NCBI RefSeq assembly: GCF_020906515.1
Contig: NC_085849.1
Location: forward strand, 310,001 to 374,000
From: Vanrija pseudolonga
Lineage: Eukaryota > Basidiomycota > Tremellomycetes > Trichosporonales > Trichosporonaceae
Length of the DNA: 64,000 nt
Direction of reading: 5' to 3'
Below are positions 1 to 64,000 of the stretch, piece by piece. Position 1 is the stretch's first letter; every line of letters begins with the position of its first letter. Both the position numbers and the translations under genes were made by a program. A model generated the notes under the pieces. It did not search any database. It was not told where the DNA came from and saw nothing but the letters and a program-made list of their open reading frames with translations.

Positions 1-630
1 GAGACGTGGTACCACCATATACAAGGCCTGGCTATCAAGAAGGACATTCTTCCGTTGGCCGAGAAAACGCTCACCGGCATCAACTCCCTGGTTGATCGGT
101 TGGAGTGGATCCACACCGTATGCGCCCAGATCAGAGAGGGTAATAGGCGTATCGCCAAGGTCATGGCCAACGCCTTGGCTGGCACCGACAAGAATGGCCC
201 GCGTGCCAACATCTATGACGGGAACAAGTTGCACCGCGACGCCGTCGCCACACCTCTCCCCGAGGTGTACGACGACATCGACAACGTGATTGCCGAGCGA
301 CTGGTGACGGCAGGCTTCCTCTTTGACGGAGCTCATGAGCTGCTCAGGAACTTCGTCAAGACAGCCCGGGGCGTTCCCAACGACCTCCTCTGCCAGGAGT
401 TTGTTGAGGATAGCCAACCCATGTTTGACAGCGTCAATGCGCTCTGTGGGTATATCAAAGACTGGTCAAAGCCCCTTCATGAACGCATATTGGAGATTAA
501 GTTGCTTGACGTGAGTTGGAGATGTATGTATGAAGCATGTAAGCTAACGACCCTCAAGGTTAGCGACGCCGATATCGACGCCTATTGGGAAACCCGCGCC
601 AACACAAGTATCGAGTGTCTCAGCATCTAG
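1..630 (+). CDS. Partial gene, two-module family member A (unknown function)
   Basis: The reading frame is open from base 1, so the true start lies outside the window. An intron at 511-558 (48 bp, GTGAGT donor, CTAAC branch site, AAG acceptor) is a multiple of three; removing it gives a 3' end coding VSDADIDAYWETRAN and a stop at 628-630. The visible 193 residues are mostly predicted helix, with no signal peptide or membrane segment. The pattern of a helix pair followed by a loop and further amphipathic helices resembles the C-terminal module of the next five genes, so I place it as the most divergent member of that cluster. The resemblance is by eye and weak. No function is recognised. Confidence 0.6.
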   Translation, partial: ETWYHHIQGLAIKKDILPLAEKTLTGINSLVDRLEWIHTVCAQIREGNRRIAKVMANALAGTDKNGPRANIYDGNKLHRDAVATPLPEVYDDIDNVIAERLVTAGFLFDGAHELLRNFVKTARGVPNDLLCQEFVEDSQPMFDSVNALCGYIKDWSKPLHERILEIKLLDVSWRCMYEACKLTTLKVSDADIDAYWETRANTSIECLSI

Positions 631-1696
631 ACTATGGCCCTCCTGTCTTGTGCAAACAACCAGTCCAGTTGCCGTACAGAGACCCCGTCCCGTTCAGATG
701 TCATAACTTGTTCCGCAGAATAGCTTCCCTACATGGCCGGTGCATGTTCTCTGATGTATGCCCGTTTCGAGCTGAGGGTGATTTGATTATTTTTCGATCA
801 TTTTTGTTGAATTTGTGTGCCGCCTAATAACGAGCCGCGATTTGATCTGCGTACTTCAGCTAGGGAGGCAACAGACGGGTCAGAACATTTTGACAGCTGG
901 AGGCGCATGCTTATGCTGGCGGTTGAGAATGAGTGACCGGGACCAGTCTGCCGGGGCGTGGGATGTGCGCACGCCCCTTCGACGCCATCCACCCACTCAA
1001 CTGCCAATCTGAATGCACATGGCGTTGTGTATCTGTCAGGAATGTGTACAGAGCATGCACACCTATAGGGGTTTGAATGATGCCGGGGTGAACGAAGCGG
1101 TGTCGGACGAAGCGGAGTGGTGTAGCCGCTCTGACGGACGGATTGTGCGCCGCCGTCACACTCCTGCTTTGTTTGCTACTTTAGCCCACACCAAGGAATG
1201 GCAAGTGTTAGCCGATCTCCAAAGATTGAAAGATAACGCCCTGGCGGTTTACTCAATTACTCACCTCTACTTCTTCTGTCTCTGTTGCTAGGAGTCACCC
1301 GAGAGTGATGCGATTCATCTGGGCGAACAACGCCTTTCCCCTGTTCGCTGTTGTGCTGCTGCTCTCACTTCGTCGTCTCTTTATTGACTAAGTAGGTGCC
1401 TGGGTGGCCACTGTGGCCATGAGAAGTCAGTCAGGACAAACGTCTCGACACACCCATAGACGTTATGCGGAAAGGCACATCTGTGTCAGTCACGTCAGGC
1501 CTGTGCATTGATGTGTATCCTCAAGGCAGGAGTGCGTCACAGGCGCTTCCTCATCACTGGAATGGGCTCTGTTGACACCTGCGGGCGGTAATCAAGTTGA
1601 TCCACACGATATACCCCCCACATCCTGTGTTCTCAACTTCATACTTGTCTTCACTTCCCATACCACACTTCCTACACCGCACTTGTAACACACACC
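631..1696. other. Intergenic spacer, 1066 bp
   Basis: No gene is supported here. Short frames occur on both strands without splice logic or family resemblance. The last 90 bp before the next ATG are pyrimidine and CA rich, as in other 5' leaders of this window. Confidence 0.6.
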
Positions 1697-3240
1697 ATGA
1701 GGCGCTTCAAGCACAACCCGCAGGCCGACACCCACCGCCACATGCTCCCCATCGAGCTCGTCAACCCCCTTTTCCACGAGAACCCCGAGTACCTCAAAGA
1801 TAAGTGGAGGCCCGGACGACGCTCCTTCCTTTCCACGACCGACACGGCAGTCGGCACGCCGCACCCAGTCAAGTCGTGGTCTCCAGGACCCAAGGGCGTT
1901 TATGCCCTGCGCGTCCCATGGTGGTACGAAACCGACTTCTACCTCCAACACATCCACATGGAGGTGGACCTGAGCGGCTTCGGAGCGACCCAGTGGCTCC
2001 CGGTGGCCAAGAGGGGCAACGACCAGGACATCATCACCACGTTCCTGCCCCTCACGGGGGAGCTCACTGCCACCATTCTAGAGTCGCTCCAGGAGGTGAA
2101 GCAGGTCCTTGTAGACCACCACCGTGCCGACCCCCTCTCCGACCTTGCCCAGCTGCACGTGCGCCCCGACCACTGGCTGGACCTGACCACCGACTACAAG
2201 GATTGGCGGTGGCACGAGGACATGGTGTTGGAGCGCCGCAGGTCCCCCATGCGCCAGGTGCACGACCTCGACGCCTCATGGGAGTCACAGTCGCAGTATG
2301 ACGCGGCGCCAAAGTCCCACCTGAACCGGTGCGACCCACTCAACACTGCAACTCTCACCCAGAACGACGCCAACAAGTGCTACGGTCAAGTGGACGTACT
2401 TATCGAGCAGGTCACGTACCTCGCGTCCCTAGCCCAGCAGATCATGGAGATGGAGGTGGCGATGTGTAAGGTCCCGATCAAGTACGAGTTCGACAAGGTT
2501 GGAGCAGCCCTCGACGCCACTGAGAGGACGAAGGTCGGCATGGTGGCTAGGTACCACCGTCTGTTTCCCGCCCCTCCGCCCGACACTCCAGCACCACCTC
2601 CGCAGCCCACCGCTGAGGCTCCCCCCTCGCATAAGACGCCTGTCACTGCCGTGCCGAATGCAGGCGGCTCCGGAGCGATGCTCAACTACTTCCGCGACTG
2701 GCAGGCCCCAACCGGCCCCTTGGCATTTGTAAGTGGTCTCTCCGCACCACAGACACTGACTTGCCGCAGAACCCCGCCCCCGCCCCGATTCGCCCTCCGC
2801 CCGCTGCTACCCACGGCACACTGCGACCGCTGCTACCTCCCCCAGTTGACCGAAGACTCCCCACGGTCCCCAAGCAGGCGTGGGCCTCCACTCCCCATCT
2901 CAGCCACTTTCTCGGACCGGACGAGGTGCCTGGGCCCGAGGACGGCGAGCCCGACGAGTATGGCCGTCGTGCGCGCGCGCCTTTCCCCATCACCAAGGAC
3001 GAATGCGACTACGCGCGCCACGAGTTTGCCGCCTACCGACTGGTCCTCGTCGAGTTGCTCCGAGTGCGCGGCAGTGAACTCTACAACAACCTGATCGAGA
3101 CGTCGCACGACCAGGCCATGTTCAACACCGTGTTCGAGTGGAAGACGGTGATCGACCGCATCGTCGAGCCATACTTGCTTCAACTGGCCTACCTCAGCTA
3201 TGACGAGGCGAAGCTCAAGCCCATCTACCGCGAGGTGTAA
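1697..3240 (+). CDS. Two-module family member B (unknown function)
   Basis: Two exons, 1697-2728 and 2770-3240, split by a 41-bp GTAAGT...CGCAG intron that joins two reading frames in phase 0. The product is 500 residues. Near residue 80 a strand-rich segment (ETDFYLQHIHMEVDLSGFG) is followed by a helix pair. A proline-rich linker lies around residues 290-400, and the last 110 residues are helical, including ITKDECDYARHEFAAYRLV and FEWKTVIDRIVEPYLLQ. The same order (strand segment, helix, linker, long helices) recurs in the neighbouring genes. No signal peptide, membrane segment or catalytic motif is visible. The start was chosen because it is the first ATG of the long frame and follows a CA-rich leader. 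Confidence 0.75.
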
Positions 3241-4153
3241 AGGCTGCTTGGGGTACGCCAGGGGGTTTCAAGGGAGGGGCTGGGGGTAAATGATGTGAGG
3301 TGAGTCGGCCGGCAGGGGTCCAGTTGCTGACATTCACAGAGTTGATGACGAGGCAACAATCACGCGGCGCGTTCACCATTGTTCCTCGACTTCACAAGAT
3401 TGAGTTGCATGTACTGGCTCTCTTGCCCAATTGCATTAATCAAGTTTGATCAGCATCCATCTGTATGCATGCATGTGATCTTCATGTCGTGAAGTAGCTC
3501 GTCTTGCGAAGGAGGGTAAGGGCTGCCGACGTCGGCGATGCCTGCCGCATCAACCCGACCCAGCAGTTCCAAGGCGGGACCGATCTGTGCATTTGAACAA
3601 TGTATGGTTCATTGTAAGCCGAGCACCCTTGTGCAGGACTGTCATCGCGCACCAGTCGCCCTCAAGAGATCTGATATGGGGCGAGCGTGTGATTTCCCTG
3701 CACCATCAGTTGACAGTGGCACAGCCTTCTGCAGCCACCAGTACATGCCAATGTTTGGTTCTCCTCCTCCCTCCCCTCCTCCTCAAACATTGGATAAAAT
3801 AGTGATGGTACGAGGAGGCAACGTGTATGCCTTCACCGTCTTGTCATCCACCACTGCTGCCATTGATGGGGCAAACATTGGCCACCGCGCTGCTTGCCAT
3901 GATCAGGTACATACATACATCAGTCGTCTACCATCCCTGTCTTGTGTTGGACATCATCTCATCATCTTGAGGTGCTCTTCAACCTCGTCCAACCTTCCTC
4001 CCTCACCTGCGTTGATTCCCTAGCCACCGACTCTCAACGAGAAGTGCAAAGAGACTCTTCATCTTCTTCCAAGCTGTGAGTCCTCATCGCTACGCGCGAC
4101 AGTAAACTGACCACCTCAGACCAGTGGCCACATCGCCCTAGACTGGAGCCATC
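3241..4153. other. Intergenic spacer, 913 bp
   Basis: No gene is supported. A TATA-like ATAAAATAG sits near 3795. The stretch 3760-4110 is CT-rich and could contain the promoter and leader of the next gene, possibly with a leader intron that cannot be proven here. Confidence 0.5.
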
Positions 4154-6859
4154 ATGCCGGTTGACCGTATCCAAACCCCGCAGAAGGTGACGGAGGAGCA
4201 ATTCCAGCCGTCCCCTCCCCCACCGCTGCCGCCGATGCCCGTGCAGCGGTCGACATGTAAGTCCATCGCATCGAGCAAGCCTAACCCCCTAGTCTATGAG
4301 AACGCGCCATGGGGCCACCAAGACGTCGAGCGTCGCATAGCCCGCACTACCCCGGAGAATGTGGTTCTCGCCGGTACGTCTGCCCAGTCCAGACGTCTGG
4401 AGGGCATCAACGCCGACCGCCCTGGTGCGTGGACGACATCAACAGTGCTGACCATCACAGAGCGCAGGCCTACTCCCGTCACCGACTTTGTGAGGCGTGG
4501 CAATGTTGTCTATTGCAGTGACTTCCCATCCACACCCGAGCTGGAACAGTTCGACCTGCCGAACATCCCTGCCACCGACAATGACGGGCCGTTCCACCTC
4601 TCTTCTGCCTCAGTCCGGGCCACATCCTTCGACGAGGAGTCTTTGTCCGACCAGGCCTTGCCTTCCGCGCCCCCTCCCACGCCCGACCCGGCCACACCCC
4701 CTGCGGTTGAACCTGTCCCCGAGAACGCCCACCGCAGCAAGATTGCTGCTCGTTGGCGCTCTGTCCTCCGCGGCCCGAGCAGCAACATATTCAAGAGGCC
4801 TCGGGGTCCCCCGGTGACTGACGAGTACGAGACGCTGTCCATGGTGACCGACTGGGGCTCGGGGAGCGAGCGGTCGATGACGCTCGACGAGAGCGAGGGT
4901 GCCCAAGGCAACGAAGCCGCCGGTGACAGCTCCACCGAGCCGACAGGCCCCTCAGACGAGGGCGCCACAACCAATGGTGATGGCCCGGCACAGGATGGAC
5001 CCCTGGAGAGGATTCTCACGGCTCATATTACGACCGCGCAGTGGCTCCAGTCTCCCGGTCACTACATCCAACCCCCTCTGATCACCCACGGCTGGATCAA
5101 GGACTGGGCGCTCAAGACTGCACTCTACCAGCCACCTGTCACACCGTCTGAGCCCGACAGCTCCACCTTCTCGAACAGGCTTTCGACCGCCAGCGCCAAG
5201 CTCGGCAAGCCCCTCAGGCGACTTCTCAGCAGGCGCTCCCTCCGCAACTCTACCGTTTCGACTGACGGCGACAGCGCTGTCCGCGACTCGGTTGTCATTT
5301 CGGAGGCGTCGTTTGGGACCCCGGAGGAGTACGTCCCTCGTCGTCCCTTAGCGGAGGGACGCAGGCCTTCGCCCCTCTCCCTCGACCAGACGAGCGAGGA
5401 CAACGACCCAAGCACCCCGACCATCGTCCCCACACCCATGAACGAGCAGATCACGGCCTCGCCGCGTTCGGATGGGACCTCTACCCCTACCCCCACCGGT
5501 CCGTCCTCCCCTACCTCGGCACCCACACCCCGTTCGTCGCCCAGGCAAGCCTTGCCGCCAACCCCCACCGCATCGCTCAGGCCATACTACCTCACCCCCG
5601 GCCCAGGCCCCATAACCCACCTCCAGCTCGAGGTCATGTTTGCCACCGAGCCGGCGACATATGCGACGCCGCACGCATCAGCCCTCACGGTCAACTTCTC
5701 TACCACGCCCAACTGGGTCAACCCGTCCCCCGAGCGCACGGTAGAGAGCGTCGCGCAGGTGTGGGAGAACGTGCGGATGGGCGTCGCGCAGCTCCGCGGA
5801 GAGACGCTTCGGCTCGCGTACATCCCACTGCTGGAGACTGAGCCACCTCTGACTCCGCCTGCTACTGGCGCCGCCACCCAAGAGTCATCTGTCGAGTCAG
5901 ATATGTACGCCGAATTCGACAACGTCGACGCCACGCCGCGCCTCACCCGCCGTCTTAGCTGCCGAGCCATGTCGACCGTCGCTTCCCCCAGCATGGAGAC
6001 TACACCTGGCTCTGCCGAGGTCTCGGCTGCCAGGACAGAGAACGAGGGTAACCTCTACTTCACCCGCCCCTGGTCGTCCCTATCGATGCTTCTCGAATGG
6101 CACACGCCGGCGTGGTACACCCGGGACCGTAAACCCCTCCAGTTAGCCTCAGCGCTCAGCGTCGTCGACGAGGCCGACTCGTATATGTCCTCGCCGCGGT
6201 CGTCAATGTCGACCGTTAGGCCTTCTATCAACCTGTTCCGCGACGAGAGTGACGATGACGTCGACCAGCCTAGTGCTGAGATCGAGGCCGACGACGAGCC
6301 AGCCACTCCCCGAGCCTCCCAGCAGCAGCTCCCCGCCATGAGCCCCGGCCCACAGATCCGCCCGCCGAAGCCCAAGCTCGTCCTCGACGAAAGCAACCCG
6401 TCGAAGCCCCTTCAGAAGGAGCCCTGGGGTGCCATCACCTCCCTGCTGGACGCGTTCGCGCAGTTCGCGTTCGAGGCCGAAATCGCCGACACGCGCCTCG
6501 TGGCCATGGCACACGGGCACGAGCCGTTCTATCTCGCGACGGCGGCCAACCCCGCCGCGGACCGAATCGTCTTCCTCGCACTGCTCACCTCGCTGGCCAC
6601 CACGATCATCGACTCGTTCCCGCGTGCAAGCTTCGCTGGAGTGCCAGGTGCGCGGCTCCGCTCGATCCTCGCCGCGTTCGTGGAGGCGGTCAATGTCCTG
6701 TTTGAGCCGTTTGCCGAGACAGAGGGCGTCATTGCGCATCTTAACACGCGCCGTATCTCGCGACTCGTCAACGGCGGCAAGAAGATGCGTATCCTCGGCC
6801 CGACGATGCGCCTGAGCGACTTCATGGCTGGTGTGGAGGGTCACGCCGATGAGGTCTAG
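4154..6859 (+). CDS. Two-module family member C, long disordered linker (unknown function)
   Basis: A frame of 901 codons. It probably contains one 36-bp intron at 4257-4292 (GTAAGT, CTAAC branch, TAG), whose removal keeps the frame and gives an 889-residue protein. Residues from about 40 to 460 are low complexity, rich in Pro, Ser, Thr and acidic residues, and look disordered. The N-terminal family module follows (PGPGPITHLQLEV, then NWVNPSPERTVESVAQVW). After a second linker comes the helical C-terminal module from KEPWGAITSLLDAFAQF to NVLFEPFAETEGV. Both modules align by eye with gene D immediately downstream, in the same order and spacing. There are no membrane segments or known catalytic motifs. 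A scaffold or adaptor role is possible but unsupported. Confidence 0.8.
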   Translation: MPVDRIQTPQKVTEEQFQPSPPPPLPPMPVQRSTCKSIASSKPNPLVYENAPWGHQDVERRIARTTPENVVLAGTSAQSRRLEGINADRPGAWTTSTVLTITERRPTPVTDFVRRGNVVYCSDFPSTPELEQFDLPNIPATDNDGPFHLSSASVRATSFDEESLSDQALPSAPPPTPDPATPPAVEPVPENAHRSKIAARWRSVLRGPSSNIFKRPRGPPVTDEYETLSMVTDWGSGSERSMTLDESEGAQGNEAAGDSSTEPTGPSDEGATTNGDGPAQDGPLERILTAHITTAQWLQSPGHYIQPPLITHGWIKDWALKTALYQPPVTPSEPDSSTFSNRLSTASAKLGKPLRRLLSRRSLRNSTVSTDGDSAVRDSVVISEASFGTPEEYVPRRPLAEGRRPSPLSLDQTSEDNDPSTPTIVPTPMNEQITASPRSDGTSTPTPTGPSSPTSAPTPRSSPRQALPPTPTASLRPYYLTPGPGPITHLQLEVMFATEPATYATPHASALTVNFSTTPNWVNPSPERTVESVAQVWENVRMGVAQLRGETLRLAYIPLLETEPPLTPPATGAATQESSVESDMYAEFDNVDATPRLTRRLSCRAMSTVASPSMETTPGSAEVSAARTENEGNLYFTRPWSSLSMLLEWHTPAWYTRDRKPLQLASALSVVDEADSYMSSPRSSMSTVRPSINLFRDESDDDVDQPSAEIEADDEPATPRASQQQLPAMSPGPQIRPPKPKLVLDESNPSKPLQKEPWGAITSLLDAFAQFAFEAEIADTRLVAMAHGHEPFYLATAANPAADRIVFLALLTSLATTIIDSFPRASFAGVPGARLRSILAAFVEAVNVLFEPFAETEGVIAHLNTRRISRLVNGGKKMRILGPTMRLSDFMAGVEGHADEV

Positions 6860-7258
6860 TTGAGTTTCGTGTATGCCTCCGTACTCTATATATTATGAGC
6901 AAGCTCCCTTGTCCATTTTGGACATTGTGGTTGTAGCTGCAGATGCACGTTGTTTGAGTCTCATCAAATCTTGTTGTGAATGTGGCACTTGGAGTGCCCA
7001 AACACAGAGCCATCACTTTTGCCACTCGGTGCCAGCCACGGTCCCGGTATGGCGCGTATGTTTGTGCACTCACTCCGTGCCCCCAGGCTCAAACACCATC
7101 ACTGCAGCAACGGGAGTGGCGAAGCTGTGAGGAGGCTGTATATGACTAGCCCATCAGTGAGCGCTGGCGCTTTCTCATCTTGACATTCCTTTCTCCTCAG
7201 TGGCGAGCCGATCGACAGCAAGCAGTCATCGTAGGCCGCTTCCACCATCCACCCCACC
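6860..7258. other. Intergenic spacer, 399 bp
   Basis: Separates family members C and D. TATATATTATG at about 6887-6897 and a CT-rich leader ending in ACCCCACC just before the next ATG are the only features. No gene is seen. Confidence 0.5.
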
Positions 7259-9368
7259 ATGCCGTCCCCGCGTGGACTCCCACCGGATGGTGTGGTGAAC
7301 TCTCCTCCACCGGTATCGACTTCCAAGCGTGAGTCGTCGCGTAGGCCGCCCTCACTCACCAGACCTAGCTCGTGCGTCGGTTCAGTACCGCAAGTCCAAC
7401 ACTTCGACGGCGACAGACCCCAGTTTCCTCAACCAGCCCCGCGACGATGGAAACTACTATACAGAGCCCCCTCCTGCACCGAGTGCCCTCTGTCCCCCAA
7501 CGACGCTCGCCGCGGCCAAGAACATTGCGCCGAGTATCGCCATCACGCCACAAACGTACCCCAGCAGCGGGTACTTCCCGCGGCAGTCCCAGCTGAGCGG
7601 GTACTCGACCGTGCCGTCCATGTACAGCGGCACAGACTGGGGCGTCGAGCCGGTCCTCGTGGACGGGAGAGTTATCGACATGCGTGTGAAGCACGACAGT
7701 CTGCTTACGAGTGGGAGCAGCTTGCCGAGCTTTGGTGCTGGCGTGCGCCAATCGTCAAACCTGGCTCACCCGTCCCCGCTGCAGCGAGCGAGTGGCACTA
7801 CAGGCCAGACAGTGCGTCCGCGCTTGTCCGCCCAAGACAGTATCCGCCATCGAGACTCGCACGGGTCGTCACGAACGCGATACACCGTCGCCCCACCGAC
7901 GCCGGCGCCGTCGCTCGCGAACGACACGCCGCGTCCGCCAACCCCTCCACCGAAGTCCCCGTCGCTCCGACCCCGCGACTCAGTCTCCAACCTGCGTCCC
8001 GAGAGCATCTCCACATCTGTATCCTCTCGAGTGGCCACTCCAACGCCGGATGCCCTCACACCTGCGGCGCCACCCTCGCCGTACGGTCCCGGGCCGGCGG
8101 CCTACCTCCAGATCGAGTGCCTCCTGCCCGAGTACGCGTGCTCCCATCCGACGCTGTACTCGTCCCCGCGCTTCGTCGATCTCTCAGGCACCGTGAACTG
8201 GATCAGCCCTCACAGGGTGGCGCGGACTACTGAGAGCGTCGACGCGGTATGGGCATCGCTGCGCAACGTTGTGGCCTTGCTGCATGTCGAGGCTGCTTCA
8301 CGGGCAGAGTATACCCCTCCATCGTCGTCCCGGCCTGGACAAGCCTATCCGGTTAGGCGGAGCCCAAAGGAAGTGCCGTGGGCCTCGTTACGCGCCGTGC
8401 TGGATACCAGCCCCCGCATCGTTTCACGGCCATCGTCACTACGAGAGAAGGTCACGAGCACAGTATACAAGGCCGCGAGCAAGTTCGCCCAGAGCACAAC
8501 GTCTCTCGATATGCGCGACAACCCCAAGCCTACCGCCGATGTCCCCCTTCGCTCTGAGACGGGGAGCATCGCAGTACCGATCTCCACCCCCATCAATTTC
8601 CCCAGCAGCCTCGTGAAGTCCGAGAACAAGAGACACGCAATCTACCTCCCCGGTCCGACCATCCCTATGCCGCGCGCACGCGACGCACCACCCAGCGTCC
8701 CCGAGCCAAGCCCGAGGATAGAGAAGAAACAGTGGGCCGCGATCCGCGCCACCCTCGCGGTGCTGGACGCACACTGCGCCACTGCCGCAGGGCTCGACGC
8801 GCAAATGGCCGACATTAACAACGGCACGCTGCCGTTCAACGTCGAGATGGCGGCCGACCCGGCCATCGACCTGGCTGTGCATATCGCCCTCATCCGCCTG
8901 CTGTGCTCCACCCTGCTCGAGTCGTATGCGGCGACCGAGTTCAACCGCCGTACGGGACGCTGCGTGCGCTCCCTTGTGCGGCACGTCGTTGCCGTTGGCC
9001 AAGAGTTTGGGGGAGAGTACGTCTACATTGAGCGTGTGCGGTCCCGCACCCTCGCCGAGTTGAAGGAGGCCGGGGTGGTGCTCCGCCCTGTTGGGCTGCC
9101 GGCGGCGGGACATGTCGTTCCGATGGTTGCGGCGAAGAGGAAGCCTCCCACAATCAGGTTTGCTAGCGATACCGCGACGACCAGCATCAAGTCTACAGAG
9201 ACGTTCGAAACGGCCAAATCTGACAACACGCCTAGTATCCTCAAGACGTCGGAGTCAAGGAGCAAGACAGCGTCGATGCTCTCAAAGCTGTCGCGCCGGC
9301 CGAGGCTCCCCGAAAGCTGGGGCGCCACCCCGAAGTCAGCCGCGCCAGTCCCACCACCCAAGCTATAA
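7259..9368 (+). CDS. Two-module family member D (unknown function)
   Basis: Exon 1 is 7259-7328. The GTGAGT intron ends at the TAG at 7366-7368 (40 bp, CTCAC branch); an alternative acceptor six bases earlier keeps the same frame. Exon 2 runs to 9368, giving about 689 residues. The N-terminal module reads YGPGPAAYLQIECLLPEY, then GTVNWISPHRVARTTESVDAVW, clearly parallel to gene C (NWVNPSPERTVESVAQVW). The C-terminal module begins KKQWAAIRATLAVLDAHC and includes an LLESYAATEFNRRTGRCVRSL helix run. Linkers are Pro/Ser/Thr rich, and the last 60 residues are basic and disordered. C and D are the closest pair in the cluster and probably a tandem duplication. Confidence 0.8.
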
Positions 9369-9458
9369 GCCACAAGAACCACAACACATGCTCTACATCC
9401 ATGGACAAAGACAACTATGTACAACTCGCGCGGTGTATGATATCGATCTGCTGCGCAT

Positions 9459-10526
9459 CTAATGCTCTATGATACTAACGCCCCTGAGGCCGGCCTCGAG
9501 CCCGCGGCCAAGCTCAGCGAGGACGCGCGCGAGCCCGCGCACCAGGCCGCGGAGCTCGCGGCGCTCCTCGACGGAGCCAGGCAGGCGGCGGACCCAGGCG
9601 TACACTTCGCGGCGGAGGACAGCGAGGTAAGCCGTCCGCTGGGCCGCGAGCGCGGCGAGCGTGGTGGCGGGGAGGATGTGGCGCGTCGTTCCTGCCTCGA
9701 TCTCGGTCATGAGGAGGTCGAGCCGGACATATGTTGCCGCGAGGGCCGAGATGGGCTCGAGGCCTGCCAGCGCGGTGGTGACAGGGTCGACTGGTGCCGG
9801 TGCTGCTGCTGGTGCGGTATGGCGTGGCGGGCCCGGCCGGATAGCGGACAGTGGCCGCGCGTACGGGTGGTGGTGGTGGCAGCTGGCGGGCGTCTCGTAG
9901 CTCGGGTACAGCCGCTTCGGCGTGAACGAGGGCACGGGGAGCGAGAGGCTTGAAACACTTGGGAGACTGGCGGCGGGTGGGGTCGGGGGCGTCTCAGGCT
10001 CGGGCGACGTGCTGGGCGAGGTGGCGCGGGACGTCGATGCGGAGGTGGCCGCGGAGCTCGAACTTGATGTGAGCGCCGAGCTTGACGGGCCAGCAATGAT
10101 GCACGTCTCGAAGCGCACGCTCGAGTCGACACGACTCTTGCCTACGGTGGTACGCATCGGTCCAGGCCGGCGGAGTGTCGGTGTCCCCAGAGGCACCCTG
10201 GTGGGCGGCGGTGGCGGCAATGGCAACGGCATAACAGCCCTGGCCCGCGCCTCGGCCTCCCAGCGCAGCACCTCGCGCCGCACGCCGTCGAGGTACATGG
10301 GCAGCTGGGTAAGCGTCGCCACGACGTCGATCGCCGGGCGCGGGGGGTACGTGACCAGCGGCACGCGGACGGTCAGGCTCAGTCCGCTGGGCGGGGGGAG
10401 GCGGACCGCGAGGGTGATCGCGCGCTGTTGCTGCGCCGGTGGCGGCGGCGGCGGCGTCGCCGGTGTCGCTGTTGGTGTGGGGGGCCGGGTGCTCGTTTCG
10501 GTCGGTGTCGGTTCAGGCGTCGTCAT
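9459..10526 (-). CDS. Two-module family member E (unknown function)
   Basis: Intron-less, 355 residues, convergent with gene D (90 bp between the stops). The N-terminus is a Thr/Pro tract. The N-module is RAITLAVRLPPPSGLSLTV followed by the helix DGVRREVLRWEAEARARAV. A Pro/Ser linker follows. The C-module starts at ALAGLEPISALAATYVRLD and contains AQRTAYLAVLRREVYAWVR, LRGLVRGLARVLAEL and a GVSIIEH terminus. The arrangement LR-x-x-VY...P-x-S...LVxxxxxxL recurs in member F. No targeting signal is visible. Confidence 0.75.
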   Translation of the reverse strand: MTTPEPTPTETSTRPPTPTATPATPPPPPPAQQQRAITLAVRLPPPSGLSLTVRVPLVTYPPRPAIDVVATLTQLPMYLDGVRREVLRWEAEARARAVMPLPLPPPPPTRVPLGTPTLRRPGPMRTTVGKSRVDSSVRFETCIIAGPSSSALTSSSSSAATSASTSRATSPSTSPEPETPPTPPAASLPSVSSLSLPVPSFTPKRLYPSYETPASCHHHHPYARPLSAIRPGPPRHTAPAAAPAPVDPVTTALAGLEPISALAATYVRLDLLMTEIEAGTTRHILPATTLAALAAQRTAYLAVLRREVYAWVRRLPGSVEERRELRGLVRGLARVLAELGRGLEAGLRGVSIIEH

Positions 10527-11642
10527 GGGTGGTAGTTAGGTCGAGGTAGCTAGCTAGCTAGTGGAGGAGGTTAGCTGGCCAACATAGCTGCCCGCCGCAC
10601 CGAAATACTTATCACAACAAGACGCACTCGCCGGGCCAGCCCGCGCGTCGCCGCCGGGAAGGTTCGTCGACCAAACGCCACCGCCGTGCGCCACGCCACT
10701 GGCCGACCGCGTGCCGCGCCCCGACTGGTGGAGCTGGCACGTTTCCCTCCGACCGACCGAGATATCAGGTGCTTGCTGCGCGCAGGGAGATAACAGTGCG
10801 TTTGGGCAAGGCGCGGGGCCATCGGGCGGTTCGGGCGCGAAGGCAGGCATGGCCGGGCATACAGCGCCACGCGTCGCTGCGTGCCGTGCCGTCCCCTGCC
10901 GAGCGATCGAACCCGACGACGACGTGTTGCGTAGATCCCGACTTGCACCTTCCTGGGTGCGTGGTGCGTGCTGCTGGAATCGAAATGGCCGACCCCGATC
11001 GATCGAGCGTAGATGCTAGCTAGCCTGCGCTTGGCACACGCGTCGCATGCTCGCGTCACGATGCCGTCAGTTCCCGCACACCGTCGCGCGTTGTCGCGTC
11101 GCGTCAGAACGGGCCGCTCGCGGAGGGCGGTCCGCCGACCTCCATCTCCACTACTGCGTCCATGTGGCTAGCATGTGCGCTGTGCTATGTACCAACTGCT
11201 TCCCACGAGCGTGCTGAGGAAGAGGGTGAGACCCACTGCGCCCGCTCTCACTCCGCATCGGCAGCAGTCGCGTGCACCTTACGTCGGAAGGCCCTATGGT
11301 TTGCAGCGAGGAGCGCCGGGGTCGGCCTGCGGGCTCAGTCCGACCCACCGCCCGCCGGCCGGCGGAGCTCGGTGTCCGCACGCTCGGTGGCCCCTCTGCT
11401 TCGCGAGGATGTCCCGCGAGGCGTAGTGGCCGACGCCTGTCCCAGTGCGCGCGGTGGCCGCCGGCTCCTCCCTCCGCCCCGCCCCGCGCACCCCGCACCT
11501 ACCCGCCCACGACATCTACAGTCTATGCATACAGTGCTACGGCGTCCATGCCGCTCCCACGGCCGGAACGCATGCAGACCCACCACCCTCACCCCTCCGC
11601 ACGCCGCAGTACCCCTGCGCGCGTGCACCTCCCCATCGCGTC
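10527..11642. other. Intergenic spacer, 1116 bp
   Basis: Lies between two minus-strand family members. It holds a short GCTA tandem repeat (about 10549-10561) and several overlapping Arg/Ala/Pro-rich frames on both strands that show no family resemblance and are probably GC artefacts. It presumably carries the promoter of member E. Confidence 0.5.
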
Positions 11643-12737
11643 TCATGTGTATTCGAGCCGCACGCCATCGAGCTGCGTCTCAAACGGCGCACACAGCGCC
11701 TCGACACACTTGACCAGGCCCTCGACGCTGTCGTTCAGCCGGGTCTGGTAGAACACGCTCTCGGGGAACGTCTGGCGGAAGGTATACACGCGCTCGCGGA
11801 GCAAGTACAGAAACGCGGCGCGGTAGCACGCCTTGCGCTCCGTGTCCGCCGCGCGCTCCTTCTCGCGCTCGTCGTCGCTGTCTGAGTCGTCGGGCGCGTG
11901 CACCTGCGCCTCCCCGCGCGGGCCGTACGTCTTGTAGCTGTATGTCGGGGCGCACATGGTCGTGTCGTACATTCTCAGACGGATACACAGGTCGTCGAGC
12001 CAGCTGGCCATCTGCCGCAACGTGTGCAGCTTCGCCAGCAGCTTGTCGCGTGATCGCGGGGTCGAGAGGGCGACAGGTCGCGGCGCGGGGCGCGGTGTCC
12101 GCAGCGGCGGGATTGTCGACGGCGACAGCGGCGAGAGCGGGAACGTCGCGGTGTGCTCCGCCGGGTGGGGGATGCCGCGCTCCTCGTTCCACTTACGTGC
12201 CCGTTCTTTCCGGTTGGCAGTCTGCACCTCCCCCTCCCAGCGCTGCAGCTCGAACCCGACGGCGGACAGCGTCTCCGCCAGCTCCATGTGCAGGGTGCGT
12301 ACGAGCCCCGGAGGTCGGGACTTGGGGTTGACAAAGTCGGCTGCTGGGAGGCGGACGCGCGCGACTATCGTCTCGGACTCCTCGTGCGCCGTCCATATGT
12401 GGGTGCAGAGCGTCACCACGCCCCCGGGGATATGGGCCGCTTTCGGCGCTGGCTCGGGCGCAGCCGGCTCAGCGGGCACCGAGAGGCTCGGGTGCACGTT
12501 GTGCGACCGTGGTCGTCTCGGAGGAAAGGGGCGCGGTAGCGGGTCGGGGAGCAGCGTCGCTGCGAGGGCCGAGTAGCTGAGGTTGAGCGGCGGCGGCGGG
12601 TGTCGCTGTGCCAGGAGCCTGTTGCCCGTCGCCGGCCCCGCCGTGCTCGTTACTGTCGTCGTGGTCGTTATTGTCGTTATTGCGGTCGTGGGTGCGGTCG
12701 TGGTCGTGGTCGTGGTCATTGTCTTTGTCGTAGTCAT
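11643..12737 (-). CDS. Two-module family member F (unknown function)
   Basis: Intron-less, 364 residues. The first 37 residues are a Thr-rich tract encoded by GTC/GTT-type triplet repeats (12640-12737). The N-module runs from GVVTLCTHIWTAHEESETI to the helix ETLSAVGFELQRWEGEVQ. The C-module begins DKLLAKLHTLRQMASWLDD and ends with AAFLYLLRERVYTFRQTFP, VEGLVKCVEALCAPFE and GVRLEYT. The terminal FP-x-S-x-F...LVxxVxxL...PFE signature also occurs in member C (DSFPRASF...FVEAVNVLFEPF), which ties the minus-strand members to the plus-strand ones. Function unknown. Confidence 0.75.
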   Translation of the reverse strand: MTTTKTMTTTTTTTAPTTAITTITTTTTVTSTAGPATGNRLLAQRHPPPPLNLSYSALAATLLPDPLPRPFPPRRPRSHNVHPSLSVPAEPAAPEPAPKAAHIPGGVVTLCTHIWTAHEESETIVARVRLPAADFVNPKSRPPGLVRTLHMELAETLSAVGFELQRWEGEVQTANRKERARKWNEERGIPHPAEHTATFPLSPLSPSTIPPLRTPRPAPRPVALSTPRSRDKLLAKLHTLRQMASWLDDLCIRLRMYDTTMCAPTYSYKTYGPRGEAQVHAPDDSDSDDEREKERAADTERKACYRAAFLYLLRERVYTFRQTFPESVFYQTRLNDSVEGLVKCVEALCAPFETQLDGVRLEYT

Positions 12738-13446
12738 CGCGTGCGATGAGTCGTGAGCGCGAGCCCGTCGTCGACAGTTATGGTGGCGGGTCCTGGCGCC
12801 GCTCAGACCCCGTCCTTGTGGGCCGTGCGGGGTGGTGGTAGTGGTGGTGGAGCATTACGCTTACTTCGGCGTGCTCGGGGACGAGGCATGGACACGGGAC
12901 AAAGGCCTCGAGAAGTCAATGTGCGTGGCAGGAATACAGGTAGCACCTAGCAATAACAGACAATGGATCCTCGCGGATCAGCCGCCGACGCCATGGATCG
13001 CTGCACAATGGCGATCTGCACGACAATGGCGCCACGAACAAAGCACAAGGCAAGGGGGGTTTACATAACCGCGCGGTTGTAGCGGGTTGCCTCGGCAGGT
13101 TGGGCAGGCCGGGAGGTTGTTTGGCCCGCGGCGGGCGGGGGTTCGACGGCCCCGTCCTGTCTGCCCTTGTGTCAGACTCTCCATCACGTCTCACGCCGCC
13201 GTCACGTCCACGTCCACCCCGCTCCCACCATTGTCCCATCACCACGCAAGGGCAGGGACGACGCCGCGCTCACCACCACCAGCCGCCGACGCCATCGGAC
13301 GTCGGACCCCGAACCAACGCGAGCACATCGGCCGACGTCGCAGCGCGTCCCGGTATCTCCCGCGACACGACAGCCATTGTGTCTCGGCATCACAGCGGGA
13401 CATTGCACCACAACGCAGCACGCCAATGTAGTCGACACTCTGCACA
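12738..13446. other. Divergent promoter region, 709 bp
   Basis: Separates member F (minus) from the small plus-strand gene at 13447. Alternative frames on both strands cover the region but lack any recognisable feature. No gene is called. Confidence 0.5.
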
Positions 13447-13812
13447 ATGGCACAACAAGCACAACAAGCGCCGACAGCAGCCATGTTGACGCCCGACCCC
13501 GCCGCGCAGACAGCCATCCCGCTGCCCCGCCGCGCAGACGCCGAACGCAGCCGCTCGCGATCACGTACGCGCGCCATCCCGACCCCCTCGCGGCCGCGGT
13601 GGGCCGACGGTGCGACTGAAGGTGTCGACACTGGCGTAGTCGACATCGAGGACGTGCGGCCCCATACGAACCCCGAGGGCAAGGTGTGCACCGGCACATG
13701 CGGGAACCGGGGCAAGCCGGGCCACTGTGGATACGAGGAGGGGGCATCGGAGGCTGCGCTGCCTGAGAGCACTGCGCCTGCTGCGTCGACGGAGACGGAG
13801 ACGAAGGAATAG
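13447..13812 (+). CDS. Small hypothetical protein with C-terminal Cys/Gly motif
   Basis: An uninterrupted 121-residue frame starting in a CACAATGG context. The N-terminal 60 residues are polar with an RSRSRSR basic stretch. The middle is acidic (GVVDIEDVRPHTNPEGK), followed by a compact motif VCTGTCGNRGKPGHCGYEEG, then an acidic Thr-rich tail. The three cysteines in CTGTCGNRGKPGHC might coordinate a metal or form a knuckle, but the spacing fits no zinc finger I know. A long frame overlaps on the opposite strand; I prefer the plus frame because of its ordered composition and start context. It could still be spurious. Confidence 0.5.
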   Translation: MAQQAQQAPTAAMLTPDPAAQTAIPLPRRADAERSRSRSRTRAIPTPSRPRWADGATEGVDTGVVDIEDVRPHTNPEGKVCTGTCGNRGKPGHCGYEEGASEAALPESTAPAASTETETKE

Positions 13813-13978
13813 ATATGAGTGAGTGACTTGCAATGTTGCCGCTGACGCCAGGTGTTGTATGTTACCAGGTTGTGTATCGATCTCATCGTCGGGTCTTCGG
13901 GCCGAGCGCTCGTTTCCGAGTCCAAGCAGCAGCAGCAGCAATACATCTTTACAACTGATCTAGCTCTATTCTCCGGCC

Positions 13979-15874
13979 TTACTGTCCGTCGCCCTTCCAG
14001 CCGCCGCGCAAGAAGTGCTGCAGCAGCGCCTGGGGCGAGTCTGCGCCCTCGTCGTCAAAGTCGCCCTCGCCGCCGGACGCGAACGCCGTGATGGGCAGGA
14101 TGAGGACGTCGCCCACGCGCAGCGGGCGGTGGAGCCCGCGCACGTGGTGCCAGGACACATTGTACCGCGCGAGGAGGTACGAGAAGACTGCGTCGCTGAA
14201 GGCGCCGGGGCCGGTCCACTCGATGACGGAGAGCGCCTGGGTCTGGCGCTTGGCGTGGTCGGCGTCCCGCTCGCGCACGTCCTGCCCCTCCTGGCTCGCG
14301 ACAAAGTGCGTCCCGTTCACCACGCGCCGGACAACCTCGAGCATGATCGGGTGGTTGGGCGCGCTCGCCAGCGCCCACTGGCACACGCCGACCGGCCGCG
14401 GCCAGTAGTTGAACCAGCCCTCCTTCTCGTGCACGTCTGTCTCGAAGCCGACCATAATTGCCGCGTTGGTCGACAGCTTGTCGTGCCAGTCTGGCCCGTC
14501 GGTCTCCTCGAGATCCAGCACGTCGACGTCGAGGTGGCCCCATTCTTCGATCCGGCGAATGGGTTTGGTCTGGGAAGGGTGGTTAGCAAAGGCTGAATGC
14601 GCAGCAGCCTTATCGCCCCGCAGCCCGACTCACGTCAACATCCGCATACACGCCGCCCTTGACCAAGGGCAGGAGGTAGCGCAGGAGATCTGCCTTGAGT
14701 ACGCCACGCTTGAAGTAGTCGTACGCCCACCAGACGCCGCCCTTCTCAATGTCCTCGGCGGGCTCGAATGTCTCGCGCACCCACGCCTCGGAGCGCGCGT
14801 CATCGTACCAGTCGAGCGTCCACCCGTCAGCGGCGTTCATGTCGCGCCACTTGTGCGTGAGCTCGCCCGGCTCCTTGAAGTCCGTCTGGAAGATGTTCTT
14901 GTACGCCACCATTGCTGGGTTCGCAGCTGGCGGCGGGGAGGCGGGGCCTGGGAACAGGTCGGCGTGCGAGGGTGGCAGGTGCACATGCAGGGACGCGAGG
15001 AGCGCAGGCTGGAGCGAGTGTGGGAGGCGCAGCGCAAACTGGTACAGCCGCGTGAAGAACCTGCGGAATGTCAGCATTATCGATGACGATTGTTCAAATT
15101 GTCAGGGTGTCGCGGAGAGATTTCGACATCGCCACACAACTGCGGCAACTGCAAACTGCACAGCAACCCACAAACACCAACATGCACTCACTTCTCAGCA
15201 CCAGACTCGACAGAGTTGAAGCTGATCTGGTATCGCGCGTCTGCGGTCTCGCCGAGGTCGGTGATCTTATGGTACTCCTTATTGTTGTTCGCCTCTGGGC
15301 GCTGGTCTTCCGCCGCGATGGTATGGTGCGGCGCCGGCCAGTCGTGGTGCTCCTCTGCAGGTGTTGGCTCTGGCTCTGGCTCGGGCTCCGGTTCCGGCTC
15401 GGGCTCGGATTCGTGGGTCGGCTCTGGCTCGTCGACCTCGATAGTCGTCGTGTGCTCGACATGGACAGTGTGCTCGTGCTCGTGCTCGTGCTCGACGGGG
15501 TGCGGGTGTGGCGCAGGCGCGTCAAAGCTGTCGGGGTAGTCGCCCTGGGGCACTACGGCCGTTGTGGTGGTAGTGGGGGTCGAGGGGACGCGGTCCGTAG
15601 ATAGATGAGGTGGCGGGGCACCGTTGTCCCATGCGTCGGGGTAGTCGCCCTCCAGGCCGCTCGGTACGGCCGCCTCATGCTTGTTGCCGCTGCCACTGCT
15701 GGTCGACTCCCAGAGGCTCTTGACTGCGTCTGGCGCAACGAACCAGTGTGCCGCGAGGCCGAGGGTGAACATTGAGACGCCGATATACACGATGATGCGC
15801 CTGCGCGCGGCCGAGGGGCTGGGGTCGCGCCACGCCGAGCCGTTGAGCAGGCGATAGCGGTAGGTCGAGGACAT
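13979..15874 (-). CDS. OCH1-like type II membrane glycosyltransferase (Gly_transf_sug family)
   Basis: Three exons on the minus strand: 15874-15192, 15060-14634 and 14569-13979 (introns 131 and 64 bp), giving 566 residues. After a basic N-terminus, one hydrophobic anchor (IIVYIGVSMFTLGLAAHWFV, about residues 27-46) gives type II Golgi topology. A long acidic stalk has a duplicated GDYPD motif, an EH repeat and an EP repeat. The catalytic domain begins at NIFQTDF and carries KADLLRYLLPLVKGGVYAD, continuing across the last splice junction as VDTKPIRRI; D368 and D370 form the DXD sugar-nucleotide site. This is the signature of Och1/Hoc1 alpha-1,6-mannosyltransferases, which start N-glycan outer chains in the Golgi. 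The donor and linkage are inferred from family only; other family members use different sugars. Confidence 0.88.
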
Positions 15875-16928
15875 GGCAGCGATGTCTGTACGGCGGCCTT
15901 GGATGAGAGCAATCAAGCAGCTGAATGCAGAGAGAGATGCAAAGTGACTGTTTTGCACGCTGCTGGGTTGCGATGTGCGACGTGCGATGCGCAGCGACGG
16001 CGTGGGAGGGATGATCCTGCTGCGCCTTTGACACACCTATGAAGAGTAACAGGCGTGTGGCGGCCACGGGGCGATAACAAGGACGGGCGGCGGGTGAGAC
16101 AGAAGGCACAAGCGGGCAGACGCAGCCGGCAGGCGACTACACCGATAACGAGGATAATGAGATCAATACCGATGAGGAGAAGTAATGCTACAGCAGCTTC
16201 GAGAGGATCTCTGTCGATGAGAACCGAGGGAGGAGGGTAGGGGGAGGGATTCGTCGCGCCGCGCCACATCCCTCCCTCCAGCCAACCAGCCAATCTCTCT
16301 GCATCCGTGCATGGTTGCCAGTCAACATCCTCCTGAACCTTGGACAGTTGCCCTGCTCTGCTGCCGTGCTCTGCCGTGTCGTGATATGGTGCCTTGTTGT
16401 CGCCTTCAAACTGCTGCCTTGCCGAGGCCAAACGCCTCCCTCAGCCACTTCAAACGTGCAACACCCTCCCAGGCAACCCTGACAGCTGCAGAATGCTCCG
16501 AACGGAACGGGGCGGCTCACCACTGTGTTCCCTCTTGTTGACGTCGTCACCTGCCTGCGGCCTCGTGCACGTCCGCTGAACCCATTGAACAAGCATACAT
16601 TCAAGCCCAGCGGCCCGCAAGGGGAAGGTTTGTGTCGCGGTGCGGCAAGCAAGACGTTGTCTTGCCAACCAACGACCAGCTTGCCAGGCCAACCTGCCCT
16701 TCGTAGCACCTCGAGCCAGGCCTTGGGAAACAAAAACATGCACTCAGCCCCTGTTCTCCTGGCAACCATCCCGCAGGTCCGTCTGTGCCTTTTCCACTGT
16801 GCAACGAACGCACGCTGTCACCAGCTGCCGCCGGGACAAGGAGGCGCAAACCCAACCACATGCATATCGACCCCAAGCTCCAGTAATGTCCCCATTACGA
16901 GAGGCGACAATCTGTCTGCCGTCCGTCT
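15875..16928. other. Intergenic spacer, 1054 bp
   Basis: Promoter side of the OCH1-like gene and 3' side of the transporter. The interval 16300-16930 has several overlapping frames on both strands rich in Cys, Trp, His and Arg, a composition typical of non-coding GC-rich DNA. No RNA gene or element was recognised. Confidence 0.5.
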
Positions 16929-18960
16929 CTAAGCACGGTTGCTGCCATCTTCCCGGTCGTGCTCGTCGACAGAGTCGGTTCCGGCAAGCTTGGCTTGTCG
17001 TTCCCGCTCGAGCTCGTTGAACTTGCGCACGACCTGCACCGTCGCATAGAAGGAAAACGGCAGCGACAGGAACCACAGCCCGCAGTTGATGCTCGCCGTC
17101 GCAATCAGCACCGTGGGGACCGCCTGCACGCCAAAGCCCACGGCGACACCCGCCGTCTCAATGCCGCGCAACAGGGACGAGTAGCGGATCGAGTCGCCTG
17201 GCGAGTCGGACAGGTTGGAGATGCACCAGTACACGTAGTTCTCCACCAGGGAGAACGTGATGCGCTCAAACATGTAGACGCCAAAGCTGTGCCGTTAGCA
17301 CAAACTTGGGCAATGGGCAAGGGAGGCAAGGCAGAGAGGGAGGAGGAGGAGAGCGGAAAGGTGGCGGTGCCTGTCAGAGACAAAGTTTAGGGGTTTGGCG
17401 GGAGTGGTAGGCAGCCAGCCGTGGCTTCTTGCAGCGTTTCAGCGAGACGGATGCTGTGGAACGCTCCACACGAGGTAGCTACCAGTTTATGCCGCGCTGC
17501 TCCAGACTCCTGGACGGCGGGACCCTGCGATCGCCCGGCGTCCGCATCCACGACTCCTGCGGCCAACCCAGAACTTGTTGGAGCTGAACGCCGCTTCCCT
17601 TCCGCCACGCCCACACGCCCACGCGCCCACGCACGCCCACTCACCCGCGTCCAAAGGCCGACAGGTTGCCCCAGTCGAGAACGGGCTTGGTGTGGCGGTA
17701 CTCGTTCTGGATGTACACTGCCCAGATCCACGTGCCCGAGTTGACGAGTGCGATGAACACAAAGGTCGTGATGGCGCGGGTCTGGCGCTTCTTCGCCCAC
17801 GGCAGGTCGACGAGCATGCCCGCGAGCCACGTCGACAGCGTGCCCACGACCGCGGACATGAAGCTGCCCAACGCGCGGCTGCGGACCGTGAAATACGTCG
17901 CGAGGTATGTGCCCGGGTACGCCTGGATCCAGCCAAAGTACCAGAACAAGGGGGTCAGCAGCAGGATCTGGCGGCTCTTGAGCAGCTTCCACATCTCGCG
18001 CAGCTCCTCGCGCCACTTGATCCCCCTTGGCGCCTCGATCTTGGTCCCGTCGTCGCGCTGCACCTTCTCGGGGTTGGAGAGGAACAGGCCAAAGATGAGC
18101 CCCAGGCACTGGATCGCGATGAAGGCTTGGTACGTCTTGTACCCCACCTTGCCTTTGCGGTTGACCTTGTGGTTGAGCGCGAGCGAGATGGAGCCGCCGA
18201 TGATGTTGCCAAAGTTGCGGAACGAGAACCACGTCGCGATGTAGCGCCCGCGCTTGTGCGCCTCGGGGTAGCCTGCACGAGCGTCAGCGAGTGCGCGCGC
18301 TGGCATGCCGACCGTCGCCCGGCCGACCTCGCCCCCGCCCTCGCGCTCGCCCCCACTCACCAGTCGCGATAGCCCCCTCGACCGACCAGAAGAAGCCAGC
18401 AGAGATACCGCACATCACGCTGCCAAAGTACACGAACCACTCGGCGCCGGTGCGGTTGTTGTGGTACAGGCCCGCCGCGTAGAGGGGGTATCCGACCGAT
18501 CCGAGCGCGAGCGTCCAGCGGAAGCCGATAATGTTGGTGAGCCATGGTCCGGCGAAGCAGGTGATCTGGAGGATGTCAGCGTGCCGCCGAGCCCTCTTGC
18601 CGCCCCGACGCTACGCACCGTCATGAACGCATACAAGATCGCATTGGCCGCATTGACCAAGTTCGGGCTCTGCGACCCGCCCACGCCGAGACCGTTCATC
18701 GCGGACCAGATGCCTGGTGCCGAGAAGGCACACAGGCCGACAATGAGGATCTGGAAGAGCGTCGAGCGGTAGAAGCCCTTCCAGCCCGTAAGGCGGGCTG
18801 CGGCGTGTCAGCGGGGCGAGCATGCTCACCATCGCCACCAGTTCGCTCGCTACTCACGGGCAACCTCGCCCTCGACGACGGGCACCTGCGCCAGCGCCCG
18901 CTCTCCCTCGGCGCTGTGCTCCTTGTCTGGTGTGTGTGCGCGCTTCTCCGACGACGACAT
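16929..18960 (-). CDS. UNC-93-like major facilitator protein
   Basis: Five exons on the minus strand: 18960-18858, 18797-18619, 18565-18361, 18272-17645 and 17286-16929; 490 residues. Introns are 60, 53, 88 and 358 bp, the last unusually long. After a polar N-terminus, GWKGFYRSTLFQILIVGL begins the membrane domain, continuing with APGIWSAMNGLGVGGSQ and GYPEAHKRGRYIATWFSFR between helices. About ten to twelve hydrophobic segments are present. This matches fungal UNC-93-like (DUF895) MFS proteins at the plasma membrane, whose substrates are mostly unknown. It is divergent from the dioxygenase gene at 20320, which invites the idea of a shared substrate pathway; that is inference. Confidence 0.85.
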
Positions 18961-19152
18961 GGTGAGTTACGTTGCTATACTTGGGGTAACCGCTGCGCAG
19001 TCGACCTGATGCTTAAGTAGCTCGACCTCGGACTTGCTTGCACGCCGATATCCTTTTCCAACGGCCGCTGTCTACCGGTCGAATACGGCCCGCATGGTTG
19101 GTTGTCTGGCGGTGGCCACTGGCCACTGACTGGCCCGCCTTGCCGCTACTGA

Positions 19153-19160
19153 TGATAAGA
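19153..19160 (+). promoter_or_regulatory. GATA-factor site TGATAAGA
   Basis: Matches HGATAR, the binding consensus of fungal nitrogen (AreA/Gat1) and iron GATA factors. It lies about 200 bp upstream of the transporter start. A single short motif has a high chance rate, so this is only suggestive. Confidence 0.35.
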
Positions 19161-19654
19161 TGGCACGTCATGGCACGCCGTGCTTGCGTGCATCGCGCGC
19201 ATTGGCAAGTAAGCTCGGCGTGGCTGGGCAGCTGACACGCTAGTGCGGCCGTAGCATGCAGCTGCTTGCTTGGCTCACCTTGCTCGACCTGCCGCAAAGG
19301 CAAAGCTGCTGGTCCAAGTGCAACTCGACGTCGAGGCTTTTGGTAATTTGCCCAGCGATGTTGTGATCTCTCTGCCTCGGGATTGCCCGACAACAGGCCG
19401 ACTTCGGGACTGGCTGGTGGCTGTTATTGTTCTCCTGGCCCCTTGCGAGCCCTGCTCCCTGCCAAGCACGCTGCACCTCCGAGATACCGCCTGCCAGGAG
19501 TTTGCCCGCCCCGGATCTGGCTCGGAGGTGCTGCAAGAGACAAAGCACGACAGTAATCTATTCGGATAAGCACGTCATGTGGTGTGCAGTGTTGATGATG
19601 GGGAGGTTGCTGACGTGGGCTGGGCGGGCGGCTAAGTGACACCGACAGTAAGTC

Positions 19655-19662
19655 AGATAAGG
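19655..19662 (+). promoter_or_regulatory. GATA-factor site AGATAAGG
   Basis: Perfect HGATAR match about 660 bp upstream of the dioxygenase start, in the same divergent region as the site at 19153. Confidence 0.35.
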
Positions 19663-20319
19663 AACAGAAGGTAGGCAGGCAGGCGGGCCAGCGGGCAACA
19701 GTCTCCGTCTCCATGTCATCTACGCGCAGCTTGCTTGCAGACACCGGCCATGCTGGCATGCCGAACGCAAGCAGTTGCGAATGTCGCGACAAGCATGCAC
19801 AACGCGACGTGAAACGTCGTGTCCGAGGCTCATGGTGGCTATTTTAAGTGACGGTGAGGCCGTCGAACGCCGAGCGACGACGCGAGGCTGGCCTTGCCGA
19901 GATGCACGGTGCATCGCTCGCCATTGACTGCGGCGCGCACGCACGCGCTTGTCGGCTACAGCGTCGTCTAGGATGTCGGGGCTGAGCCGCCAGCCGTCAG
20001 CCGCCGTCGCCGAGGGACAGCCGCCGCCTGGCCGACCTCCGTCGTCGGCGTTGCCCGTGGCTGGTTGCATCACGTCATTCTTCACCACTGGCTGTACTAC
20101 TATCACACACCCTCCACTCTGTCCAACATCCCATCGCGACATTGCGACCACGGACGGCGAGTGCGCGCCTGCTTGCATTCCGGTGAGTGCATGCTGCTTA
20201 CGCACGATGCACTTCGTCTCACGCTAGAGCAGCAGCCCCGCGCCCCAGACGCAGGCCACGCAGAAGGTGTTAAAACGGCCCCATCACGGCCCCAAGGCAC
20301 ACCAATCCCCACGTCCACA

Positions 20320-21483
20320 ATGGCCACTGCTATCGCCACCGCCTCCGCTGCTGCCCCCGCCACCGCGCAGGCGGGGATCACGCCCTTCTTTGAGCCGTTC
20401 GCGCTCCCCTCCACCAACCAGCGCGAGCTCGGCGCGCCCCACGCCCCGGGCACGGTGACCCCCCTGGCCCTCCGCCCGACGTCTGAGCTGTCCCTCGAGC
20501 AGGCGATCGACACGGTCAAGCAGCTGCAGGCGGACAAGACGCTCACCAAGCTGCTGGCGACGCACGGCACGCTGCTGTTCCGCGGACTCCCCATCAACAA
20601 CGCGGAAGAGTTTAGCAAGTTTGCGCACGCGTTCGGCTGGCGCCCGCACGAGATCATCGGCATCGTCGTCGACCGGCCCCTGCTCGCGCCCAACGTCGCC
20701 CCCGCCAACGAGTCGCCCAAGGAGGTCGAGATCTACAACCACAACGAGAGCCCCCAGGTGCCCCATGCGCCAGAGTACATCTTCTTCTACGGGCACAAGG
20801 TGCCGACCATCGGCGGCGAGACGCCGATCAGCTCGTCGCTCGAGCTGTTCAGCCGCGCGCAGGCCGAGATCCCCGAGTTCATCGACAAGATCACCGCCGA
20901 GGGCATCCTCTCCAAGGTCGTGTACAAGGTCGACGCGCAGTACGCTGGCGGGTCGACGCTGCGCCAGGCGTTCGGCAAGGAGATCGAGGACGGGGATGAT
21001 GCGCCTACCCGCCGCGCAAAGATCGAGAAGCAGCTGCAGCGGTACGCGCGCGGCGAGCACACGACGTGGCAGTGGCTCGACGACACGACGCTCGAAGTCA
21101 CCCACCGCCTGCCTGCTGTGCGCACGCAGCCGAGCACGGGTCTCCCGACGCTGTTTACCGGCCTCGCGGCATACTACCGCCGCCTGAAGCAGAACTATGA
21201 CAACAAGGCCGTCGCGGTGCAGTACTACGGCGACGGGACGCAGATCGACGAGAAGCACCTCGCCAAGCTCGAGGAGATCACGGACGACATCCGCGTCCTG
21301 CACAAGTGGCACCGCGGCGACGTGCTCGTCTACGACAACGTCATCAGCCAGCACGGCCGCCAGCCCTGGGGCGGCGAGCAGGGCGACCGTGTTGTCCAGG
21401 CGTCGCTGTTCGACGGAGAGGAGGTGCCCGGCGCTTACAACGACCGGCCGTGGGCACAGGTCGTGCAGGCGCTGGACGGGTAG
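20320..21483 (+). CDS. TauD/TfdA-type 2-oxoglutarate-dependent dioxygenase
   Basis: Intron-less, 387 residues from the ATG in TCCACAATGG. The frame extends upstream without a better start, so this ATG was chosen by context and by family length. Iron ligands are visible: the HxE motif at H141/E143 (EIYNHNESPQVPHAPEY) and the distal H345 in VISQHGRQPW, with arginines R347/R357 suited to bind 2-oxoglutarate. The substrate loop HAPEYIFFYG and GGETPI are typical of the superfamily. Such enzymes hydroxylate taurine, sulfonates, sulfate esters, carnitine precursors or other small acids, with CO2 and succinate as by-products. The substrate cannot be read here. HxE in place of the usual HxD is a notable variant. 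Confidence 0.88.
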   Translation: MATAIATASAAAPATAQAGITPFFEPFALPSTNQRELGAPHAPGTVTPLALRPTSELSLEQAIDTVKQLQADKTLTKLLATHGTLLFRGLPINNAEEFSKFAHAFGWRPHEIIGIVVDRPLLAPNVAPANESPKEVEIYNHNESPQVPHAPEYIFFYGHKVPTIGGETPISSSLELFSRAQAEIPEFIDKITAEGILSKVVYKVDAQYAGGSTLRQAFGKEIEDGDDAPTRRAKIEKQLQRYARGEHTTWQWLDDTTLEVTHRLPAVRTQPSTGLPTLFTGLAAYYRRLKQNYDNKAVAVQYYGDGTQIDEKHLAKLEEITDDIRVLHKWHRGDVLVYDNVISQHGRQPWGGEQGDRVVQASLFDGEEVPGAYNDRPWAQVVQALDG

Positions 21484-22492
21484 GGCGTGGCGTTGTACAC
21501 TTGATGTATGTCTGCAGAATGAGGCGTGGGGCACGGTGTCAGGCCGAGGGAGTCGGGCAGCAGCAACACAGAAGGCGCTCGGCCGACGGAGTCAAGAGGG
21601 AGAAGCGCACGTTAACGCCGACCAAGTGGACGAGTTCGACGGACACTTCAAAGTCGCCTGCCCTCGAAGCCCCGCTCGCACCAAGCCGCGCAACACCCTC
21701 CTCCAGGCCACAGCAGCCCCCGAACATGTCGCACGCACTCCACCCCGTGGCCCATCTCAAACACCAGGGTGGGGCAAGACACGCCGCAAGACACCCCGCA
21801 AGACAGTTTGGGCGACCCAGGCCCAAAAATACATGTACCAACCACCGCGAAGACGCCACGGCGCGCGGCGGGCGCCAGCGCAGCTGAGCACGCGCCCTGG
21901 GTATTCCATGTTCGTCTAGCTGGCAGCGCAGCGCAGTCAGTCTAGCCTGTCGCATCCCCGGGCCTCCGCATCCCCGCATGCATCCCCACCCTTGCCTTGC
22001 CGCAGGCACTACGCGACAGACGACGGAAGCATGAATTGGTCTCACTCAGGTGATCTGATAAGGCCGAGTAACGATGGTGGAGGCCGAGCAAAGCAAGTGT
22101 GGCGCCGCGCGGCGCTTGTGCCGGCAATCTAGGCGCCGAGGCCGGAGAAGAAATGTGCGTTCCGATGGACGCTGCTGCATCAATGTGCGTGTGTGCCCTT
22201 GGTGGATGTGCCGAGGTGCTCTCGTGTTCGAGCGAGTGAGCGAGGCGTGGCTCGTATGTGCATGGGTTGTCGATCAGCGCGAGGTGGATGCTTGTCTGCC
22301 CCAGTGGTCTGCTCGTTGACCGTCGTGGCGGACTACCGTGGCAGCGTCGGCGTGAGCAAGCCAACTCCGCGTCGCGCCCACACCCCACCCACTCGTGAGT
22401 CGCCATGTATGCATGTGCAGACCCGCTGGCCATGTCTATATGTACGACTACAAAATAGTAGCCAAGAGGGAGGTGGTGGCAGCAGCAGCAGC
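21484..22492. other. Convergent 3' spacer, 1009 bp
   Basis: Lies between the stop codons of the dioxygenase and the minus-strand glucanase. Frames on both strands are Arg/Pro/Cys rich and unsupported. No RNA gene was recognised. Confidence 0.5.
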
Positions 22493-24265
22493 CTAGTTGC
22501 CGTTCCAGCCACCGTTGCCGCCGCCGCCGCCGTTGCCTCCCTTCTTGCCACCCTTCTTGCCGCCTCCACCACCGTTATTGTTACCGTTACCGCTGTTGTT
22601 ACCGTTGCTGTTGTCGTTACCGTTGTTGTTCCACGAGTTACCGCTGTCACCACCGTTGTTGTTGTTGTTGTTCGAGTTGTCGCCGCCGCTGCTGCTGCCA
22701 CCCCCGTTGTTGTTGTTGTTGGTGGCCACAGCGCCGCCGCCACCACCGCCGCAGAGCGACTCGTAAGAGTACGTGTGCTTTGTGGGGTCCTGGGGGATCC
22801 AGCCGTTGGCAAGCGAGTCCTTGTAGCTCCACTCTGCGCTGTTCTCCGTCTTCCAGCACCAGAAGGTCCATCCGGCGCCAAACTTCTCGAAAGTCTGCGT
22901 CTGGACGTCGAAGAAGCGGCGGAGGAAGTCGCCGTAGTTGTCGGTACCGAGGTTGTTGCCGCCGATGGCGAGCGACCACTCGGCAGCCATGACGGGCTTG
23001 TTGGCGCCGGTGAAGAGGCCGGCGGCGTCGCACACGCGCTGGATCTGGCCCTGCCAGTTGAGCGCTTGCACTGCGGGGTCGAACGCGTGGTAGTAGTGCG
23101 TGTCCATGATGAGGTTCTTGTCGCCATTGTTGTCGCCGTTCCAGTAGGAAGGGGTCATGAAGGCGTCGTGGAGGATGACGGTGATCGTGCTGTCCGCCTG
23201 GCGGACAACGTTGATGGCCTGGTTGTGGTAGCCGCGGAGGGCATCGATGAGGTTGCCGCCCTTGAAGCCGGCGGGCTCGTTGAGCAGGAAGATGGCCGTG
23301 ACCGTCTGGCGGTACTGGGCCTGCGTGTACTTTTGAGCAATCTGGGAGATGACCTTGACGGTGAAGTCGACGTAGGACTGCTGGTTGGGCCAGTTCATGT
23401 CGCCCGCGTGGCCCGAGTTGTCGAAGCCGTTCTGCGAGCCGGGGGCACCGTGCAGGTCAATGAGCACCTGGATGCCATACTGCTGCGCCCAGCCGATAGC
23501 CTTGTCGAGGTACGCCTGCGCACCAGTGATGTATGGCTCGCCATCGTAGAGGGCGAACGCCCACGTGCCGATGGGGATACGGACAGAGTTGAGGCCGGCG
23601 GCCGCGATCTGGCGGAAGTCGTCCTGGGTGATCCAGGTGTCCCAGTGCTGCTGGAGCAGCTGGGTCGCATGGCCCTTGTCCTGGTTCTGACCCCAGGTCC
23701 ACTCATCGACAGGGCCGCCGCTTGCCTTCGAGAACAATGAGGGAGTGATCCACTGTTCAAGAACAAGCCACTGTTTCATGTGTCAGTGCGAGATCCCCGA
23801 TCTCCAACGACGATCCATGCGGAGCACGGAGGAAGAGCTTGGACTCACGCCACCCAGGTTGACGCCTCGCAACTTGTCGGTCTGCGGCCGTGGGGGCTTG
23901 GCCGAGAGGTCAGTGCCCGCGTTTCCGTTTGACGCCGAGCTCGAGGTCGTGGGGGAGCTGGACCACGCCGAGGTGGTGGTGGTCGGTGCTGGCGCCCACG
24001 AGTCGGTGTTGTCGTTCCACGAGCCGTCGCTGTTGCTGTTGCCACTGTTGTCCCACGAGCTGCCGTCGTTCGAGTTCCAGTCGGACGTAGCAGTGGTGGT
24101 CGGCAGCGCAGTGTACGTGTCCCACTTGTGGGCGTTGGGGAGCTGGTGATTGTACCGCTTGGGCTGGAGGTGGTGGGTGAGGACGACGGGTGCCGCCACA
24201 CTCAGCTGGGAGAGGCTGAGGAGGGAGAGCGAGAGAATTGTTGCGGCCTGCGCAATGGGGCTCAT
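22493..24265 (-). CDS. Secreted GH5 exo-beta-1,3-glucanase-like protein
   Basis: Two exons on the minus strand, 24265-23849 and 23770-22493, with a 78-bp intron splitting RGVNLGG from WLVLEQWITPSLF, a hallmark of GH5 subfamily 9. The product has 564 residues. Residues 1-25 are a signal peptide (ILSLSLLSLSQLSVAAP). A Ser/Thr/Asn-rich stretch of about 100 residues precedes the catalytic domain. The acid/base is E304 in FLLNEPAG and the nucleophile E403 in MAAEWSLA; the HDAF and THYYHAFD motifs are present. The last 90 residues are Gly/Asn runs. Related enzymes trim or remodel cell-wall beta-1,3-glucan at the cell surface. No GPI signal is visible at the end. Confidence 0.92.
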
Positions 24266-26193
24266 CGTGGGCAGTTGTGTGTTGGGGGGTAGGGGGAGGG
24301 GGATGGGAGTGAGGATTAGAGGAGGGGGGTAGTAGTAGTACTATCTACGCGCTGCAATGCCAGTTGCAGAAACGAGGGTGCGCAAACCGGTTGCGAGGAC
24401 CAGACCAGCCAGTGGTGCTTATAGTAGGTGAAGAGGATGAGTAGGATGTTGTATGCCCGCATTGTGTTAGCACGGTCGCACTTATGTACGGGCATATGCA
24501 TCTTTGCACACTTGCAGCCATCCAGGCCGCCAAGGTGCGCAGTGCTCATGAGCGCGAGCCAGCAGCGCCACCGGGTCCGCCAAGAAAGCGGTCGCGTCCC
24601 GTCCAATGCAACATGGGCAGGGCCTAATGCCATTAGACGTGGGCAGCAGCGTCAAGGTATCCGGGCAGAGGTTGTGGCCACGGCCGGCAAAGTATAGCGC
24701 ATGCGAGCCCGGGCAACAAAGCCGCATTCCAGTCTACATTCCCTGGTGCCAGGGCTGTAACAAATGCATCTGGCGACGCGCTAGCCCTGACATGAACAGT
24801 GAAGTCTCAGGGAGCACATTGTCTTTGCTGGGTTCATTGCCGCACCCAAGAGTGAGAGTGCTGCTGCCCCCCCTGCCTGCCAGCTGGCACCGTGATGGCG
24901 GGTGGGCTTGGCCCCCCTGGTGCGGGCTCGGCGGCGTAGAAGCTCTGCGCGGGCAGCGAAGACGCCACGCCACGCATACGCGCTCGCTGCGGGTGAATAC
25001 AACTCGACCTGACCCATCCATGCATGCACACATGGGCGCTGGCGCTCCACGCATCCAGCATGCAGCCGCCTGCCTGGGTGACTGCCTGCCTAGCGTGGCC
25101 CAAAACCCCGGGCATGGCGTCTTTACTGGTTCACTAGTGACGAGTGCAAGGAACAACGCTACGGCTTGGCCGGGTTTCTCGCATCTCGCACATGGCACAC
25201 ACGGCGAGTACATGCTGCATGCTGCCGGCTGCGCGCTGCACGCTGCATGGCATGCATGGGGGCACAATCGGCGCATCTTGGCGGCATCTTGGGCAAGCAC
25301 CCATCCATCCATTCACCGACCACCTACGTCACCTTGCAACTCTTCGAATGATCCACTGCTCCCCGAGACGGGACGCAAAGTTGTGGTAACCTCGTCTTAT
25401 CCAGCTGGAAACAATGCTATTAACGACATGACGGGCTGCCCGTGTCCGCGGTCCGCTTCATCCCTCTGCGCCGTCAGGCAAGACCACCCCGGTGGCGCTG
25501 ATGGCGTCGAGTCGCGCGTCTGCATGCTTCCCACGCTACATGACCGTTCTTCGGCTATGTTTCAGTGGGTGCGCAGGTGCAGGTGTGAGCTGCTGTTGGC
25601 TGTGGGGTAATGCACAATGACGCCTGATGCCGGTGGCGTCGATCCGGAGCGAGCGAGCGAGCAGCGTCGGAGAAACCGTCATTGTGTGACGCACAAAGAG
25701 AGACAAGAGACCACACTACACCCAGAGCAGGCAGCGACAGCGTCCAACATGCCGCCAGTTGTCCGGTAACCAGAGACATTGTACAGGGCCGTCTGTGGCC
25801 TGTGGGCTCCTTGCCCAGGTTCTTGATGCACTTCTGGCGCCACTTCGCGTAAGATACTGCATACTAGCCGTTGGAATATAACCGCAAGTAACCAGGCGGG
25901 GCTAGGTGGGGGTTAAGTGAGCCGCCAATGGGGCATTGGGGCGCCGCAGAGTAGCTAGCTAGCAAGCACATTGCGCGTTGGCTGCTCGCGCTGCTCGGTG
26001 ATGAACATTACTTTCGAGTCACGCGACGGCAGTGTCGGCCACGCAATCCTCTTGTTGCCCGGGGCCCACCTTGTCGTTCTCGGCATCGGCCATTGTGCTT
26101 AACCATATTCATCGACACAAGATCGCTCCTTCAACATTCCTTGGGTCCTGCACCATTGTGCTCGTCGGACATTACACTACTACAAAAAGCAAA
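24266..26193. other. Gene-poor spacer, 1928 bp
   Basis: Upstream of the glucanase and downstream of the sugar porter. The 5' flank of the glucanase is a strong purine tract on the plus strand (24270-24340), pyrimidine in the mRNA sense, with a TATAAG at about 24417-24422 read on the minus strand. A 334-codon plus frame at 24606-25610 is not accepted because its composition is non-protein-like. Nothing else is recognised. Confidence 0.5.
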
Positions 26194-28215
26194 CTAGGCG
26201 TACGTCGCATCGTCCCTGTCGAAGCGGCTCTTGCTGGTGAGGGGAGGGATGGGGGTAGGGCGGCCGCAGCACAGGTACTTCTTGATCATGTAGGGGAGCC
26301 AGGTGCCGGTCTGGTACTTCATGTACTCGGACGTGGGGACGCTAAAGACCTCGTCGAGCTCTTCAAGCGTCAGGGCCTTGGTCTCTGGCACCCAGAGGAA
26401 GATCCAAATGAATGCGAGCACGTTCATGCCCGCGTAGAAGCAGAAGGCGCCCACGGGGCCCATGGCACCCTTCATGCGGGGGAAGGTGAGGCCGAGAACG
26501 CCGGCGAAGATGAGGTTGATGAAGACCGAGAAGGCCATGCCCTGCTCACGCTGGATCGTCTGTGGCGGCGTGTCAGTGTGGCGTTCTGTAGATGTCTCAC
26601 AGCTATAACAACTCACAGGGAACACCTCGGCACCGTACAGGAAGCAGACGGGGCCCTCGCCGACCGAGTAGAAGGCAGTGAAGATGTAGATGAAGGTGGC
26701 AGCGAGGCCGAGACGCGTCTGGCCAACAGGAAGAATGAAGACGAGGCCGGTCGCGAGCAGGAAGATGGCCATGCCGGGGAACGTGGCGAGGAGGAGGGCA
26801 CGACGGCCGAAGGTGTCGATCGTGAAGACGGCAGGGATGGCGAAGGCAAAGTTGAGCGCACCGAAACCGAGCGAGGCGTAGAGGGCCTGCGTGTCGCTCG
26901 AGCCCGACTCTTTGAAGACGGTCGACGAGTAGAACGAGATGACTTGGGTGGGTTAGCGGTTGTGGCTGGGCCCCCGGCCCGTGCAGACTCACTGTTGATA
27001 CCGCACATCTGCTGGGCAAGCATGACGGTGCCGGCGGCGAGCGTGGCACGGCGGATACGGGGCACGCGGAAGCAGACGAGGAGACGGGAAACGTAGCCAG
27101 CACCCTGCGCCTCGGCCTTCTCCTCCTCGTACAGGACGTGCGAGTAGTAGAGGTCACGGGCGGCGATGATGGGGTGGAGGCGGAGCTTCTTCATGGACAC
27201 GACGGCCTCGGCGTAGCGGCCCTTCTTCATCAGCCAACGGGGCGACTCGGGCGAGAAGTAGATGAACATGGCGAGGCTGGGGTTCGTCAGCGGGGGTCTT
27301 GGCTGACGCCGAAGGGGACACTTACGGAAGAGCAGGGATGAAGGCCGAACCGAGCTGCAGCCTCCACGCGATTTTTCCGACGTCCTTGACCACGACGTTG
27401 GCGGCGAAGCCGAGGAAGATACCGAAACAGACCCAGAGCTGCCAGCCCATGGTGAGCGCACCACGGATGGGGGTCGGCGCCATCTCGGCGGCGTAGATGG
27501 GGACCGTGGCGGCCTTGGCGCCGATTCCGATGCCCATGACGATACGGATGGCGATCATCGAGCCCCAGTTCTTGGCGAAGCCGGACGCGATGGGCGTCGC
27601 GATGAGGATCAGCGCCGTGAGGAAGATCTCACCACGGCGGCCGAGGTAGTGGTTGAGCGGGTCGGAGAGCCACACGCCGGGCAGCGCGCCGGCGAGGTAC
27701 GGCACCGAGTTGATGATGCCGATGATCCACTCGTTCCAGTCTGCGTTGGGTGCGCGCTCGCCGTTCGGCAGGGTGGTGGCGATGCCAAACTCCTGCGGGA
27801 AGGAGAGGTTGGCGCCGTTCGAGCCCGTCTGGTCCCAGCCCTGGCAGGCGGCGCCGAGCGCGCAGATGAACATGGCGAAATAGAGCATCTTCGTGCCGGC
27901 CCACTTGTGGTTCTTCTCATAGTCGAGCGCGGCGACGTCGTCGTCCGTCAGCTGGGGGATCGCGCCAAAGTTGTCCGGGTCACGCGCGACGAGACTCGCG
28001 CGCGCAAACAGGTCGGCGTCGTCGTTGAGTCCGACGCTCTCGGCCCACGACTTGGCGCTCTGCGCCACGCTCTCGGGCGAGTAGCGCTGCAGCGGGTTGA
28101 CGACCTGCAGGTTGCCCACCGCGTGGCTGCCGCGACGGGCCGCACCATCGGCAGTCGACTCGCGGTGCTCCTGGTATGCCTTGAACTCTTTAGGGTTGGA
28201 TCCCGAGTCGGACAT
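26194..28215 (-). CDS. Sugar-porter family MFS transporter
   Basis: Four exons on the minus strand: 28215-27326, 27276-26993, 26942-26617 and 26559-26194 (introns 49, 50 and 57 bp); 621 residues. A long cytosolic N-terminus of about 110 residues precedes twelve helices. Sugar-porter signatures are all there: GRRGEIFLTALI, the central ESPRWLMKKGRY, GRRALLLATFPG and the terminal PETKALTLEELDEVF. The first helix reads ALGAACQGWDQTGSNGANL, a variant shared by basidiomycete inositol/polyol and sugar porters. It probably imports a hexose, polyol or related solute by proton symport at the plasma membrane; the substrate is not determined by these motifs. The ATG at 28215 is the first in frame. Confidence 0.9.
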
Positions 28216-28271
28216 GTTGTTGTTGCTGTTACTGGGGGGCAAGCAGTCGCCCACGCACCATCGTTGCCCGC

Positions 28272-28277
28272 TTTATA
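28272..28277 (-). promoter_or_regulatory. TATA box of the sugar-porter gene
   Basis: TATAAA on the minus strand, 57 bp upstream of the ATG at 28215, a usual distance for a fungal TATA promoter. Confidence 0.5.
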
Positions 28278-30293
28278 CGTTTTGCACCCAGCTCCACCCA
28301 GCTCTCCTCACGCGACCCCCGCGCCCCACTGGGCCGCCTCGGGGCACACACCCACCCCATGTTGGGCCGTTACCGCCGGCCCCCGACGCCTACCCTTTCC
28401 AGCCTGCGCTCGTGGGGCAGAGGGAGGGGTGTGTCCCGGCGGCGCAGAGGTGCCCGCATGTCGCTGCACCAGCTCCAACCCGTGTCGACACGCCTTGCTC
28501 GTGCCAAGGCCAGCTCGACGAATGGCTGAGGACGCAGGCGGACGAGCCGCAAAAAATGAGGCGAGCCAAAAAGTCTTGGACGTTTCTTGGCGCCACTTTG
28601 TTGTGGAGCAAGCCGCTCATGGGCCGCAAGCTCCCGCCGGCGGCATCGTGATTCAGGAAAAAACTGGCGAGCTCCCGCCGGCTATGGTCGGGTGAGTCGT
28701 GTGCAGCGAGGATGCAATGCTGAGTGAGCGCAACGACGAGGTGCTCGAAGACTGCACGAAGAACGCTGCAGCGAGTCGCTCGCTACCATGTTTATCTGAT
28801 CTGATACTGGGTGACCGACCAACGCCTGATCGACGCCGATCAAGACACATGCATCATGGCGATGACGGTCGGCCCCGGATGACCCCAGTCCGACAGTGGC
28901 AGGGCCGGCGCTCGCTCCACTCTGCCTGATCCGAGAGCCGTGCAGCAGCCGTGCCGACCGACCGACTGACCAATTCGAAACGAAACGAGCTGGGCCGCGC
29001 CAAGCAAACAACCTCGAACCTGGCAAAGGCACCCAAACGCCTCGCCAATGCCGCAGGGCATGACGCAGTCGTGATGAGGTACCGCACCCGCGCCACCCTA
29101 CACCCCTCCAAGCACAGAGAACAGTCGGCCCACGTTGTTGCGACCACGAGAGCGGGCGAGCGGGCCCGCGCCTCCGCTCGACACGCCTGCTCGCTGTCAT
29201 AGGCGGCCCTCGGCGCACTGTCACCTCGTATCGGAGCACGCTCGGAGCAGCGGTCGCCGACGACAGACGGCGGCGTCTGCTGACCTGACCTTGCTTGACC
29301 GACGGCTATACGCGGGCTACATCCCCCGCAGCAACTTCCCCTGGCTACAACTCGGCCGTCCACCTTTCCGACGAGTACCGCATCCAGCCAGATCTGTCAC
29401 TGCTCCTGACACGACTCACACGACGCCTCCTGTTCGCGCGCCAATGCATAGCAGCAGCACAGCAGGCAGCGGCAGTTACCGGCGGCAACACTTTGCGAGC
29501 CGGCGGCGAGCGCGCACGGCGGGCCAGCGCGGCATGTGGGGGTTTTGGCAGGCCGCGGCCTTGGCGTCTTGGCATGCGCGCCGTTGCCAACGACACTGCC
29601 TGATTCTCGGCTCTCACAACCTCGGTATGTCAGCTTCCGCCTCCGCACACGCTCACGGCCTAGCCTTGGCGCCTCGCTAAGTGGTTGCTTTCGCGAGCTG
29701 CCAAGCACGCAGCATCGCAAAAGTGCCAATGCCGCCGGCTAGCGCGTTCGCCCCTGCTATCTGACACAGGTCGCAGCCAGGCATGGGGCTAGAGCGCTGT
29801 CAGGTGCCGCCGGCGGCGATTCGATATCGGCGAGTGGGGTGGGTGGGTCGGCTAGGTGGGCAGGGATCTCGCTGACCCGATTGGCGAGGGGTAGGGGAAC
29901 GATCAGCGAGCGAGTCTGCGAGAGGGCGAGCTCGGCAGAGCCACCTCGTCGTCAGGCTAGATGCCCACCATGCCACACACCCCATGTCCTTGTCAGATCC
30001 CTTTGCCTGACCCGTGTCATCTGCACGTGTGTCTTCAGTGACACACATAGCTCCGGGGAAGATGTGTTGATAAGGCCTCAGAGTGAGAGTTGAGGCGGTG
30101 AGGCGGGTGGGGCGACGAGGGAGACAGGCAGACACCCCGTATTGGGCCACGGTGGGGCACTAGGGGTTGGGGGCTGCCACTCGGGGCCACTGCGCCTTCC
30201 CAGCACGACGTCCGTGCCACACTCTTCCCTTCAGTTAGGAGTCCACTCGAACGGGGTCGTACAACTAACATATCATCACACTCTCACTCAACC
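28278..30293. other. Gene-poor spacer, 2016 bp
   Basis: Lies between the sugar porter and the small-protein array. Overlapping frames of 60-185 codons exist on both strands but none has a credible start, splice pattern or motif. No RNA gene or mobile element was recognised. Confidence 0.5.
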
Positions 30294-30692
30294 CTAGACA
30301 ACAAGGACACAGCCCACAGCCATCCACACGAGCGCAGCGAGGCCCAGCGTCGCCCGGCGCCCAGCCCCGTTCATACAGCTCATACTGGTGACGGTCTTGT
30401 TCTCGTTCGCGCACGCGTCCCACGACTCGACCTGCGCAGTGAAGTTGGGCTTGAAGAGCGCCGGGTCGCGGGGGATAAGGAGGCACTGGTGCGTGTTGTT
30501 CGGCTGCTGGCTGGGCGGGAGGTATGGCATCGACGTGTTGGCCGTGTACACTGCGCCGTGGAGGCGCAGGCAGCACACGTCGGTGATGTCGTCCGAGTTG
30601 GTTGTGCATGCTGCGTAGCCTGGAGGAAGGGGGATGGGCCAGTACCCGCCTACCATGACGGAGGTGTTGGAGTAGCTTTGGGATGGGGCCAT
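30294..30692 (-). CDS. Array gene 1: small Cys-motif C-tail protein
   Basis: 132 residues when started at the CACAATGG ATG (30692); two ATGs 36 and 42 bp upstream are in frame but poorer in context. Cys pattern C29, C40-C41 (TTNSDDITDVCC), HQCLL, DACANE, MSCMN. It has five N-x-S/T sequons. GAGRR precedes the hydrophobic end ATLGLAALVWMAVGCVLVV. There is no hydrophobic N-terminus, so no classical secretion signal. Closest to array gene 2 (same YWPxPLPxGYAxC start). Function unknown. Confidence 0.8.
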   Translation of the reverse strand: MAPSQSYSNTSVMVGGYWPIPLPPGYAACTTNSDDITDVCCLRLHGAVYTANTSMPYLPPSQQPNNTHQCLLIPRDPALFKPNFTAQVESWDACANENKTVTSMSCMNGAGRRATLGLAALVWMAVGCVLVV

Positions 30693-31174
30693 TGTGGTGT
30701 TGGAGGGTGGCGTGGGGACAATGTCCATGGGCATCCAAAGGCGCTACTTATACCGCTCACGCCGGGCTCACTGATCCATAAAGACGGTGCCCGGCAACCA
30801 CTCGGGTCAAGTCCCGACGAAGCACGAAGAAGACGATGCCTCCCGGACGAGGCATGTGCCGCCACCGCCTCAGATAGTCGGCATACACGGCGCCACAGAG
30901 TGAGGCGGGCAGTGCCGCCCCACTCTGGCCCCCAACTGCACATGTGTGCACCAAGCAGCACCCAGCTCCTCGGAAACCGGAAAGCTCCTCCCATGGACAA
31001 CTCGGCTACCTATCTCATAACCCCCCAGAAGCCTTCCCAGCTGAACGCACTGTCAACGGCACAGCATCAACGCGCGTTCGTCCGTGCTGACGTGTTGCCC
31101 GCAGGGGGGAGGGCGCGGCCAACGATCAAAGCATTACAACTGCATTATCATATGACTATCCTCCACTCAACTCC
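30693..31174. promoter_or_regulatory. Spacer with TATA element of array gene 1
   Basis: TATAAGTAGCGC on the minus strand at 30741-30752, about 50 bp before the ATG. Near-identical elements precede array genes 5 and 7. The rest of the spacer shows no gene. Confidence 0.5.
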
Positions 31175-31558
31175 CTACACAGCAAGGACGAAGCCCACAG
31201 CGACCCAAACGAGTCCGACGAGCCCGAGGGAAGCCTTCCGCCCAGCGCCGTTTATGCACCGATTCATGCCGTAGCTGCCATTGGTGCGGTTCTCGTTGGT
31301 GCAGATCGACCACGCCTCCTCCGTGCCCACAAAGTACGGCTGGGAGTCCTTGGGCGGGATGATGAGGCAGTGATGCCAGTCCATTGCAGGCGGCTGGCCA
31401 AACGCGGCGGGGTTGAACTCGTAGATCGCGCCGTTGAGCTTCCGGCAGCACGCGTCCGTCACCGTGTCGTTGTCCGTGTTGCAGACCGCGTAGCCGGCCG
31501 GGAGGGGCACGGGCCAGTACGGGCCGGTGACGTTGCTCGAGTTGTGGGGAAAGTTCAT
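31175..31558 (-). CDS. Array gene 2: small Cys-motif C-tail protein
   Basis: 127 residues from the ATG in AGCACAATGAAC. It starts MNFPHNSSNVTGPYWPVPL, then AVCNTDNDTVTDACCRKLNGAIY. It has five sequons. The end is GAGRKASLGLVGLVWVAVGFVLAV, the cysteine of the tail replaced by Phe. Just upstream, GTAAGT...CCCTAG (38 bp) could be a leader intron with its acceptor four bases before the ATG. Confidence 0.8.
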   Translation of the reverse strand: MNFPHNSSNVTGPYWPVPLPAGYAVCNTDNDTVTDACCRKLNGAIYEFNPAAFGQPPAMDWHHCLIIPPKDSQPYFVGTEEAWSICTNENRTNGSYGMNRCINGAGRKASLGLVGLVWVAVGFVLAV

Positions 31559-32056
31559 TGTGCTAGGGGGTTGAGCATGATTGAAGCCTTCAGCACTTAC
31601 TTGTTCACTTGGTGTTGGTTGCTCGAGCGCGCTGAATTGCTGAAGAAGATAGGAAGCTGCTGGAATCGGCTTGGTGCCCCGCCGCCACTTTGCACATGAC
31701 TTAAGTACGCAACGCCACGGCGTCCCGAGCAGCGAGGACAATAGGCTCCGGATTAAGCCAAGTACCCCAGCCACCTCAACCATGCACGTCCCACGCTGCT
31801 GTATTGGATGAACGCGCAATGGCATAGGACGGTGGGGGAGAACGTGTCGCGCGACCACGGATCTCTCGCTGATTTTAGAACCTCGTGTTGGCTTGGCGGT
31901 GGTCAGTGCTTCCGGCCACCATCGGGCCGGCACGGTCTGCCATTGTTCGAGGCCCGCGCTCTGGCATGCTCTGCCCGATTGGGTGTGGCGTGAAGAGAAA
32001 GACACGGCCATCGCCGCTTACAACATGGAATACGATACCGAAATCCTTCCTACAGA
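31559..32056. other. Spacer between array genes 2 and 3, 498 bp
   Basis: Promoter and leader of array gene 2. A TTAAG-type element lies near 31700 on the minus strand. No other gene is seen. Confidence 0.4.
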
Positions 32057-32431
32057 CTAGAGCGCCAGCACACACCCAGCAGCGGCCCAAACGAGTACCA
32101 CCGCGCTGAGTGTTACTCGCCGCGAGCTGCCCGACGTACACCCGTACGACGAGCTGATGTTCGTCGCGAGCGTACACGCGCCCCACACCTTGTTCCGCGT
32201 CGTGAGGTCGTTGCTCCCGTTGCCTTGGAAGAGCAGGCAGTTGTGCCGGCTGATATCGGGCACGTCGTTGGGCAGGTTGCTCACCCACACCGCGCCACCG
32301 AGATGCGCGCAGCACGTGTCGGTTGCTGCGTCGGTATCGGTGTTGCATACTGATTGGCCTTGAAGTAAGGGTACGGGCCAGGTGGGGCCGAAGGAGACCC
32401 CTCTGCCGCGGGGGATGAGAGTGCTGGGCAT
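32057..32431 (-). CDS. Array gene 3: small Cys-motif C-tail protein
   Basis: 124 residues. The N-terminus is MPSTLIPRGRGVSFGPTWP. Core SVCNTDTDAATDTCCAHLGGAVW, then HNCLLFQG and WGACT. Only two sequons (NGS, NIS), fewer than its neighbours. Tail SSRRVTLSAVVLVWAAAGCVLAL. It is the most divergent of the subgroup formed by genes 1-4, but retains the full pattern. Confidence 0.78.
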   Translation of the reverse strand: MPSTLIPRGRGVSFGPTWPVPLLQGQSVCNTDTDAATDTCCAHLGGAVWVSNLPNDVPDISRHNCLLFQGNGSNDLTTRNKVWGACTLATNISSSYGCTSGSSRRVTLSAVVLVWAAAGCVLAL

Positions 32432-32808
32432 GTTGAGAGTTTGCGTGGCGGCTGTCGTTCGTTGGGTCGTGGGGTGATCGCCCCGACAAAGGACGCCGTC
32501 TTTTCTACCTCGCGTTTGGTGTCCGGAGGATGGCGTGCTATGCCCAAGTAATGATGCGTACGGCGCCGTGGCGGACATGATACCGTCATGCCGAGGCCTG
32601 TGCACGGCGTTGCATGTGGGTCTGCTCGGGTCGGCGCGGTAGGCAGCCACATTCGGAAATCCCACCTCCGCGAACCCGATGGTCGTCGGCTCGTGTTATC
32701 AGCTTCTTCCCAGTCTCCGACCGGAGTATCTTTACTGGCACTACGGGATCCGTCTCTATTCATGACAGGAAGCTAATGCCAGCCGTACTACATGCAAGCA
32801 AGTGGGGT
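32432..32808. other. Spacer between array genes 3 and 4, 377 bp
   Basis: No TATA element could be placed confidently. No gene is seen. Confidence 0.4.
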
Positions 32809-33186
32809 TCACACCGCCAAGACACACCCGATCGCGACCCAAACCAAGCCCGCAAGACCCAGCATTGCGCGCTTAGACGCCCCACTACCGGTCCTACACG
32901 AGACCGCGGTGCTGTTTCCACTTGATACGACGCACAAGCGCCAGTTCTCGGCGGTAACGTTGAGCAATTCGGAGGGGTGCCCCCGTTGTTGGAGCGGGAG
33001 ACAGTGGTGTCGGTTGACGGTCGGGTCGTCGCTGGTGTAGTTGGCGACGTAGAGCGCGCCGTGCAGCTGCCGGCAGCACGCGTCGGTCACGTAGTCGTTG
33101 TCGCAGGTGCAGATGAGTTGGTTGGGGAGGAGGAAGAGGCCGTCGGAGTGGGTGTAGCCCCTTGTACGGGCGAGGAGCGACGACAT
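32809..33186 (-). CDS. Array gene 4: small Cys-motif C-tail protein
   Basis: 125 residues from the ATG in AACACAATGTCG. Core ICTCDNDYVTDACCRQLHGALY has an extra cysteine two residues after the first. HHCLPL, RLCVVS and VSCRTG supply the later cysteines. Three sequons. Tail ASKRAMLGLAGLVWVAIGCVLAV. It lacks the YWPxPL segment of genes 1 and 2. Confidence 0.8.
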   Translation of the reverse strand: MSSLLARTRGYTHSDGLFLLPNQLICTCDNDYVTDACCRQLHGALYVANYTSDDPTVNRHHCLPLQQRGHPSELLNVTAENWRLCVVSSGNSTAVSCRTGSGASKRAMLGLAGLVWVAIGCVLAV

Positions 33187-33856
33187 TGTGTTTTGTTTGC
33201 GGGGGTGAGCTTGATGGTGGGTCGTGGCATTGTGGCATCCGGCATGGCGGAGCCTTTGTACCTCCCCACACCCGTCCCGGCACCTCCCTCCCTCCCAACC
33301 ATGCGCAGCTGATGACCACGGCACACCGGACAAAGGAGGAGAGCAATGAAGCCAAACAGGCCAATACCATGTCCGGTGGCGCGAGATATCGCCATCCCGA
33401 GGCCCGTGCGCGCCCGCCGCTGGCTGTGAGGCAGTGCGCCAAGCGCAGGTCGGTGCCACTGCCGGGGCGCCGGACCTCCGAGCGTGAGTGAGCTGGCAGC
33501 TTATCAGTCTGTGGGAGCGGTGACGAGCCAGGCTTGGCGCGGGCGGCCGTGGTCTCATGGTGGTAAACATGGGGTGGCGGAACGTCGGACGCATTGCCGA
33601 TCACCGTGCGCCACTCGCGTGATCCCCGTGTCCTACGAGCCAAGTCCGCCACCCGCGGGTCGGTATGGATCGGTTGCTCATGACGGTTCAGCGGGTGGAG
33701 TGGAGCGCAAGGCAGTGGCGATGAGGACCTGCGCTGTTGGAGCAGATCACCAGTCCTGCATCATGCGGTGCTAGCGCGCGGCACAATGCTGTGCCGCGAA
33801 GTGTCGCCTCAACCTCTCTACCGGGCAGTCTGGGTATCACATTCTCCTCTCGCCGT
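33187..33856. other. Spacer between array genes 4 and 5, 670 bp
   Basis: Largest gap within the intact part of the array. Frames on both strands show no array motif, so no hidden copy is called. Confidence 0.45.
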
Positions 33857-34291
33857 CTACAGCACAAGTACACACCCGGCGGCGACCCACACGAGCCCCA
33901 CCACGCCGATAGCGACCCTCCTAGCGCTCGAGTCCTTCGTGTAGCACATCGAGATGGCCCCTCCCAAGCCTTGCGCTGCACGCCGGGAAGCGCATTTGTA
34001 AAATGCCTCACGCGAGACGTTGGCGTTGGTCTTGTTGGTCGTGTAGATTAGGCACTGGTGTTGCCCGGGGCCGTTGAAGGTCGTCGAGTTGTCCACCCAC
34101 ACCGAGCCGTTCTGCGCCGCACAGCACGCGTCGGTGACGTTCCACAGGCCCGCGGCGCACACGGTCTGCCACTCCTGCAGCGGGTCCTTCCACTCCGGGC
34201 CTTGGACGGCGCCCGGGTCGCCGTTGACGGTCGGTACCGTCGAGCCGGGATGCCATGCGCTGCTGGTAGATGAGGGGGCGGAGGACGACAT
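33857..34291 (-). CDS. Array gene 5: small Cys-motif C-tail protein
   Basis: 144 residues from the ATG in CACAATGTCG. It carries VQGPEWKDPLQEWQTVCAAG and NVTDACCAAQNGSVWVDNST, nearly shared with array gene 6, so these two form a recent pair. QHQCLIYTTN, YKCASR and SMCYTK give the later cysteines. Five sequons. Tail SARRVAIGVVGLVWVAAGCVLVL. Confidence 0.82.
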   Translation of the reverse strand: MSSSAPSSTSSAWHPGSTVPTVNGDPGAVQGPEWKDPLQEWQTVCAAGLWNVTDACCAAQNGSVWVDNSTTFNGPGQHQCLIYTTNKTNANVSREAFYKCASRRAAQGLGGAISMCYTKDSSARRVAIGVVGLVWVAAGCVLVL

Positions 34292-34340
34292 TGTGTTTGG
34301 GGAAGAAGAGTGAGTGAGAGACGCTAGATGCTGCGCAGGC

Positions 34341-34352
34341 GCGCTACTTATC
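34341..34352 (-). promoter_or_regulatory. TATA-like element of array gene 5
   Basis: GATAAGTAGCGC on the minus strand, about 50 bp before the ATG; it differs by one base from the element before array gene 1 (30741-30752). Confidence 0.5.
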
Positions 34353-34512
34353 ACTTGGAGCGGGATGGTTGTCGGGTGGCTGAAACAGCCCATGTACCAT
34401 CCTCCGCTTGCTCCGGTGTCGGCAACCTCGGCTCGGGCAACATGTCAACAACCACCCCTAACGCTGAAGCCTCACTGTCCATCGCTCCGAGCTGATACAA
34501 CCACTCGCTATT

Positions 34513-34953
34513 CTACAAGACAAGCACGCACCCAGCAGCGACCCACACGAGTGCAGCGATGCCCATTGTCGCCGTGCGCCTGCCACCAGACTTGTTCTTC
34601 GGGTCGTTGCTCCCGCACATTATGACGGACCCACCACCCGGTGTCTTGCCAACGCAGTTGATAAACGCGTCGCGTGCCGCTTTGGCGGTATCCTCGGTCG
34701 TCGTGTTGATCATGCAGCTGTGCTGCCCTGCGCCGACGAGTATCGTCGAGTTGTCCGCCCACACCGACCCGTCCTGCTGCGCACAGCACAGGTCGGTGAT
34801 GTTGTACATGTTCGTGGCGCACACTGTCTGCCAATCGAGCAGCGGGTCCTTCCACTTCGGCCCCTGGACACTGTTTGGCTTGCCATTGCCGCCCACCGTC
34901 GTGTTCTGTGGCCCGGCGGCGCTCATGGTGTTGGTGGTTGCGATTACGGACAT
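34513..34953 (-). CDS. Array gene 6: small Cys-motif C-tail protein
   Basis: The frame has three in-frame ATGs (34998, 34953, 34926). A TATA-like TATAACTCG near 35014 is too close to the first, so 34953 is chosen (146 residues); 34926, in a CACCATGAG context, is also plausible. Core VQGPKWKDPLLDWQTVCAT and NITDLCCAQQDGSVWADNST pair it with gene 5. Four sequons. Tail GRRTATMGIAALVWVAAGCVLVL. Confidence 0.78.
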   Translation of the reverse strand: MSVIATTNTMSAAGPQNTTVGGNGKPNSVQGPKWKDPLLDWQTVCATNMYNITDLCCAQQDGSVWADNSTILVGAGQHSCMINTTTEDTAKAARDAFINCVGKTPGGGSVIMCGSNDPKNKSGGRRTATMGIAALVWVAAGCVLVL

Positions 34954-35178
34954 GGGGGAGTTTGTCGTGAGAAGGGGATGAGTATGCGAGGATGACATGA
35001 AGGCGACGAGTTATATCTGGAGCGGTGGCGATGCGAGCACCAACAATTGCATTCCTCGAGGATCATCGCTATCGTCTGCCAAACAGCCTTGGCTCTTGCA
35101 CAATGTAAGCATAGTCTCAATCTGAAACCATACCTGTGCATGACTTGGAATAGATGTAAATGCAGTCCACCCACCATC

Positions 35179-35679
35179 CTACAATGCAAGCGCGCACCCA
35201 GTAGCAACCCACACCAGCCCCAGCAAGCCCAGCGCGGTCCTCCTCCTCGACGCGGCAGACCTCGGCGCGGCAGACTTCGACCCGTTCTTCGATCCGTCGA
35301 CACACATAGCAATGCTGCGGTTCCCCTCGCTACCAGCGTTGAAAACGCACGTAACGAACGACTCTCGGGTGGCGTTGGCGGTCGTCGTGTTCGTGAAGAA
35401 GAGGCACATTGGTTGTGGGCGGCTGTAGGAGGGGTCGTTGGTGGGCACCCACAGCGCGCCGTTGAGTGCAGCGCAGCATCTGTTGGTGGCGCTGTACACG
35501 CCTGCCGCGCACACTATCTGTCCTGGCGCGACGGGGCCACCCCACCCAGGGGTGATGACCTGGTTCGGGGTGCCGTCTGGTCCGATGACTCCATAGCCTG
35601 TCGCGGACGGCTTCGGCGCAGTGACGGTGACGCCGGTACCGTTGGTGTATGTTGCTACTGAGGCTGAAGACGAGGACAT
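35179..35679 (-). CDS. Array gene 7: small Cys-motif C-tail protein
   Basis: 166 residues, the longest copy. The N-terminal Ser/Thr/Val stretch is followed by IGPDGTPNQVITPGWGGPV, then GQIVCAAGVYSATNRCCAAL, PMCLFFTNTTTANATRESF and two more cysteines. A basic Ser/Ala/Lys/Arg insert (about 15 residues, SKNGSKSAAPRSAASRRR) precedes the tail TALGLLGLVWVATGCALAL. Five sequons. It belongs with genes 8-10. Confidence 0.82.
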   Translation of the reverse strand: MSSSSASVATYTNGTGVTVTAPKPSATGYGVIGPDGTPNQVITPGWGGPVAPGQIVCAAGVYSATNRCCAALNGALWVPTNDPSYSRPQPMCLFFTNTTTANATRESFVTCVFNAGSEGNRSIAMCVDGSKNGSKSAAPRSAASRRRTALGLLGLVWVATGCALAL

Positions 35680-35711
35680 TGTGTATTGCGTTGTGGGGAA
35701 GCAGCAGGGTT

Positions 35712-35722
35712 CGCTGCTTATA
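35712..35722 (-). promoter_or_regulatory. TATA-like element of array gene 7
   Basis: TATAAGCAGCG on the minus strand about 40 bp before the ATG, matching the elements of array genes 1 and 5 at all but one base over the shared length. Confidence 0.5.
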
Positions 35723-35880
35723 TCTTCGTCGTCATTTGCATCGTAGTGGGTCGCCAAGAGGCCAAGAATGAGCTGTGTTGACCCCGATGAAATGAAACAC
35801 GGCGAAGCAGCCACACGGGCATGCTGAAGCAACCGCCGTTCGTGCCTCGGTCCAGCGAAGCCAGTCTGGCATGCGATGCA

Positions 35881-36315
35881 TCACAATGCAAGCACCGAGC
35901 CAACAGCGACGAGCAGCATCCCGATGCCCACCACAGTCCGTGCGGCGCCAGAGTGGATCTTACACCCCACGATGGGGTTCACACCGTCCACACCGTACGC
36001 ACAACCAGTGAACGCGTCGCGCGTGGCGTTTGCCGTCGTGGCATTCGAGAAGAGGAGGCACATGTGCTGCCGAGAGCCGAACGTGGTGGCGGCGTACGCG
36101 TCGTCGCCTACCCACAGCGCACCGTGCAGCCTGGCACAGCACATGTCCGTGACGTTGTACACGCTCGCGGCGCACACCGTCTGGCCTGCGTACATCGCGC
36201 CGGGCCAGGAGGCGGGATACATCTGCGCTGGGTCCCCGTTGGGGCCGAGCCCGGTCGCCGTGGGCGTCGGTACTGGGGGCGAGGTGAGCGAGAGGGATGC
36301 TGTGCCGTTGTTCAT
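35881..36315 (-). CDS. Array gene 8: small Cys-motif C-tail protein
   Basis: 144 residues from the ATG in ACACCATGAAC. GLGPNGDPAQMYPASWPGAM, GQTVCAASVYNVTDMCCARL, RQHMCLLFSNATTANATRD. Later cysteines in TGCAYG and VGCKIH. The tail is AARTVVGIGMLLVAVGSVLAL: one basic residue and no cysteine, the least conserved end among the intact copies. Four sequons. Confidence 0.82.
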   Translation of the reverse strand: MNNGTASLSLTSPPVPTPTATGLGPNGDPAQMYPASWPGAMYAGQTVCAASVYNVTDMCCARLHGALWVGDDAYAATTFGSRQHMCLLFSNATTANATRDAFTGCAYGVDGVNPIVGCKIHSGAARTVVGIGMLLVAVGSVLAL

Positions 36316-36544
36316 GGTGTGGGTGGTTGGGGGAGAAGTCGAGGGCACGGCCGTTGTGTTAAGTACTGGTGTTGCGGGCTTGGCATGGCCTCGTCCAGGT
36401 GAGGGAGGGGGTAAGGCACTCGCCACACCCGGCGTAACCAGCAGGCGTTGCGTCTCGGGCTTGTCCAAGCTACATGTATCCCGACGTTGCATACTGTGGA
36501 ACCCAGCGGCACCAGACACTACCCGACCCGAGCACGTAAACCAC

Positions 36545-37000
36545 CTAAACCGCAAGCACGCACCCAACAACAGCCCACACGACCGCCACTGTAACCACCG
36601 CCCGCGCGCGCGCGGAGCTCTTCTGCGTTTCACACCCCACGATGACGTTGTCGCCCGTCCCAGGCCGGGAAGCGCAATTCTTGAACGCTGTGATCGTCGC
36701 GTCCGCCGTGGTGGTGTTCGAGAAGAAGAGACACGCGTGCTGTCGTGTGGGGGGCATGCCGGCGGCGCCCGCGGGGTCGGGCACCCACAAGGCGCCGTGC
36801 AGCTGTAAGCAGCACGCATCGGTCACGTTGTAAAGCCCTGCCGCGCACACCACCTGTCCGACGTTCATGGGTCCGGGCCAGATGACGCTGGACTGCGCAC
36901 TTGGGCTGCCGTTTGGCCCGAAGTCGCCGAGGCTGGGTGAGGCTGAGGCCGAGGCGGACGCGGATGCTGGCGGGGTGGCGAGGGAAGTGCTGGGGTTCAT
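36545..37000 (-). CDS. Array gene 9: small Cys-motif C-tail protein
   Basis: 151 residues from the ATG in CCACAATGAAC. The N-terminus has an Ala-Ser repeat (SASASASAS). GQVVCAAGLYNVTDACCLQL, then HACLFFSNTTTADAT; later cysteines in KNCASR and VGCETQ. Tail RARAVVTVAVVWAVVGCVLAV. Very close to genes 7, 8 and the relic at 37685. Confidence 0.82.
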   Translation of the reverse strand: MNPSTSLATPPASASASASASPSLGDFGPNGSPSAQSSVIWPGPMNVGQVVCAAGLYNVTDACCLQLHGALWVPDPAGAAGMPPTRQHACLFFSNTTTADATITAFKNCASRPGTGDNVIVGCETQKSSARARAVVTVAVVWAVVGCVLAV

Positions 37001-37242
37001 TGTGGTGTGGGTGTTGGGTGGGATGTGGTGCCATGGCGAGGTGGGTTAAGTAGTGCTCCCGTTGGGCGGCTGGAATCGGTAGTTGGCGTTGCCGGCATCA
37101 ACCCACCCCGCCCCACTTGTGCAAGGGATGGAGAGCCAAACTTGTTTCAGAACTGTGCCTACAGTAATTGCATTGGGTGCTCGCTCCAGGATGCACACCA
37201 CAGAGATGGTGTTGCTGAGCGCAATCCCCTTGTCCAATGCGT

Positions 37243-37434
37243 CTACAGAGCGAGAATGCACCCCGCCACGACCCACACCATCCCAAGTGCCACCACGGCT
37301 CGTCTCCGTCCCGAGTTTTGGGCGGAGTGCGCTGTCCCTTGGCCGGAGGCGGCGATTGTGTCGTTGTTGGTCTCGGCCGAGTAGAGGAACGTCGTGGGAG
37401 GCGTCGAGCCGTTGTCGACGACACTGTCGCTCAT
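37243..37434 (-). pseudogene. Array relic: C-terminal part only
   Basis: A 63-codon frame with its own ATG preserves FLYSAETNND, matching CLLYSNxTTAN of the intact copies, and the tail GRRRAVVALGMVWVVAGCILAL. Every upstream cysteine and the region between the C-[LM] motif and the tail are lost. It could still be translated as a tiny tail-bearing peptide, but as a family member it is decayed. Confidence 0.65.
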
Positions 37435-37684
37435 CAAGAAATCGCCTGATCCCCAGCGGTGGTACGTGACACGCTCCTCCTTGGCAAGGCCCTCGCTCGA
37501 CATCACACCCCTCAGCGCCGAGGGGGAGTGCGACCCAGTCGGCACGCCGAGCAGCGCAAGCCACCAGCGCAAAGCGGCCCACAACAAGGCCCCGAACCCG
37601 AGCGCTGGTGGCGATGGCGGCGGGCCCACGCTCCAGAGGATCATGCAGCTCGAGACCCAGTTCGGGCTGCCCATGTCAAAGAGA
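37435..37684. other. Foreign-looking segment between two array relics
   Basis: About 250 bp with no resemblance to the array is open on both strands. The plus frame across 37394-37732 reads, for example, PTLQRIMQLETQFGLPMSK, which looks more protein-like than usual shadow frames. It may be an inserted piece of another gene. No identity is offered. Confidence 0.35.
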
Positions 37685-37975
37685 TCAGACATACAGTCGG
37701 CAAAACGTCTTATTGGCCGTAGTGACGTTTGAGTAGAGGAGACACATGTGCTGTCTCGCGCCGCTGTGGGTGAGAGCGTACGCGTTGTCGCCCACCCACA
37801 TGGCGCCGCTGCCCAGCTCGCAGCACAGGTCGGTGACGTTGTACAGGCCTGCCGCGCACACTGCTTGTCCTGGGACCAGAGGCTGTGGCCAGGAGGGACC
37901 GAACATCATGTTCGGGTACCCGTTTGGCGGCCACGGGGCGTCGCCTGGCCACAGGGGTGAGGGCGTGTCGAGCAT
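37685..37975 (-). pseudogene. Array relic: N-terminal part only
   Basis: Starts at an in-frame ATG (37975). It keeps GYPNMMFGPSWPQPLVPGQA, VCAAGLYNVTDLCCELGSGA and HMCLLYSNVTTANKT, then leaves the family pattern and stops after FCRLYV. The last two cysteines and the hydrophobic tail are absent. It belongs with genes 7-9. Confidence 0.7.
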
Positions 37976-38664
37976 CGCGGCGTGTATGCGAGTTGTGGTG
38001 GAGTGGGGTGGGGTGGGGTGGGGTGGATTGGACTGCACTGACAAGTGCTGGCATGAGAGTCTTGGTGTTTGGGGTGGCGCGAGTCAAGGCCGCCGGCAGC
38101 AGTGGCAGTCAGGTGATGATGTCGCGACACTGCCTGCAGGCACCCTACCCTTGCCTCCCCCGAGGGCTGTACAGCAAGGGAGGTAGGAACAAACAATGCT
38201 GTTGGTCGCGAGCAAGCAGGGCAGCAGTACAGTACCACCGCTGTTTCATATCTGCCAACAGACGCAAGCACCCCGGGAGTGGACCGATCCTGCGGCCGCA
38301 GCGCAGTCGAGGCCGATAAGATTGAGCCGTTCACCCGGCCCGGCTGGCGCTCGGCGAGTCATGCATGCGCAGCATGCTCCTAACCCTCCGGCCTCGGCAT
38401 GGATGCTTGCAGCAATGCAATGTGGCCCCGCCCCGCTTCCCCAGCTCGGAGGGTTACAACACACCCGCGGACGAATGAGCGCCGTCGGCAATGCTATCAG
38501 CTGGCGAGCGGAGGCCGGGCCGGCGCCGGCTTGGCTCCACCCTCGCTGCTAAACGGCACAACAGCACTGCCGATGGTCGTCGAGGTGTGCATGCAGGTCG
38601 CATATAACGCGCGGGGGAGCATGTAAGGCTAAGTACGCAAAGCAAGCCCACTCACCTACTCGCA
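37976..38664. other. Spacer between array and SDR gene, 689 bp
   Basis: Contains the G-rich repeat listed next. The rest is divergent promoter sequence; no gene is recognised. Confidence 0.45.
38005..38023 (+). repeat. GGGGT tandem repeat, four G4 runs
   Basis: Four GGGG runs each separated by one T, directly upstream of the first array relic. It can in principle form a one-base-loop G-quadruplex. Confidence 0.7.
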
Positions 38665-39983
38665 ATGACGACCACCAACGGCAACACCAACGCCAGCACC
38701 GCCGTGCCGAACCCCGGCCTGAGCCTCGAGCTCAAGGGCAAGATCGCGTTCGTGACCGGCGGCGGGCGCGGCATCGGGCTGGCGATCACGCAGCAGCTTG
38801 CGAAGGGTGAGTCGCGTCCCGGCACGGATAGGCCCCAGCTGACGCCCGCCGCAGCCGGCGCAACTGTCGTGATTACGTGGAACTCGCGCGACGCGACCCC
38901 CGTCGCGGAACAGGTGGCCGCCGAAACCGGCTCGACGGTGCTCGCGTACCACTGTCCCGGGGAGCAGAGCGCCGTGGTGAACGAGGTCGTCGACCGCGTC
39001 TCGCGCGAGGTCGGCGAGGTCGACTTTGTCGTGTGCAATGCCGGCGTGTGCAAGCACCAGGACACGGTGGACATGACTGATGGTGGGTGGGAGGGGAAGA
39101 GCGAGCTCACGCCCGCGTGCAGACGACCTCGCCTTCGTCATGCAGAACAACCTCTTCGCGCCGCTGTACCTTTCGCGCGCGTTCGTGCGCCACTGGCTCG
39201 GCCTCAAGACGGCCGTTAGCCAGCAGTCAAGCTACCCACCCCGGCCAGAGTACCGGACCCTCGACAAGAAGATCATCTTCATCTCGAGCATTAGCGGGGT
39301 TGTGAGCATGACCCCGCAGAACCAGGTGTCGTATAATTCGAGCAAGGCGGGGTTGACTATGGCCGCCAAGGTGAGTAGCGCTGCCCCATATCCCAGTCTC
39401 GTTGCCCCCTCCTCTCTCCCTCGCTCTGCTCGCTACTCATCTCGCCCGCCCACCCACCCTCGAGCGTTGCTCGCAGATGAGTGGCCCACCCACCCACCCT
39501 GCTGCGCGAGCAACACGTCGCCCGCCCACCCGCCCTGCTGGCGCGAGCGATATCATGCCCGCCCACCCACCCCTATGCGCTGCGCGCAAGAAGTTATGCC
39601 ACCACCCACCCCTCCACCGCGTGCCGCCTCCCCGCTAACATTACAGTCTCTGGCCGGCGAGTGGGCTCAGTATGGAATCGCCGTTAACGCCCTTTCCCCG
39701 GGCTATGTCTCTACCGACATGACATCTTGCGACCCTGCGTGGATGCAAAAGTGGAGCGACATGACCCCCTTTGGACGGTTCGCGCAGCCCGCCGAGCTGG
39801 GCAACATGGTCGTGTTGATGTGTTCTGGGCTCGCGAGCCGGTTCTTGACGGGCCATGACTTGGTGATGGACGGGGGTGAGTACATACGAGGCAGCGCCAG
39901 CTGCCGAGCATGCTGTCTGCTACTGCTGGCTTGGAGGTATGGTGCAGGATTCTGACGCGACCACAGGCTACACTGTTTACTAG
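38665..39983 (+). CDS. Short-chain dehydrogenase/reductase
   Basis: Five exons: 38665-38806, 38855-39082, 39123-39370, 39647-39875 and 39967-39983 (the last codes only the end of GGYTVY plus stop); 287 residues. Introns are 48, 40, 276 and 91 bp. Classical SDR features: TGGGRGIG at 31-38 for NAD(P) binding, CNAG, catalytic Ser near 181 (ISSISG), Y194 and K198 in SYNSSKAG, and PGYVSTDM. The end, DLVMDGGYTVY, is typical of sorbose/mannitol-type NADP reductases (Sou1, mannitol dehydrogenase). It is probably a cytosolic polyol or ketose reductase; the substrate is inferred from family likeness. It sits just upstream of a Zn2Cys6 regulator gene. Confidence 0.88.
39438..39630 (+). repeat. Degenerate minisatellite inside SDR intron 3
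   Basis: About five imperfect units of roughly 38-40 bp, each with a CGCCCGCCCACCCACCC core followed by GCTGCGCGAGC-like sequence. The units swell this intron to 276 bp against a norm of about 50 bp. Confidence 0.6.
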
Positions 39984-40432
39984 CGAGGACGTGGGGAACG
40001 GAGACGAGGAGGTCGAGGTGGAGGACAGCCGAGCCGACTCGGATGCCATCGGGATGTCCGAGTCGCTGTATCGAGTGTAGTTTGTTATGCAGCACGTCCA
40101 AGAGATCTTAAACCCCATGCAATGCCCGCTCGTGACGTTGTCGAGCCGAGAACGCGCACGCGCGAGATGTTGTAGCAATCCCGGAGCCTTGGCAAGGTCG
40201 AGGTCTGTCTGCCATATCATCCGTCAGCCATTGTGCCATTGCCGCCGGCCTCAAAGCCCCGACCCGGACGGCATCCATCCCGCTCCACTCGATCCCACCC
40301 CTCGACTCTCCTCTCCATCACACCACCTTCCTATACCATCACAAAGCACTCGGCCAGTGCTCGGAACAACCGCGACACGCCACCAGCACACCCCGCCCGC
40401 ACCGACCAACACACACGCACACGAAAAATTCA
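39984..40432. other. Intergenic spacer, 449 bp
   Basis: Promoter and leader of the next gene; the last 200 bp are strongly CA/CT-rich. No gene is seen. Confidence 0.5.
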
Positions 40433-43107
40433 ATGCCGGCCGACAGGCGGGGCACGCCCCGAGCCGGCGGGAGTGGAGCGGCGTCCCGTCCGCTCTCGCG
40501 AGGCGTGAGTCTGCCGGCGGCAGTGGGCGTGCATGCCCTGTTTGCTGGGGTGCAGGCTATCACGGATGGCGCTGACGGATGTAGTCGTGCGACGAGTGCC
40601 ATCGGCTTAAGCGGAAAGTGAGTCGCGGAGTCGTCGGCGCTGGCTGGCGCCGACGCCGACAGCAACAGGACGCAGCTAACTCGCTCCCCAGTGTGATCGC
40701 CAGCACCCGTGCTCCATGTGCGAGCGGTATGGCAAGGCGTGCAAGTACGCGCAGTACAACGCACGACCGACGCGAGAGTGGGTCCAATGCGCGCGCACTC
40801 CTGACCCAGCAGGCACATAGCCCATCTGCAGGACACGAGCGAGAGCCTGCGGCGCGTGATCGCAAAGTACCTGCCCGACATAGACCTCGACGAGGCGGTG
40901 CGCCGCGTCGAAGAAGAGGGCGAGGACGGGCCGAGTCGCTCGCCGACACCGCAGCCTCAGCGCCCGGTGTCCCACCTGCGCGGCAGCGGCGGTGGGGAGA
41001 AGAAGGCGTCTCCGCACCACCACATCTCGCCGCACATCTCGCCGCACATCTCGCCGCACACGAATCCCTCGAGCCATATCTCCCCACACACGGACACGAC
41101 GGGCGAGCGGCGCGCGGCGGCGCGCACAGTCGAGGTGTTTGAGCGCCAGCCGAAGAACGCGGCGGGGTACGAGTGGAACGAGCGGCACCTGCGCACGCCG
41201 CGCGGGCACGATGGGACGAGCACGCTCGCGGTGGATCCAGACGGGCAGGGGTACTTGGGTGCGTTGAGCTGGAAGAGGATGGACGAGCTCACGCCGCAGG
41301 CTTCGCGTCCGGCGCGACCCTCCTCCGCATCCTCCAGTTCTGCGCCGGCGGCGTGTCCCTCTCCGATACCGACTCGCGGGACCCGCGCGAACGCGAGCGC
41401 AGGATACGCGAAAGAGAAGAGTACCGCCCCAGCGCGATCGAGCTCGAGTCGTTCATCGACTCGTACTTCAACAACTACCACCTGCAGTACCCCGTGCTCC
41501 ACCAGCCGACGTTCCGCGCGCAGTGGGCGAATGTGGTGCCGCACCCGCCAGACGAGCAGTGGGTGTGCAGTTCTGCTGGGCAAGCTGACACCCGCGCAGA
41601 TGGCAGCTCGTCCTCAATGTCGTGCTCGGCCTCGGCGCGTTCTGCGCCTCCCAGCCAGACTATGTCATCAACCACTTCCTCGAATGCGCCGTGTCGAGCA
41701 TCAACGTCGACCTCATCGAGGCGGGGAGCTTGACACTCGTGCAGGGCTTCACCATCCTCGCCAACCTCGCGCAGAAGATGAACAAGCCCAACGCGGCGTA
41801 CGTGTACTTGGGTGAGTGAGCTGGACGCCTCTGCTTTGAAGCTTACCACTCCCCAGGCATTGCGGGCCGCATGGCAGTCGGACTTGGCCTTCACCGCGAG
41901 CTGCCGTTCTGGAACATCTCACCGTTCGAGCGCGAGGTTAGGTGAGCTAGGCGTTCTGGATGTGTAGCTTACCTCAGACGCCGAGTGTGGTGGTACCTCT
42001 GGGTGGTTGACGCCGGATCGAGTGTGACGTTTGGCCGCCCGATTGTAGGTAAACGCCCCCCAGGATTACCTACTGACCCCAGCTCCTGACCATGAACGAG
42101 TGCGACGTGAACTATGTCGTCAACCTCCACGACCCGGTGAGTGGCAGTGACGTTGCCTAGCTGACGCCACGCCAGTCCTTCACGCCGTACTCTACCGACT
42201 CCCCACAGCCGGTCGACGAGATCACCCCCTACGCCAACCTCATCTTCCAATCGCAGTTCCATGTCGTCGGAGGAGAACTCTACAACCAGGCCACCTCTGT
42301 CCGCCCACCATCATCGACCGAGACGCTGGCCATGGACGCCGAGCTTGGGCGATGGCAGGCCACGCTCCCCGAGTGGATCCAGGCGGCGCACCCGTCCGCG
42401 TCAGGCTGGGTGGGCTTCATGCGCCAGAAGCTGCTGTGGCGGATATGCAATTTGCGTATCATCCTGCACCGGCGCGCGTTCCTGGAGCGCGCGTTGACCG
42501 GTAAGCCGCTCCTCCCCGAGCAGCAGCCCGAAGAGGAAGAGGAAGCTGCCGAGGTCGAGTGCGCACGTCTTTGCCTCGTCAATGCGCGGGATACCATCCA
42601 CAGCGTGCACGAGTTCCTCATCCAGAGCGGGCGGGTCTGGACCGGCCTGGAAGGATGGTACGCGCTGCACTACCTCTTCCACGCGTGCTTTGTCCCCCTG
42701 ATCGCGCTGCACACCAACCGCGCCTCGCCAGTAGTGGAGCAGTGGCTCGACGACCTCGCCAAGGCCCGCGAGGTGCTCGAGGCGATGAAGGCCGAGCCGC
42801 TCGCCGAGCGCTTCCTTCACATCCTCGACTTGCTGCAACCGCACGTCGAGCGGCCAGGACACGAGGACAGCGCCACTGCCGGAGCGGACTTGTCGTGGCT
42901 CGATGCGCTGCAACACTCGACGGCGTGGATCGGCTCTGGAGCCGATACGACGGGCGGTTTCGGCCCCGGAATGTGAGTTGAGCGTGAGGTGGCTTTGCTG
43001 ACGACAGACTGCCGTTTGCAGACTTGAACACGCTCAGCTCGCTGTGGAGCGGGCTGGAGGGATGGTCGGGTGGTGATGGGGCGGCGGCGCTGGGTCCGGG
43101 GTCGTAG
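40433..43107 (+). CDS. Zn2Cys6 fungal transcription factor (11 exons)
   Basis: Exons: 40433-40504, 40585-40617, 40692-40777, 40813-41258, 41300-41558, 41600-41811, 41857-41941, 41978-42044, 42083-42136, 42176-42972 and 43008-43107; 736 residues. Phase closes at every junction. The zinc cluster spans exons 2-3: C26, C29, C36, C42, C45, C52 (SCDECHRLKRK then CDRQHPCSMCERYGKAC). A short helix HIAHLQDTSESLRRVI is the dimer linker. A His-Ser-Pro repeat (SPHI units) lies in the linker. GYLGFASGATLLRIL and NNYHLQYPVLHQPTF mark the fungal_trans middle homology region. It acts as a nuclear DNA-binding regulator of unknown targets; the adjacent SDR is a candidate. The acceptor of intron 3 may instead be 40809, which adds one residue. 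Confidence 0.88.
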
Positions 43108-43295
43108 AGTTGTATCATGTCAGCATTTGTCTTGTCCCCGGTGTGTCTTGTGACAGTGCCATCCGGTCAGACAGAGGAGTCCTTTTGTCAGAGATCAGAC
43201 GCCAACACCAAATCTTTGGCCGACAGAGGCAACCTCCAAGAGGTATCCCCCAATCCGCCTCACCCCGCACAATGCAATGCTACATCCCCCCTCAA

Positions 43296-43834
43296 CTAAG
43301 GCACAACCTCGATCCCCAAGCTCCGCGCGCTGCCAACCACGCTCTTGGCCACGCGCTCCAGCCCAAGGTCCTTGAGCACCTCGTCGTGGCACTTGACCTT
43401 GGCGATCTCGTACACATGCTTGAGGGACACGGTGCCGACCTTCTCCTTGTGCGTCTCGGCGCCCTTGTCGATCTTGGCCGCCTTCTTGAGGAGGTACGAC
43501 ACGGGCGGGGTGCGGAACGTGAAGGAGAAGGTGCGGTCGGGGTTGATCGTGATCAGCGTCGGGAGGGGGACTTCGGGCTTGAAGTGCGCTGTGCGGGCGT
43601 TGCTGCGAGGAAACAGGAGCGTCAGCGAGTGTTTCGACGAGGGAGGGGAGGCTGGCGACGAGGCCGAGCACGAACAAGGGGAGCTACGCCCCCCGACACT
43701 CACAACTCCTTGCAAAAGTCGATAGCCTTGACCGCACGCGCACCAAGCGCAGGTCCAACAGGAGGCGACGGCGTCGCCTTGCCGGCCGGCACGACGAGCT
43801 TGACGATTTGTGTGACTGCTGCTTTTCCGGACAT
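43296..43834 (-). CDS. Mitochondrial ribosomal protein uL11m
   Basis: Two exons on the minus strand, 43834-43704 and 43602-43296 (intron 101 bp); 145 residues. The N-terminus matches the bacterial-type L11 pattern: [20 protein letters not shown] and [19 protein letters not shown]. The C-terminal RNA-binding half has [19 protein letters not shown] and [11 protein letters not shown], ending [12 protein letters not shown]. It binds the GTPase-associated region of mitochondrial large-subunit rRNA. The PVGPALGxR...FCKEFN pattern separates it from cytosolic uL11. Short length is normal for the mitochondrial form. Confidence 0.93.
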
Positions 43835-44167
43835 GGTGGGGGAGGGGGGGTGTGAGGGATGGGGTGTGGGTGGAGTCGGGTGGAGTCGAGTCGCTGTTTC
43901 GCAGTCGTCTGTCGCTTTGTCTATTCCGCTTCTGTCGTGCTGCTCGTGCCGTCGATGTTGCCGACTTTTATGCTCTCCTCGCGATTGTTGTTATTGTTGA
44001 ACAAGTCGTCGTGATGCACTTCGCGATTTCGACTTTTGCAGTAGCGAAACCTCGGAGGCGGGCGGACGTATCGAGGGGGGCCGGATAAATGCGGGGGCCC
44101 GGACGTTTGGGCTGGTCATCTCGACAGTGACGACGATGACAACGACGACAACAACACTCCCTACACC
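43835..44167. promoter_or_regulatory. Bidirectional promoter, uL11m / PPE1
   Basis: 333 bp between two divergent start codons. It contains a TATA-like GATAAATGC at about 44085 on the plus strand and ACAACGACAA-type repeats in the PPE1 leader. Confidence 0.5.
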
Positions 44168-45557
44168 ATGTCTGACGAGTTCCGGCGCTCAATACTCAAC
44201 CGCTTGCCCCCCATGGCGCCGACCAAGGCGCCGTGGGCCACAGCCGACGACGACGAAGAGGACGACGAGGAGGAGCTCGCCGACGGCGTAGGCGACCTCG
44301 TCTCGCCGTCATCCCGCAGCGCCGCACCCGCGGCCTTCGCCCCGCTCTCCGCGTCCGAGTTCTTCGAGCAGGCGCTCGAAGTCACCCCCGACGACAGCGA
44401 CGCGACATTCCGCGCGTACTTGACCGAGCCGCACCCTAAAAGCGGCAAGGGAACATACGTCCTCGCGCATCACGGCGGCGGGGCCAGTGCGCTCAGCTTT
44501 GCTGCGCTCGCGCGGGACGTCACGGCGCGCAGTAGCGGGGAGCTGGGCTTCTTTGCTTTCGATGCGCGCGGGCACGGCAAGACTCGAGTTGGCGGAGAAG
44601 AGAAGCGCGGCGCGGATCTAGCACTCGACGTGCTCGTTGCCGACTTTATTGCTGTTGTGCGGCATGTGTTCCCCGACCCGAAGGCCGCGCCGTCGTTCTT
44701 GGTGAGTACGAGCCGTTGAGATGGTGCTGACGCGTGTAGCTGCTAGGCCACTCGATGGGCGCTGCGCCGATTCTGTCCGCGGCGCCGCTGCTCCAGAAGC
44801 TCGGATACACGGTGTGCGGCGTCGCCGTGCTCGACGTCGTTGAGGGTGGGTCATGTCGGCGCTGGCCAGCAGCAGCTCACGCGCAGGCACGGCGATCGAG
44901 GCACTCCCCCTCATGAAGGGCATCATTTCGAAACGGCCATCGTCCTTCACGTCCGTCTCGAACGCCATCGCGTGGCAGTAAGCCCACCGTGCCGCGAGCA
45001 ACGCTGACACAAGCCTCAACTCGGGCTCGATCCGTAACGCGACCTCGGCGCGCGTGTCGGTGCCGTCGTACGTCGTGTCCGAGGCGCCCGGCGCAGGAGT
45101 CGACAGCAAGCAGGTGTGGCGGACCGACCTGCTCTCGACCGAGCCGTTCTGGGAGGGTGCGTGGGCGGTTGGAGCGCAGCTGACGCTTACTGCAGGATGG
45201 TACACTGGCCTCTCAGAGCGCTTCGTCACGGCAAGATGTGCGCGCCTGCTCGTCCTGGCGGGGCAGGAGCGCCTCGACCGTGACCTCATGGTCGGGCAGA
45301 TGTGCGTGGGCAGGCAAGTGGGGCACTGACGACTCAGGCAGGGCAAGTTCCAGCTCGAGGTCATGCAGGACGTGGGGCACTACTTGCACGAGGTGCGTAC
45401 CAGGTGGAACACAAGCTGACCCCGACACCAGGACGACCCCGATACCCTCGCCACCACGCTCGTCGCCTTCTGGCGCAGGAATACGCAGGTGCTTGTCCTC
45501 CCGCCCAAGATTGGCGCGGCGCGCCCCGTTGAGGTTAAGCAGGTCGGCGAGGCGTAG
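44168..45557 (+). CDS. PPE1: Protein phosphatase methylesterase 1
   Basis: Seven exons: 44168-44701, 44740-44845, 44887-44977, 45014-45156, 45196-45301, 45338-45392 and 45432-45557; 386 residues. Alpha/beta-hydrolase fold with the nucleophile S183 in LLGHSMGAAP, D210 in VAVLDVVEG and H341 in DVGHYLHE. THE HHGGG oxyanion motif is in AHHGGGASALSF. The segment TAIEALPLMKGIISKRP is diagnostic of PPME1/Ppe1, which removes the C-terminal methyl ester of the PP2A catalytic subunit and tunes phosphatase assembly. An acidic low-complexity stretch lies at residues 27-40. Donors include GTGAGT, GTGGGT, GTAAGC and GTGCGT. Confidence 0.93.
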
Positions 45558-45768
45558 ATTATGCATGTATGGGTGTGGTGCGTGCAGCCAGCCGAGTCGC
45601 GTGTCCTTTCCTCGTCCATTCCCTCTTCTCCCCCCCATCTCACCTCATCCTCGTCAACATCTCTCTCATCTTCTCTCACCTCTTCATCGCTCACTCATCA
45701 ACCATACCCACAACCTCACACCCTCGCCTGACTAACAGCCTCACCCCCTCACCCCCTCACCTTTGACA

Positions 45769-46531
45769 ATGAGCCGCACGCTCTCACCACTAACCACCGC
45801 CACGTCGACGCCCGAGCCGCCAGCGCGCGCAAGCGCAATGGCGGCCTGGGGCTTCCCTTACGACCCCTCGTCGCCCGACCCCGCGCGGCCCTTCCTGTGA
45901 GCTTCCTCGTTCCTAGCTAGCTGACAGCAGCGCCCACGCCGACGCGTGCACCTACTGCACGCGCTCCAACTACCCGTGCCATATCCCCCCGCTCATCCCC
46001 GCACCCGGCCCGCACCGCGCCGGCCTCCGTACCATGGCGCGCGGGCCCTGCGCGGCGTGCGTGCGTGACGGCGTGGCGTGCTCTGAGGATTCGGCGCGCA
46101 GGCGGTGGTTCGTCGAGGTTGACGCTGGCGTGGGGTTCGAGGGCGAGCAGAGTGATCGCGCCGACAGGCTGCCCGATGCGCCGGTACGCAAGTTCACGTC
46201 CATGCTCGACACCAGCGACGACGACGACGACACCGATGCCAACGACCACCTCGCCCCGTCGCTCTGGTCGGACGACGAAGCCGACACCAACCCCACCCCC
46301 GCATCCATCCCCGAAACCCCACTTGGTGGTGCCGTACACCCCCGCGCTACGATCGCCGACGCACCCGGGTATCACCCGAGTGCTGCTACTCCAACTCCAG
46401 CTCCCACGCTGGGACATGTCATCAAGGTGCTGGAGCGTAATGCCGCGAGCTTGGCCGCGTTCGATGCTGCGTACGCTGCGCTGCTGGCTCGCGCCGAGGC
46501 CGTCGTCGCGGCGCTTGGTGGGAGTGGTTAG
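45769..46531 (+). CDS. Small protein with atypical double C-x2-C-x6-C cluster
   Basis: Two exons, 45769-45896 and 45931-46531 (intron 34 bp, CTGAC branch); 242 residues. Residues around 45-90 carry CTYCTRSNYPC, 23 residues, then CAACVRDGVAC. Each half has the C-x2-C-x6-C spacing of a Zn2Cys6 cluster, but the loop between halves is far longer than the usual 5-16 and the KxRxxC basic stretch is missing. The C-terminus has an acidic run (DTSDDDDDTDAND) and a predicted helix VIKVLERNAASLAAFDAAY. It may bind zinc and be a degenerate or non-DNA-binding relative of fungal regulators; function unknown. It precedes a full Zn2Cys6 gene. Confidence 0.7.
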
Positions 46532-47066
46532 CTCTCTATGATGCATGGCCATGTCGCGCGAGCTAGGTGGGCCCCTCGGTGGGGAGGTGGGGTAGTAGCA
46601 TGGCTTGCTGCAAGTGGCCGAGAGCCGAGACTGGCGCACTCACTCGTTCGTTCACTCTGACGCATCCAGCCAGCCAGACATGGCAAGTGTGCGTATATCA
46701 GGATCTCAGGAGCCACGCGCACTACGCGCACGCGCACGCGCTCGCCGGCGCCCACATGTAGCATGCAGCAGCATCAGTAACTCGACTAAGCTTCATAAAG
46801 CCGTAACCCGTCACATGACGGCTGGCTGAATAGCATGAGGTCCCAGAACAGACAAGCGTAAAGTCAAGTCGGCAGCCGGATAACTCGTGGCGATTTGGCG
46901 CACTGGCGGCTGCCAGACTCGTCGCCGAAGAGAAGAGGAGCAACGCTGACGCTGTAAGCACGACGCAGGCAACTTGATGATGCATGCATGCAACGGACGA
47001 GGCCACGACAACGCACGACGCTCCGCACTCACCACCCTCCTGCGATGCGAGTGCAGCTGTCCGCCC
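46532..47066. other. Intergenic spacer, 535 bp
   Basis: Promoter region of the second Zn2Cys6 gene. Contains GCGCACGCGCACGCGC alternating sequence around 46727-46742. No gene is seen. Confidence 0.45.
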
Positions 47067-49189
47067 ATGCTCGCTACGCCGTCTCGCGCCGTCGCTACTG
47101 CTCCTCCTGCTGCTGCCACGCCGTCGACCGTCCCCGTCCCCGCTGCTGCCGCCGCCGACAAGCCGCCCAACGCCGTGACGTGCGACCAGTGCCGCGCGAG
47201 AAAGGTGAGTGCGGTCGGCGGGGCTTATCGGTCCTGGCGGTGTAGTGCGAGGTGCAGTAGTGGCGATACCCCTGCCATTCCGCTCGCTCCACCCCCAAGC
47301 CAGACCCCCCGCTCACACCCCACCCACAGGTCAGATGCATCCCCGACCCCGACGCTCTGAGCTCGAGCAGCGCGCATGCCCAGTGCCGGAACTGTACGCG
47401 CCGCGCCGAGCGATGCACATACGAGTACACGCCGAAGAAGCCAGGCAGGCCGAGGGCGTGAGCACCGCGACATCCTCACCGCGCCGTTGCAGCTGACACA
47501 CCATCGCAGCCCCATCCGGAGGTCGGTCGGCGGCGCCCATGCGCGATGGGACGACATCTCCACTTCGCCCCAGAGCCCGGCTGTCTCCCTCTCACCAGTG
47601 ATGTACGCTGACATCGGGGCCGGCGGCGGCGCGGGGCCCAGCTCGGCCGCCGCCCCCGCGCCGCTCCTCGAGCCCATGCCGTACGGGGGGTTCCCGATGC
47701 AGGCGCAGCTGAGCGTCGAGTACGGGGGGTTCGGGCTGCCCCTGCTCGAGAACGGCGAGTATGCGATGCCTGCCGGCGTGCCAATACCGCCTCCGCCGCC
47801 GCCACAGCTGCCCGACCTGCCAGTGTCGGCGGTCGCTGGGGCACCTGTGCCGGACGCGGACATCACGCGGTTGGAGTCCTTCGCGACCTGGGACGACATC
47901 TCGTTTTTCCTCGCCCTGCACGTCAAGCACCAGCACGTGCATGTTCCCTTGGTGCATAGGCCGAGCTTTGCGCAGGACGTGCTCCATCGCCGCGATGAGG
48001 GGGACGAGGCGTTCCGCGGCCTCATCCTCAGCATGAGTACGTCCGCACCGCGTGGCGCAGTGCGCTGACACTAGCAGTCGGGTACACTATCACGCAGTGT
48101 CCCTTATCGTGGCTCGTCGGGCGGATGGATAAGGCGCGCCTCGAGGGGCTCCTGGCCAAGTGCCAGCGTGGGAGCCGGCTCATCCAGATACGGTATCAGA
48201 CGCGCCCTAGCCTCGTCGTGCTGGCCAGCACCATCCTGTGAGTGGCATCCCCAACGACGCTGACCCTATCCTAGAGACTGGATCACGGCGCAGGCCGCAC
48301 CGACGCCCGAGCTCGGGGCTAACCTGCTCGCCGATGTGCGAAGGCTAGTCTACTCGCTCGGCCTGAACCACGAGCTCCCCTCCGAGTCGCTCAGCCCATT
48401 GGACATAGAACACTGCCGCCGGCTCTACTGGCAGGCGTACGCGATCGACAAGACGAACAGCCTGAACGGGCATCCCGTGCAGCTAGCAGACTATGACGGC
48501 GCGCCGCCGCTGCCACTGGAAATAGACGACGAGTACCTCCCCGCGCTCGCGCAGCCGGCCGACAAGACGAGTTACCTTGCGGCCTTTGGCATCTGTGCGC
48601 GCCTGTTCAAGGTCCTCGGCGGGTGCATCCAGCGCCACCGCGTGTGGCTGCACGACGCGGATGCCGGCCCGTCCGGTGTCCGCCTAGCGTCGTGGGTCGC
48701 CGAGCAGCGGCGCGACGTCGACGCGTTACTGAGCACGCTGCCACCGAGCCTGCAGCCGCGTTTCCAGCAGCAGGGCGACACGGCGTTCGCGACGCAGAGC
48801 GCAAACATCTACATCACGGCGCTGTGTGCTGAACTTGCCTTGGTGGGTGAAATGAAATGCCGCTTTGGGCCTAGCTTACTGTTCAGCTCGACCTGCGCGC
48901 CGAGGTGGTCCCCGGGCCAGACGACAAGAAGGAGCGGTACGAGATTGCGCGGCGGACGTTTGCGCAGCTCGAGCAGTGAGTCGGCTCGCGAGCAAGACTG
49001 ACTGGCCCCAGCATCCCAGTCGAGTGCGTCGCGTCCAACGGCGAAAGCCTGCGCGGCAAGGTGCTCCGCGTCGTCGTGTCGCTGCTGTCTGCCGACGCCG
49101 AGCAGACCCCCCGCGGGCTGTGGGACTGGTGGGGCATGTACTCGCGCGTCGAGTTTGTGCAGCTCTTGCCTGCGGGCGGCGGGGGCTAG
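47067..49189 (+). CDS. Zn2Cys6 fungal transcription factor (7 exons)
   Basis: Exons: 47067-47204, 47330-47457, 47510-48036, 48078-48237, 48275-48842, 48887-48975 and 49012-49189; 595 residues. The cluster is split by intron 1: CDQCRARK then VRCIPDPDALSSSSAHAQC and RNCTRRAERCTYEY, spacing C-x2-C-x6-C-x15-C-x2-C-x6-C, with the canonical RARKVRC DNA-contact stretch. After a Gly/Pro-rich linker the regulatory domain holds HVHVPLVHRPSF and SLGLNHELPSESLSPLD with RRLYWQAYAIDK, typical of fungal_trans proteins. The start at 47067 was chosen for context; in-frame ATGs upstream from 46977 are possible. Targets unknown. Confidence 0.87.
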
Positions 49190-49469
49190 TAGGAGCCAGG
49201 AAGGACAATCACTGTACACTATGCAACAATAGAGCTGCAGCTCGAGATGGTTATCGGCGGCGTGCCGAGGCTTCCGGCAGTGAGTTCGGCCATGTCCGTC
49301 GTGACTCCCCCCATCACCGGGCCGAAGTTGCACGTCTTGGCCACAATCTCACCACGATTATGCCGCGACACGTTTACAGACACGTTGACATTGTCCACAT
49401 CCTCCGAGCGTATACATAGCTCATCTCACACCCTCGCCACGTCCCCCCCACCTCTCCCCGGCCACCGCA

Positions 49470-50509
49470 ATGCTCGAAAACATCTACATCGCGCGACACG
49501 GCTACCGCGCCGACTTTGAGGACAGCAGCGTCCTGACGAGCGTGACGGGCATGTTCAAGGACCCTCCGGTGCGTCTTCCTCCCGCCATTGACTGCGCTGA
49601 CTTGCTAGCTTGCCGAGTCTGGCCTCAAGCAGGCCGACGAGCTCGCGACGTTCCTCTCCCGCCCGCCCGCTCCCCTCCCCACACCCGACGCGCTCTTCTC
49701 CAGCCCGTTCCATCGCACCATGCAGACCATCCAGCCGCTCGCGCTCGCGCTGGAGCAGGACGTCAGCCTCGAGCACGGCGCGGGGGAGTGGTGCGTGTAT
49801 GCGCTTATGTATATGAGCTCACAGACTCTAGGTTCTCGCCCGCGGCCCCGGGCTCCGGCCTGCTCCCACGCCCTGCCGGCCCCTCGACGCTGCAGGACCA
49901 CTTCGACATGAAACTCGCCGACTACGACGCGACATACTTCCCCAAACGGGAGGGCGAGAAGCTCGACGACCTGACAGAACGCATCGATACTTTCCTGTCC
50001 GCGTTCGTGCGCCGCGTCGAGGCTGAGCGGCCAGACGTGCGCACGCTGCTGATTGTCTCTCACGCCGCGGTGGTGGTACAGGTCGGGCGCGCCCTGACGG
50101 GCGACTACGCGCTCGACTTCCCCGCCGCGACGGCCAGCTTGTCGCTTTACCGCCGCAAAGGGCTCTCGAGCCTGTCGGCTGCGCGCGCACATGGCGGCGT
50201 GAGAGGCGAGCTGTTTGGCCCCGGCAAGCCGGTGCTCGGGGACTGGGAGGTCGTGTTTAAGAACAGCGTCGAGCATCTCTCCGGCGGCGTGCAGCACTCG
50301 TGGGGCGTGAGTGTGCAGTCGGTACGCGCGTTGACCTGACCTTAGTTTGCCGACCTCAACCTCTTGCCCAATGGCGACGTTGTCTTCGACGCTGGCGACG
50401 GCAAGCCTTTCACCGACGCCGACTTGCTGCCCGTCGGTCTCGCCGAGGAGTTTAAGGCGTATGTCAAGGTGGGTATGCAGTGTCGACCGCCATCTGACCC
50501 GCGCAGTAG
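49470..50509 (+). CDS. Histidine phosphatase (phosphoglycerate mutase-like) protein
   Basis: Exons: 49470-49568, 49609-49790, 49832-50306, 50346-50468 and probably 50507-50509, where the last acceptor is followed at once by the TAG stop; 293 residues. If that intron is retained the stop falls at 50519. The phospho-histidine motif is ENIYIARHGYRAD (H10), the second histidine lies in LLIVSHAAVVVQVGRAL, and SSPFHRTMQTIQPLA is the conserved Arg/His loop. The length and C-terminal HxW-G pattern resemble fungal TFIIIC-subunit-like or Ubash3-type phosphatases (tau55 family) rather than glycolytic mutase. Substrate unknown. Confidence 0.85.
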
Positions 50510-51362
50510 AGTAGACTAGCGCATAGAATGGACAATGTGCAGCGTGGACCTTGTCGCTGACCTCTCCTACTACGAAGGCTCCTAACCGACTTTGGTTACC
50601 GCTTTTGATGCCAAGCCAACGGTATTATCTGATCTCGTCGGCGTCGCCAGGTGCTGTGCACGATCTCCCCCAAATGAACACCAGCATCGCCTCGCATCTC
50701 GCGATACGAGATGGCCGAGATCGTTATTGGCTTGTTCGTCGTCAAGTGGAGCCGGGGCGGTGAAGTTGGCGCCACGGGTTCTTTGTGAGGTGGTGGGTGG
50801 TGGGTGGGTGGTGGTGGTGGTGGTGTGGCGCCGCTGGCTGGCTGGCGGATGCAGTCAGCTGCCGCTCGTGCTCCGGCACGCATCGGCGCGGCGCGCACGA
50901 TATGTACTGAACAAGCGACATTCTCTTGCCAAGACATTGCCCAGAGATCCCCATCGGATCTGTTGACATTTCCCGCCCGATGATGGGTGACGAGTCAAGC
51001 CGCCACCAGATCTCATCTCAGCTGACCCGCTGACCAGGTGACTTCCGCTGATCGACATGTTCTGGCCCAGGCCAAATTGAGGCAGATAATCTTGGGCGTG
51101 CCACATCCCACTGCGCACCGCATCGAACTTCTTGGCAGGGCTATCTGCCATTGAACGGCCGCGGAACAGCCGATACAACGACACGTTGTGGGCAGATCAA
51201 GCGAGGTGTGCATGCCCGATGGCGGAGGGCGGCGGCATGACAAGATGAGTGGGCGCTCCTCTCTTCCGAACAAGAGGGAGGCACTCTCGCCGTTTACATA
51301 TAGGCTGGCTCGCTTGGCACTGAGAGTGACTTGAAGACCTCACCTTCGACCCCCCACCCAAG
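50510..51362. other. Intergenic spacer, 853 bp
   Basis: Contains a GGT/GGGT tract at 50789-50826. The last 70 bp form the leader of the metalloprotease gene with TATATAGG at about 51297-51304. No gene is seen. Confidence 0.5.
50789..50826 (+). repeat. GGTGGGT / GGT simple repeat
   Basis: Imperfect run of GGT and GGGT units; no coding frame uses it. Confidence 0.65.
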
Positions 51363-53326
51363 ATGCGCGTCTTGCCCGTCCTCCTAGCAGCCCGCGTGGC
51401 GTCAGCCCACTTCGTCGGCGTGCGCCAAATCACCACCGACAACATAACCGGCAGCGACGTCCAGATCTCCATCATCCAGTCCTCGACAACGACCGAGGCG
51501 TCCTCGGCCGGCATCACGACGGACATCTGGACGACACTACCCCCGAGCAGCGACATCATCTCTTCGACCGACATCTCATCCGCCACAACCACCGGCACCA
51601 GCAGCAGCCAGGAGCCGACGGGGTCGCCCGTCATCGTGCCCTCCGCCAACGTGACAAGCACGAGCACGTCGTCCTCTGTCTCGGCGCCGGCGAACACGAC
51701 GACAGTCACCCACCCCGACCCCAAGAACGGCGACGACACGTGGGATGTGGGCGGCGACGACATCCCCCTCCCGCCCGCGATGCGCGCCGACGAGATGGTC
51801 CTCACGCTCGCGTACACTGCCAACGCGAACCAGACGCAGTGCAGGGCCATGGCGGCGGACTTTGCCAGCGGCGCAAGTACCGCGGTACGCCGGCACCTCG
51901 CTGGCGTCGACTACGTGCGCCGCCGCCGTCGCGGCCTCATCCCCCAGCTCTGCCTGCCGGCAGTGTACACCATTCAGGCGACGGTGCACTGGGTCATGCC
52001 GGCCGGCAAGGAGCGCGCCACGTGGGTGGACAGCAAAGCGTGGCAAGAGCAGCTCAAGCTCACGCGCGCCCAACTGAAAACGATCAACGCCGCGCTCAAC
52101 ATCAACGAGTACTGGATCTGGACTGGGCCCGGCGCAGAAAAGTTCACGGATAAGCCAAAGTCGGATAGTAAACTCGAATGGGCCAAGGCGTGGGTTGGGA
52201 TGGCGAAGAAAAGGATCGGGACAGAGGCGTACAAGCACCTCAGTGGGTTGAGCCTACCTGCCTGCGTGCACCATGGCACTGACACACCGCAGACATCTTC
52301 GTCGTCGAGGACGCGGGCGAGACAGCGGCCGCGTACGCCAATTTCCCCGGCACCGCTGCGCTCAAGTCGACCCCTGATGCGCTGGTGATGAGCGCGTACA
52401 CCGTGCTGAACAACTTCGGGGGCCTGCCAGAGTGGACGGTCAACAACGACGAGTGGGGCACGACGCTCGCCCACGAGATCGGGCACTGGCTCGGCCTGTA
52501 CCATATCCACCAGGGCGGGTGCGCGTCCAAGACGGGCGACTACGTGTCCTCGACGCCGCAGTACGGCCGGTCCGAGAACCCAGACTACAGCAAGCGGTGC
52601 GACGGCACGCCGATGGGCGGCAAGCGCGGGCTCAACGAGCACAACCTCATGTCGTATGCGTCCGGCCGCACGCGCAGCGACGGCTTCTTCACTCGCGACC
52701 AGGCGGTGCGCGCGTACGTGGGGTACATGCTGCGCCGGGAGAACAAGTTTGGCAACGACGTCACGGACGACACGAAGAAGTTTGTCGGCAACTGCCAGCA
52801 GAAGCTCCGGCGTGACGCGTCGCCAGACGCCAAAGCCGAAGCCGAGCGCATCGTCGTCCCGCGCGACCTCGCGCCGCTGTCCCGCCGCCAGACGACCGAC
52901 CTGCTAGCCAAGTACTGCGAGCGCACCGACCTCGTGGTGGAGAACCACGACTTCTCAGAGTACGCCATCAAGGGGCTGTACAACGCCGACAGCCCGCCGC
53001 TGCCGGAGCAGCCGGCCGCGCCGGCGCTCCCGCCCGTGTCGAGCGCCGAGGTGCAGCAGCAGCCCGAGGCAGGCGGCGAGACGGGCTCCAACGTCGACGA
53101 CGTCTACGCCCATGTCAAGCAGCAGTACGACCAGACGGGCAGCGTCACGGCCGAGAACAACAAGCCAGAGGTCCCGCCCGACCTCCAGAACACGGGCACG
53201 TCGGGCGATGCTGGCGGTGGCGGCGGCGGAGCGGCGTCACCGAGCTCCAAGCCCAAGGGGAGTGCAGGGCATGTTGCGCCTGGAGTGCTCTTGCCTCTGG
53301 TGGCGCTCGTCTTCGCGTTGTGGTAG
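51363..53326 (+). CDS. Secreted, probably GPI-anchored M43-like metalloprotease
   Basis: Exons 51363-52242 and 52293-53326 (intron 50 bp); 637 residues. A short signal peptide (MRVLPVLLAARVASA) is followed by a Ser/Thr-rich region of about 110 residues. The metzincin zinc site is H354, E355, H358, H364 in HEIGHWLGLYH, with the Met-turn in HNLMSYASGR, typical of pappalysin-like M43B fungal proteases. C-terminal to the catalytic domain is an unusual extension of about 200 residues, Pro/Gln/Gly rich. The end, GHVAPGVLLPLVALVFALW, is a hydrophobic GPI-attachment type tail with small residues before it. It is likely displayed at the cell wall or membrane. RRRRR and KLRR sites might allow propeptide cleavage. 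Confidence 0.88.
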
Positions 53327-53892
53327 TCGTGTGAATGATATGTCGAACGAAAGTGGTGTTGAGTATCCCCGCTCGAGTTGTGGCGTGCCATAGCCAACTC
53401 CTAACCGATCCAGAAGTATGTATCAATGCAGTCTTTGTGCAGTACTATCTAGCCATTGACTTGATAGTGATCATGGCGCGGCGTCATATCTCGGAGGCCA
53501 CACACATACACTGCGCCACACCCGACTCGCACTCGTATACCTCCGACAGTACGACCTCGCACCACCCGCCAGCTTGGCGGGTGTCGAACACCTCGGGTCT
53601 CTGACCACAGGTCGGCGGTTCGAGCCGCACAGAAAGAATCCGGTCCTGAGGGGTCAGGCGATGGGTTCGGGGAGTAGGGTCGGTCTCCTTTTGTGTGTGT
53701 GTGGGGTGTGTGTGCGGGGTGTGTGTTCCAAACACGCCGATACTCATGTGGCGCGTGAGCCCGTCAGTCAGTGCCACAAACACGCTCCTTCGTCTACTTA
53801 TCCAGAAACACCCAACCACTGCCACATGTCTCCGTAATATTGGCATTGCATGTGCATTCCATCTGACTTGACACCTTCACGCCCCCACAACC
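53327..53892. other. Convergent 3' spacer, 566 bp
   Basis: Lies between two stop codons. Contains GT-rich simple sequence at about 53692-53731. A B-box-like GGTTCGAGCC at 53613-53622 was examined and not accepted as a tRNA. Confidence 0.5.
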
Positions 53893-55456
53893 CTACGTCC
53901 GCCACGGAGCCAACTCTGGATGCTGCAGGCAGCGTACCCCGTCCGACCGGAGCGCGGCCTGCCCGCACTCCTTGCGCTCAATACCGTCGTCGGTCGGCAT
54001 GATGTCGCGCTCGAAGATACCCAGGGGCAGCTCCATCGTCACACAGGCGTTGGGCACGTCGACAACCGCGCCGACATGCGACTCGACTGGCGCGGCGGAG
54101 AGGAGGAGGTCTGGGGTGTCAGTAGGACTGCCACAAGCGCCCGCCAGCTTTCGCCCTCGCTGACGCCACGCCACGCCCACTCACATGCCTGCTCGCGGCT
54201 GTACCCCAGCCTGCCGAGATAGTCCATACAGTTCAACGCGGCCTGCTTGTACGCCACCGTCGCGTCCATGAAGTGCTGCGTGCCGTCCCCGTTCACCTCG
54301 ACGCTGATGCCCTCGAAGATGATGCGCTCGTGGTACTTTGGGTCGATGGGGCTCGGCATGAAGATGGGCTGCTTGAGCCCGAGCTTGGCGACGCCGCCCT
54401 TGATTACGCGGCACTTGAGCGTGATGATGCCTGCCATCTCGATCGCGCCGCAGAAGCTCAGCTCGCCGTCGCCCTGCGAGAAGTGCAGGTCGCCCAGGGC
54501 GAGGTTGGCGCCGGGGACATACACTGGAAAATAGCACCGCGAGCCGCGGGACAGGTTCTGGGGTGTGAGCTGTAATCGGAGAGGCGCACCCACCTTGATG
54601 TCCACGTTGCCGCCGTGCTCGCGCGCAGGGATGGTCCGCGCGCCCTCCGCGTAGATCTTGTCGCGGACCTTCTGGGGAATATTCTCCTGGCCGACATAGG
54701 CGCCCTTGATGCCTGGGAGGAGGGCGACCTCGGGCACGACGCCCTTGTTGGCGTTGAAGAGGCCAGCTTCGCGCTTGTTCCAAGTGTCCAGGAGCTCTTG
54801 GGACGGCGCGGTGCCAATCAGGCCCTGGGGTGTGAGCTCTTCGGACAAACTTACACTAGCTCACTGGGTGCGGGATGCCGGCGAACCGCACGCCCGGGAC
54901 GTGCCGCGATGTCGCGTAGATGCCTTCAAAGTCCCAGATGGCTTTCGCGGCGCGCGAGTCAAACTCGCGTGCGAAGAGCCCGCCGCCGTTCTCCTCTAGG
55001 AAAGGTCAGCGACGCCCACAACCCTATACTCACTCTCAAAGATGCCAGTGTAGCCCCACTGCATCTGCGGGAACGGTGTCACGTCGAGGATGTCCACGAC
55101 GAGCACGTCGCCCGGCTGCGCGGCCTCGACGGCGATGGGACCAGAGAGGTTGTGGCAGCCTGACAGGTCGATGTTCTGCGGCGTTAGGTGCTGATAGCCA
55201 CGACGAGGACACCAGCCCACCTGCAAGTCATCGGCATTGTCATTGTTGATGATCTGCCCGCCGGTCCACTCGTGGCACTGGACGTGGAAGATCTCGCCCT
55301 CCGCCACGGTGGCGTAGGCGGGGATGTCGGGGCTGGTGTAAGCGACGTCATACCCCACACCCACTGCCACCGGTTGGTGATGCCCTTCTGCTGGCTGGCG
55401 GGCTTGAACGGGTCGATCGATACGACGGTGCGGTATTCCTTCTGCTGGCTGGACAT
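53893..55456 (-). CDS. Formamidase/acetamidase-family amidohydrolase
   Basis: Seven exons on the minus strand: 55456-55365, 55332-55221, 55175-55034, 54995-54865, 54824-54594, 54557-54185 and 54110-53893; 432 residues. Introns are 32, 45, 38, 40, 36 and 74 bp. Family motifs join correctly only after splicing: NRWHPDIP, EWTGGQIINNDNADD, LSGPIAVEAAQPGDVLVVD, GYTGIFEKENGGG, HVPGVRFAGIPHPGLIGTAP, GDLHFSQGDGE and PVESHVGAVVDVPNACVTM. These match the FmdA_AmdA family (formamidase FmdS). It hydrolyses formamide or a short amide to ammonia in the cytosol, a nitrogen-supply role consistent with two GATA sites upstream. Confidence 0.93.
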
Positions 55457-55524
55457 GTTGGTGGCGAGTGCTCAACTGGGTTGGGCCAAGGTGGGGTGAA
55501 CTAGCTAGCTCAGCTCGCCGCTGC

Positions 55525-55538
55525 CTTATCTAGTTATC
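55525..55538 (-). promoter_or_regulatory. Paired GATA-factor sites of the formamidase gene
   Basis: On the minus strand the segment reads GATAACTAGATAAG: two GATAA cores, one in the perfect HGATAR context AGATAAG, 69-82 bp upstream of the ATG. Paired GATA sites are typical of nitrogen-catabolite-controlled amidase promoters. Confidence 0.55.
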
Positions 55539-56414
55539 GGTCAGTCGCCGGTAGCGTGAGAACGTCCCCAGAGTCGCCTGAAGCATGTCATGTGAGCGAT
55601 ATCGGCCCCAAGTCAAGTCCAGAAGCCGAGACAGTGGGCGAGAGCAAGGCAACACGGCACGCTCATGCCAAGGCGCAGCAACAAGCCCAGAAACAGGTCC
55701 AGCCCACCGGTAACACCCGTACCGAACTGTCCATCGGCCCAATGTTGCTGTCATAGACACCACGCAGTCCAGTCCGGAATGCAATTGCAAGCCGCAGGAA
55801 CGCGCCAAGGCAGGCGCTTGCAGGCGCTTGTAGCTTGTCGTCGAGGAGACACGGTGCAAGCGTCATGTGATGAGGGGCGCCGCGGCACCGGGGCAATCCG
55901 ACGGATGAACTGGGGCGCAGCGCAGTACTGCGCCGGCTCATGCCGGTGGCCGCGGGCGTGAGAGTGGGGTGGTGGGGTTCAACCTGTGTCGTACATATCC
56001 GCGGCATTGCTCGCTGTCTTGAGATGGTGCGAGGGCAAGTGGGTGGAACAGTGTCAGGTTTTGCCTCGCTGGTGGGCATTATCGTCGTCGATGACGCTCA
56101 GAGCTCAGAGTGGAGGTTCATGCTGGTGGAGGCAGCCACGTGGCTTTACTCCCGCTTTTTCTCTCCCCCGCTTACCTAATCCCAATCTATGACTCCTCTC
56201 GCTCCGGCTCCGATCAGAAATCGCGCGAGACGACGCCGACGACTCCGCCCCCGCCGCACCGCGCGCGTCACTCATCATTTCCATCGTCTTCCACGACAAC
56301 AACAATCACGACAACGACGACAAGCATTGAATAAATAGCACGTACTGAGTTAGACAGTACCATCTTCACTTCTTAACTTCACTCTCTCCTTCACTACCGC
56401 ACAACTACAACACA
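55539..56414. other. Divergent spacer, 876 bp
   Basis: Lies between the formamidase promoter and MBF1. AATAAATAG at about 56329-56337 is a plausible TATA element for MBF1, followed by a CT-rich leader. No gene is seen. Confidence 0.5.
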
Positions 56415-57491
56415 ATGGTGGGTCGCCTTTGCGTGGAGCTAAGCTGGAAAGATCGCGTGCTGACTCGTGCGACTCGTCATTGCTGACCCGACTCACTGTG
56501 CTCTGCTCGCTGTACATAACAGTCTGGCTGGGACGACAAGCCTCAGGTTATCGGCTTCGGCACCAAGCGCGCTACTGTCGCCAAGGGCTCGGCTCTTAAC
56601 GGTGAGTTGCGAGAGTTGTGTGGAGCGGGCGAGGTGGAGGCGCTCGTGTGCCAGTGATGGCGGTGTTGGGGTGATGGAGAAGAAGAGAAGCATTCCCGGG
56701 GGACGCTTGCTTCACGCAAGTGTACTGCTGGTGCAGAGGAGGTGCTCGAACTGTCGAGGACGTCGCCTCTGTCGAGAGTGCAGCGAAGGAAGGTTGGATT
56801 TGTCGCTCCCTCAGCCCTCCTGACGCCCTTGCCTTCCTCCACCGCGCCTCCCCTCGCCACCTTCCTGCGACCAAAAACTAACCCTCATAGCCGCCCAGCG
56901 TGCCGGTACCGTTGTCTCCTCGTCCGCCAAGGACCGCACCCAGACCAAGGGCCGTGAGTGGAGCTGTCCCTACCCAACGTAGCTCACCCACCAGCCGCCG
57001 ACTACCAGCGCCTCGGCAAGCTCGACGCCGACGACGCACCCAGGCCCCCAGAGAAGGTTGACGTTTCGTGAGTTGGCGCGGGTGTCTGGTTTGCAATCCA
57101 CCAGGCACAACCAGACGCCAGGTCCATGACGACCGCGCCGCTGACTCTGCAGCGTCGGCAAGGCCCTTGCCGCTGCCCGCATGGCCAAGAAGTCGGCCGA
57201 CGGCAAGTCGATGACCCAGAAGGAGCTCGCTACCCAGGTCAACGCCAAGCCCCAGGACGTGAGTGTGGTGAAAGTGGGGTGTCAGCTGCTCGTAGATGAT
57301 TGGGACCACCTGCCACACACCTTCCCTCGGACACCGTGCACCACTCACACACGCAGATCGCCGACCTCGAGTCTGGTCGCGCGGCCCCCAACCAGCAGCT
57401 CCTCGCCAAGCTCGAGCGTGTTGTTGGCGTCAAGCTCCGCGGTGCCGCCAACACGATCGGCCAGCCCCTCCACGCCCCCAAGAAGAAGTAG
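56415..57491 (+). CDS. MBF1: Multiprotein bridging factor 1
   Basis: Six exons: 56415-56417, 56523-56601, 56891-56953, 56995-57067, 57153-57258 and 57357-57491; 152 residues, the usual MBF1 length. Exon 1 is the ATG alone. Intron 2 is long (289 bp). Sequence landmarks: [17 protein letters not shown] at the start, the linker with [15 protein letters not shown], and the C-terminal Cro/C1-type helix-turn-helix [36 protein letters not shown] and GVKLRG, ending APKKK. MBF1 bridges TBP and bZIP activators and, in yeast, also limits frameshifting on collided ribosomes. Nuclear and cytosolic. Confidence 0.95.
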
Positions 57492-57912
57492 ATTGACTGC
57501 GCGAGATGAGCGTGTAGAGAGGCCTGTCGAGCAGGCGGCTCGAGCGCGAGTGTGGGTGTGTAGGTAGCGCGGGCTGGGGTCGACCGAGTCGGCCTAGTGC
57601 CGCGGCTTTGTCGACGTCAAGTGTACGCATCTATACCTATACTCGTTGCCACTTTTTTCACTTTGACACTTGCTACATGATGCATGAGTGATGGCAGTGT
57701 CGATCATTTCCACTGTAGGCGGTGCTGCGCTGCCAAGGCTGTGAGGGTGCAAGTCACGTGATGCACTACCCCTGTGGATGCCCGCCCGCGTCTCGACGTG
57801 ACCGCGCCATACAGAACGACGACGCCGACGACGGCACACACGCACACTATTACAAACACTTACCTTGTTCTCCATCGCTCACGCACTCTTCGACACTCGT
57901 CACAACCTCGTC
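57492..57912. other. Intergenic spacer, 421 bp
   Basis: 3' end of MBF1 and promoter of the metacaspase gene; CT-rich leader before 57913. No gene is seen. Confidence 0.5.
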
Positions 57913-59726
57913 ATGTGGAACAACGGCGGATACAACCAGTACGCAAACAACCCCCCTCCGCCACCCGGCGGCGGCGGCGGCTGGGGCGCGCCTCCCCCTC
58001 CGTAAGTCAGCCCGCAGCAGCAGCAGCATCAGCGACGTGTAGCGTGCCTCGCCCGCCCGTCTCCGTGCCCGTGCCCGTGCCCGCCGCGGACGCCGCTAAC
58101 ATCCCCCAGTCAAGGCCACTACGACAACCGCGCGTTCCCCGGCCAGCTTGCCAACAACGGCTTCCCCGGCGCTTCGTATGCGCCGCCGCCCGGTCCTCCG
58201 CAGCAGCAGTGGGGAGGCGGCGGCGGCGGTGGATGGGGTGCGCCGCCTGGCCCGCCTCCGCAGCAGCAGGGAGGGTGGGGCGCTCCTCCCCCGCCGCAGC
58301 AGCAGTATGCGCCGCCGCCTGGCGGCCCCGGAGGGTTCCAGCAGTACCCCCCGCCGCCGGGTGGTCCTCCCAGTGAGTTGGCGGTGTTGTAGGAAAGGAG
58401 GAAGCCCGACGCTGACACACCCTCCAGTGCGTCCCCCGACCGGACAGCAGCACTACGGCCCCCAGTTTCAGGGACAGGGCGGCCCGCAGCAGCCATTCTT
58501 CCAGTACTCGCAGTGTGAGTGACACTTGGTTTGCGGTCGGTGGCGACGACACGCGCGCTGACTCGCACCAGGTACCGGCAAGCGCAAGGCCCTTCTCATC
58601 GGCATCAACTACTTCAACCAGCAGGGCCAGCTGCGCGGGTGCATCAACGACGTGCAGAACGTCAAGCGCTTCCTGCAGTCCAAGTACGGCTACCGCGATG
58701 AGGACATGGTCATCCTCACCGACGACACGCGCAACCCGAGACAGATGCCCACCAAGCAGAACATGATCCAGGCGATGCACTGGCTCGTGCAGGGTGCCCA
58801 GCCCAACGACTCGCTCTTCTTCCACTAGTAGGTTTTACTGATTGCCGCTTGCTGACGCATTAGCTCCGGTCACGGTGGTCAGACAGAGGACCTCGACGGC
58901 GACGAGGACGACGGTATGGACGAGGTCATCTACCCCGTCGACTTTAAGCAGGCTGGCCACATTGTCGACGACGAGAGTGAGTGGGCTGGGATCTTGAGGC
59001 TATATTCAGCCTGTGCCGATCTGACATTTCAGTGCACGCCATCATGGTCCGCCCGCTTCCCCCTGGATGCCGTCTCACGGCCATCTTCGACTCGTGCCAC
59101 TCGGCCACGGCCCTCGACCTGCCCTACGTCTACTCGACCGAAGGCAAGATCAAGGAGCCTAACCTCCTCGCCGAGGCGGGCAAGGGCGTGCTCGGTGCTG
59201 GCATGAGCTACCTCAAGGGCGACATTGGCGGCATGCTCTCGGGTATTATGGGGTGAGTGGCGCTTTCCGGGACGGGTTTATGGCCTACCCTTGCTTCCTC
59301 GACCACCGCTGACACTCGCAGCGCTGGCAAGCAGATGATGGGCGGTAACAGCAATGCTACAAACATTACCAAGCAGACACGTACCGCCCCCGGCGACGTT
59401 GTCATGTGGTCGGGCTGCAAGGACTCGCAGACATCAGCAGACACGCAGGAAGCTGGCCAGGCTACCGGTGCCATGTCTTATGTGAGCGCTACAGCACTGT
59501 TGAGATGCCAGCACTGACACACCCAGGCTTTCATCGCTGCGCTCAACAAAAACCCTCAGCAGTCGTACCTGCAGCTTCTTCGTTCTATTCGTGAAGAGCT
59601 GGCCGGCAAGTACCAGCAGAAGCCGCAGCTGTCGTCCTCGCACCGTGAGTGTGATGTTGATCCTCCGTTGACCATCACTAACACACGATCGCAGCCATGG
59701 ACGTTAATCTTTTGTTCATCTGCTAG
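57913..59726 (+). CDS. MCA1: Metacaspase (type I)
   Basis: Nine exons: 57913-58001, 58110-58372, 58428-58514, 58572-58827, 58864-58976, 59033-59252, 59322-59481, 59527-59644 and 59695-59726; 445 residues. The prodomain (about 145 residues) is Gly/Pro/Gln rich with repeated GPPQQQ and GGWGAPP units, as in Yca1-type metacaspases. The p20 domain starts [13 protein letters not shown]. The catalytic dyad is H235 in HYSGHGGQ and C291 in [13 protein letters not shown]. Acidic [16 protein letters not shown] forms the specificity pocket region. It is a Ca2+-dependent Arg/Lys-directed cysteine protease linked to stress, proteostasis and cell death in fungi. The last exon codes only [10 protein letters not shown]. 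Confidence 0.95.
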
Positions 59727-60169
59727 TTGCCTCGTATGCTCCGAGTTGGTGTATTGTACAGGTTGTTACGTTATGCAGACACGACGGATCGATGAGATGT
59801 CGAGTACAGCAGAAGTCTAATGGAATTTGTAATGGCGGTGCAATTTGTATCAAGTCGGAAGTCGTCGGGGCTAATCGGAAGAAATCTTAAACTAATTGAT
59901 GGATTTGCCACTCAAAATCCGCGATCCGCCAACCAAATCCTTGCCGGGACGAGTACGTCGCTCTCCCCGCTTCGACGACTTCTCATCTCGACGCGTTATC
60001 TCTCTTTCGACAACACGGCCGTCTTGCAGCTCGACTCCCAAGCAACTCGTGCACGACACACAAAAACACGACAATGCCCATCTAGACATCAACCAGGATA
60101 CGTGTATACCCCGCCCTTGACTCTTGTATCCCCCACTGTAGCACCTAATCACCACCACCCACCATCACC
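59727..60169. other. Intergenic spacer, 443 bp
   Basis: Relatively AT-rich for this window (59820-59940 in particular). Promoter of the Mdm34 gene with CA/CT-rich leader. No gene is seen. Confidence 0.5.
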
Positions 60170-62590
60170 ATGTCCTTTCTCTTCCCCTCATGGGCCACAG
60201 CCTTCTCGGAAGGCTTCTACGACGACGCCAAGGCGATGCTCGAGACAGCTTTGAACAAGGTAGGCCCTGGGCGATATACAGCAGCGCTGACGTGCAGGGC
60301 AACAAGCCGCCCGTGATCCAGGGCCGTATCGAAGTCGTCGACCTCAACATGGGCAAGGAGGTACGTCTGGCGCCCCGTTCGACACTGACACCAGCCCCCG
60401 ACCCTCACGCTGCTCGAGATTGGAGACCTCTCACTCGACCGCTTCCGCGGTATCCTGCGACTAGGATACCAGGGCGACGCGTGGATCGAGGTGCGCTGCC
60501 GCGTTCAGGCCAACCCGCTATCGCATAACCCGAACCTGCTCCCATCGTCGACGCTGCCCATCTCAACACCGCTGCTCGCGTCCCAGCCCCTGCTGGTACC
60601 AATGACGCTGCGGCTGTCCAAGCTGCACCTGCGCGCGATCCTCATCCTTGTCGTGTCCGCCTCGAAGGGCATCACGCTCGTGTTCAAAAATGACCCCTTG
60701 CAAAATGTCGACGTCAGCAGCACGTTTGACAGCGTCGAGGTGATTCGTGGTTACTTGCAGCAAGAGATTGAGGGCCAGCTGCGCGAAATGTTCCGCGAAG
60801 ACCTGCCGGGTATCATCCACCGCCTGTCCCAACGCTGGTTTACCGACTCGAAGACGGCGGGGCACGTCGAGACGCCGTACCGCGAGCCCGAGGCCGCTAA
60901 TGCCAGCTACGACGACGACCAGATGGACGAGTACGACCCGACGTCGGCAGGCACGGATGTCTTTGGCCCTTCGTCGGCACCCACGACACACTCGACGCCA
61001 AGACGGCGCGCGCTGCATCGCGCCTCGAGCCTCAAGGGGCGCGCGGGGGCGGCCAGCTCGTCCGGCCTGTCCGAGTCGCCGACGAGCTATACCGTCTTTC
61101 CCGATATCGAGAACTACGACCCCACGTACGGGCTGCGGCCGGAGGGACTGCCCACGCATTCGGGCTACGAGGCCTTCGGGCGGCTGTGGGAGAAGAATCG
61201 GAGCGGCGGCGGGCGCGGCCTCGGCAGCTTGATGGACGGCGGAGGACCGCTCGACTCTCACCGCGGAGGAGGGGACGAGGAGGCGATCGAGGAGGAGTCC
61301 GAGACGGACGAGTACGAGCCTGGAGACGTCGACGACGAGGACGGACGCCCCTTCGACATGTCGGCGGATATGGACGAGCACGGGTATCCGCACCACCTCA
61401 ACGGGCACGCCACGCCACCACGGCACGGGCACTCAACCCCACCACGCGTCATGTCGCCGACCGAGTGGGAGAGCTTCCCAGCCATTGGGGGCGGGTACAT
61501 CACCCGCCCGCGCGTGTACCATGCCCAGTCGCAGATTCGCGCGCCGTCCGAGGCTGGCGGCGCGATGCCCAGTCCTGCAGGTACGGCCGGCACGGCAACT
61601 GGCGGGTCGGTCACCGCGCGCGCGAGCTCGATTGGCGGCGCGTCGACAATAGGGAGCATCCGTGGCCGGCCGGCGCAGAGCACCGTGGGGCTGGGGTACG
61701 GCGGCAATGGGCCAGTGCTCGGCCCGAGCCTGCGTCGTGCGGCGACGTCCCACTCGGATCTCCTGGGCTCGCGTTCGCGCGCCGACTCGCTCGCGACGTT
61801 TGCACTACAGCACTCGCATGCGCTGGCGCACGGCGCGGCACCCACCCCACAGTCGCCGATGCGCAGCCAGTCTGCGCGGGGCCACGCACGAAGGCCGCCG
61901 AGCCCCGGCGGGCGCGCGAGCACGCACGTGTCCCGTGCGAGCTGGGACCAATCCCGAGGGGGTCCCGAGCGCACGCTGTCGCCACCACCTGTGCGGGCGC
62001 CCGCGCCGCGCCCGGTTTCGATGGACGCTGGGGCGCGGTTACGCTCTGCGACAGATCCTATGCCGCCGCAGATCCGGCACCCGCCACGCGACCGCGCGCC
62101 GTCGTTCGGTACCGTGGCAAGCCGTGCCGGCCTGGGGGCAATCACGCTGCCGCTTAACAACTCGGTGTCGCAGCTGGCAACGCTCAGCCTCTCGGCCAAC
62201 ACGCTGAGCCCGTACGCCCGCGCACACGAGCACATTGCCGTGCGCAGCTTTCCCCACCTGGGGAGGGGAGCGCCTGGTGCCGCGCCGTCTGGGCCAGCGA
62301 CGTCGGCAGCGATCGAGGCGGGCAACGTCAAGGCTAGGCGGAAGCGTATCTTCCGCGTCGGTTCGTCCAAGCCGCCCAGTCGGGAGGCGAGCCTGTCCCC
62401 CGAAGTGGACGAGCGCACGCCCTCGCTCGACTGGGACGAGGAGACGCGGCATGCCAGCTCGTCGAGCGAGAGTGTCAGTCGCGCGGCGTGGCGCGCGAGC
62501 CACAGTGTGCATAGTGCGCCGAATGGGCGCCCGGCAGTCGGACGCGCCAGCTCGCGCGGGTCGTACGGCTTCCCCAAGATCCCAGAGTAG
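60170..62590 (+). CDS. MDM34: ERMES subunit Mdm34 (Mmm2)
   Basis: Three exons: 60170-60259, 60298-60360 and 60395-62590 (introns 38 and 34 bp); 782 residues. The first 195 residues form the SMP lipid-transfer domain: MSFLFPSWATAFSEGFYDD, LNKGNKPPVIQGRIEVVDL, then PPTLTLLEIGDLSLDRFRG and GDAWIEVRCRVQANPLSHN, the signature of Mdm34. The remaining 580 residues are acidic and then Ser/Arg/Pro-rich disordered sequence. Mdm34 is the mitochondrial outer-membrane-side SMP protein of the ER-mitochondria encounter structure, which moves phospholipids between the two membranes with Mmm1, Mdm10 and Mdm12. The disordered C-terminus is much longer than in budding yeast. Confidence 0.94.
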
Positions 62591-63086
62591 GCGCGGCGTC
62601 GGCATCGCGGCGCGGCGCGGTTGGCCTTTTACCACTCATCTCTCGTATCACTTCACCACTTCATTGTATCCTGCATCATTCATTGCTACTCTATATTGAT
62701 CACATGCATCGTTGGCTTCCCGAGAGCGAGAGCGACAGGCCGAGCGGCAAGTGGGAAAGATGAGCTAGTTACAGTTGCAAGGCGGCTCACGCGCTCGGCG
62801 TTCATCCACACCATCACGAAGCCATTATGCATCATGGCCGACACTCACCCCGCACATCTTACACACCGTGCATCCTGTCATGACGCCGAGCGCACAGCCA
62901 TGCCAAGTCCCTCACCCCGCCGCGCCGTCTCACTCGCCCGCCCATGGTCACCCCGGCTATCTCACCGTCGGCCGTCTCCGAACCCCGCGTACCGGCCCGA
63001 ACCCCGGGTAAGCAGTCGTCGACATACTTGTACCACATCAGCCCGGCCGAACAAGCCTTGCAACCACCCACTCACTACCTCACACA
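62591..63086. other. Intergenic spacer, 496 bp
   Basis: 3' end of MDM34 and promoter of the last gene. AT-rich at 62620-62700. No gene is seen. Confidence 0.5.
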
Positions 63087-64000
63087 ATGGCAGCCGAGAC
63101 CCGCCAGCTGGCCGCATGGGCGTCGCGCCTATCGTATGCCGACCTGCCCCGCACGACAGTCGAGGCAACGAAGCGGCTGTTCGCCGACTGGGTGTTCTGC
63201 GCGCACGCTGGCGCGAGCTACCGCGTCATTTCCGCCATGGAGGCGATGGCGTCCGACGTTGGCGGCGACGCGCGCGGGCCAGCATCGACTTTCTCTGGAC
63301 CCCCTCGCGCGCCGTACTGGGCCGCATACCTCAACGCTGGCGCCGGGCACGTCGTCGAGCAGGACGACCTGCACAACGCGTCCGTCGTGCACCCCGCGAC
63401 CGTTGTGTTCCCCGCCGCCTGGGCCGTCGCGCAGGCTAAAGGCAAATCCGCGCGCGAGTTCATCGCGGCGAGCGTGGTCGGGTACGAGGTCGCGTGCCGC
63501 GCCGGCATCCTGCTCGGGCGGGAACACTACCGCGTCTGGCATGTCACGAGCACGGCGGGCACGCTCGGCGCCGCGGCCGCCGCTGGCCGCTTGCTCGGCC
63601 TCGACACGGACGGGATTCTGAACGCCCTCGGCTCGGCGGGCACGCAGACTGCTGGCCTGTGGGAGTTTCTCGCCACCGCCGCCGATAGCAAGCAGGTGCA
63701 CTGCGCGCATGCTGCCGGGACCGGCGTGCAGAGCGCGTTCTTGGCGCTCCACGGCGTGACTGGCAGCCACAACATCCTGCTCGGCAAGCAGGGCATGTTT
63801 GCCGGCATGGTGCCCGGCGTCGACTTGGCCTCGGCGGACGCGACCCGCCTGCTCCCCGTGCCCGGAAAGTTCCAGATCGACGACTCGAGCTTCAAGTTCC
63901 ACGCGTCGTGCCGGCACACGCACCCGAGCGCGGACGGCCTTTTGGCCATCATGACGAAGAACAACTTGACCGCCGACGACATCGCCAGCGTAGACTGCCA
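63087..64000 (+). CDS. MmgE/PrpD-family protein, 3' end outside the window
   Basis: Open from the ATG in CACACAATGG to the window edge, 304 codons without stop or visible intron. Start MAAETRQLAAWASRLSYADL. The family core is clear: GHVVEQDDLHNASVVHPATV, RAGILLGREHYRVWHVTST, GTQTAGLWEFLATAADSKQ and FKFHASCRHTHPSADGLL. This fold includes 2-methylcitrate dehydratase (propionate breakdown), cis-aconitate decarboxylase (itaconate synthesis) and bacterial MmgE. In this family the aspartate pair and histidines of such motifs line the active site. Which reaction it performs cannot be told from the 5' part. Confidence 0.9.
   Translation, partial: MAAETRQLAAWASRLSYADLPRTTVEATKRLFADWVFCAHAGASYRVISAMEAMASDVGGDARGPASTFSGPPRAPYWAAYLNAGAGHVVEQDDLHNASVVHPATVVFPAAWAVAQAKGKSAREFIAASVVGYEVACRAGILLGREHYRVWHVTSTAGTLGAAAAAGRLLGLDTDGILNALGSAGTQTAGLWEFLATAADSKQVHCAHAAGTGVQSAFLALHGVTGSHNILLGKQGMFAGMVPGVDLASADATRLLPVPGKFQIDDSSFKFHASCRHTHPSADGLLAIMTKNNLTADDIASVDC

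Follow-up and report, generated by a model that had tools for sequence, protein, structure and literature searches.

Apparently leaderless, putatively tail-tethered small surface-like proteins encoded by a tandem array in Vanrija pseudolonga

The CFEM proteins are characterized by eight cysteines, the KP6-like proteins are secreted by way of a signal peptide, and the CYSTM cysteine-rich tail modules are small, lack a signal peptide, and have a hydrophobic C-terminus. Effector families with the KP6 fold have been described among the small secreted proteins of fungi (PMC9632046, PMC10942635). The layout described for the GPI signal consists of a small triad, a spacer, and a hydrophobic C-terminal tail (PMC2571997), and tail-anchored proteins are defined, in the account given in PMC8629386, as proteins that lack a signal peptide and have just one hydrophobic segment, located at the C-terminus.

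The window analyzed here, a stretch of 64,000 nucleotides, lies on chromosome 1 of the basidiomycete yeast Vanrija pseudolonga (NCBI names), and contains, at positions 30294-37975, an array of ten homologous units on the same strand (Table 1), of which nine are intact, with open reading frames that encode 124-166 amino acids each. The original prediction had counted eleven units, nine of them intact; the shared strand, the homology, and the nine intact copies all stand, while the last two units proved to be a single gene, u10, which is frameshifted here and corresponds to one continuous frame of 244 amino acids (P0012) in a close relative, with 86% identity in its N-terminal part. The relationship between u2 and the other nine units (E 2.4e-33 to 1.9e-4) is far past chance, and the GC content of the third codon position is higher in the nine open reading frames (0.815) than between the units (0.594), as expected of genes. 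The counts of promoter words shared by the upstream regions of the array did not exceed the largest value obtained in shuffles. Two of the NCBI models fuse neighboring units, that is, u6 and u7 (LOC62_01G000157, P0002) and u8 and u9 (LOC62_01G000158, P0001), and a third (LOC62_01G000155, P0016) lengthens u2 upstream through two predicted introns. The locus is thus a surface-type array in which the public gene models merge adjacent genes.

Table 1. Units of the array, with positions in the window.
Unit	Position	Strand	Description
u1	30294..30692	-	Intact, 132 aa; in-frame upstream ATG at 30734 (146 aa); TATA-like element at -60; orthologue P0009, 77%
u2	31175..31558	-	Intact, 127 aa; orthologue P0017, 86%; lead sequence of structure model 2
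u3	32057..32431	-	Intact, 124 aa
u4	32809..33186	-	Intact, 125 aa; one additional cysteine
u5	33857..34291	-	Intact, 144 aa (P0003); lead sequence of structure model 1
u6	34513..34926	-	Intact, 137 aa; further in-frame ATGs upstream (34953, 34998); orthologue P0008, 76%
u7	35179..35679	-	Intact, 166 aa
u8	35881..36315	-	Intact, 144 aa
u9	36545..37000	-	Intact, 151 aa; orthologue P0006, 77%
u10	37243..37975	-	One longer gene, frame broken in the present assembly; N-terminal part 37685-37975, C-terminal part within 37243-37692

Two additional, ectopic copies are found in the same genome, 1.8 Mb from the array (C1:2155609-2157035); a weak match at C3:2909942 (E 0.55) was rejected on inspection. 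Sequence searches recovered no convincing match to the proteins in Pfam, NCBIfam, or the PDB, in agreement with the original prediction, which had recognized no named family. Among the matches listed, every relative comes either from Vanrija (at least two in V. albida) or from the contigs of the close relative (at least nine), as anticipated for a system found only in close relatives; the copy number had been expected to vary, and the numbers listed, which are minimum values, differ from the ten plus two copies recorded here. The family would thus appear to be limited to Vanrija, a restriction that is provisional because the matches listed are incomplete and missed known members, and the counts per genome are to be read as minimum numbers. 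The family counts leave out a 76-aa fragment (P0013, E 0.046), as well as three NCBI models that fuse or lengthen units (P0001, P0002, and P0016), while P0019, which was found later, stands outside both the tree and the set of 21 proteins in which the features of the family were examined.

For five of the units (u1, u2, u6, u9, and u10), one-to-one partners at 76-86% identity are found in the close relative, whereas the paralogues within the V. pseudolonga genome are at most 55% identical, which indicates that at least these five copies predate the split between the two lineages. The other five array members have no clear partner among the close-relative proteins listed, so some turnover is possible. 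The case for the fast-evolving expansion proposed originally is weakened by the first group. It is highly improbable that the array is a set of decaying, non-functional duplicates with no current role; the frameshift of u10 would suit such a scenario, but nine of the ten units are intact, the third-position GC is gene-like, the six cysteines described below are retained throughout, and the partners in the second lineage have open frames.

All 21 proteins have six cysteines in the same order, which form invariant columns in all 20 rows of the alignment (A5) and are likewise present in P0015. The pattern is C-x10-CC, a fourth cysteine with L or M after it, and two more cysteines ahead of the tail, as had been read from the array at the outset; the basic doublet noted at the same time is present in most, rather than all, of the units, with basic residues directly ahead of the tail. 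The aspartate that precedes the CC and the histidine that precedes the fourth cysteine are nearly invariant, and the N-terminal stalk is usually rich in S, T, P, N, G, and A. The tail, also in keeping with the original description, consists of 18-20 uncharged hydrophobic residues that end at the stop codon in 21 of the 21 proteins and include one cysteine at most, the others being located in the soluble domain. A small-residue triad lies 23-26 residues from the C-terminus in every protein, and the triad, spacer, and tail layout of a GPI-attachment signal is thus found, by a simple rule, in the whole set.

The N-x-[ST] sequons of N-glycosylation number 104 in the 21 proteins, in comparison with 32 for the reversed motif, and 77 of the 104 are NxT. 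The stalk contains 28 sequons, against 12.0 in shuffled sequences (maximum 22 in 2000 shuffles), and the core 72, against 23.8 (maximum 38), which represents a two- to threefold excess, although the test is inflated by relatedness, given that 14 of the 21 proteins share one of the sites. No excess was found in three secreted-type frames of the same genome (5 sequons, 14 reversed), which means that the excess is no general mark of secretion in V. pseudolonga, nor in the eight longest frames at kinase matches (7 and 13, respectively), not all of which are necessarily the correct frame of the gene. Judged from these features, the domain looks extracellular, which would uphold the surface-like nature proposed originally. 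AlphaFold2 predicted a beta-alpha-beta-beta-alpha-beta domain, with the same order of elements in two models (pLDDT 76). The KP6 killer protein was a weak structural match of one model, with a Z score tied with those of unrelated folds, and was absent from the best 50 structural matches of the other; no sequence match was found between the family and KP6.

The oddest feature of the family is that it seems to lack a signal peptide, a point that was absent from the original prediction. No signal peptide was found in any of the ten array units, in either unspliced frames or spliced models. The spliced models with a hydrophobic start were judged by their best score, given that the cut-off of 2.2 is too strict for a reference, the presumed signal peptide of the frame at 51363 in the window, that scores 1.92 (this frame being assumed to form one gene with the M43-peptidase frame at 52385 downstream). 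The array units reached 1.51 at most, and six of the ten yielded no model, with a finder that lacks a known-intron positive control. In u6 and u9, the interval that runs from the last in-frame stop to the ATG contains no AG, and in u1 it contains a single one, which lies inside the stop itself. Unspliced hydrophobic ATG frames do occur upstream of several units (e.g., u4 and u2), none of which is linked to the array frame by any spliced model. A missed signal-peptide exon in the array was rejected on these grounds.

The corresponding rival, that the family consists of standard GPI-anchored secreted proteins with a signal-peptide exon that every gene model overlooks, is improbable in the light of the same results. 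Everything except the N-terminus fits a GPI protein, the NCBI model of u2 includes its predicted upstream introns, the ectopic copies A and B permit spliced models with a hydrophobic start (1.98 and 2.92, respectively), and P0019, the relative of ectopic B, has an in-frame hydrophobic stretch upstream. Against this, the upstream stretch is poorly conserved between ectopic B and its relative, with strong conservation starting only at the ATG used, and the array scores stay below that of the reference.

A surface-like build with no start signal implies that either the tail alone exports the proteins or their location differs from their appearance. The first of these options, which is given about an even chance, is that the array encodes orphan, apparently Vanrija-restricted small surface proteins with a GPI-type tether at the C-terminus, amplified in tandem before V. 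pseudolonga split from the close relative. The six-cysteine domain would be lumenal and, subsequently, extracellular, with disulfides and N-glycans, and the tail would act like a GPI-attachment signal, being cut off in the ER and substituted by a GPI anchor, which would tether the domain to the plasma membrane or the wall. The tail would also have to target the completed chain post-translationally to the ER, because nothing else in the protein resembles an ER signal. The array would then equip the cell with a number of related domains at its surface; a role in contact with neighbors is a guess. The six cysteines, the triad and tail in all 21 proteins, the excess of sequons, the element order shared by the two structure models, the start with no signal peptide, the conservation in a second lineage, and the lack of a match to a named family count in favor of this GPI-type reading; according to one source, all the GPI proteins reported so far carry a signal peptide (PMC2571997), which runs against it, as does the absence of a sequon excess in the three secreted-type frames. 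A reading in which a single C-terminal signal provides both the post-translational entry of a leaderless chain into the ER lumen and the exchange for a GPI anchor, and thereby makes an N-terminal signal peptide unnecessary, perhaps with a KP6-type domain on the surface of the producer, is rather doubtful.

The second option, the main rival, is possible, if on the unlikely side, and holds that the tail remains in the membrane as an anchor, after post-translational insertion by GET or a similar route, with the cysteine domain facing the cytosol, where its cysteines and the conserved aspartate and histidine would bind a metal or a partner. The near-invariance of these two residues suits this arrangement, as do the nine intact array copies, in which no signal peptide was detected and the only hydrophobic segment is C-terminal, although P0012, the counterpart of u10, has another hydrophobic stretch besides the tail. 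Between orthologues, 76 of 90 residues are identical in the tail and 295 of 372 in the core (five pairs, with u8/P0005 excluded); the tail is thus conserved as strongly as the core, which goes beyond the needs of a cleaved signal. This conservation and the basic residues before the tail, which suit an N-cytosolic tail anchor, are points against the GPI-type reading. The tail-anchored reading is, in turn, opposed by the excess of sequons in both stalk and core, by the triad, and by the absence of residues past the tail in all 21 proteins. The mean hydrophobicity of the 21 tails (-0.95) was judged uninformative for the choice between a GPI signal and a tail anchor.

The pipelines used to recognize surface proteins usually demand a signal peptide, and would overlook this family. 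The array would be a natural test case of a C-terminal signal that alone drives translocation and GPI attachment if the domain is lumenal; if the proteins are tail-anchored, it would represent a smaller yet new lineage-specific family, characterized by a six-cysteine domain that has not been described before.

Among the known systems, CYSTM resembles the array proteins in small size, lack of a detected signal peptide, and hydrophobic C-terminus, but the cysteines of the array family sit in the soluble domain; CYSTM was not among the Pfam families listed for the 10 array proteins and 14 cores. Like the CFEM proteins, the family is cysteine-rich and surface-type, with aspartate beside cysteines, but has six cysteines rather than eight, and Pfam CFEM gave no match to the 10 array proteins (to E 1) or 14 cores (to E 10), in searches where the HMMER filters drop most matches above approximately 0.1. 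UniRef names the V. albida members CFEM. The array units differ from the KP6-like proteins in having a C-terminal tail and no detected signal peptide. The GET-type tail-anchored proteins share the missing signal peptide and lone C-terminal hydrophobic segment, and are unlike the family in its sequon-rich six-cysteine N-terminal part, which looks lumenal. Although no signal peptide was detected in the array family, it resembles the GPI-anchored surface proteins of fungi in the layout of its C-terminus, where a short spacer separates the small triad from a hydrophobic tail that runs to the stop, as described in PMC2571997, and in its sequon-rich cysteine domain.

The array comprises ten homologous units on the minus strand, between positions 30294 and 37975 (repeat family D3, ten copies), in the 24.87-Mb, nine-contig genome of V. 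pseudolonga (window, C1:310001-374000), a member of the order Trichosporonales. The nine intact copies of the original prediction are indeed present, with nine of the ten units being single open frames of 124-166 aa. Its eleven homologous, same-strand units proved right in homology and strand, but number ten, since P0012, the u10 counterpart in the close relative, is one 244-aa frame, which makes the last two units parts of u10. This unit (37243-37975), whose frame is disrupted in this assembly, is longer than the others. In both u10 and P0012, the cysteine domain is separated from the hydrophobic C-terminal tail by about 100 additional residues, which include a second hydrophobic stretch; the two represent a longer variant of the family.

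The GC content at the first, second, and third codon positions of the nine intact ORFs is 0.558, 0.562, and 0.815, respectively, and 0.594 between units. Three NCBI models match the array (LOC62_01G000155, LOC62_01G000157, and LOC62_01G000158), of which the latter two (P0002 and P0001, respectively; 34513-37000) each merge two adjacent genes, apparently through spurious introns. The fused models lose one hydrophobic tail each.

Family copies and other loci (window positions unless a contig is named), with the pairwise identity to the clear partner in the close relative
Feature	Position	Strand	Partner	Remark
u1	C-terminal end 30294	-	P0009, 77%	D3 repeat copy
u2	C-terminal end 31175	-	P0017, 86%	D3 repeat copy
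u3	C-terminal end 32057	-		D3 repeat copy
u4	C-terminal end 32809	-		D3 repeat copy
u5	C-terminal end 33857	-		D3 repeat copy
u6	C-terminal end 34513	-	P0008, 76%	D3 repeat copy
u7	C-terminal end 35179	-		D3 repeat copy
u8	C-terminal end 35881	-		D3 repeat copy
u9	C-terminal end 36545	-	P0006, 77%	D3 repeat copy
u10	C-terminal end 37243	-	P0012, 86% (N-part)	D3 repeat copy
A (P0014, LOC62_01G000816)	within C1:2155609-2157035		P0018, 87%	ectopic copy, outside array
B (P0015)	within C1:2155609-2157035			further copy outside array
Large ORFs, first pair	4154-6859; 7329-9368	+		
Large ORFs, second pair	9459-10526; 11643-12737	-		
Short-chain dehydrogenase gene region	38665-39955			
37-nt tandem repeat	39484-39572			2.4 copies
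Putative M43 metallopeptidase gene	51363-53326			
Kinase-like matches	C8:78530-79446; C8:96508-97424	-; +		

Five array members and the ectopic copy A have clear partners in the close relative, and the top identity between paralogues within the V. pseudolonga genome is 55%. In the tree (22 rows), all six partner pairs are sisters, with starred support for those of u2, u9, u10, and A, and bootstrap/SH-aLRT values of 92/99 for u6 and 90/83 for u1. These identities and sister pairs indicate that u1, u2, u6, u9, u10, and A are older than the split from the relative. Among the proteins listed, u3, u4, u5, u7, and u8 have no clear partner in the relative, nor do its P0005 and P0011 in V. pseudolonga. 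Two V. albida proteins form one group (93/87), which clusters within a clade that also holds u5, u6, and P0008 (88/96).

The protein collection was searched three times with profiles, each search scoring the best 8000 candidates by common words. These searches returned 13, 9, and 4 proteins, and all the matches listed from these candidates are from V. pseudolonga, V. albida, or the ‘lgn’ contigs of the relative. The second and third searches missed the V. albida proteins of the first, so the range recovered here is a lower bound. The ‘lgn’ contigs, which would represent one organism, provide at least nine members (six on a 10857-base contig, one on a 3685-base contig, and two on a 23593-base contig) and one 76-aa fragment (16315-base contig). 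The tandem family is real and apparently lineage-restricted, and several of its copies are old. No prior description was found among the open-licence titles and abstracts listed on Vanrija pseudolonga and Vanrija genome tandem arrays, on leaderless GPI or tail-anchored fungal proteins, or on Trichosporonales, GPI, cysteine-rich families, and GPI signal hydrophobicity.

Other repeated loci were also observed. The neighbouring ORFs of the first pair are homologous to each other (E 3e-12), and neither returned a Pfam match when scanned; those of the second, also neighbours, are mutually homologous (E 2e-6 over 59 aa), and these pairs may reflect a further local expansion, also old, in an unknown family. 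The 37-nt repeat, inside the dehydrogenase region, is probably intronic. On the small contig C8, the kinase-like matches lie in mirror order with near-equal scores, which suggests a large inverted repeat.

Every member has C-x10-CC and three more cysteines in constant order, and the six columns are invariant in 20 of 20 rows of alignment A5, and likewise in P0015, with a nearly invariant Asp ahead of CC and His ahead of the fourth cysteine. The stalk N-terminal to this domain spans 17-146 residues and is 40-79% S, T, P, N, G, or A. In all 21 proteins compared (nine from the array, A, B, two from V. albida, and eight from the relative), a small-residue triad is found at -23 to -26, usually followed by basic residues ahead of the tail, and the last 18-20 residues lack D, E, K, R, N, Q, H, and P. 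The two AlphaFold2 runs, with u5 and u2 as lead sequences, are not independent, given that their alignments hold mostly the same sequences; both predicted beta-alpha-beta-beta-alpha-beta plus a helix across the tail (mean pLDDT 76.3 and 76.4, respectively; pTM 0.65 in each), with one more short helix in the u2-led model.

The N-termini are less hydrophobic than the tails, with the most hydrophobic 11-residue stretch of the first 45 residues averaging at most 1.45 in the nine intact copies (Kyte-Doolittle), versus 2.32-2.89 in the tails. A scan for upstream leader exons (GTRNGN donors, YAG acceptors, introns of 35-160 nt, and junctions at most 45 nt into the frame), run without a positive control of a known intron, produced no model in six of the ten units and low scores in the other four (best 1.51); a presumed signal peptide elsewhere in the window reaches 1.92 on this measure. 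In u6 and u9, the interval from the nearest preceding in-frame stop to the ATG contains no AG; in u1, its sole AG lies inside the stop itself. TATA-like elements 43-89 nt ahead of the ATG (6/10 units) and gaps of 201-252 nt from u5 to u9 leave scant space for a leader exon. The absence of a signal peptide is less clear in the ectopic copies, for which the best scores are 1.98 (A) and 2.92 (B). An in-frame hydrophobic stretch lies upstream in P0019, the relative of B; the two are strongly conserved from the ATG used here onward, and weakly in the sequence ahead of it, which contains a stop and a gap. In tail-anchored proteins, the C-terminal segment alone is enough to bring the protein to the ER, and tail anchoring, with the domain in the cytosol, is the main rival to a lumenal domain.

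The 21 proteins contain 104 N-x-[ST] sequons, of which 77 are NxT, versus 32 occurrences of the reversed motif. Under the stricter pattern used for the shuffles (no P after), the stalks contain 28 sequons versus 12.0 shuffled (maximum 22 of 2000), and the cores, 72 versus 23.8 (maximum 38); the 11 V. pseudolonga proteins have 16 versus 6.1 (maximum 14) and 35 versus 11.5 (maximum 21), respectively. Kinship inflates this test, as one site, directly ahead of D-x-CC, is common to 14 of the 21 proteins, yet does not obviously explain the excess. The remaining sites differ in position from copy to copy. No excess was found in eight kinase-hit frames (7 versus 13 reversed) or three secreted-type frames (5 versus 14 reversed) of the V. 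pseudolonga genome; the excess is particular to this family, and alone is no proof of secretion.

Judged from the sequences, the family appears to contradict itself, combining a domain of extracellular appearance and a tail resembling a GPI signal with no visible entry signal. In the lumenal reading, the C-terminal segment would carry the domain, about 110 residues long, into the ER lumen. The C-terminal layout matches the GPI signal as described in PMC2571997, which also attributes a signal peptide to all reported GPI proteins. In contrast to the leaderless array, the putative M43 metallopeptidase gene has a start resembling a signal peptide, together with a GPI-like C-terminus. Given that no signal peptide was found in the array, the family is classed not as GPI-anchored, but only as working like GPI proteins.
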